A DNA stretch of 31,121 nucleotides from Candidatus Sumerlaeota bacterium (GTDB taxonomy: Bacteria; Sumerlaeota; Sumerlaeia; JADFCT01), in assembly GCA_026398575.1 (NCBI GenBank), contig JAPLSP010000049.1:1-31121 (forward strand), read 5' to 3'. Position 1 is the first letter of the stretch. Every line of letters begins with the position of its first letter. Positions 1-31,121 of this stretch are shown in pieces. The notes beneath the pieces are model-generated. The model was given only the letters and a program-made list of their open reading frames with translations. It was not told the origin of the DNA and did not search any database. The position numbers and the translations under genes are program-made.

Positions 1-27
1 GGCTTTCCGAATTTTCTGCGCTCTGTT

Positions 28-72
28 CCCAGGGCGTTGCCCTGGGCTGTTTTCTTTTTGCCCTTTCAGGGC
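28..72 (+). terminator. Two tandem GC hairpins with a T-rich tract, candidate terminator
   Basis: An 8-bp perfect stem (28-35 with 39-46, loop GTT) is followed by a T-rich run at 47-59 and then a second 5-bp stem (60-64 with 68-72). The geometry suits a rho-independent terminator for a plus-strand gene lying left of the window. It could also be the end of a dispersed intergenic repeat. Nothing recognisable as a gene lies between here and 281. Confidence 0.4.
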
Positions 73-280
73 ATCACGGAACATCGTTTGCATCTGAGCT
101 ATTATAGAGAGCGGGCTGATCTCGGTGAGAAATCCAGGCTAGCTGCCTTGGGATGCGCCCCGCTATGCGTGCGCGTTACCTCCCATGACAAGTCCGCTCC
201 AAAGTCTTCTGTTGAACGTTCGGCGGGTTCTTTGCCATAACTGCCGCGTTGTTTGATTTCGCTTCACTGGAGCGGCTGCA

Positions 281-1621
281 ATGTTTGCATTCAAAAGCGT
301 TCGGTTATTATTGCTGGCGATGGCGGCGATGGCGGTGATGGCGGCGGCGGGCTGTCTGACGGCCATGAGCGATTTGCGTCAGATCAATGAAGAACAGACG
401 CGACGCATAACGGAGCTGGAGAAGAATCATGAGGAATACACGAACTCCTACTATAACCTGAAGAAAGAGAAAGAAAAGCTGGACGCTCAGTACAGCCAGG
501 AGATGGAGGCCAAGAAACAGGAAATCGCGCGTCTGACCCGCCTGCACAGCGAACAGCTCTCGGAAGCCGAGAAGGCGAAGATCGAAATCAGCTCGCGCTA
601 TAAGGACCAGCTCGAACAAGGCGCCACAAGCGAACTGTCGCTCAAACAGCGCGTGGCCGACCTGGAAAAGAACAAGAAGGACCTTGACGCCGAGCTGGCG
701 GACGCCAAGAAATCCCGCGATGAGCTTGGCGCGCAATTGAAAACCTCGCAAACGGATATGGAGAAGACAAAATTGGACTTGGACAGAGCCACGAGCAAAG
801 TCGCGGATCTGGAGGAGAAGACGGCGAAGCTCCTGACGGATTTGGGCGCAGCCCAGGCGGCCACGGAGGCAGACCGCAAAAAACTTGCGGAGTTGAGCGA
901 CAAGGCCTCGCAAATAAACGCGCTCGATGAATCCGGCAAGAAGATGCTGGAAGAGAACAAGAACCTGAAAGACATGAACGAAGGCTGGAAGCGCGCGCTC
1001 GGCCTCAAAGAGGAAAACGAACGCGCGCTCAAACGCAGTCTGGCGAATCTTTCGGGAATCCTGAAGAGCGGCGCGGCGCCCGGCGCCATTGTGCAACAGA
1101 CGCAGGAATGGCTGGCGCAGACGCAAGGCGCTGCCAGCAAGGCGGCCGCCGTGATGCCTCCCGACAAGAACATGCCCAAACTCTACGAGGCGGCGCTCGA
1201 GGATCTGAAAGGCGAGATCGCGAAGAATAACCTGGCGGTGGACCGCGACGCGCGAGGCGTCGTGATCCGAATTCCAGTCCATCTATTCGAAAGCCTGACG
1301 GTCGTGCGCCCGGAAGCCAAGAAGACGCTCGAGGCCGTGGCCGCGCTGGCCGCCAAATTTCCCGAATACAGCATCATGATCGAAGGCCATACGGATTCGG
1401 AGAAAGTGGTTCGCGCTGCATTCTTCGACAACCTCGAGCTTTCCATGCAGCGCGCCATCAATGTTTATCGCAAGATGATCGAGGAAATCGAACCGAGGAT
1501 CTCTCCCGCGCGTGTCCGCGCGGTCGGATGCGGCGAATTCCACCCCATCGCCGATAATTCGACCGCCGAAGGCAAGAGCAAGAACCGCCGCGTTGAATTC
1601 GTCTTTACGCCGCTGTATTGA
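281..1621 (+). CDS. OmpA-family peptidoglycan-associated lipoprotein with long coiled coil
   Basis: 446 residues. An N-terminal hydrophobic stretch ends in AAGC, a plausible lipobox with Cys25 as the lipidated residue, so the protein is probably anchored in the outer membrane. Residues about 30-240 are charged and heptad-like (many E/K/L), a long coiled coil. Residues about 320-446 form an OmpA C-terminal domain: the IEGHTDS motif and the final NRRVEFVF are typical of the peptidoglycan-binding fold. By family knowledge it would tether the outer membrane to the cell wall across the periplasm. The start is supported by GGAG 9 nt upstream. Three 9-bp repeats (GCGATGGCG type, 317-343) build the Ala/Met-rich signal sequence. 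It converges on the pilin operon; no partner gene is adjacent. Confidence 0.9.
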   Translation: MFAFKSVRLLLLAMAAMAVMAAAGCLTAMSDLRQINEEQTRRITELEKNHEEYTNSYYNLKKEKEKLDAQYSQEMEAKKQEIARLTRLHSEQLSEAEKAKIEISSRYKDQLEQGATSELSLKQRVADLEKNKKDLDAELADAKKSRDELGAQLKTSQTDMEKTKLDLDRATSKVADLEEKTAKLLTDLGAAQAATEADRKKLAELSDKASQINALDESGKKMLEENKNLKDMNEGWKRALGLKEENERALKRSLANLSGILKSGAAPGAIVQQTQEWLAQTQGAASKAAAVMPPDKNMPKLYEAALEDLKGEIAKNNLAVDRDARGVVIRIPVHLFESLTVVRPEAKKTLEAVAALAAKFPEYSIMIEGHTDSEKVVRAAFFDNLELSMQRAINVYRKMIEEIEPRISPARVRAVGCGEFHPIADNSTAEGKSKNRRVEFVFTPLY

Positions 1622-1668
1622 ATTGCCTTGGCGGATTGCGGCAGGCGAAGGACAGCAAGGACAACAAA

Positions 1669-1731
1669 GACCTCAAGGACAAGAGGCCGAGTGATAAGGT
1701 GTAAGCCTCTTTGAAATTTGTCCTTGAGGTC
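1669..1731. terminator. Bidirectional hairpin between convergent genes, built from AAGGAC repeats
   Basis: A perfect 14-bp inverted repeat (1669-1682 with 1718-1731) encloses a second stem (AAGAGGC at 1681-1687 with GCCTCTT at 1705-1711). It lies in the gap between the stops of the OmpA-like gene (+) and the PilX-like gene (-), the right place to end both transcripts. The arms belong to 9-bp tandem arrays: AAGGACNNN units at 1648-1683 and their reverse complement at about 1720-1757. Confidence 0.6.
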
Positions 1732-1769
1732 CCTTACATCCCTTTAGGTCCCTTGACCCCTTGGTCGTG

Positions 1770-3569
1770 CTATCCCTGATATCCCTGGACCTGCCACTGG
1801 GTCGGGGTGATGGTCGCGTTGCGGATTTGTCCCGGAGGACCATTGGTTGACAGAGATGTATTCCAGGACCAAACGCGATTGGGAGGACTATAGACGCTGG
1901 CTTTTCCCCATTTGCCCAAGGCTTTTTCGCTAAAATAAAGCGTGATGATAGACCCGGTCATTGTATGCGTGATGCCGCTCCAGTTTTCCTGATAGCGGAA
2001 GAAGTTCTCGACGCCGCCGCTATAGCCCGTGTCGTCTTGGATGGTTGCGTCGCTTTTAACGATCCCATTGACAAAGACGGCATTGGTCTCCGTGTTCGTG
2101 GCATTGGTGTAACCGGACGAGCCGGCCGAATCACTCCAGTTATTGGACAGAATATTAACCGCGTCGCCGGCCACCATCGCCGGCTTCTTGTTGGCGCCGG
2201 TATTATAGTCTTTCCAAATATAAATGGGATCGTTCGTGGCCACGGTAAATCCCGCATCAACGTTGCTGGGAATCGTCGCGCCGTTTTTCAGGCGCACAAC
2301 TCCGGGATTGCTTCCGGAATCCGGATTGACAACATACAGAATCCCGTTCGAGGGCACGATGCCGCTGTCAGCCAGGAAGCCCATATCTATATCAAGAGAT
2401 TTTACTGTTTTCCCCTCGCGCTCGTCCTTGAAAGTGCTAAATGAGCAAATATCTCTCCTCACATAACCTGTAGCCGGCGTGGATGAACGCTGACGGGTGG
2501 TTGCATTCCAATAATATGTCAGACCGCTGCTGACGTTCCAGTTTTCGGAGTTGCCGGGATCGGGCGGCGCGAGATTGGTGGCGCGGATGGCGCCGGCGCT
2601 GTCAGCGACAATCCGCAATCCCGCCTGATATTCGAATTTGGCCTCTTTGAGCGAAATCGTGTCGTTCAGCGTGTCGGCGCGTTCAATGATGTCGTGGGGA
2701 GATTCGGCGATCGGGATCATATTGAATTTGCGCGCCTGGGCGCCTTGAGCGCTGTCCTTGACCTGGCCCAGCCAGCGGTTGGCCGCGGGGTCAACCAGCA
2801 TCGTGTTCCAAACACTGCCATCCAAATGGTCAAACCAGCCATCTATATGGGCGGCGCCCGCGGGATCGCCCGCCATGCTTACATAGGCGCTGCCATTGTA
2901 AAAAGTAACGCCGCCACCGCCGCCGGCCTGGTAATGAATCGGCAGGCGGCCATGCAGGATGCTGCCCGCCGCCGTCACAAAACTATTGAATTGGATGCTA
3001 TTATCCGATTGCACATAGAGATTGGCATTCGAATGGACTTTGCCCGTGACCGTCATTTGCGGCCCGGGAGCGATTTCGAGGTCCGGGTCATAAAAAATCG
3101 CATAATTCTCGAGCGCCTCATACTTGATCTGCAGCGTCTGCTTCAGGCTGACGCCCGGATGCACGTACCAGCTGCCGGGATTGTCGGTTTTGACGGCGGT
3201 GACATTGATTTCATAGTTCATCGTAGCCTTGGCGGTATCCTTGGACGTCTGAACGACGGACCAGTTGCTGTAGGAGTAGCCCGGCGACACTGGCGCCGTG
3301 CAGGCCGCCGCCTCCGTTTCAAAATCCGTCGAGCCCATGGCGATGAGGAATTGCAGGTGGGCGTAGGTCTTCTGCAGCCCCGCCTCGCAGGCCAGGAATT
3401 CATCTTTGTAAACCTGGTAGCGCAGGCGGTCATAGGTCTGAAACACCGTGTACCGCGTGAGCGAGGCGGCCACCATCATCAACACGCCGCCGATGACCAA
3501 CACCAACACCAGCGTCGCGCCCCCGCGACAGCTGTGCGATCTGGATGGGAATAACGCTGTCCGTTTCAT
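1770..3569 (-). CDS. PilX-like minor pilin / pilus assembly protein, unusually large
   Basis: 599 residues. The N-terminus has a basic leader, then RGGATLVLVLVIGGVL, a hydrophobic helix like that of PilX-type minor pilins, which lack the Glu5 of major pilins. A helix with a conserved-looking EFLACEAGLQ stretch follows. The rest is long and rich in Gly, Ser, Asn and Asp, including TGKVHSNANLYV, a motif I associate with large PilX-like proteins of environmental bacteria. The start has AGGAGG 9 nt upstream. It is the third gene of the pilin operon, about 65 bp after the PilW-like gene. The role is inferred: priming or capping of a type IV pilus or type II secretion pseudopilus. No motor, secretin or peptidase gene is in the window. 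Confidence 0.75.
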   Translation of the reverse strand: MKRTALFPSRSHSCRGGATLVLVLVIGGVLMMVAASLTRYTVFQTYDRLRYQVYKDEFLACEAGLQKTYAHLQFLIAMGSTDFETEAAACTAPVSPGYSYSNWSVVQTSKDTAKATMNYEINVTAVKTDNPGSWYVHPGVSLKQTLQIKYEALENYAIFYDPDLEIAPGPQMTVTGKVHSNANLYVQSDNSIQFNSFVTAAGSILHGRLPIHYQAGGGGGVTFYNGSAYVSMAGDPAGAAHIDGWFDHLDGSVWNTMLVDPAANRWLGQVKDSAQGAQARKFNMIPIAESPHDIIERADTLNDTISLKEAKFEYQAGLRIVADSAGAIRATNLAPPDPGNSENWNVSSGLTYYWNATTRQRSSTPATGYVRRDICSFSTFKDEREGKTVKSLDIDMGFLADSGIVPSNGILYVVNPDSGSNPGVVRLKNGATIPSNVDAGFTVATNDPIYIWKDYNTGANKKPAMVAGDAVNILSNNWSDSAGSSGYTNATNTETNAVFVNGIVKSDATIQDDTGYSGGVENFFRYQENWSGITHTMTGSIITLYFSEKALGKWGKASVYSPPNRVWSWNTSLSTNGPPGQIRNATITPTQWQVQGYQG

Positions 3570-3634
3570 GGTTCAACCCTCCTGCCCAAAGCGTTTTATA
3601 TTTATCGTCCATTACTCAGGATGGACGCTTTCTC

Positions 3635-4327
3635 CTAGTTTCTTGGCGCCACATAGAAATTCACTTCGGCGCCCTGCAAGCCCGGCCCGGTATAGGCGTC
3701 GGATGTCTTTCGGTTCGCCGCGGTGACGTTGATCACAGGATCGCCAATGCGAATATTGACTTCGAGCGGGCTGGTGGCGTCCAGATAGATGAAACAACCG
3801 CCATCGCGCGAAGGACCGACATACTTTGCGACCACAACTTCATTGCCGTTCGCGGCGATATTCGGGTCATAGAACAAAACATTCTGCCACGGCTTGTTGA
3901 TATCAAAGACGAGCGATGGATTGGAAATTTTGAGAACGGGGTCGAGGCCAATGTAAAACGCGCGGATGGTCGTTTCGCCAAGCCGGTTAAACTGCACCCG
4001 GTTGCCGCGGTTGGTGACCGATCCTTGATCCATGATAAAAATGGGATAATCCGTGGTCGCATAGCGGAATTCGCGGCTGATTTTTTCGGTCGCTTTCTTG
4101 GCGCCCGCTAAAAAACGCTGTTGCGCCTGGATGCTCTTGTATAAGCGGCCAGAGACGACAATCAGCACAACGACGCTGAGCGAAACCATGACGCCGATGG
4201 TCATGGCGATCATCACTTCCACAAGCGTGAACCCGGTCCGGCGAAAGCGGCGGTTGCGCCCGCTCGACGGAGCGGATGCAGGCGTTCCCATGAAGCGCGA
4301 CGCGGCCAAGCGCATTAAAGCCAGCAT
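3635..4327 (-). CDS. PilW-like prepilin-type N-methylation protein
   Basis: 230 residues. A basic leader of about 31 residues ends at RRTG, followed by FTLVEVMIAM: a prepilin peptidase site with the Glu5 that guides pilin assembly, then a hydrophobic helix of about 20 residues. The helix-rich stretch after it (RFLAGAKKATEKISREFRYA) and its place between PilV-like and PilX-like genes suggest PilW. The start is well placed: AGGAAGGA lies 9 nt upstream and overlaps the end of the upstream gene, so translation is probably coupled. The C-terminal half is beta-rich and not specific. It could equally be a GspJ-type pseudopilin. Confidence 0.75.
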   Translation of the reverse strand: MLALMRLAASRFMGTPASAPSSGRNRRFRRTGFTLVEVMIAMTIGVMVSLSVVVLIVVSGRLYKSIQAQQRFLAGAKKATEKISREFRYATTDYPIFIMDQGSVTNRGNRVQFNRLGETTIRAFYIGLDPVLKISNPSLVFDINKPWQNVLFYDPNIAANGNEVVVAKYVGPSRDGGCFIYLDATSPLEVNIRIGDPVINVTAANRKTSDAYTGPGLQGAEVNFYVAPRN

Positions 4328-4342
4328 GACGAAAAATCCTTC

Positions 4343-5026
4343 CTACCAGTTCCCCAGATTGGGGTCATTGTATCTATTGACGACCAAGGAACGCGTGCTG
4401 GAGCTGTAAGCTCTTTTCATATAATCCCACGTGATCGTGATTTCGATGGTTTTGCCGTTGTTGATCATGTATCGCGTCGTGCCATTGAGCGAAGGAATCG
4501 CTGCGCCCCCCAGCGTCAGCGAATTCGCGGAATTGCCCGCAATCGTCCGATACGCCCCCCTCCCCAAACCGTCCACAATATACAGCGTATTGTTTTTCCA
4601 TTCATTGGCAACCCAAGTCTGGTCCGATTGCGTCAGCGAGGAGCCGCCCCCGCCCGATGCCCTGCCGAATCCTTTGAAGACAAACGTCACGCTGGCTTTG
4701 ATGCCCAATGCCTGATCTATATATACGGTATTGCTGGTGCTGGCGGCGCGGTCCACATTGGGATAGTTGCTTGGATTGACGTCCGCGAACTTGTCAATCA
4801 TCATTTTCTCGAAGTAGGAATGCGCGAGATTCTTGGCAAGAATAAAGTTGGTATTCAGACGCGTCGCACGGGAGCTGTAAATATAGGAGGAAATCAGGGA
4901 AATAGAGACCAGCGTCAGGACCGCTGCCGCGATGGCAACCTCGATCAAGGTAAATCCGCGCTTGCGTAAGGGCTGTCCCATTGAGGGGCATATTCCTCTG
5001 GCGAACCTGCAGCCGAAGCTATTCAT
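4343..5026 (-). CDS. PilV-like prepilin-type N-methylation protein
   Basis: 227 residues from the chosen ATG. The motif KRG then FTLIEVAIAAAVL is a classic prepilin cleavage and methylation site with Glu5, followed by one transmembrane helix and an SSRATRLNTNFILAKNLA helix. This is the first gene of a three-gene minor-pilin operon. Start choice: ATG at 5026 has GGAG 8 nt upstream. GTG at 5086 lies almost on the predicted transcription start and gives an odd hydrophobic extension; ATG at 4981 gives a shorter 9-residue leader but a distant ribosome site. The globular part includes a Gly/Ser loop. GspI or PilV cannot be separated by eye. Confidence 0.75.
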   Translation of the reverse strand: MNSFGCRFARGICPSMGQPLRKRGFTLIEVAIAAAVLTLVSISLISSYIYSSRATRLNTNFILAKNLAHSYFEKMMIDKFADVNPSNYPNVDRAASTSNTVYIDQALGIKASVTFVFKGFGRASGGGGSSLTQSDQTWVANEWKNNTLYIVDGLGRGAYRTIAGNSANSLTLGGAAIPSLNGTTRYMINNGKTIEITITWDYMKRAYSSSTRSLVVNRYNDPNLGNW

Positions 5027-5103
5027 TCCATGGACTCCGCGATGAGATTTATGAAAAACGACCACAAAAATACAAAATATACTCACTTTCCCCTTATCGA
5101 AAT

Positions 5104-5132
5104 ATTATATATCAATATTAAGTAATAATCAA
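5104..5132 (-). promoter_or_regulatory. Near-consensus sigma70 promoter of the minor-pilin operon
   Basis: Read on the minus strand, TTGATT (5127-5132) is followed by exactly 17 bp and then TATAAT (5104-5109). Transcription would start near 5097, leaving about 70 nt of leader before the ATG at 5026. The surrounding gap (5027-5308) is AT-rich, unlike the flanking genes, and I see no gene in it. Confidence 0.6.
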
Positions 5133-5308
5133 TGCTTTGATAAAAAAACTAGCCTCCAACCATCCAACGTTTGGATTATGGCTTTAATTCATGGATGGCT
5201 GCAAGAAAAATTGTCGCGCAAAATGCCTTGCTGGAAATACCTCAAAAAGCACCTTATTATGAAAGCATTTTCTGAGGACAGAAACCATATATATCCGGAA
5301 AAACCCAG

Positions 5309-6601
5309 CTATTTGTTTCGTGGCTCAATACGCTTAAAGGGTAAATAGGACTGAAGAGATTCCGGGATGTCTATCGAGCCGTCGGCCTTCTGGTAGTTCT
5401 CCATGATGGCAATCAGCGCGCGGCTGATGGCCACGGCGGTTCCGTTGAGCGTATGGACGAGTTCGGGCTTGGCGCCTTTCTCGCGGCGGAAGCGGATTTT
5501 GAGTCGCCGCGACTGGTAGTCCGTGCAGTTCGACGTGCTCGTGACTTCGCCCCAATCGCCCGCGCCCTCTTCGCCGCGCGACGGCATCCAGGCTTCCAGA
5601 TCGTATTTGCGATAGGCCGGGCCGCCCAGGTCGCCCGTGCAGATGTTGACGACGCGATAGGGGACGCCCAAACCCTGGAAGATTTCCTCTTCAATCGCGC
5701 GCATCTCTTCGTGCAGCGCTTCGGAGTCCTCCGGCTTGGTGAAGGCGAACATCTCGACTTTCGTGAACTGGTGGACCCGATAAAGCCCCTTCGAGGCGCG
5801 GCCATGGGCGCCGGCTTCGGTGCGGAAGCAGTGCGACAGGCCGCCGAGTCGAAGGGGCAGTTTTTCGCCGTCAAGAATCTGGTCCGCCAACATGCCTCCC
5901 AGCGTGATCTCGGCCGTGGCGATCATGCATTGGTCCGTATTCGCGATGGAATAGATCTGCGTCTCGTCGCCGCGCGGAATGAAACCAATGCCCTCGAGGA
6001 TCGAAGCGCGCGCCATATCGGGCGTGATGTTGGGCTGGTAGCCTTTTGAGGCGATCAGGCGCATGGCATACTGGCAGAGCGCCAGTTCGAGGAAGACGGC
6101 CTCGTTGCGCAGGAAATAGAAACCATGTCCGGTTACCTCGGCGCCGGCTTCCATGTCAATCACGTCGCATAAGCGGCCGAGTTCGACGTGATCGCGCGGC
6201 TTGAAATCGAACTTTGGGATTTCGCCCCAGCGATTGATTTCCTGGTTCTCCGTGTCGTCGCGTCCGACGGGCGCGGCCGGGTGCGACATGTTCGGCACGC
6301 GCAGAAGCAACTGCTGGCCTTCTTCAAAAATCTGGTTGTATTCCGCTTCGAGCTGCGCGATGCGCGTCTTCAGGCGCTTGCCCTCTTCAACCAGCGCCGT
6401 GCGCTCCTCGGGCGTCTTGGCCGATTTGACCTGTTTGGCCACCTCGTTCTGGCGATTGCGCGTGACGTCAGCCTCGCATTGTTTCTCGCGCCGCGCCTTG
6501 AGGAGCGCGACCAGATTTTCAATGTCCACCGGCACATTGCGATTGCGGCAATTGGCCGCCACGGCGTCTTTGTTTTCCTCCACAAATCGGGCGTCGAGCA
6601 T
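5309..6601 (-). CDS. serS: Seryl-tRNA synthetase
   Basis: 430 residues, the usual length. The enzyme charges tRNA-Ser with serine in the cytoplasm using ATP. Residues 1-110 form the long alpha-helical hairpin that grips the tRNA (rich in K, R, E, Q). The class II catalytic core follows: motif 2 is seen in CFRTEAGAHGRASKGLYR and QFTKVEMF, the serine-site TSTSNCTDYQSRR is intact, and motif 3 appears as LNGTAVAISRALIAIMENYQ. The start is taken as ATG at 6601, with GGAG about 9 nt upstream; an in-frame TTG two codons earlier has its ribosome site too close. It is a single-gene unit, and I see no T-box leader upstream. Confidence 0.97.
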   Translation of the reverse strand: MLDARFVEENKDAVAANCRNRNVPVDIENLVALLKARREKQCEADVTRNRQNEVAKQVKSAKTPEERTALVEEGKRLKTRIAQLEAEYNQIFEEGQQLLLRVPNMSHPAAPVGRDDTENQEINRWGEIPKFDFKPRDHVELGRLCDVIDMEAGAEVTGHGFYFLRNEAVFLELALCQYAMRLIASKGYQPNITPDMARASILEGIGFIPRGDETQIYSIANTDQCMIATAEITLGGMLADQILDGEKLPLRLGGLSHCFRTEAGAHGRASKGLYRVHQFTKVEMFAFTKPEDSEALHEEMRAIEEEIFQGLGVPYRVVNICTGDLGGPAYRKYDLEAWMPSRGEEGAGDWGEVTSTSNCTDYQSRRLKIRFRREKGAKPELVHTLNGTAVAISRALIAIMENYQKADGSIDIPESLQSYLPFKRIEPRNK

Positions 6602-6798
6602 GGACAATTCTCCATTGTTTTTAAATTCGATTCATCAGGAAATCTCTGTAATCTCAGACGCCGAGAACGGGCGCCAAGGCAGCTATCCCGCCTACGCCAG
6701 CGGCTGTCTCATGGCAACGCGGCTACATCAAGGCAGTGATTAGTGAGCAAGTCTCTGCTACCCTCTGACCTTGCTGCCTGCTACCCGATCCACGCAGT

Positions 6799-6993
6799 TC
6801 AACCGTGCCGCGCGGCGCTTGGCGTTCCCGAGGCCGGACGGTCCAGGAAGAACGCGAACTGGCTATTGGCAATGCGCTGGCGCGTATACTCCCGGACCTC
6901 GGCGCGGTTCATGCCCTTTGTATCTTCGTAGATTTGCTCCTGAATGCGCCGTTTCATCTCGATGCAGTCGAAGGCCTTATTCTTTTGTTTCAT
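6799..6993 (-). CDS. Small antitoxin-like protein, copy 1 (partner of truncated PIN gene)
   Basis: 64 residues. It matches the copy at 7283-7477 along its whole length: both read FDCIEMKRRIQE near the N-terminus and FAFFLDRPASG near the C-terminus. This small charged protein type is commonly found directly after PIN-domain toxins and is taken to be the antitoxin. Its start overlaps the end of the PIN remnant by 17 nt, exactly as in the intact copy. The reading frame is open even though its toxin partner has been gutted, so it may be kept as an anti-addiction protein against copy 2. Antitoxin function is an inference from context. Confidence 0.65.
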   Translation of the reverse strand: MKQKNKAFDCIEMKRRIQEQIYEDTKGMNRAEVREYTRQRIANSQFAFFLDRPASGTPSAARHG

Positions 6994-7120
6994 CTTCTTT
7001 CTCCTTCACAGCGCCCGCAACGTCGAGCGGGGTCATAATCACAACCGGCCCGTAACCCTGTGCCGTATTCACGCCGTCGAACGCACGGATTCGCGACGGG
7101 TTCACCCGCAGTTTGACCAT
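6977..7120 (-). pseudogene. PIN-domain toxin with 345-bp in-frame internal deletion
   Basis: A 47-residue open frame: MVKLRV joins directly to NPSRIRAFDGVN and runs on to the normal C-terminus. Aligned to the intact copy (7461-7949), residues 7-121 are missing. These include Asp9, Glu48 and Asp97, the acidic residues that hold metal in PIN nucleases, so it cannot be catalytic. The junction sits on a shared GGTG, which suggests a microhomology deletion. Ribosome site, start and stop are preserved, so a short peptide could still be made. It is listed as a pseudogene of the toxin. Confidence 0.8.
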
Positions 7121-7282
7121 CGCTTGGCCTCCCCCGCGCCGACGGTACCTTAAGGGAAAAGTGGCGCCCGTCTCCCGCCTTCTTTCCCTTGCGCTACTAA
7201 TAGCACCGCCGCGATCCCGGATGCCAGAACGAATCGCAGGGACCAGCCTAAGGAAAAGAAATTTACCCTGGATCCACGCAGT

Positions 7283-7477
7283 TCAACCGTGCCGCGCGGC
7301 GGCCGGAATCCCCGAAGCCGGGCGGTCCAGGAAGAACGCGAATTCGCTATTTGCAATGCGCTTGCGGTAATACTCCGCGAGCTGCGCATAGTCCATATCC
7401 TTCGTCTCTTCGTAGATCCGCTCCTGAATGCGCCGTTTCATCTCGATGCAGTCGAAGGTCTTAGTCATTCGTTTCAT
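7283..7477 (-). CDS. Small antitoxin-like protein, copy 2
   Basis: 64 residues, homologous to the copy at 6799-6993. The start is set at the ATG that gives MKRMTKTFDCIEM, which matches copy 1 in length and overlaps the PIN gene by the same 17 nt; an upstream ATG in the same frame would add nine residues absent from copy 1. The sequence is highly charged and predicted helical, with a conserved FAFFLDRP tail that could lie in the toxin's active groove. It is co-transcribed with, and probably translationally coupled to, the PIN gene. The order toxin then antitoxin is the reverse of classical vapBC. The function is inferred from pairing. Confidence 0.7.
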   Translation of the reverse strand: MKRMTKTFDCIEMKRRIQERIYEETKDMDYAQLAEYYRKRIANSEFAFFLDRPASGIPAAARHG

Positions 7478-7949
7478 CGCTCTTGTCCTCCAGAACGCCT
7501 GCAATATCCGCAGGCGTCATGATAACCACCGGTCCATAGCCCTCAGCAACGTCCACCCCGCTGAACCCGCGAATCCGTTGGGGATTCACCAAGTGTTTGA
7601 AGTTCCAGGAGACGATCACGTCAGCGCGCGCAATCACGGCGTGGGCCACGTGCAGGGCGTCGTCTGCCCACTTGGGCGCCAGCACCCCCGCCCGCAGGTA
7701 GGCGTTTCGCAAGGCGACGGTCTCCGGACGAATCAACAAGTGCTCGCAGCCGCACTCCACGACGCGACGGAGCAAGGCTCGGACTTGGTCGGGGGCAAGC
7801 CGCAACTCGTCCACAAGCGTGTCGGAGATCAGGGCCGTGGCCTTCCCCGCCAAGATCGCATCGAAGAATGGCTTGGTGCTCTCGGCGAACTCGTCGTCGA
7901 AGTACCCGCCGAAAACTGAAGCATCCACATACACCCGCAGTTTGCCCAT
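7461..7949 (-). CDS. PIN-domain toxin (VapC-like ribonuclease)
   Basis: 162 residues. The PIN fold is shown by YVDASVFGG (Asp9), SDTLVDEL (Glu48 region) and WADDALHVAHAV (Asp96/97), with VIVSWNFKHL (Asp110, Asn116) closing the acidic pocket. PIN toxins cut RNA, often tRNA or rRNA, with divalent metal. The start has a very strong GGGGGAGG site 7 nt upstream. This copy has every expected acidic residue and looks active, unlike its neighbour copy at 6977-7120. The C-terminal GYGPVVIMTPADIAG segment is shared by both copies. It is followed by the overlapping small antitoxin gene. Confidence 0.85.
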   Translation of the reverse strand: MGKLRVYVDASVFGGYFDDEFAESTKPFFDAILAGKATALISDTLVDELRLAPDQVRALLRRVVECGCEHLLIRPETVALRNAYLRAGVLAPKWADDALHVAHAVIARADVIVSWNFKHLVNPQRIRGFSGVDVAEGYGPVVIMTPADIAGVLEDKSDETND

Positions 7950-8018
7950 CGCTTGGCCTCCCCCGCGCCAACAAAACCTCGAAAAGAAGGTGGAATCAGT
8001 CTCCCGCCTTCTTTCCCC

Positions 8019-8093
8019 TTACACTACTAATAACACCGCCATGATCCCGGATGCCAGCGCGAATCGCAGGAACCGGCGCAAAGAGAAAAGCAT
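8019..8093 (-). CDS. Possible 24-residue hydrophobic peptide upstream of the PIN gene
   Basis: A short frame reads MLFSLRRFLRF then a hydrophobic stretch (LASGIMAVLLVV) and a stop. The equivalent block in unit 1 (about 7150-7263) keeps the same hydrophobic reading (LRFVLASGIAAVLLVA) but continues into a short basic tail. Keeping a membrane-like reading in both copies is notable, but there is no clear ribosome site and no known family. It could be a remnant of a membrane protein's end rather than a gene. Confidence 0.25.
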   Translation of the reverse strand: MLFSLRRFLRFALASGIMAVLLVV

Positions 8094-8132
8094 TGCTTAG
8101 GTATGATCTCGCTCAGTTAAGTCATGGCAAAA

Positions 8133-8277
8133 CGAAAGAGTAATGCTTAAGTCTGACCTTGACTCCTTTGATTTTTAGTTGCACAATAATCCTGGGTGTT
8201 GTCAACCAGGAACCGCAGGATACGGCACTTCCGCCCAAGTCAAGGCACTGCGAAAGAGTAATGCTTAGGTCTGACCC
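8133..8277 (+). repeat. Short dispersed direct repeats (CGAAAGAGTAATGCTTARGTCTGACC)
   Basis: Two near-identical copies of a 26-28 bp motif lie at 8133-8158 and 8251-8277, and a decayed third copy (GCATTGCTTAGGTATGATC) lies at about 8089-8107. The spacer is not coding as far as I can see. Such motifs often mark ends or scars of small mobile elements, but no transposase is present. Confidence 0.5.
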
Positions 8278-8402
8278 GAATGGCACTAACATAAGCGCCT
8301 GATAGCAATCGTGATACGGGCATCTTGTCCGTGTTTCACGGGAGTTCATGGGTAGGATGCCCATACCACAATGCTTATGTTAGCGCCATTCAGGTCTGAC
8401 CC
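8267..8402. mobile_element. MITE-like element: 19-bp inverted repeats inside an 11-bp direct repeat
   Basis: GAATGGCACTAACATAAGC (8278-8296) pairs with 8373-8391 with one mismatch. Immediately outside, AGGTCTGACCC occurs at 8267-8277 and again at 8392-8402, as expected for a target duplication. The core contains a second, imperfect palindrome around GGGCATC (8329-8335) and GATGCCC (8356-8362). There is no coding capacity. It is inserted into the right-hand copy of the short direct repeat described at 8133-8277. Confidence 0.6.
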
Positions 8403-8466
8403 TGCCTTCAGTACTAGCGCTCAGACGTCCGGTGGATTGGACCTATTCTCCTATTAGGGCATGCAG

Positions 8467-9420
8467 TCAAGTGAGCCGATCAAAACGACCTCCGCAAATG
8501 GGACAAGCCTTTCCGCCGTTCGGACGACTTGGTGCCTTCTCTGCCAGACAGGAGAAACAATAGACGCTTCTGCAATCTCTACAAACGAATCCTTTTCTCT
8601 TTTCTACGTCACGATAGCGCGTCTCCATATCTTCACGATGAGTCGTTCTTGCTAAGTCTACATCGGCTGGATGACCGCTAGCCACGAATCCTTCCCCAAC
8701 TTCGCCAGTCTGACGGTTCACATCCAATCCTGTCTGCTCAACTGCCTGGTAGAACGCTTCCATTGACAACGCGGGGCCTGCGCATAAAGCGCATTTGTTT
8801 TCATACGCTTGGGAGGACAAAGTAGCGCTCTCTTCGTCTGGTTCATCATGGGTTTTGAGGTCGAATCTAAAAGTAACATCAGTACCACCCCTTGTCGGGT
8901 TGCCTATCTTCTCCCACCTCACATCTCCAACAACTTTCTCATCGAGAATGTCACGTGCGATAGATGGCAGTGCACCAGGGTCCTCTTTCCTAATTCGCCG
9001 CAGGAGAGTAAGCAGAAGGATATCGTCTGGATTTTCATCTTTAACCCAAAGATGAAATCCAGCAGACTCGTTCTTCGCCGTTGGCTCACAAGAGGCAATT
9101 GAGCCAGCGGCGGAGAACGAGGAGGTTATTTGCTTGTCGGGCAATTGGCCCATGTCTTCGTGGCAATTTCGACATACTCTAGTTGAGGACATTAGATCAA
9201 TTGATTCTGAAGCTCCACAATATGGACAGTAGACTGGTATCGCCATAGATTGTGAGGCTTTCCGTCCAAAAGCATCCATGCAGTTGTCTGAACAGAATGA
9301 ATACTTGCTGGAGAAAATGCTATATCGTTTGGTTCCCCGTTTTCCACAATTCTGGCAATAATCCCACTCGCGTGGGGCCTGAACAGTACTCTTACCAAAC
9401 AACCATCTGAATAATCTCAT
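8467..9420 (-). CDS. Unknown cysteine-rich multi-zinc-ribbon protein
   Basis: 317 residues from the chosen ATG; I do not recognise the family. Three likely zinc sites are visible: C22-x2-C25 with C43-x3-C47; C65-x2-C68 with C83-x2-C86; and a C-terminal group C280, C283, C288, C291, C306, C309, plus a CALC pair further upstream. The middle (about 90-230) is polar and acidic. The frame continues upstream without a stop to a TTG at 9618 and would add two very hydrophobic helices, so a membrane-anchored form is possible; that upstream DNA is AT-rich and shows no ribosome site, so the shorter start is preferred. Base composition is lower in GC than in neighbours, which suggests transfer. It stands alone between the two toxin-antitoxin groups. 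Confidence 0.6.
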   Translation of the reverse strand: MRLFRWLFGKSTVQAPREWDYCQNCGKRGTKRYSIFSSKYSFCSDNCMDAFGRKASQSMAIPVYCPYCGASESIDLMSSTRVCRNCHEDMGQLPDKQITSSFSAAGSIASCEPTAKNESAGFHLWVKDENPDDILLLTLLRRIRKEDPGALPSIARDILDEKVVGDVRWEKIGNPTRGGTDVTFRFDLKTHDEPDEESATLSSQAYENKCALCAGPALSMEAFYQAVEQTGLDVNRQTGEVGEGFVASGHPADVDLARTTHREDMETRYRDVEKRKGFVCRDCRSVYCFSCLAEKAPSRPNGGKACPICGGRFDRLT

Positions 9421-10145
9421 GGTCCGCCATCCATTTCTAAGCCCAAAGCCAAAGCTAGAGTTAAATGTTTGGCTCCGAAGCGAGATAATATAGAAAACCG
9501 AGACAATGGCTATTATAATTCTGAAATTAATACAGATAACGATTATAATCAGTTTGGCCATACAAAATAAGAACATCCAAACAACAGACAAAAAAAGTAC
9601 AAATACATAATATGCCAATCAAGTGCCAAAGAATAAGAGATAACCAACAGATAAGTCTATTGATCATGAGCCGCCCTCTATCTCGGTTCAGCGGGAAATG
9701 GACAACCGCCGCTTTTCGCAAGCTAATGCGGGCGGTCGTTCCATAAGAGCTTCGAGTGCGTTTCTTGAGGCATGGCAGGTTTTTCGTCCGATGAGTCGGC
9801 GGGGTGGGCAGGACGCATCATCGGTGCCCCGCCCGGTTCGTTTGTCCTCATTGTCCGATCAGCCTGACCGGGGTATCCCTTGGCCGGTTGCTCGCCAGCA
9901 GAGCCTGCCTCTATTTTCTCCGGCACCGTCAATATCAGGCAACGGCTCGCGCGATGCAAGCGGGAAAAGCCGGTTGCTTCCGGCAGGGCGCGGGAGTAGA
10001 GTCGAGGCGCCTGAAAATGATGGGGGGAGGAACGGCCTCGACGGGCCACCCGTATCAGTTCCTTTCTGTTAATCTTACAGTGCAATGGCAGTTGCCAAAC
10101 CCACCGTTAACCCCGCCGATCGCTGTCCAACGATTGGGGGGAGGC
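9421..10145. other. Gap of about 725 bp without a recognisable gene
   Basis: The part from 9421 to about 9670 is AT-rich (stretches such as TATTATAATT) and could hold the promoter, or an N-terminal membrane extension, of the zinc-ribbon gene. From about 9670 to 10145 the DNA is GC-rich; open frames on both strands there lack ribosome sites, low-complexity bias or recognisable motifs. A small hairpin (ACGGG-CCA-CCCGT) lies near 10040-10052. I see no tRNA, tmRNA or RNase P signature. Confidence 0.5.
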
Positions 10146-10301
10146 TTACCAAGACAGGAAGTCCAGATAGATAACAGCATAGGGGAAGCGCTGTAACAGG
10201 CGTTGCCGGATGTTATTGCGGACTATTGGCCATTGTTCCGGATGCTCCTCGATGTCTTCCACGGCTTTCTGAACTTCACGCAAGAATTCTTTTCCGAAAT
10301 A
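10146..10301 (-). pseudogene. RelE/ParE toxin fragment
   Basis: About 51 codons read YFGKEFLREVQKAVEDIEE, then HPEQWPIVRNNIRQR and FPYAVIYLDF before a stop. This is the central part of a RelE/ParE-fold toxin (the EFL-helix, the W-P segment and the R-FPY-VIY strand). About 40 N-terminal residues and the C-terminal catalytic strand with its usual His/Arg-rich end are missing. The fragment overlaps the 3' end of the antitoxin gene in another frame, which is best explained by a deletion that fused the antitoxin end to the middle of the toxin. It is almost certainly inactive. Confidence 0.75.
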
Positions 10302-10500
10302 CTTCAGTGGCGGGACGCGAACTGATTCGGCCCTTTTTGTACTCCCGATATCGCCGGGCTGCTTCATCCCGACGCATCCGCTCATTCTCAGCCTCGTCAG
10401 TGTCATCAAGGCTTTCAATCAAACGCTGCGCCAGAACGGCTCGTTGCGAGCCTGGCAGCTTGAGAGCTTTGCGCTTGATGTCCGTGAATAATTGCCCCAT
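10276..10500 (-). CDS. Addiction-module antitoxin (PF09720-like)
   Basis: 74 residues. The start IKRKALKLPGSQRAVLAQRLIESLD is typical of the 'putative addiction module component' antitoxins that pair with RelE/ParE toxins: a short helix pair with LP..R..LA..L..SLD, followed by a charged linker and a toxin-binding tail (GRISSRPATEVF). The length is normal, so the antitoxin is intact although its toxin (10146-10301) is only a fragment. It stands 24 bp after the YgiT-type gene and may be read from the same transcript. The last few residues were probably changed by the deletion that removed the toxin's front. Confidence 0.75.
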   Translation of the reverse strand: MGQLFTDIKRKALKLPGSQRAVLAQRLIESLDDTDEAENERMRRDEAARRYREYKKGRISSRPATEVFRKRILA

Positions 10501-10524
10501 GTGTGAAGCTCCTCTATATGATTC

Positions 10525-10746
10525 CTAGACAGTAAGTATCTCAACAGTCATCAGCTCTTTGACCTCATGTTGACTGTCTATCATCGCATCAATCTTGTCC
10601 AAAGTAGTGGCGTGATAATAACGCTCGCCGCATTCCTGGCAAACCTCTGCGGCAACGTTCTCTATGATATACAGCTTACCGTTGTGCCAGTGTTGTTTCT
10701 TAACCTTGCGCTCAATTGTTTCCGAACCGCAAAATTCGCATTTCAT
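10525..10746 (-). CDS. YgiT-type zinc-finger antitoxin (MqsA N-domain-like)
   Basis: 73 residues. The paired motifs CEFCG and CQECGERYY bind one zinc, as in the N-terminal domain of MqsA/YgiT antitoxins. No C-terminal HTH domain follows, so DNA binding is not evident here. The start is ATG at 10746, with AAAGGAAAC upstream; longer in-frame starts fall inside the toxin gene. It overlaps the DUF4258 gene by 35 nt, toxin first, which is the usual order for this pair. By family knowledge it neutralises the upstream toxin by direct contact. Confidence 0.85.
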   Translation of the reverse strand: MKCEFCGSETIERKVKKQHWHNGKLYIIENVAAEVCQECGERYYHATTLDKIDAMIDSQHEVKELMTVEILTV

Positions 10747-11026
10747 CGTAGTTTCCTTTCGCATAGACCGTAATAATGACCAAGTTGCCATCTTCCTTGA
10801 ACCGGCATACAACCTGCATTAAGCGTCCGTCCAGCGCGCATCCTTCAATTCGATATCGTGTCCCTCTTGGATCATGTGTCAGCTTCCTTTCGATGAATCC
10901 TTGCAGGATCGCTTTTTCGACATCTTTTCTTTGAAAATCGTCCGCAATCATTTCTTCTTCCGCATGCGCGGACAAATAATACTCGCGATTGAGAATCTTC
11001 TCGCGAATCTTGTCCATAACCGCCAT
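10712..11026 (-). CDS. DUF4258 toxin-like protein, partner of the YgiT-type antitoxin
   Basis: 104 residues. YYLSAHAEEEMIADDF is the DUF4258 signature: a His in the first helix, followed by the DV.KAI..G strand-helix and LMQVVCRF and VIITVYA strands. The fold is RelE/BrnT-like and the protein is expected to act as an RNase toxin held by the overlapping zinc-finger antitoxin. All expected secondary structure is present, so it seems intact. The gene begins only 20 bp after the stop of the OmpH-like gene on the same strand, so it may be transcribed from that envelope operon. Confidence 0.8.
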   Translation of the reverse strand: MAVMDKIREKILNREYYLSAHAEEEMIADDFQRKDVEKAILQGFIERKLTHDPRGTRYRIEGCALDGRLMQVVCRFKEDGNLVIITVYAKGNYDEMRILRFGNN

Positions 11027-11045
11027 GACTTAAGCGCCTTCCCAT

Positions 11046-11765
11046 CTATTTGTCAATCGCCGGCTTCTTTGTGTCTCCGCCCGCTTCCGGTTTCTTTGTC
11101 TCGCCGGAGGCAGTGGACTTGTCAAGGTCTTCGATGACGCGGTCGGTCAGGTTGATCGTCTTGATGGCGTAGAGAACCGATTCGCCGTTGAGGATGAGGT
11201 CGTAGCCTTCGGTGCGGCCAATCTTCTCGACGGCTTGGACCGCTTTCTCCAGCGCGGGATTGAGCGACTTGTCGCGCGAATCGCGCAGCATCTTGTCGAG
11301 GGTGTAGCGCAGGTCCTCAATGTCCGATTTCAGTTTCTTCAGTTCATCGAGGCGCTCATCCTGTTGCTGCTGCGTGAGGACGGACTTCTGTTCGGCAAGC
11401 TGGCGCGCCAACCGCTCGTACTTGCCCGTGCCCGCGTCAATTTTTTCCTGATACAGGCGCGCCTCGGTGTTGAGCGTCGCCACCATGCCCTTGATGTATT
11501 TCGATTCCTTGACGACGCGGTCGAAGTCCACAAATCCGACTTTGAGATTGGCGGTGTTTCTGACCGGCTCGGGCGCGGCAGAGGCCTCCGCGACCGCCGG
11601 AGCGCCTCTGGGTTTGGCTTTGGGAGTCGCGCCCGGCTGAACGGCGCCGCCCGGCTGGGCGCCCGCCGCAGTTTCCCCGGCGGCGCCCGCCGCGAGGCCG
11701 GCCAGCAGCATGATCGCCGCGAGCCATGCGCAGAGCGGCTGACAAGAGATTCGATTAATGTGCAT
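11046..11765 (-). CDS. OmpH/Skp-family periplasmic chaperone
   Basis: 239 residues. A signal peptide (CAWLAAIMLLAGLAAGAAG) is followed by an Ala/Pro/Gly-rich linker to about residue 70, then the Skp pattern: VGFVDFDRVVKESK, a long helical arm (about 90-170, rich in K, E, Q, L) and a closing strand with GYDLILNGESVLYA. By family knowledge Skp forms a trimer that holds unfolded outer-membrane proteins in the periplasm. The acidic/Lys tail after 215 is variable. It follows the CtpA-type protease gene on the same strand. Its usual neighbours bamA and lpxD are absent. The start has only a distant AAAGG upstream. Confidence 0.85.
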   Translation of the reverse strand: MHINRISCQPLCAWLAAIMLLAGLAAGAAGETAAGAQPGGAVQPGATPKAKPRGAPAVAEASAAPEPVRNTANLKVGFVDFDRVVKESKYIKGMVATLNTEARLYQEKIDAGTGKYERLARQLAEQKSVLTQQQQDERLDELKKLKSDIEDLRYTLDKMLRDSRDKSLNPALEKAVQAVEKIGRTEGYDLILNGESVLYAIKTINLTDRVIEDLDKSTASGETKKPEAGGDTKKPAIDK

Positions 11766-11826
11766 TGGCGCAAAAGCCTTTCAGAATAAGATTCAAAGAT
11801 TCCACGGCGATGGGTTGGCGGATGCA

Positions 11827-11894
11827 ATTGCAGACAGGATAAATTGAGGACAGGATAAATTTTTATCCTGTCCTCAATTTATCCTGTCTGCAAT
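11827..11894. repeat. Perfect 33-bp inverted repeat made of ACAGGATAAATT units
   Basis: Arms 11827-11859 and 11862-11894 are exact reverse complements with only TT between them. Each arm holds two copies of GACAGGATAAATT-like units, and a further ATCCTG lies just outside at about 11896-11902. It sits in the gap between the CtpA-type gene and the OmpH-like gene, both minus strand, so the RNA would form a very stable long hairpin. It could be a terminator, a processing site, or a small repeat element. Confidence 0.85.
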
Positions 11895-12011
11895 CTATCC
11901 TGACGCCCATTCATTCTGATTTGAGCCGCCGCCACTAATTGCGCGCCCCAGCGCTGCGCCGCTGCACTCAAGGCCCAACCTTCTTCGAGGCAAAAGTGGC
12001 GCCTCTCGCCG

Positions 12012-13490
12012 CTATCCTCTGGCCACTTTCCTGGCGGCGGATTGTTCGATGCGGCGTTTGATGAGCTTGACGCCATATTCCATGAGCAGGTCATGGAAAG
12101 GGCCTTCGTCTTTGAGCTTGGCGCCGGGCGTCGTCTCTTTGTCTTCCGGCAGCGGCGGCATCCCCAGATCTTCGTCTTCCTTGGTGTTCGAGGACTTTTT
12201 GTCATCACTCGTTACCTTGGGCGCCGCACCTTTTTGCTCCTCGGAACTCGGAAAATGATCAATCTTGGTGTCCTTGGGCTCCAACATGTTCGGGTCGCCG
12301 AGCAGGTAGCCTTCCATCAGCAGCCGCCGCTCATTGGCGATGGGAATTTCCAGTTCTTCGTCAAACGGAATGCCCTCTTTATGATAGGTGTTTCCTTTGG
12401 GGCTGTAGTAGCGGGCGGTGGTCAGGCGCACAGCGGAACGGCGCGGATTGCCTTCGGTGTCATAGTTGATGCTGTTGTCCATTTCCTCGATGGTCTGCAC
12501 GGACCATTTGCCATAGGTTTTCTGGCCTTTGGGTCCGAGCAGGATGCCGCGATTGTTGTCCTTGATCGCCGCCGCGACGATTTCCGACGCGCTGGCCGAG
12601 GCGTTGTTGACCAGAACGATCACGGGCAGATGCGTGACCGCTTCGTGTTTGGCCTTGAAGACCTGGTTCTGGCTGGCGTCCTTGCCTTTGGTCGAAACGA
12701 TGACGGTATCCTTGTCGAGGAATATATTGCTGACGTCAATGGCTTCCTTGAGCAGGCCGCCGGTGTTGTAGCGCAGATCCAGGATGATGCCTTTGGCGTT
12801 TTTCTTCGAGAAGTTGATCAGGGCGATCTTCAGGTCGCCGCTGGTGTCGTTGGCGAATTTGAGCAGGCGCGCATAACCGATCTCATCGTCCAGCATTTTG
12901 CTGTAAACGCTGTTGACCTTGACCTGGGCGCGCGTAATGGTCACATTGAAGGTCCGGCGTTCGCTGGCGCGATACAAACTGATCGTCACGGTCGTTCCCA
13001 CCGGTCCCGTCAGTTTCGAGACGGCTTCCTGGAGCGTGATATTGCGCGATTCCTGGTTGAAGATTTTGATAATGCGGTCCCAGGGCTGGATTCCGGCGCG
13101 CGCGGCGGGCGAACGCGGAATGGGCGAGATGACCGTCAAGACGCCGCTGCGCATTCCGATATGGATTCCGATGCCGGAGAAATTGCCCTCCGTCTCTTTG
13201 TTGAGCTGCTCATACATGTCGGCGTTGAGGAACTGGCTATGATCGTCCAGGGACAGGAACATTCCCTGGATGGCTGCTTCATACAGCTTCTGTCCGTCCA
13301 CATCATCCACATACCTTCTTTGAATGGTGTCATACACCTCGGATAGCACGTTGGAGAAACGCAGATAGTCTTCCGTGCTGGCTTTCTTGTGCGCCTGGTT
13401 GGCCGCCTGTCCAAGCGCCAGCAGGGCAATGAACATCAGCACGCAGCTCAGGTAGAGCGCCTTAAATTCCGATTTAAAAAACCGCTTCAT
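12012..13490 (-). CDS. ctpA: Carboxy-terminal processing protease, S41 family
   Basis: 492 residues from ATG at 13490, which has GAAGGAGA about 9 nt upstream; a longer frame to 13577 lacks this. An N-terminal signal/anchor (ALYLSCVLMFIALLALG) places it in the periplasm. A PDZ domain (about 100-170; SGVLTVISPIPRSPAARAGI) recognises substrate C-termini. The S41 core follows: ILDLRYNTGG, NNASASASEI (Ser300 the likely nucleophile) and KTYGKWSVQ (Lys328 the likely base). The tail of about 100 residues is acidic and Lys-rich and ends in a basic helix. Such proteases trim envelope proteins and cell-wall enzymes. It is probably the first gene of a unit with the OmpH-like chaperone. Confidence 0.93.
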   Translation of the reverse strand: MKRFFKSEFKALYLSCVLMFIALLALGQAANQAHKKASTEDYLRFSNVLSEVYDTIQRRYVDDVDGQKLYEAAIQGMFLSLDDHSQFLNADMYEQLNKETEGNFSGIGIHIGMRSGVLTVISPIPRSPAARAGIQPWDRIIKIFNQESRNITLQEAVSKLTGPVGTTVTISLYRASERRTFNVTITRAQVKVNSVYSKMLDDEIGYARLLKFANDTSGDLKIALINFSKKNAKGIILDLRYNTGGLLKEAIDVSNIFLDKDTVIVSTKGKDASQNQVFKAKHEAVTHLPVIVLVNNASASASEIVAAAIKDNNRGILLGPKGQKTYGKWSVQTIEEMDNSINYDTEGNPRRSAVRLTTARYYSPKGNTYHKEGIPFDEELEIPIANERRLLMEGYLLGDPNMLEPKDTKIDHFPSSEEQKGAAPKVTSDDKKSSNTKEDEDLGMPPLPEDKETTPGAKLKDEGPFHDLLMEYGVKLIKRRIEQSAARKVARG

Positions 13491-13574
13491 ACTTCGGGTC
13501 TCCTTCGGTTGAAAACGCTGCAAGTTTGCTTTAGAACCGCCGCCCGGCGCAAGGGAACGTTTCAGGGGGAAAAG

Positions 13575-13662
13575 CAATAATCAATAGCCAATATCCAACA
13601 TTCAATATCCAATATCCAACAGGGAATTGCCAATGTCCAACAGGGAATTCCCAAATTCCAAC
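13575..13662. repeat. Tandem AT-rich repeat array (CAATATCCAA-type units)
   Basis: Degenerate units of about 7-17 bp (CAATATCCAA, CAACAGGGAATT) fill the gap just upstream of the CtpA-type gene. It is non-coding and lies between that gene's promoter region and the stop of the small membrane protein gene. Confidence 0.7.
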
Positions 13663-13719
13663 AAAGAACGCCTAAACTCCAAGAGAGAGCATAATGTGGA
13701 AAGGCAATTGCATTTGGCC

Positions 13720-14100
13720 TCAGTGACGCGGAGACCGTTTCCCCTGCCCCTGACCCCTCGCCCCTGGCCCCTGGCCCCTCGCCCCGGGTTCCTGTCTTTT
13801 CGCTTCTGCAATGGAGTCCGCTTCCAATTCGTCCGCTTCGGGCGATCCTTCTGCCGCTTCGAGCCGGGGCGATGTGGCTGCGAGCCGCCGGTCATAAATC
13901 GCATCGAAAACGGAAACGAGGGTAAAGGCGCCGGCCAGAATGACGAAGAAGGCGCCCAGACCGCTTCCATTAGCGAACCACCATCGGACAAGCAAAAGCC
14001 CCATGCCGGCGAAAGACCATGCGATCGCGTTGATGATAAGGTATCCCTTGAGCGGGAAGGGTTCTTCCGGTTCCGGTTCGCGTTCCATAAGGTTCCCCAT
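13720..14100 (-). CDS. Small two-helix membrane protein of unknown function
   Basis: 126 residues. Two membrane helices are clear (about 19-42, GYLIINAIAWSFAGMGLLLV; about 47-69, GLGAFFVILAGAFTLVSV) with an acidic Pro-rich N-terminus. It starts 2 nt after the pyrC stop and is probably translated from the pyrC transcript; an ATG four codons later (14088) is also possible. Residues 103-120 (QEPGARGQGPGARGQGQG) are encoded by a tandem repeat array, so the natural end of the protein has been replaced or extended by repeat DNA. I do not recognise the family. Confidence 0.65.
   Translation of the reverse strand: MGNLMEREPEPEEPFPLKGYLIINAIAWSFAGMGLLLVRWWFANGSGLGAFFVILAGAFTLVSVFDAIYDRRLAATSPRLEAAEGSPEADELEADSIAEAKRQEPGARGQGPGARGQGQGKRSPRH
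13741..13794. repeat. CCCCTGG/CCCCTCG tandem array inside a gene's 3' end
   Basis: Units of 6-7 bp (CCCCTG, CCCCTGG, CCCCTCG) are repeated about seven times. The array encodes the Gly/Arg/Gln tail of the small membrane protein. The related CAGGGGT array lies inside cbiM at 24086-24115. Confidence 0.8.
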
Positions 14101-14102
14101 CC

Positions 14103-15398
14103 CTAAACAAGGATTTCGCCGTTGTGAAAGACGATTTCGCCGCGAACGATCGTCGTCGCCGGCCAGCCTTTGAGCTTCATGCCTTTATAGGGGCAATTGC
14201 GGCTCTTGGAGAAGAAATTCTCCGGCTCCACGACGCGTTCGGTTTCCAGATCGAAGATGGCGACGTCCGCCTGCGAGCCTGCGGTGAGCGTGCCGCCGGG
14301 GATTCGCAGGCGGCGCGCCGGCGCGTCGGTCATCGCGCGCACAACGGTCGCAAGCGTGCACTGGCCCGTGAAGATCAGCTGCGTATAGATGACGGGAAAG
14401 GCCGTCTCCATGCCGATGACGCCATTGGGCGCCTCGATGAAGGGCAGCGACTTGTCAATATCGGTATGCGGCGCGTGGTCCGAGGCGATGATGTCAATGA
14501 TGCCGTCATTCAGCGCTTTGATGAGCGCCTGGCGGTCGGCCTCGGCGCGCAACGGAGGATTCATCTTCGCGTTGGTGTCGAAGTAGAGGCAGGCTTGTTC
14601 GTTCAGCGTCAGGTGATGCGGCGTGACTTCGGCGGTCACGTCTATCTTGCGCTTCTTGGCGTTTTGAATGAGGGCGGCCGAATACAGACTGCTGACGTGC
14701 TGAACGTGCAACTTGCCGTGGGTGAAATCGGCCAGTTCGATGTCACGCGCGATCTGAATGGCTTCGGCGCACGAGGGGATGCCCTTCATCCCCGTCAGCG
14801 TGGCGACGTGTCCTTCATGAATCATTCCTTCGGCCGAAAGATTGATGTCCTCCGAGTGCGTCAGGATCGGAACGCCGAACATGGACACGTATTCCAGGGC
14901 GCGGCGCATGATTTCGGCGTTCATGATCGAATGCCCGTCGTCGCTGAAGGCGATGGCGCCGTGCGTCACAAGGTCGCCGAACTCGACGATGTCTTCGCCC
15001 TTCTGGCCGATGGTCACCGCCGCCAGAGGATGGACGTGCACCGCGCCGTCGCGCCGCGCGATCTGCCGCAGGTGGTTGACGCCGGTCTGGGTGTCAATGA
15101 CCGGCAGGGTGTTGGCCATCGGAAGGACGCTCGTGAAACCGCCGGCAGCGGCGGCGCGCGTGCCGGTATAGATCGTTTCGGCGTCTTCGCGACCCGGCTC
15201 GCGCAGGTGCACGTGCATGTCAATCAGTCCCGGCGTCACCAGGCGCCCCGAGGCGTCCAGCGTCTTGTCAGCCTGGGATGAGGAAATATCTTTCCCGATG
15301 GCGACGACCTTGCCGTTTTCGATCAGGATGTCGGTAACCTTGTCGAGCGATTGAGAGGGGTCCAGAACACGACCGCCTTTAATCAAGAGGGATGACAT
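14103..15398 (-). CDS. pyrC: Dihydroorotase (class I)
   Basis: 431 residues. It closes carbamoyl-aspartate to dihydroorotate, the third step of pyrimidine synthesis. The amidohydrolase signature HVHLREPG (His62, His64) binds the first metal. Further metal and substrate residues are seen in ILTHSED, VTPHHLTL, FDTNAKMNPPLR and IIASDHAPH. The N-terminal SSLLIKGGRVLDP and C-terminal strands form the small beta domain usual for this family. The length is normal and the start has GGAGG 9 nt upstream. The gene is not beside pyrB here; a small membrane protein gene follows directly. Confidence 0.96.
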   Translation of the reverse strand: MSSLLIKGGRVLDPSQSLDKVTDILIENGKVVAIGKDISSSQADKTLDASGRLVTPGLIDMHVHLREPGREDAETIYTGTRAAAAGGFTSVLPMANTLPVIDTQTGVNHLRQIARRDGAVHVHPLAAVTIGQKGEDIVEFGDLVTHGAIAFSDDGHSIMNAEIMRRALEYVSMFGVPILTHSEDINLSAEGMIHEGHVATLTGMKGIPSCAEAIQIARDIELADFTHGKLHVQHVSSLYSAALIQNAKKRKIDVTAEVTPHHLTLNEQACLYFDTNAKMNPPLRAEADRQALIKALNDGIIDIIASDHAPHTDIDKSLPFIEAPNGVIGMETAFPVIYTQLIFTGQCTLATVVRAMTDAPARRLRIPGGTLTAGSQADVAIFDLETERVVEPENFFSKSRNCPYKGMKLKGWPATTIVRGEIVFHNGEILV

Positions 15399-15474
15399 AG
15401 AAATGCGCCTCCAGCGTGATGGCGGCTATTTCGTCAGAGACGCCGCCGGATGTCAACCGGGAAGGACGGACCCA

Positions 15475-15613
15475 ATGTAAAATGAAAAATGAAAATTGTA
15501 AAATGCAAAATGACAGTCCATCCCGGCAATGGAAATTTACGGCCCGCGTCATTTGCCTGCCGCGCGCGGCTTCATTTTCAATTTCTCATTTTACATTTTG
15601 CATTTTGCATTAT
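15475..15613. repeat. Inverted pair of AAAATGNAAAATG arrays
   Basis: An array of AAAATG/AAAATGC-type units at 15475-15513 faces its reverse-complement family at 15571-15613. The two can pair to form a long AT-rich hairpin in the gap between pyrC and the phosphodiesterase gene. The right arm runs into the coding end of the phosphodiesterase (residues about 160-169). Confidence 0.75.
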
Positions 15614-16087
15614 TATCCTGGAAGCAAGGATGCTGTTGTCTTTGATTGTCAATATTGCCGCTGAAGGAAAATGTCCATCGCGCGGGCGAAAGATGGCGCC
15701 GGGATTGAGGACCAGGATTCCCTCGATCCATTCCTCGGCATAGCGGTGGGTGTGGCCATAGCAAATCACGGCGGGGCGCCGGGCACGAAAAGCCTCGACC
15801 AGTCCGGCGCCATAACCGCCGCCGCCGTGCCGCGCGATCAAATGCCCGTGCGTGACGGCGATGATCCTGCCGCCAAACTCCTCGACGCGAGAGAGCGGCA
15901 GGCGCTTGCTCGGAGAACCATCTACATTGCCACAAACGGCCTTGACCGGCGCGATGGTCGCGAGCTCGCTCAAGACTTCGTCGCCGCCAACGTCGCCGCA
16001 ATGAATGATAACCTCGACGCCCTCGAATGCGCGCAAGATCGCGGAGGGCAGGCGGCCATGAGTATCGGATAAAACGCCAATCAGCAT
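15578..16087 (-). CDS. YfcE/MJ0936-type metallophosphodiesterase
   Basis: 169 residues. The calcineurin-like motifs are complete and in order: GVLSDTHG (Asp, His), IIHCGDVG (Asp), VCGNVDG (Asn, Asp), VTHGH (His) and YGHTHR (His), which together bind two metals. The family hydrolyses phosphodiesters in the cytoplasm; the natural substrate is not known. The length matches the family, except that the last nine residues (QNAKCKMRN) are read from an AAAATGC repeat array, so the true C-terminus has been overwritten or extended by repeat DNA. The ATG lies 8 nt from a TTTTCAG-type array and lacks a clear ribosome site. Confidence 0.9.
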   Translation of the reverse strand: MLIGVLSDTHGRLPSAILRAFEGVEVIIHCGDVGGDEVLSELATIAPVKAVCGNVDGSPSKRLPLSRVEEFGGRIIAVTHGHLIARHGGGGYGAGLVEAFRARRPAVICYGHTHRYAEEWIEGILVLNPGAIFRPRDGHFPSAAILTIKDNSILASRIIMQNAKCKMRN

Positions 16088-16094
16088 GGATCAA

Positions 16095-16127
16095 GGTTTT
16101 CAGTTTTCAGTTTTCGGTTTTTGGTTC
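16095..16127. repeat. TTTTCAG tandem repeats between two genes
   Basis: Four units of 7-8 bp (TTTTCAG, TTTTCAG, TTTTCGG, TTTTTGG) fill the gap between the phosphodiesterase start and the stop of the exported unknown protein. Confidence 0.7.
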
Positions 16128-16824
16128 AAGGGACGAGCTTGTATCTTTCGATCACGATCATCATTCCGGAGATGCCGCTGCTGAAGTGGACGCTACGGAA
16201 ATCCTTGAGGGCGACGTAGGTTACCCCATTGTGAGTTTCTTCCGCCAATTTTTCGTTGGACTTCAGTTTCATGTCCAACTCCTCCCGGCTGATCTCGCTG
16301 ACGGATTCGACATGGAACGCGCCCCGCAGTTTATCCGGGACGTTTTTCTCCTGTTCTTCGGTGAGCTTGCCAGAGAAATCGCAGGGGATGCCAAAACAGG
16401 AGGGGGTCGTAGTTCTATCGGGTAGCTTTGGCTGGACCGTGGAAACCAAGACATCTTTAGGCTTGGACAGTTTGATGCTGATATCCGCGCAGAATTTAAT
16501 CAAGTCCTTGGATATTTCATCCGGCACGGGCGTATCCGCCCAGTTGAGCCAAGCGATTTGACCACGGTCTGACAAACGATGAAACTTGAATTTCAGGGAT
16601 TTGATACTTGTTGTCGCTCCTTCTTGTTTTGAAATGTCCAAGAACGACTTGGGGTTGGCTGGAACCGGCGCAAGACAGAAATGCCAGTCCTCTCCTTTTG
16701 GTTTCCAGGAATGCAGCTCCCTTCCTCTCCAAATTATGTTTCCCGCCTTCGCCGGAGGCTCCTCTGCATAGCTGGAAAATCCACAAGCAATTGCAGGGAT
16801 AAGGATCATATAGAGGCGCTTCAT
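16126..16824 (-). CDS. Exported protein of unknown function
   Basis: 232 residues. A signal peptide is clear: MKRLYMILIPAIACGFSSYA with cleavage likely before or after AEE. The mature part is about 210 residues, mixed alpha/beta, with two cysteines (HFCLAP near 49; the PSCFGIPCDF pair near 145-150) that could form disulphides in the periplasm. Start: GGGAG 7 nt upstream. It begins 2 bp after the stop of the giant exported protein on the same strand, so both are made from one transcript and probably act in the same compartment. No family recognised. Confidence 0.75.
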   Translation of the reverse strand: MKRLYMILIPAIACGFSSYAEEPPAKAGNIIWRGRELHSWKPKGEDWHFCLAPVPANPKSFLDISKQEGATTSIKSLKFKFHRLSDRGQIAWLNWADTPVPDEISKDLIKFCADISIKLSKPKDVLVSTVQPKLPDRTTTPSCFGIPCDFSGKLTEEQEKNVPDKLRGAFHVESVSEISREELDMKLKSNEKLAEETHNGVTYVALKDFRSVHFSSGISGMMIVIERYKLVP

Positions 16825-16826
16825 GT

Positions 16827-19800
16827 TCAGTCTCCCTTCTTCTTCGCGGCAGATTTGTTCTCCGCCGGACTGGATTCCATGCGTTTGAGCAGGTCTCGAA
16901 TCGTTTTGAGAATGTGCTCGTTCGAATACACAGCCGGCAGCTGCGCGGCGATGGCCTCGAGACGCGCGCGGAATGGCTTCAGACTTGCCGGGTCTTTGAT
17001 GCGAGTCAACTGGGTAATGACCCCGAAGTTAAGATACTTCTCATCGGAGTTCAGGTACTCGAGCAGCACGGGACGCCCCGCCTCTTCATCGCCGAGGATC
17101 AAGAGGCTCACCGCGGCGCGAATCCGGATTTCCTGCGAAGAGTCCGTCAGCATTCCTTTCAGGATCGGAATGTTTTTCTCCCGGTCCGCAGGCGCGCCTT
17201 CGGCCAGGCGTTCGGCGGCTTCGCGGCGGCCTTCTTCGTCCTTTTCGCCTGCAATGAGGCGGTAAAATTCCTGCGACGCGCCCGGGCCGATCTTGCGCAC
17301 GGCTTCCAAGATGTGCCGCGGTTCGAGCAGTTCCTCGTCGGCAATGGGATTGAGCGGCTTGGACACGCCCGCGCTTTTGAGCTCATTCCAATCGGCGCCG
17401 ATCGCGTCCATCGAGCGCAGATGATCGTATTGCGCCGTCATAGCCGCCTGCGACTGCGCAATGCGGAAGCCGGACCCTGCGCGGCGCTTCTCGTCGTTGC
17501 GCGCGTCAATATAGAGCTCGGCCATGCGCGCCAGCGATGGCGCCGCCTTCAGTTCGCCGAGCGCCCAGACAATCGAAGCGCGCGCAAGGCCGCTCTCCAG
17601 ATCGAGCGCCTGAATCAGCGGCGGAATCGAAGAGGAATCGCCGATGGCGCCGCACGCGCGTGCCGCGTTCGAGCGGACGATGCGGTCCTTGCTCGCCAGC
17701 GCCTCGTGCAGGAGAGGCAGCATTTCCTTTCCGGTGGCGCCAAAGACGATTTGCGCGAACTCGGTGGAAACGCGGTTATGTTTATCGGCATTATGCGCGC
17801 TCAAAAGGACCTGCGCCGATTCCGGCGATTTGCGCAGCGCAGCGGCCAGCGCGGGTAGAACGTCGCGGTTGGAGCCATCTTCAAGCAGACGATAACGCGC
17901 GAGCGGATATTTCAGGAAGACCTTGAACAGCTCCGGATCGGCATGTTGAGCCACGGCGCGATAGATATGTTCCTCTGACGCGATGACCCCGATGGTCGAG
18001 AACGCGCCGAAAGGATAGTTGCTGTATGACTCGCGGCGCTTGAGGATATCTTCAACCGCCGTCGCGTCGGGCCGCTGGCCTTTGCGCGCAAGGCCGAGCA
18101 GGGCGGCGGCGCGTATTTTGGGATCATGGTCGTTCATCGCGCGTTCGAGCGGCGCGGCGGCGGCAACGTCCGATGAATGGGATAATAAAAAAATAGCCGT
18201 GGCGCGTGCGCGCGGGAACGCATCGGCAGCGCCTTGAGCCAGCAGCGGCGTGAATTCCGCTGCCTTTTCCTTGTCCTTGTCGAACTGCCCGAGCAACGTC
18301 GAGAGCGCCTCGGCGCGCAGATAGGGATTCGGCGATTCAAGGTAGCGCTGCAAATCCTCGGGCGAGTTAATGCGCATCTTCGACCGCTCCTGTCGCGCCT
18401 CTTCTTTTTGCTTTTCATCCGGACTGGTCTCGACCTTGACAGTCATGTACGTCTTGTTGGCGGCAGCAGCGAGCGCGGTCGTGCTCTGATCGCTCGTGAC
18501 GACCATGCCGCGCGTGCCGCACAGATAAGTCCGGCCTTCAAACTTCGATTCGCTCAGGATGATGCCGCCAAGCAGCGGCAGCGGTTTGGAATCGCCATAC
18601 TTTTCCTTTCTTTCCTTCGCGCGTTTGTTCATTTCCGTATCGTCGAAAATCATAGGCTTGCCGGCGGCGGTGAATGTTCGCATTTTCGGGTCGTAGTACC
18701 CCGCCGGGAATTGGCGATAGTGATAGCCGCCGCCGCGCCCGTATTCCACGTCATAAACGATGCGCAGCCGTTCGCCCTCCACCTCGATCGAAGCGATCTT
18801 GTTGGTAGCGAGGCCGTCGGATAGGACCAGCGACGTGAAGACGTGCGTCTTGGGATCATAGACTCCAAGCCCGCCGCCATGATCGCCCCATCCCGTGCTG
18901 AAGTAGATCAGCCCACCGAGTTTCACCGCGCTAGTCACGCGGTTGGCGCACAACCCATCGCCGCGCGTATAGCGGGCAAAAACCGCGCCATTCTTGCCCA
19001 GCACTGCGACGCCTCGGTTTGTGCAAACCCACGTTTGCATCGTCTCCGGGTCATGGGAAGCGCAATAGGCAGTTCCGCCCGGAAGCCCTTGGAATTCCGT
19101 TCGGCCCATGCCCGATGATATCCTGTTTCCCTTGGACGATCCCGCAGGAACAAAATATAACCCGCCTTCATTGTCCCGTGTTTCCCAGCAATGCGGATCG
19201 AATGGGCTCTCGTTCCAGCGCGAAGTATGCGTACCAAGCGCCCACTTTCCGTTCCCCAACTCAGACATCTGCCAGTTGGAGGCCGCGGCCACCGCCCGCG
19301 ACGGACACTTGAATATGCTTTTTTGCGCGGGAGTATTTGACGTCGCATAGTCGCTCGATATCAGTTCGATTCCGTTCTTGAGCGCCGCGGGCATATCAGA
19401 ATCGAAGGGAACGCATTCCTCGTTTTTGTTTTTCGGGAGCGGTTTCAAGACGCCTGCCGATGCGTCGTAGTAGTACGGCTGATAGAAGGGGCCAAAAACC
19501 GGCTTACCGTTCCACTTGCCCTGGTACGGCATCGGTTCGCCCATCATGATTTCCTCGCCGCGATTTGTCACTTCCTGAATAAGCACGGCGGTCGTCTCGA
19601 GCGTGTCGCGGTCAATCAGGCAGGGGCGATTGCGCAGTTTGTCATTGAGATAGACGTCTCCCCAGAGGGCGCCGTCCACAACGCCGATCAGGCTCACGGG
19701 CTTCTCGTTGCACAGAACACGCGTCCAGCGATCCGATTTGCGGTCGTAACGCAACAGCCCGTTATAGATGCTGGCCCAGACGTAGTCCTTCTCGACCAGA

Positions 19801-22800
19801 AAACGCCCGCAGTCGCACGAATGCTCGATGCCCAATTCCTCCGACGAAAACACGCGCATAACGTTGCTCGTGATGTCCAACCGCTGAATGTTGCGCCGCG
19901 TTCCGATCCAAAGGAAGTCGCCATCGAGCGCAAGAGTGAGCGCGCCCGTGGGGCCATAGTCACGCTTGCGGTTCTTCATCTCTTGCGGTGGTAGGTCCTG
20001 ATCGAGATCGAGCCAAGTCAGATTGATAGGTGGATTCGCTCTTGAGCTGAATACAGAACTGATCCCAATCCGGCAAACGCCTAAAGGCAGCGCCGCCCAC
20101 AAGTCTCTGCCGTACGCCAAAGCGTGGATTTCACCGCCCAAGGGTATGCGCGTGTACAGCCTGCCTTTAATGTCGTACAGGCTAATTCCACATGGTGTTC
20201 CGACAAGGAAATAATCATCGGCAGGTTGCATTGAAAGGATGTCCTCCAGGCTGGCATAGAGCCAAACGCCTTTGGGAATGCTGTTCCATCTCTGAGCCAT
20301 GATGGTATCCATGCCTTCAAGCGAATCGGCAGTTGGCGCGACCTCACGGCGGCGCGCGAGCTGGCGCTTGGCTGGGAAATCGCCCAGCGATTTCCAGATT
20401 TCATTCAATTGCGTCTGGGTTTTGTCGTCCGCGAACTGGATCAATAGCGCGAGCGCGCCGTTAAGGTCTTCGGGCCAGTCATTCGCATCACGATAGCGCG
20501 TCTCGTTCTCGTCCTTGTTCCACCATGCCTCAAACGGCTTTTCACCCTTGGCCAACCGCAGACCGAGCGCGCGGAGCTTGTCCAGTTGATCCGCCTTTTC
20601 ATAGAGGCGCATCAGGCGATAGGCGAGATCGTAGTAGTTGCGGAACTGCGTGCGGTTATAAACGCCCTTGCCGCGCGCAAAGGCGGCGCTGGTCTCATCG
20701 GGATTAGCGTTCAGCAGGATTTCCAGGGACTCAATGACGGCAGGCCCCTCGAAGCGGTCTTCGAGGTCGAGCAGTTCGAGGCGCGTGCGCGCGTCTTTGG
20801 GATTGGCCTCGACGATCGCCGCCAGAAGCATGCGCAGTTGATCCTTGCCTTTTTGGCGGAAACGCTCCTTCCATTGTTCCCAGTCATAATAATAATACGT
20901 TCCGTTTTTTTGGCCGGTGATCCCTCGCGCCAGCGCCTTGGCGGCAGCGGGGAGGTCTCCGGCGAACCATGCAAGCGTGGCGCGGGCCGAAGGATTCTTT
21001 GCCAGAGTCCGCGTCAGCGTTGTCTCGGACTGGTCGGACGCGTCGGACGCGTCGGACCGGTCTGATGCCACGAGAAGATTTTTTGCCCAGAGGCGGAACT
21101 CTTCTTCCTTTCCCTCCGTGCGGAAGCGCTGCGCGGTCTGAGACATCATCTCGAAATTTCCGAGGAAGTTGGCATCGGATTCGTATTGCTTGAGCGCGAG
21201 GCGCATCGCCTTGTCGTTCTGCCCCAACGCAGTATAGAGGCGGTTGAGGCGTTCCATGATTTCGCGCCGCAAGCCTTCCGAAGGCTGCCCGCCCATCCCG
21301 CCAAATCGGCCCCATCGCATCGGCATGGCCATCTGGCTCATCATCGCGCGTTGCGTCGCCTCTTCGTCCTCATCGGGAAGGTCGAGCGTTTCAGGCGGAA
21401 GCGCGAGCGCCTTTTCAAATTCAGCGGCGGCCTCCGCGTTCTTCTTGAATTCCTCATACACGCATCCAAGGCGGTAGGCGGCGGTCAATGGCTTGAAGAA
21501 AGCTCCGTTTATATAAGCCTGCTCGCAGCGCAGCGCTTCTTCGTCGTTTCCCTGATGCAGATAAAGCCGCGCCAGCACGCGCGTCTCGGGGCGCCTGCCA
21601 CCGGGTGAAAGTTTCTCGAACGAGCTGAGGGATTTGCGATAGTTCTCGATCAGTTCCTTTTCTTTCCCTGCGTCCTTGAAGGCGCCGAATGCCAGGCGGA
21701 TGAATTCCTTGCGGGACACGCCGGCAAGCGCCATGCCGAAGTAGCGCGTGCGGCGCAGCATCCTGACGGGATAATCATCATCGAATCCCTTTCGATAGGG
21801 ACGGCTGTCGGCGAATCTCATGTTGTTGGGATTGCGGTCGAGGTCAATGCGCGCGAGAACCTCGCTTAAAATTTTCAGCGCTTCATCGCTTCTGCCGCCA
21901 CGCTTGAGGAAGTAAGCGTAATCCAGCGCGAATTGCAGCCCCATGCCGTCGAACCCCGAGGGATAAACGACGGTTTTTTGTGGAATGGGATGGGTGGACG
22001 GGGTGGACACGGTGAACGAGGTGGACGGAGTGGACGGAGCAATGAAATCAATGCCTGGCGGAAGACCTTCGAAGCCGGGCGCCGGCCAGGGAGCGCCTTG
22101 AACAATGACAAAAGGGCTTGCGTCGGCTTGATGGATTTTCCAGATGCGCGCGAATTCTTTCTCCGCGTCCGCCGTCGCTTCGAGCGCGATGAAGCGGCGG
22201 ATGAGCCAGTTATCGCGATGGCTTCCAGGGCCGGCCATCATCGGCAAGAGCGGCTCGGACCAGCGATCCCAGCCGAAGCCGTATCCCTCCGGCTGTTTGT
22301 CCTGCGGCGGCTCGCAGGGATAATAATCCCAGGGCATGAGGCCCTTGTCCCATGCGGTCGCAGTCGGGGCGGACGTGGGGGTGGACGCTGTGGACACGGT
22401 GGACGCGGTGGACGCTGAGGAGGTGATAGCTGCAGCTGATGCTGCGACGGCCCGATACGACGCCAACGCTTCGTCCTTGCGCCCGAGCGCCAGCAGCAGA
22501 TCGCCCCTTACGACCTCGGCGCGCGGATTCCATGGCTTCGCCTCGCTTTGGATTTTTTCCACAATCTTGAGATATTCGGCGGCTTTGGGACGGGCCAATC
22601 GCGCAGCCTTGAATTCGCAACCGGGGATTTCAAGATAAAGCGCGAAGGCCTCTTTGTCTTTGCCTTCCTGCTCCAGAGCTTGGGCGCGCTGCCAGGGCGC
22701 CGGCTCGGACGGCGTCAGTGCGCGCTTCTTCTGCGCGGATGGCGTCTGTGCCGATTGCGTCAGCGCGGCGGAAGACGGATTGTCATCTACCGCCAACGCC

Positions 22801-22856
22801 CATTCGCCGATCAATAAAGTGACAGCGATTGCCGCGATCATACGAAGTGATATCAT
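16827..22856 (-). CDS. Giant exported TPR / beta-propeller / HEAT-repeat protein, function unknown
   Basis: 2009 residues from the ATG at 22856, which has AAGGAG 8 nt upstream; a longer frame to 22895 lacks support. A signal peptide (ISLRMIAAIAVTLLIGEWALA) is followed by three sections. Residues about 30-850: TPR-like helices (ALEQEGKDKEAFALYLEIPG; ARLYLHQGNDEEALRCEQAY). Residues about 850-1500: propeller-like blades (FLWIGTRRNIQRLDI; VWASIYNGLLRYDRKSDRW; TWVCTNRGVAVLGKNG), as in sensor propellers. Residues about 1530-1990: HEAT-like helices (PLERAMNDHDPKIRAAALLG; VRSNAARACGAIGDSSSIPP). The tail is Lys-rich. All three are protein-binding folds, so a large periplasmic or surface scaffold is likely; no catalytic motif is seen. 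Three 9-bp arrays encode Ser/Thr/Pro/Asp linkers at about 147-159, 273-288 and 596-611. Confidence 0.85.
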   Translation of the reverse strand: MISLRMIAAIAVTLLIGEWALAVDDNPSSAALTQSAQTPSAQKKRALTPSEPAPWQRAQALEQEGKDKEAFALYLEIPGCEFKAARLARPKAAEYLKIVEKIQSEAKPWNPRAEVVRGDLLLALGRKDEALASYRAVAASAAAITSSASTASTVSTASTPTSAPTATAWDKGLMPWDYYPCEPPQDKQPEGYGFGWDRWSEPLLPMMAGPGSHRDNWLIRRFIALEATADAEKEFARIWKIHQADASPFVIVQGAPWPAPGFEGLPPGIDFIAPSTPSTSFTVSTPSTHPIPQKTVVYPSGFDGMGLQFALDYAYFLKRGGRSDEALKILSEVLARIDLDRNPNNMRFADSRPYRKGFDDDYPVRMLRRTRYFGMALAGVSRKEFIRLAFGAFKDAGKEKELIENYRKSLSSFEKLSPGGRRPETRVLARLYLHQGNDEEALRCEQAYINGAFFKPLTAAYRLGCVYEEFKKNAEAAAEFEKALALPPETLDLPDEDEEATQRAMMSQMAMPMRWGRFGGMGGQPSEGLRREIMERLNRLYTALGQNDKAMRLALKQYESDANFLGNFEMMSQTAQRFRTEGKEEEFRLWAKNLLVASDRSDASDASDQSETTLTRTLAKNPSARATLAWFAGDLPAAAKALARGITGQKNGTYYYYDWEQWKERFRQKGKDQLRMLLAAIVEANPKDARTRLELLDLEDRFEGPAVIESLEILLNANPDETSAAFARGKGVYNRTQFRNYYDLAYRLMRLYEKADQLDKLRALGLRLAKGEKPFEAWWNKDENETRYRDANDWPEDLNGALALLIQFADDKTQTQLNEIWKSLGDFPAKRQLARRREVAPTADSLEGMDTIMAQRWNSIPKGVWLYASLEDILSMQPADDYFLVGTPCGISLYDIKGRLYTRIPLGGEIHALAYGRDLWAALPLGVCRIGISSVFSSRANPPINLTWLDLDQDLPPQEMKNRKRDYGPTGALTLALDGDFLWIGTRRNIQRLDITSNVMRVFSSEELGIEHSCDCGRFLVEKDYVWASIYNGLLRYDRKSDRWTRVLCNEKPVSLIGVVDGALWGDVYLNDKLRNRPCLIDRDTLETTAVLIQEVTNRGEEIMMGEPMPYQGKWNGKPVFGPFYQPYYYDASAGVLKPLPKNKNEECVPFDSDMPAALKNGIELISSDYATSNTPAQKSIFKCPSRAVAAASNWQMSELGNGKWALGTHTSRWNESPFDPHCWETRDNEGGLYFVPAGSSKGNRISSGMGRTEFQGLPGGTAYCASHDPETMQTWVCTNRGVAVLGKNGAVFARYTRGDGLCANRVTSAVKLGGLIYFSTGWGDHGGGLGVYDPKTHVFTSLVLSDGLATNKIASIEVEGERLRIVYDVEYGRGGGYHYRQFPAGYYDPKMRTFTAAGKPMIFDDTEMNKRAKERKEKYGDSKPLPLLGGIILSESKFEGRTYLCGTRGMVVTSDQSTTALAAAANKTYMTVKVETSPDEKQKEEARQERSKMRINSPEDLQRYLESPNPYLRAEALSTLLGQFDKDKEKAAEFTPLLAQGAADAFPRARATAIFLLSHSSDVAAAAPLERAMNDHDPKIRAAALLGLARKGQRPDATAVEDILKRRESYSNYPFGAFSTIGVIASEEHIYRAVAQHADPELFKVFLKYPLARYRLLEDGSNRDVLPALAAALRKSPESAQVLLSAHNADKHNRVSTEFAQIVFGATGKEMLPLLHEALASKDRIVRSNAARACGAIGDSSSIPPLIQALDLESGLARASIVWALGELKAAPSLARMAELYIDARNDEKRRAGSGFRIAQSQAAMTAQYDHLRSMDAIGADWNELKSAGVSKPLNPIADEELLEPRHILEAVRKIGPGASQEFYRLIAGEKDEEGRREAAERLAEGAPADREKNIPILKGMLTDSSQEIRIRAAVSLLILGDEEAGRPVLLEYLNSDEKYLNFGVITQLTRIKDPASLKPFRARLEAIAAQLPAVYSNEHILKTIRDLLKRMESSPAENKSAAKKKGD
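21024..21068. repeat. GTCGGACGC 9-bp array inside the giant gene
   Basis: Five 9-bp units (CTCGGACTG, GTCGGACGC twice, GTCGGACCG, GTCTGATGC) encode a Ser-Asp-Ala linker (ASDRSDASDASDQSE). The same family occurs twice in recQ (26210-26254, 26558-26593). Confidence 0.9.
21994..22038. repeat. GTGGACNNN 9-bp array inside the giant gene
   Basis: Five exact-length 9-bp units (GTGGACGGG, GTGGACACG, GTGAACGAG, GTGGACGGA twice) encode a Ser/Thr/Pro linker (APSTPSTSFTVSTPST). Confidence 0.9.
22381..22416. repeat. GTGGACNCN 9-bp array inside the giant gene
   Basis: Four 9-bp units (GTGGACGCT, GTGGACACG, GTGGACGCG, GTGGACGCT) encode a Ser-Thr-Val-Ala linker (ASTVSTAST). Same family as 21994-22038 and as the 12-bp version at 30633-30704. 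Confidence 0.9.
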
Positions 22857-23086
22857 GAACATCGCTCCTTCTGCGCCCTGGGACGCGAGCCCCATCCCTG
22901 CGTTGCGAGAATAAACCTTCGGTCAGGGGCTTGTCACTCTCTAAACCAAGGCAAGGCTTTGTGGCTCAAGTCATTGGCTTCGGGAAAAACTATGAATCTT
23001 CCCGCGCGGGCAGTGGTCAGAAAGAAGCAAAAGAATTGTAAAATAATTGTGCTGGAAGAAAACTTGATTCTGCTGAACTTTCATGA

Positions 23087-23115
23087 TTGACGCCCTGCAT
23101 TCTCAGTAATACGAT
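23087..23115 (+). promoter_or_regulatory. Sigma70-type promoter of cbiMQ
   Basis: TTGACG (23087-23092), a 17-bp spacer and TACGAT (23110-23115). Transcription would start near 23122, giving a leader of about 53 nt. I looked for a cobalamin riboswitch and see none. The rest of the divergent gap 22857-23174 holds nothing else I can name. Confidence 0.5.
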
Positions 23116-23174
23116 CTTTGTAAAATTCATACCGAGAGTTTTCCACCAAGAAAAATTTTTGGAGAGAAATAATC

Positions 23175-24293
23175 ATGCACATGGCCGATGCGCTGGTTTC
23201 GCCAGCCGTGGGCGGAGCGATGTGGGCCGGGGCGGGCGCGATGACGATCTATTGCGCGCGCCAGGTGCGGCTCTCGCTTGAAGAGCGCAAAGTTCCGCTG
23301 ATGGGCGCGCTGGGGGCGTTTGTCTTCTGCGCGCAGATGGTCAATTTTTCAATCCCCTTGACGGGTTCGAGCGGGCACCTCGGCGGCGGAATGCTGCTGG
23401 CGATTTTGCTGGGGCCACACGCCGCCTTCCTCACGATTGTCTCCGTGCTGGCGATTCAAGCCTTGTTTTTTGCCGATGGCGGATTGCTGGCGCTGGGCTG
23501 CAATATCTTCAACCTTGGTTTTTTTCCATGCTTCATCGCTTATCCGCTGCTCTATCGAACCATCGCAGGGACCCGGCTTAATACCAAAAGAATCTGGACC
23601 GCTTCGATGATCGCCTGCATCGCGGGACTGCAGATGGGCGCGATGGGCGTTGTTTGCGAGACGCTCTTTTCAGGCGTCTCCGCGCTGCCTTTCGGCAAAT
23701 TCGCCCTGCTCATGTTTCCGATTCATCTGGCCATCGGCGCCGTTGAGGGCGCAGTGACCGCTTCGATGATGATCTTTGTCCTGAAGGCGCGGCCCGGATT
23801 GCTATTAGCTCCGAGTTCCGGAAGCTCAGTTCCGAGTTCCGAGTTACGAGTTACGAGTTCGGGAGGCTTTGGCGTGCTTCGGAATCCGGTTCTTATTGGA
23901 TTCCTGGCGGTGGCGATGCTGACGGGAGGCGTGTTGGCATTATTCGCTTCGAAGAACCCGGACGGACTGGAATGGGCGGCGGCGCGCACAACGGGACAAG
24001 AGGAACTGACCGCGCCGGCAAAAGGCGTCTATGCATGGCTGGCTAAGGTGCAGGAAAGAACCGCGATGCTGCCAGACTATCAGTTCAGGGGGCAGGGGTC
24101 AGGGGTCGGGGGCCAGAGAACCGCAGGCAGAAAGCTGGAGGCGGGGGAAGCAAGGCAGGAATTGCTTTGGGCGGATTGGGGGACATCCGTGTCTGGTTTC
24201 GTCGGAGGTTTGATTACACTGGCGGTGGCGGGACTCATAGGATTTGGATTGAGAAAGAAAACGCATGAGCAATCTATTCGCAGCATTGGTTGA
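23175..24293 (+). CDS. cbiM: Cobalt/nickel ECF transporter substrate-binding protein, CbiM with CbiN-like C-terminal part
   Basis: 372 residues. The protein opens with MHMADALVSP: the N-terminal Met-His pair is the metal ligand in CbiM/NikM, and GSSGHLGGGML supplies the second His (His68). Six or seven membrane helices follow to about residue 210. A second part (about 230-372) has one helix, NPDGLEWA (the PDGLE motif of CbiN/NikN partners), a periplasmic loop and a final helix, so CbiM and CbiN functions are fused. Two 7-bp repeat arrays encode low-complexity segments: Ser-rich at about 218-229 at the fusion point, and Gly/Gln-rich at about 304-314 in the loop. The start is fixed by the Met-His ligand and GGAG. 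Substrate Co or Ni cannot be told. It overlaps cbiQ by 29 bp. Confidence 0.9.
   Translation: MHMADALVSPAVGGAMWAGAGAMTIYCARQVRLSLEERKVPLMGALGAFVFCAQMVNFSIPLTGSSGHLGGGMLLAILLGPHAAFLTIVSVLAIQALFFADGGLLALGCNIFNLGFFPCFIAYPLLYRTIAGTRLNTKRIWTASMIACIAGLQMGAMGVVCETLFSGVSALPFGKFALLMFPIHLAIGAVEGAVTASMMIFVLKARPGLLLAPSSGSSVPSSELRVTSSGGFGVLRNPVLIGFLAVAMLTGGVLALFASKNPDGLEWAAARTTGQEELTAPAKGVYAWLAKVQERTAMLPDYQFRGQGSGVGGQRTAGRKLEAGEARQELLWADWGTSVSGFVGGLITLAVAGLIGFGLRKKTHEQSIRSIG
23827..23861. repeat. GAGTTCC/GAGTTAC 7-bp array in cbiM
   Basis: Five 7-bp units (CAGTTCC, GAGTTCC, GAGTTAC, GAGTTAC, GAGTTCG), with a degenerate extra copy upstream from 23811. The array encodes the Ser-rich joint between the CbiM and CbiN parts. 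A 7-bp period does not preserve frame per unit, so copy number must be constrained here. Confidence 0.85.
24086..24115. repeat. CAGGGGT 7-bp array in cbiM
   Basis: Four 7-bp units (CAGGGGG, CAGGGGT, CAGGGGT, CGGGGGC) encode RGQGSGVGGQ in the loop between the last two helices. Related to the array at 13741-13794. Confidence 0.8.
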
Positions 24294-25080
24294 TTTTGGG
24301 CGGATGGACGCGCTGGCTGCGCAGGACACGCCCGTTCATCGCCTGGACCCGCGCGCCAAGGTCATCGTAACGCTGCTGTTCATTTTCTGCGTCGCATCAT
24401 TTCATAAATATGCGATATTGGCGCTGTTGCCTTTCGTCATATTCCCGGTGGCGCTGATGGCCGCCGGCGCCGTGCCTGCCGGATACCTTTTCAAAAAATT
24501 GCTTCTGGTCGCGCCGCTGGCTTTGTTGATCGGCGTCTTCAATCCAATCTTCGACCGTGAGGCATTCACGCGACTGGGTCCCGTCGCCATCTCCGGCGGA
24601 TGGGTTTCATTCTGCTCGATCGCAATTCGGTTTATTCTTTGCCTGAGCGCCGCGCTGATTCTCATTGCCACGACGGGCGTCTATTCCATCGCCCTCGCGC
24701 TCGAGCGGTTGTGGGTTCCGCGCGCGCTAGTGATCCAAATGCTTTTTCTCTATCGCTACATCTTCGCGCTGCTCGAGGAATTCGCGCGGATCCATCGCGC
24801 CTGGTCCCTGCGCGCGCCCGGCGCCAGCCGCATCGCGATAAACGTCTTCGCCTCGCTGACCGGGCAGCTCTTGCTGCGGACCCTGGATCGCGCGCAGCGT
24901 ATTCATTGGGCGATGCTGGGGCGCGGTTTCGACGGGCGCTTTCACCTGAGCAAGCCGCTGAAATCGCGATGGACCGATTGGGCCTATGGCTTGGGATGGA
25001 CGGCGTTTTTTGTCCTCGCGCGCCTGTGGAATCTGCCGCAATTAATTGGCGAGGGCGTGATGCGCGCGCTGGCGGGATAA
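24265..25080 (+). CDS. cbiQ: Energy-coupling factor transmembrane protein CbiQ
   Basis: 271 residues, a normal length. TPVHRLDPRAKVIVTLLFI is the usual N-terminal signature. Four to six hydrophobic helices follow, and the cytoplasmic coupling helices carry the two A-R-G-like motifs: RAPGASR (about 180) and MLGRGFDGRF (about 218), which contact the ATPase subunits. It transmits ATP hydrolysis to CbiM for Co or Ni uptake across the inner membrane. It begins inside cbiM (29-bp overlap), so the two are translationally coupled. The cbiO ATPase gene expected next is not in the window; a large hairpin and nuoA follow instead. Confidence 0.93.
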   Translation: MSNLFAALVDFGRMDALAAQDTPVHRLDPRAKVIVTLLFIFCVASFHKYAILALLPFVIFPVALMAAGAVPAGYLFKKLLLVAPLALLIGVFNPIFDREAFTRLGPVAISGGWVSFCSIAIRFILCLSAALILIATTGVYSIALALERLWVPRALVIQMLFLYRYIFALLEEFARIHRAWSLRAPGASRIAINVFASLTGQLLLRTLDRAQRIHWAMLGRGFDGRFHLSKPLKSRWTDWAYGLGWTAFFVLARLWNLPQLIGEGVMRALAG

Positions 25081-25105
25081 AATGCTGAAGCGTGTCTATT
25101 AGGGC

Positions 25106-25197
25106 TGGCGCCGAATGGTAGGCCGTTCCGCTCCGTCGGACGGCCATCGCGCGCCAAGGCCGTCCGACGGAGCGGAACGGCCTACCATGCGGCGCCA
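25106..25197. repeat. 40-bp inverted repeat with 12-nt loop
   Basis: Arms 25106-25145 and 25158-25197 are reverse complements with a single mismatch; 31 bp at the inner side are perfect. It lies 26 bp after the cbiQ stop. It would form a very strong hairpin in RNA, able to end the cbiMQ transcript, though there is no T-run. The arms carry GTCGGAC/GTCCGAC, the same core as the 9-bp coding arrays, and look like a mobile palindromic element. Confidence 0.85.
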
Positions 25198-25289
25198 ACG
25201 TCATCGGCTTTTTTGCGGTTGACCCCTTTGGAAAAACTCACTATTTTACCCTGTCTGTTCGCGCAGACCCGCGCGCGCAGGGACTGGGA

Positions 25290-25310
25290 GCGCCAGCATC
25301 CTGCTGGCGC
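25290..25310. repeat. Short palindrome GCGCCAGCA-TCC-TGCTGGCGC
   Basis: A perfect 9-bp stem with a 3-nt loop lies 45 bp before nuoA. The sequence GGAGCGCCAGCATCCTGCTG resembles short palindromes I associate with intergenic dispersed repeats in PVC-type genomes; that association is from memory and untested here. Confidence 0.6.
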
Positions 25311-25354
25311 GTTCCGCATACCCGTGCGCGCAGAGATAAGAAGGACGCCCACTT

Positions 25355-25771
25355 TTGGATATTCTATTTCAATTCTCCAATGTCTGGCTGTTCGCCATTG
25401 CAGGCGTGGCGTTCGTATTGGCCGCGATGTTCGTGGGTGTTCTCTTCCGCCCGGCTCGCTACGAAAAAGACAAGACGCGCATTTACGAATGCGGCGAGCC
25501 GACCATCGGCTCTTCCTGGATCCGCTACAACATGCGGTTCTACGCCGTGACGCTGGTCTTCCTGGTGTTCGACGTCGAAGTCGCCGTGCTGCTGCCCGTG
25601 GCGGTTGTCATCCGCGAACTCGGCGTCATGGGGCTGCTGGAAATCTTTTTCTTCATCGGCATCCTGCTGATCGGGTTCATTTATGCCTGGCGCTTCAGAG
25701 CCCTGGAATGGGTCAAGACTGGCGGCGAACCCGAAGAAAAAAAATCGTACCTAAACAACGGTGTTAGGTAA
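25355..25771 (+). CDS. nuoA: NADH-quinone oxidoreductase subunit A, stand-alone
   Basis: 138 residues. It is a membrane subunit of respiratory complex I. Three helices are visible (about 7-30, 63-84, 92-114). The family core YECGEPTIGSSWIRYNMRFY and FLVFDVEVAVLLPVAV is intact, including the acidic DVE pair in the second helix that lines the quinone region. The start is TTG, with AAGAAGGA about 9 nt upstream; no ATG fits. The usual partners nuoB, nuoC and nuoD do not follow: the next gene is recQ on the other strand. The gene is therefore cut off from the rest of the complex I operon, or the operon is split in this genome. Confidence 0.93.
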   Translation: MDILFQFSNVWLFAIAGVAFVLAAMFVGVLFRPARYEKDKTRIYECGEPTIGSSWIRYNMRFYAVTLVFLVFDVEVAVLLPVAVVIRELGVMGLLEIFFFIGILLIGFIYAWRFRALEWVKTGGEPEEKKSYLNNGVR

Positions 25772-25818
25772 GCCCAAACTTGAAGTTGCGCTTGAGCACG
25801 GATAAATGCGTGGATTAT

Positions 25819-28116
25819 TTAGCTTTCAGAAGCGGGACCCAACTCTTCTCCTTTTGCATTCTTTAAACACGCCAGGCAAATCCTGATTTCCTCATAGGCG
25901 ACCGATCCTTGCAGCAGCTCGAAAATCGGCGCGAGGGTTTGCATGCCCGCTTTCTCCGCCGCCTTTGCCACCCGCTCGAAAGTCTCGTCGTTGACCCAAG
26001 GCGCCGGATGAATCAAGCCCCGGCGTTCGATATAGTCCTGCAAATAACTTCCGGTGGTCGAGCGGGCGCGCCCTACGGTGGCGGCTGCTTCATCCACACC
26101 TACTCCACGGTCGAATAGATCGAAAGCCATTTCCTTGGCCAGCGAAAGATCCTGACGCTTGGACGCGGGAAGCCCTGCCGTCGGAAGCGCTTCTAAAAGG
26201 TCTGGCGCCGTCGGACCAGTCTGACTCGTCTGACCGGTCCGACCAGTCCGACTCCACCCAGCTTCTCCAAAAAGCCTACCCGCCGGCGCCACATCCATCG
26301 CCAGAGAATTTGTTTCGCAATAATCGCGAATTTTTTCAAGGAACAGCTTTCCATACTGCTGGCATTTCGCCTCGCCTACCCCCGTCACCTGGAGGAAGCC
26401 TTCGCGCGACGAGGGGCGGCGGCGCGCCATGTCCCGCAGCGCGGCGTCGCCAAAGACGATATAGGCCGGCAGTTGTTTTGCTTCAGCGATTTCTCTCCGC
26501 AGTGTTCGCAGGCTCTCGAACAAGCCGCGATCCACCCCCTCCCATGAATCCGCCGCCGTCGGACTGGTCAGACGGGTCGGACGGGTCGGACGGCGCTTTT
26601 CTGGGGCCAGCAACAGCGGCGTCTCCTGCCCCTTCAGCGCGCGCCATCCCTTCGGTGTCACGCTCAATGTCTGGAATTCCCCATCCTTCGCCATGCATCC
26701 CTGCGAGACCAGCTGCTCGATCCACGCCCGCACGTCCCCTTTCGGCGACGCCTTGAGCAGACCATAAGTGCTCAGCGTCTGATGGCCGTTGGTCAGAATC
26801 CGTTGTTCCTGCGAACCGGTCAGCACGGACGCCGTATAATCCCCGCCAAACCGCTCTCCCAGCCTTACGACGCACGAAAGAATTTTTTGCGCCGTCACCA
26901 GTGAATCGTCCAGCGGACGAAGGCTGTCCAGACAAACGTCGCACGCCTGGCAGTTGTCCTTCTCAAGCGTTTGCCCGAAATAGCCCACCAGCGCCGCATG
27001 GCGGCAGCCCACCCCGCCGCAGTAGTCCTGAATGCTCCGCAATTTTGCGAGACTGATCTCCTGCCCTACCGGTTCGCCTGCCTGCAGGATGTATCGCCAT
27101 GTGACAAAGTCATCCCCTCCAAACAGCAGCACACACTCGGCCTCCAATCCATCGCGCCCGGCCCTTCCGCTTTCCTGCTGATAATGCTCCAGCGACTTCG
27201 GCGCCCCCGCGTGAACCACATAGCGCACGTTCGACTTATCAATCCCCATCCCGAAAGCCACCGTCGCCACCATGATGTCCGCCTGCTCGCTGATGAAAGC
27301 ATCCTGATTGCGCTTGCGGGCGCCGTCCGCCATCCCGGCGTGGTAGGGCGCCGCGCGGTAGCCGCGCATCTGAAGCGCCGCGCACATCTCGTCCACGTCC
27401 TTGCGCCGGATGCAGTAAACAATTCCCGACTCGCCTTTGTGCCGCTCGATCACTTCGCACACCTGCGCCAGCTTCTCGCGCCGTCGCTCGACCCGATACA
27501 CCAGATTCGGGCGGTCGAACGACCCCACCAGTATTTCGGGATTCTCGAGGCCCAGCTGCTCGGCGATATCGCGGCGCACGTGTTCGGTCGCCGTGGCCGT
27601 ATAGGCATGAAGCGCCGCGCCCGGCAGCGCTGTTTTCAGCGCGCGCAACTGCCGGTATTCCGGTCTGAAATCATGCCCCCACATGCTCACACAGTGCGCC
27701 TCATCCACGGCGACGAATGACACCGGCTGCCCGCGCAGGAAGTCCAGAAAGCCATCCGTCAGCAGCCGCTCCGGCGACACATACAACAGGTGAAGCCGCC
27801 CCTGCCGCAATCCCTCACGGACGGCGCTCTGTTCCATCCCCGTCTGCGAACTGTCCAGCCGTCCCGCCGCCACCCCGCAATCCGTCAGCGCGTCCACCTG
27901 ATCCTTCATCAATGCGATCAGCGGCGAAACCACGATGGCGAATCCCGGCATGGCCACCGCCGGCGCCTGGAAGCAGAGCGACTTTCCTCCGCCCGTCGGC
28001 AGCACGACAACCGAATCGCGCCCCGCCGCCACTGCCGCCATCGCCTCGCGCTGCAACGGAAGGAAGCTTTCATACCCCCAATATTTTTTCAGGATTTCCT
28101 GGATATTGTTCAGCAT
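25819..28116 (-). CDS. recQ: RecQ-family ATP-dependent DNA helicase
   Basis: 765 residues from the ATG giving MLNNIQEILKKYWGYESF, which matches typical RecQ starts; an in-frame ATG at 28158 would add 14 residues. It unwinds DNA 3'-5' in repair and fork restart. Walker A TGGGKS (41-46), DEAH (138-141) with the aromatic-rich loop HCVSMWGHDFRPEY, YTATATEHV and QESGRAGRDG make a full helicase core. Cysteines near CGGVGC and CQACDVC form the RecQ zinc site, then come a winged helix, an HRDC domain (about 525-600; PAYIVFGDAALRDMA) and a C-terminal helical/HTH domain (SLAKEMAFDLF onward). Two 9-bp arrays encode linkers on either side of HRDC (about 508-520, 621-636). Confidence 0.95.
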   Translation of the reverse strand: MLNNIQEILKKYWGYESFLPLQREAMAAVAAGRDSVVVLPTGGGKSLCFQAPAVAMPGFAIVVSPLIALMKDQVDALTDCGVAAGRLDSSQTGMEQSAVREGLRQGRLHLLYVSPERLLTDGFLDFLRGQPVSFVAVDEAHCVSMWGHDFRPEYRQLRALKTALPGAALHAYTATATEHVRRDIAEQLGLENPEILVGSFDRPNLVYRVERRREKLAQVCEVIERHKGESGIVYCIRRKDVDEMCAALQMRGYRAAPYHAGMADGARKRNQDAFISEQADIMVATVAFGMGIDKSNVRYVVHAGAPKSLEHYQQESGRAGRDGLEAECVLLFGGDDFVTWRYILQAGEPVGQEISLAKLRSIQDYCGGVGCRHAALVGYFGQTLEKDNCQACDVCLDSLRPLDDSLVTAQKILSCVVRLGERFGGDYTASVLTGSQEQRILTNGHQTLSTYGLLKASPKGDVRAWIEQLVSQGCMAKDGEFQTLSVTPKGWRALKGQETPLLLAPEKRRPTRPTRLTSPTAADSWEGVDRGLFESLRTLRREIAEAKQLPAYIVFGDAALRDMARRRPSSREGFLQVTGVGEAKCQQYGKLFLEKIRDYCETNSLAMDVAPAGRLFGEAGWSRTGRTGQTSQTGPTAPDLLEALPTAGLPASKRQDLSLAKEMAFDLFDRGVGVDEAAATVGRARSTTGSYLQDYIERRGLIHPAPWVNDETFERVAKAAEKAGMQTLAPIFELLQGSVAYEEIRICLACLKNAKGEELGPASES
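26210..26254. repeat. GTCNGACNN 9-bp array in recQ, downstream linker
   Basis: Five 9-bp units (GTCGGACCA, GTCTGACTC, GTCTGACCG, GTCCGACCA, GTCCGACTC) encode SRTGRTGQTSQTGPT between the HRDC and C-terminal domains. Confidence 0.9.
26558..26593. repeat. GTCGGACGG 9-bp array in recQ, upstream linker
   Basis: Four 9-bp units (GTCGGACTG, GTCAGACGG, GTCGGACGG twice) encode RPTRPTRLTSPT between the winged helix and HRDC domains. Same family as 26210-26254 and 21024-21068. Confidence 0.9.
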
Positions 28117-28189
28117 AAATTGCGCGGCTTTTCCCCAGTCATTAGAGATTATCACCATTGTCCCGTCCGGCGTCCGGGACCTACTTGCG

Positions 28190-29131
28190 TCAATATACCC
28201 ACGCCGGAACGCCGGCGTATTGCATTAACTGGCTGGCGATTTCTTGAAGTTTTTCTGGCGCAACCGCTAGTACTTCCGGATCGGCGGGGACGCGGTCTAT
28301 GGAATACACTTGCGCCCCCGCGGGACGAATCCGCCCAATGGCTTCAATCCATTGCTCGACGTGCTCATCCGTTGTGTTGTCCACCTTGCCGCGGATGAAC
28401 ATGGTTTGCGTGATGCAGGCGGGCAGGAGGCGGATGTGTTCGATCAGGCGCTCGACGGTAATGAGGATCAGCGGGGCGTTGATTTTTTGAAGCAATTCAT
28501 CGTTGGCGGCATCCAACTTCAGGATGCGCTCGTCGGCGATCATGAGCGCTTCGCGAATGCGCGTCTCGCCCAGCGTGGTCGCATTCGAAAGCGCCACGAG
28601 CCGCGCGCGCGCCGCCCAGCGATCCCGCGTCTGCGCCAGCCCCCGCATGATTTCGGCAAATTGTGGATGAAGCGTCGGCTCGCCGTTGCCCGCCAGCGTG
28701 ATCGCATCCAGTTCTCGCCCTTCCGCCTGAAACCGCTCCAAGACTTCGGACAATGCCGAAATCACCTCTTCGGGAGATGGAAATTGCGGACTGTGGATTG
28801 ACGATTGACGATTGACGATTGACGATTGAGGAATGCGAATTGACGATTGAGGAATGCGAATTGACGATTGACGATTGACGATTGACGATTCATTTGGCGT
28901 GGGTTTCACTATCTCAGATGATGGCTGGGCTGCCGGGCACTGGCTAAAGCATTCGTCAATCGTCAATCCAAAATCGTCAATCCTCTCTGTGTGTCCGCAT
29001 TCGCAATAGACGCAATTGAACGAGCATACCTTGCGCTGAGGCGGCAACAGGTTGACGCCCAGCGAAACGCCATAACGCCGCGACTGTACAGGCCCAAATA
29101 TGATATCCGACAATACGCCTTTGACTTTCAT
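28190..29131 (-). CDS. Radical SAM protein with repeat-derived insertion
   Basis: 313 residues from the ATG giving MKVKGVLSDIIFGPVQSRRY, the usual start of this family. Upstream in-frame codons come from a 10-bp repeat array and are not coding. C36-x3-C40-x2-C43 (CSFNCVYC) binds the 4Fe-4S cluster that cleaves SAM; LAGNGEPTLHP is the GGE-like motif, and later strands (LVALSNATTL, KLDAANDELLQKINAP) match small radical SAM proteins of the 'GPVPSRRLG' type, whose substrate is not known to me. Residues about 55-120 are an insertion absent from the relatives I recall; its core (81-112) is Ser/Ile/Arg/Gln/Pro-rich and encoded by a 7-bp array. It lies between the YprB-like gene and recQ, same strand. 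Confidence 0.85.
   Translation of the reverse strand: MKVKGVLSDIIFGPVQSRRYGVSLGVNLLPPQRKVCSFNCVYCECGHTERIDDFGLTIDECFSQCPAAQPSSEIVKPTPNESSIVNRQSSIRIPQSSIRIPQSSIVNRQSSIHSPQFPSPEEVISALSEVLERFQAEGRELDAITLAGNGEPTLHPQFAEIMRGLAQTRDRWAARARLVALSNATTLGETRIREALMIADERILKLDAANDELLQKINAPLILITVERLIEHIRLLPACITQTMFIRGKVDNTTDEHVEQWIEAIGRIRPAGAQVYSIDRVPADPEVLAVAPEKLQEIASQLMQYAGVPAWVY
28796..28890. repeat. GATTGAC 7-bp array in the radical SAM gene
   Basis: Seven-bp units GATTGAC are repeated in two blocks of at least three, separated by two copies of a GATTGAG-GAATGCGAATTGAC compound unit. A short inverted set of GTCAATC units lies at 28955-28982 in the same gene, so the two can pair. The array is in frame and free of stops on the coding strand. 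Confidence 0.9.
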
Positions 29132-29165
29132 AATTCCGATAGCCTTTGGATTATGCATGGGATTA

Positions 29166-29215
29166 CACGGACCGACACGGACTGGCACGGACTGGCACGG
29201 ACTAACGTGGACTGA
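29166..29215. repeat. CACGGACTGG 10-bp array upstream of the radical SAM gene
   Basis: Five 10-bp units (CACGGACCGA, CACGGACTGG twice, CACGGACTAA, CGTGGACTGA) lie in the gap between the exonuclease stop and the radical SAM start. The 10-bp period is not a multiple of three, which fits a non-coding location. Confidence 0.9.
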
Positions 29216-29278
29216 TGCAAAATGGCGCCAGCGTCCCAGTGATGTAAATGGCAATTCCCTCCGCCCACCTCGCTTTGT

Positions 29279-30772
29279 CTATTTCAATATTTCTGTTTCC
29301 AGTTTGCTGCTCAGGCGTCGGGCGCGTTTTTCCAAATCCTCCAGAAAAACTCTCAAGCGTTGCGCTTCCTCGGCGCGGCCCATGTCTTCGAGCAATTGCG
29401 ATTGGCTCAGGCAATAAGCGCGGGCGCGTTCGGCCACCTCGGCGGCGCGCGCATAATCGCGCTGCTTGTGCTCCAGGAGTTTGGCTAGTTCTATGAACGC
29501 CCCCACATTATGCGGCTGGGGCGTCGCGGTGTGGCTCGCCCAAACGTCCACAGCCTCGGTGTAGCGCGCCTGCCGCTTATAGAGGCGCGCGATATGACTG
29601 GAGACATGAAAGATCAGCTGCGGATCGCGCGCCACAAGCAACGCCCGCTCCATGCATTCGAGCGATTCGCCGACGCGCCCGCTCCATTCGATCAAATGCG
29701 CCAGCCCCAGCAGCGCCAGCGGATGATCCAGAGGCGCGGCCGCGGGCTGTCGCGTCAGGCGTCCCAGCAGCCCCAGCAGCGAAGCCAGCGAGATGATGTC
29801 TTGCGCGTTGTGATCCAATACCGGCCGCATCCGTTCGCGCCGCACGCCGTTGACGAAATCGAAAAAAATGCGAGGCACGAGCGCTCCCGGCACGTCGCTG
29901 TGGCGTCCGCCCAGGTTGAGGACCTTGCCTTCAACAGTCGAAAGGCTGCAATCGGGCAGCGCCTTTTTCCAGACGCGCCTCGCCGGAAAAAGCAAATCCA
30001 GATTAGGCTCATCCAGCGAGCGGGCCACGCTGTTGAAGAGGAACCGCGTGCGCAGCAGCGGCGCGTCGAAGTTCCGGCCATTATAGGTGACGAGCGCGCG
30101 GAAGCGATCCAGGCGCTCGGCGATCGCGTGCATCACCGCTCCTTCGCGGTCGTAGTCTTCCATGAAAAATTGTTCGACGGTCAGGACGCCGTCTTCGATC
30201 CATCCCAGCCCGACGAGAAAGGCGTACGTCCCCGCGCCGCCCGACAGGCCGGTTGTCTCAACATCGAGCATGACCAGATCGCCGAGAGCCATTCCCTCGA
30301 ATGCGTTGTCGCGCCCGATTGAGACAAAGTCCCGATCCGTCAGCGCGGGGATCATCTCGCGCATCGGCAAAACATATTTCTCTTCGCCGGAGTTTGCGGG
30401 AGGATTCTCATCCGGATTGCGATCGAGTCTGAGGCGATGCACGATCCGGATCAGCGGCCCATGCGGCGTTTCGAGCCGCTCGGCGTTATCGAAGAGCGCG
30501 ACGCAATCCCCGGTAGCGGAGCGTTTGGGGGCAAGGCGGCGGTTCATTAATTCGCTAGCCCTGAAAACCTTGCCTCCCAGCGATTCGATCAGGCGACTGG
30601 CGGCGGAGTTATTAGCTGTAGCAGGAGCCGGCGTGGAAGGGGATGTGGACGAAGGAGTGGACAATGGGGTGGACAAAGGCGTGGACGAAGGAGTGGACCG
30701 TGACACGGGCGGACGATCCGTGCGCGCGGCTTTAGCCGCTTTAAGCCGCTCCAATTTGGCGCGCAGGTCCAT
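29279..30772 (-). CDS. YprB/MrfB-like DEDDh exonuclease with TPR domain
   Basis: 497 residues. The RNase H-like core (about 165-340) carries the DEDDh residues: Asp170 and Glu172 in LDVETTGLSGG, Asp236 in TYNGRNFDAPLL, and His321 and Asp325 in DHNAQDIISL. It is followed by TPR-like helices (about 350-480; ALLGLAHLIEWSGRVGESLE). This order matches Bacillus YprB (MrfB), a 3'-5' exonuclease that works with the helicase MrfA in repair of mitomycin damage. Residues 23-46 are a Ser/Thr/Pro linker from a 12-bp array, after a basic helix (LRAKLERLKAAKAA). In Bacillus the helicase gene is adjacent; here the nearest helicase is recQ, one gene away. Function in repair is inferred. Confidence 0.85.
   Translation of the reverse strand: MDLRAKLERLKAAKAARTDRPPVSRSTPSSTPLSTPLSTPSSTSPSTPAPATANNSAASRLIESLGGKVFRASELMNRRLAPKRSATGDCVALFDNAERLETPHGPLIRIVHRLRLDRNPDENPPANSGEEKYVLPMREMIPALTDRDFVSIGRDNAFEGMALGDLVMLDVETTGLSGGAGTYAFLVGLGWIEDGVLTVEQFFMEDYDREGAVMHAIAERLDRFRALVTYNGRNFDAPLLRTRFLFNSVARSLDEPNLDLLFPARRVWKKALPDCSLSTVEGKVLNLGGRHSDVPGALVPRIFFDFVNGVRRERMRPVLDHNAQDIISLASLLGLLGRLTRQPAAAPLDHPLALLGLAHLIEWSGRVGESLECMERALLVARDPQLIFHVSSHIARLYKRQARYTEAVDVWASHTATPQPHNVGAFIELAKLLEHKQRDYARAAEVAERARAYCLSQSQLLEDMGRAEEAQRLRVFLEDLEKRARRLSSKLETEILK
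30633..30704. repeat. GTGGACNNNGGN 12-bp array in the exonuclease gene
   Basis: Six exact 12-bp units (GTGGAAGGGGAT, GTGGACGAAGGA, GTGGACAATGGG, GTGGACAAAGGC, GTGGACGAAGGA, GTGGACCGTGAC) encode the Ser-Thr-Pro linker near the N-terminus. Shares its GTGGAC core with the 9-bp arrays at 21994 and 22381. Confidence 0.9.
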
Positions 30773-30840
30773 AAGCTAGATGGAAATTGCAGGTCCTATC
30801 CGGATTAGCAGGCTTTCCGATTTGCTCTGACAAGCCAACG

Positions 30841-30982
30841 ACAACAAGGACAACAAGGACCGCAAGGACAATGGATCGTGAAAAATTGCATAATTCCTTT
30901 GAAAATCGAGGACCTTGCGGCTTTGCTGTTCCTTGCAGTCCTTGCAGTCCTTGCGGTCCTTGTGGTCCTTGTGGTCCTTGCC
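30841..30982. repeat. Inverted pair of AAGGACNNN 9-bp arrays, candidate terminator
   Basis: Units ACAACAAGG, ACAACAAGG, ACCGCAAGG at 30841-30874 face six reverse-complement units (CCTTGCAGT, CCTTGCGGT, CCTTGTGGT) at 30931-30982. They can fold into a long hairpin just after the stop of the right-edge gene. An open frame across this block (Thr-Arg-Ala repeats) is a by-product of the repeats. Same family as 1648-1757. Confidence 0.85.
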
Positions 30983-30985
30983 ATT

Positions 30986-31121
30986 CTAGCGCCCGGGATG
31001 CGCCAAGTCTTGATCGCTGGTTTCCACGCCGTCAATCAGGTAGTCGCTCGAAAAATCACCGTGGGGATCGCCGTAACTCTCCAGATGCAGATAGAGCCTC
31101 CCCTGGCTCTGATCGCTCCAG
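30986..31121 (-). CDS. C-terminal end of a protein of unknown function (cut by window edge)
   Basis: The last 44 codons read WSDQSQGRLYLHLESYGD, then PHGDFSSDYLIDGVETS and DQDLAHPGR before TAG. The composition (soluble, acidic, beta-like) is protein-like and stop-free to the window edge, and the frame ends exactly where the repeat array begins. The family cannot be judged from this length. It would be transcribed toward the exonuclease gene. Confidence 0.6.
   Translation of the reverse strand, partial: WSDQSQGRLYLHLESYGDPHGDFSSDYLIDGVETSDQDLAHPGR

Follow-up and report, generated by a model that had tools for sequence, protein, structure and literature searches.

The GTCNGACNN arrays found in the window, by which we mean the entire 31-kb stretch of Candidatus Sumerlaeota DNA that was analysed, are best read as a new 9-bp form of the known intergenic short-repeat or REP-like kind, in which GTC and GAC are nearly fixed and the spacers between them are free. 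Short repeats between genes are long-familiar features, and we know of no agreed function for them.

Short tandem arrays in the window

TRF, with an array called at a period of 6 to 15, at least three copies and a score of at least 40, detected 18 non-overlapping short tandem arrays in the window, of which 7 had a period of 7. Simulated windows held a mean of 0.05 arrays (60 order-1 Markov windows) or 0.02 arrays (60 order-5 Markov windows), with a maximum of 1 in each set. The number of arrays in the window is far above chance expectation, and every array named in an initial annotation of this DNA was found where that annotation had placed it. Array density was 0.58/kb in the window, compared with at most 0.37/kb at 80 RecQ-anchored control loci in other genomes. 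The window contained no Rfam match at the gathering score. Host genes and arrays are as follows.

16827..22895, minus strand: giant exported protein (TPR, HEAT), with three arrays
21024..21068: giant protein, GTCNGACNN array at residues about 610-624, SDx reading
21992..22037: giant protein, GTGGACNNN array at residues about 287-301
22380..22415: giant protein, GTGGACNNN array at residues about 161-172
25819..28158, minus strand: RecQ helicase, with two arrays
26210..26254: GTCNGACNN array in recQ, HRDC-HTH_40 linker
26558..26593: GTCNGACNN array in recQ, RQC-HRDC linker
29279..30772, minus strand: RNase_H_2/TPR (MrfB-like) exonuclease, with the 12-bp array
30633..30698 (units clean from 30645): 12-bp GTGGAC array in the exonuclease N-terminal linker
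23828..23860: 7-bp AGTTCCG array in cbiM, in frame, separating the CbiM domain from PDGLE
24085..24116: 7-bp TCAGGGG array in cbiM, in frame, inside the PDGLE half
28796..28985: 7-bp GATTGAC array (28796-28890) plus inverted partner array, in the radical-SAM reading frame
29165..29215: 10-bp CACGGACNNN array; intergenic, provided that the ATG at 29131 is the radical-SAM start
30836..30981: CAAGGACNN array, then inverted CCTTGNGGT array, possible hairpin arms made of repeats
1648..1754: CAAGGACNN array plus inverted partner, in the spacer of convergent genes
15474..15611: AATGAAA array plus inverted partner

All three GTCNGACNN arrays of the window lie inside genes. The inverted arms at 30836..30981 are 34 nt long and 91% complementary, and the gene finder's shortened radical-SAM call excludes the 7-bp array at 28796-28890. 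The arrays singled out in the initial annotation did occupy linkers or near-terminal positions, as it had described: in two linkers of RecQ, in the N-terminal linker of the exonuclease, and in insertions or a variable stretch of the giant protein. Its accompanying generalization, that array periods are always multiples of three, held for the chosen arrays only, since 7-bp arrays lie in the cbiM and radical-SAM frames.

Comparison of the host proteins with homologues

When the giant protein was compared with 10 homologues, the GTCNGACNN site (21024..21068) appeared as an insertion of about 21 residues and the GTGGACNNN site at 22380..22415 as an insertion of about 20 residues; at the other GTGGACNNN site (21992..22037), length was variable among the homologues. 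The exonuclease array and, in part, the RecQ RQC-HRDC array lengthen or replace a linker present in homologues and are not pure insertions. None of the aligned homologues of RecQ, the exonuclease or the giant protein carried the same repeat, and at the DNA level none of nine RecQ loci from other genomes scored above 13 of 18 core positions. Thus, ordinary inherited low-complexity linkers, which had been weighed as the alternative to dispersal, were ruled out. Among 15 genomes of the Sumerlaeota sample, the giant protein gave weak partial matches in 3, so these allowed no comparison of arrays.

Distribution of the GTCNGACNN family

GTCNGACNN was traced across other genomes; GTGGACNNN is described here from the window. 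The family pattern was defined as GTC-N-GAC-NN with a period of 9, and the genome search required three units. This pattern was present in 36 of 680 genomes from six phylum-level samples (3/149, 8/40, 16/145, 5/46, 3/149 and 1/151), compared with 5 of 680 for a backwards control word of equal composition. In the sample of 40, the 8 positive genomes carried 9 to 34 matches each and the other 32 carried none. The family was also found on 69 viral-contig stretches. It is therefore not confined to the genes of the window; its distribution is patchy but dispersed over several phylum-level samples and viral contigs. No prior description of the family was found among the matches listed, in a search in which the degenerate motif could not be queried as text and subscription papers lay outside coverage.

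Placement relative to genes

In genome samples of 11 relatives, 88 arrays were located: 48 in codirectional spacers, 9 in convergent spacers, 1 in a divergent spacer, 26 in coding sequence and 4 at edges. The spacer available in the same samples was 97 kb codirectional, 21 kb convergent and 50 kb divergent. The count of coding and intergenic sites, which had been proposed as a check on the idea of dispersal, gave a divided answer. Among the placeable arrays of the relatives, 58 of 84 were intergenic, mostly right after a stop codon; on viral contigs, 73 of 106 arrays were in called genes, with 27 codirectional, 1 divergent and 5 at edges. In the relatives, 37 of the 48 codirectional arrays started no more than 34 nt past the end of the upstream gene, and arrays lay at a median of 17-20 nt behind the upstream gene and 48-49 nt ahead of the next start. 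Orientation to transcription was weak, whether judged at N4 (pyrimidine 30, purine 15, tie 3) or over all N positions (26 versus 19). Arrays held 3 to 8 units in 87 of 88 cases, a count that omits an 11-unit array in L176; one 11-unit array was nearly uniform in sequence.

Since most of the relatives' arrays lie just behind genes, those inside genes give the impression of being tolerated copies from a broader repeat family and not a special gene-tagging device. Their in-frame linker positions fit a scenario in which selection removes other in-gene arrays. The proposal of a dispersal mechanism thus survives in part: the same core turns up in unrelated genes and in unrelated genomes far more often than the control does, whereas a targeting of gene linkers does not agree with the intergenic majority in the relatives.

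Persistence of array sites

Between the sister species G182 and G183, 19 of 21 G182 sites were occupied in G183, and of 13 G183 sites, 11 were clearly occupied in G182, 1 was ambiguous and 1 was not occupied. Together, at least 30 of 34 sites were common to both species, and no active hopping of GTCNGACNN arrays between them was seen. Unit number differed between the sister species. In more distant genomes, 0 of 9 places, which were only loosely matched, held an array. Given the sites common to the sisters and their absence at these distant places, array sites seem to be seeded rarely and thereafter inherited, and genomes farther apart seem to have different sites.

Conservation of core and N positions

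At the 19 sites shared by G182 and G183, identity was 0.868 at core positions (n=416), 0.551 at N4 (n=69) and 0.385 at N8N9 (n=104), in alignments that may favour core matches. The corresponding values were 0.684 (n=3427) for third codon positions of flanking genes and 0.690 (n=387) for noncoding flank within 25 bp. Noncoding flank at least 25 bp away was 0.826 identical (n=506), close to the core; the placing of the core above neutral therefore depends on the near-flank and third-codon yardsticks. Within arrays, which were chosen by their core, identity was 0.94-0.96 at core positions and 0.36-0.48 at N positions, and units of one array were related, having their purine/pyrimidine class in common at 0.66-0.75.

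In a period-9 scan with no preset fixed positions, though with a family label that uses the core, as did the selection of most arrays, positions 4, 8 and 9 varied in 14, 25 and 20 of 26 G182 arrays, position 7 in 11 of 26, and the other five positions in 0-4. G184 was similar, with positions 4, 8 and 9 varying in 10, 10 and 12 of 13 arrays. The GTC/GAC core was kept in noncoding arrays as well as in reading frames of differing phase: 18 of 26 in-gene arrays were in the SDx phase, and the recQ arrays were in the PTx phase with a DNA core equal to that of the SDx-phase arrays. GTC and GAC are thus near-fixed whether an array is noncoding or read in one frame or another, and the N positions turn over, which places the constraint on GTCNGACNN arrays on the nucleic acid and not on the peptide.

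Folding of the arrays

In the six folds examined, GTC paired mainly with GAC, and 57 arrays folded better than their shuffled versions (mean z -2.0). The N positions were not tuned for pairing (z +0.6 versus N-randomised arrays), and complementary N4 pairs were depleted (0.14 versus 0.31); hairpins tuned at the N positions were accordingly rejected, and by our own reasoning the same depletion disfavours snap-back copying that complements the spacers. Core changes that keep G-U pairing on the sense strand were not significantly favoured in codirectional (15 versus 9) or coding (4 versus 7) arrays. Runs of at least four T followed 6 of 48 arrays, hardly above random places (about 8%), and the arrays gave no clear T-tract signal of intrinsic terminators. 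Of 146 intergenic arrays belonging to other families, 35 had an inverted partner within 180 bp; the corresponding numbers were 1 for reversed, 7 for complement and 8 for direct partners. A folded element 3' of genes is the likeliest, though unproven, role of the GTCNGACNN arrays.

Comparison with known repeat systems

The initial annotation had likened the arrays to the short repeats of filamentous cyanobacteria. The likeness is apt, inasmuch as the heptamer and REP families are similarly 3'-sided in the published descriptions (PMC4692102, PMC3733652), and the arrays appear to belong to the same broad kind as the cyanobacterial/Xanthomonas heptamers and REP elements. The Xanthomonas/Nostoc heptamers GGGAATC and GGGGA(C/T)T are dispersed genome-wide with an intergenic bias, favour aligned genes and ORF ends, and are rare between divergent genes; they occur singly or as inverted pairs, 83% are in the same gene context in a sister species with length altered, and their role remains to be elucidated (Rehm 2015, PMC4692102). 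GTCNGACNN shares the dispersal and, in the relatives, the preference for aligned genes and ORF ends, the rarity between divergent genes and the intergenic bias, the last of which neither its three arrays in the window nor those on viral contigs show; its gene context is likewise kept in sister species while length changes, and arrays here too stand alone or in inverted pairs. Unlike these 7-bp repeats with G tracts, it has a period of 9, three free positions and a self-complementary core, and GGG is absent from its fixed positions, which sets it apart from quadruplex-type G-tract repeats.

TAACTGA heptamers are patchy and mostly intergenic in Beggiatoaceae, Cyanobacteria and Bacteroidetes, with in-gene copies at protein margins (MacGregor 2015, PMC4679880). 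GTCNGACNN resembles them in each of these respects, being patchy in distant groups; however, most TAACTGA repeats lie just upstream of start codons, whereas the 9-bp GTCNGACNN arrays are nearer the preceding stop codon. REP elements of the GTAG/CGTC families are self-complementary, lie downstream of genes in codirectional or convergent spacers of several phyla, and have in-gene copies that include repair genes (Di Nocera 2013, PMC3733652); GTCNGACNN matches all of this, including a repair gene, but consists of tandem 9-bp units and not of tagged palindromes of 20-40 bp, of which the GTAG ones are linked to a transposase. The archaeal Borg tandem repeats, like the arrays here, are both intergenic and in frame in unrelated proteins, where they give disordered segments; they are generally perfect, virtually locus-unique and A-enriched, with ORF units divisible by three (Schoelmerich 2023, PMC9879509). 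GTCNGACNN, in contrast, is one imperfect core common to many loci and genomes, and the window has 7-bp arrays in the cbiM and radical-SAM frames.

Origin and maintenance of the arrays

The explanation we favour, with confidence somewhat short of even, is a dispersed short-repeat family that is rarely seeded and then inherited, in which GTC/GAC is kept for a 3'-side stem and in-gene copies are harmless survivors. An array would be seeded rarely at a fresh site and thereafter be inherited with gain and loss of 9-bp units. GTC and GAC would be kept because they pair with each other, so that RNA on the 3' side of a gene forms a stem regularly mismatched at the N positions. Copies seeded in genes would last only if they left the frame open and encoded an innocuous linker peptide (SDx, PTx or STP); the window's arrays in recQ, the exonuclease and the giant protein would be survivors of this sort. 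An extended form of this reading is doubtful: a trans-phylum element, also carried by phages, whose self-complementary core triplets are under purifying selection and whose spacers are kept unpaired by having a single purine/pyrimidine class on each strand, so that a regularly mismatched 3'-side stem forms that tolerates changes of length and works at any unit number.

Neutral slippage, in which the polymerase slips to create each array on the spot and the common core is simply an easily slipping sequence, has a modest chance of being right. The differing unit numbers of the sister species, the relatedness of units within arrays, the nearly uniform 11-unit array and the almost core-like conservation of the distant noncoding flank are all consistent with it. 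Slippage predicts equal core and N identity within an array, however, and these differ widely, albeit in arrays chosen by core; the sister copies, which were not so chosen, differ in the same direction, and a control word matched in composition occurs less often. It is rather unlikely that the arrays are instead sites for a DNA- or RNA-binding protein needing GTC and GAC at fixed 4/5-nt steps, with arrays kept in genomes that have the protein and lost in those that do not. Such a protein would accommodate fixed triplets with free, less conserved spacers, the presence or absence of the pattern within one phylum sample, and the position between stop and next start; a post-transcriptional regulator was proposed for the TAACTGA repeats by MacGregor (PMC4679880). 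The arrays that lie in genes, in different phases, argue against it.

We give very little weight to the idea that the tandem arrays derive from REP elements mobilized by a transposase of the RAYT type. The placement is alike and REP copies also occur inside repair genes (PMC3733652), but REPs are palindromes and not 9-bp tandem units. Least probable of all is that selection on proteins for Ser/Thr/Pro/Asp linkers made the repeats. The prevalence of the SDx phase and the linker or terminal positions of the named arrays would suit it; the noncoding majority of placed arrays with the same core, and the recQ arrays that differ in phase yet share that core, led us to reject a protein-level origin.

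Under the favoured reading of a rarely seeded, inherited family, the sister species show how GTCNGACNN arrays evolve, and the fixed positions of the unit, whose pattern of kept and free positions is alike in several phylum-level samples, show what must be preserved. The family is also a warning that linkers built of in-frame repeats, even when unrelated proteins have them, can be a by-product of a DNA-level repeat and not of protein design.

Arrays in the window and its genes

By TRF (period 6-15, at least 3 copies), 18 non-overlapping arrays were detected in the 31-kb window, compared with 0.02-0.05 arrays per window in Markov simulations. Nine of them have 9-bp units, seven have 7-bp units, and 10- and 12-bp units occur in one array each. 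Array density was 0.58/kb, as against at most 0.37/kb at 80 control loci chosen for recQ in other genomes. The arrays are real, and the observation made in the initial annotation stands. A near-perfect palindrome of 92 bp (25106-25197; 46-nt arms, 93% complementary, no loop), which includes GTCGGAC/GTCCGAC, lies between cbiQ and a nuoA-like gene and looks REP- or terminator-like.

The exonuclease of the window was best matched by genome G181 (58% over residues 181-491) among 40 genomes of the Sumerlaeota sample, and the first homologues bearing a taxon name were Sumerlaeota. The best matches of the window's SerRS among 30 other genomes were two planctomycete records (55-56%) and one labelled Spirochaetes (54%). 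Protein comparison likely places the window with Sumerlaeota.

The two RecQ arrays are located in the RQC-HRDC and HRDC-HTH_40 linkers. The repeat was absent from all 15 aligned homologues (57-63% identical; 15 aligned among the 120 matches listed), and no GTC-N-GAC array was found in the DNA of nine RecQ loci in other genomes (best 11-13/18 core positions). The first linker is only partly longer than in homologues, and at the position of the second array one homologue, P0071, has a longer insertion of a different kind, without the repeat. In the giant exported protein, two arrays correspond to insertions of ~20 and ~21 residues relative to 10 aligned homologues (41-46% identical; 10 of 98 found), and the third lies within a stretch of variable length among them. 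One Planctomycetes homologue of this protein (P0133) has an in-frame tandem insertion of its own, made of PHPDPLPKGEG units, ~40 alignment columns past the second array of the window protein, and a shorter tandem insertion further along. The exonuclease array occupies an N-terminal linker that is present without the repeat in the nearest homologues (8 aligned among the 120 matches listed).

It had been proposed that every period is a multiple of three. Open frames also hold 7-bp arrays, two in cbiM and one in a radical-SAM gene; thus, the rule reflects the choice of examples, and the multiple-of-three requirement must fall on the total insertion rather than on the unit.

Distribution of GTCNGACNN

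Three units of GTCNGACNN, a 9-bp unit with a near-fixed core of GTC and GAC triplets and free positions N4, N8 and N9, were sought in six phylum-level samples totaling 680 genomes. The control was the same pattern reversed, of equal composition and likewise self-complementary.

Genomes with the three-unit GTCNGACNN pattern, by sample (each labelled after its central record)
Planctomycete: 3/149
Sumerlaeaceae: 8/40
Verrucomicrobiales: 16/145
Around a record called delta proteobacterium: 5/46
Acidobacteria: 3/149
Dehalococcoidia: 1/151

The pattern was found in 36/680 genomes, compared with 5/680 for the control, which bears out the dispersed family proposed earlier. G182 contained 33 overlapping matches across 22 contigs, and the counts of G401 and G224 stemmed from one or two long arrays. 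One of these (contig C347 of G401, 5527-5749) comprises ~25 units with N4 as C or T and spacers AA or CA, which suggests recent expansion. No three-unit match was present in G181, the genome nearest to the window. G187, within the Sumerlaeota sample (L184-L188, L226-L239), also had zero three-unit matches and was rich in other arrays, including 9-bp ATAGGACCT/ATGGGACTT and many 7-bp units.

Among viral contigs, 69 stretches (L252-L320) carried four GTCNGACNN units, with up to six arrays within 6.7 kb in L265. The four viral contigs examined encode recognizable portal, major head, terminase or baseplate proteins.

Position relative to genes

Placement was determined with our own simple gene finder in 11 genome samples, mostly drawn around matches. 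There, 88 GTCNGACNN arrays comprised 48 codirectional, 9 convergent, 1 divergent, 26 in genes and 4 at contig edges. Of the DNA in these samples, 81-91% was genic, and spacers of at least 25 bp amounted to 97 kb codirectional, 21 kb convergent and 50 kb divergent. Codirectional arrays started a median of 17-20 nt past the upstream gene end and ended a median of 48-49 nt before the next gene; 37/48 began within 34 nt of the upstream gene, and a few large distances probably represent missed genes. Array orientation relative to transcription showed a weak bias at most. Viral arrays were distributed differently: a gene finder trained on all viral contigs together placed 73 of 106 in called genes, 27 as codirectional, 1 as divergent and 5 at edges; some lay between phage structural genes.

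Conservation and persistence of sites

Flanks of 23 of the 24 G182 arrays were located in its sister genome G183 (one had no match), and 21 sites were comparable, two lacking a fetched locus. Nineteen of the 21 were occupied and two were not. Eighteen occupied sites scored at least 14/18 core positions; the nineteenth scored 12/18 over an interval cut short, with four units visible in the alignment. The converse comparison started from 20 G183 arrays. Five had been covered by the first comparison and 15 served as queries, of which 13 could be compared: 11 were clearly occupied in G182, 1 was ambiguous (its score of 14 was also the highest reached by random sequence) and 1 was unoccupied. No array was found at 9 matched places in G184, G185 and G187 (best 12/18; flank pieces of 33-162 nt, orthology unproven). 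G184 and G185 carry the family at other places.

Across the 19 shared sites, the core was far better kept (identity 0.868) than spacers of the same arrays (N4 0.551, N8N9 0.385). It also exceeded the nearest neutral yardsticks (third codon positions 0.684; noncoding flank within 25 bp 0.690) but hardly exceeded more distant noncoding flank (0.826), which may hold unannotated constrained sequence. Spacer identity fell under every yardstick, a shortfall explained by units being gained, lost and shuffled, or misaligned. Within arrays, identity was 0.94-0.96 for the core, a figure biased by selection of arrays on the core, and 0.34-0.48 for N positions. In G182 and G184, a scan without preset fixed positions, in which the family label still came from the consensus core, placed variation chiefly at positions 4, 8 and 9 and in part also at 7; the pattern was less clear in the small G091 and G187 samples. 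Noncoding arrays and arrays read in different phases (simple ORFs) alike kept the core almost invariant. By the gene finder, the 26 in-gene arrays divided among phases as 18, 7 and 1, SDx being commonest.

Predicted folding of arrays

Since GTC pairs with GAC, an array is able to fold on itself with mismatches at N positions, and such pairing predominated in six printed folds. Compared with shuffled sequence, 57 arrays gave better folds as a group (mean z -2.0); compared with versions given random N, their folds were slightly worse (z +0.6). N positions of an array tended to be all-purine or all-pyrimidine on a strand (outer bins 20 + 16 of 87 arrays; expected 6.0 + 5.5), and the classes of N4 and N8N9 agreed in 43 arrays, disagreed in 23 and tied in 21 (p 0.019). 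Among intergenic arrays of other families, 35/146 had inverted partners, whereas the counts for reversed, complement and direct partners were 1, 7 and 8. Of the arrays in genes, 3/53 had an inverted partner. Inverted array pairs occur at four places in the window. In G191 (L123-L132), 8- and 10-bp arrays, CACAGAGA and ACACGAATTT, form inverted pairs; taken with the window's CAAGGACNN and CACGGACNNN, their sequences point to cores of 7 nt separated by 1-3 free bases.

The GTC-GAC pairing folds and the inverted pairs of other families favor an array that would work as a folded transcript. A binding protein that holds the core would be a less likely alternative.

No description of the GTCNGACNN variant was found in the literature searched; the general kind of repeat is familiar from heptamer repeats (PMC4692102, PMC4679880) and REPs (PMC3733652). 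Of the proposed dispersal into linkers of unrelated genes, the dispersal holds, but in the relatives sampled the family is mainly intergenic. The arrays in genes look more like tolerated members of this mostly intergenic kind of repeat than like a system for dispersing gene linkers.
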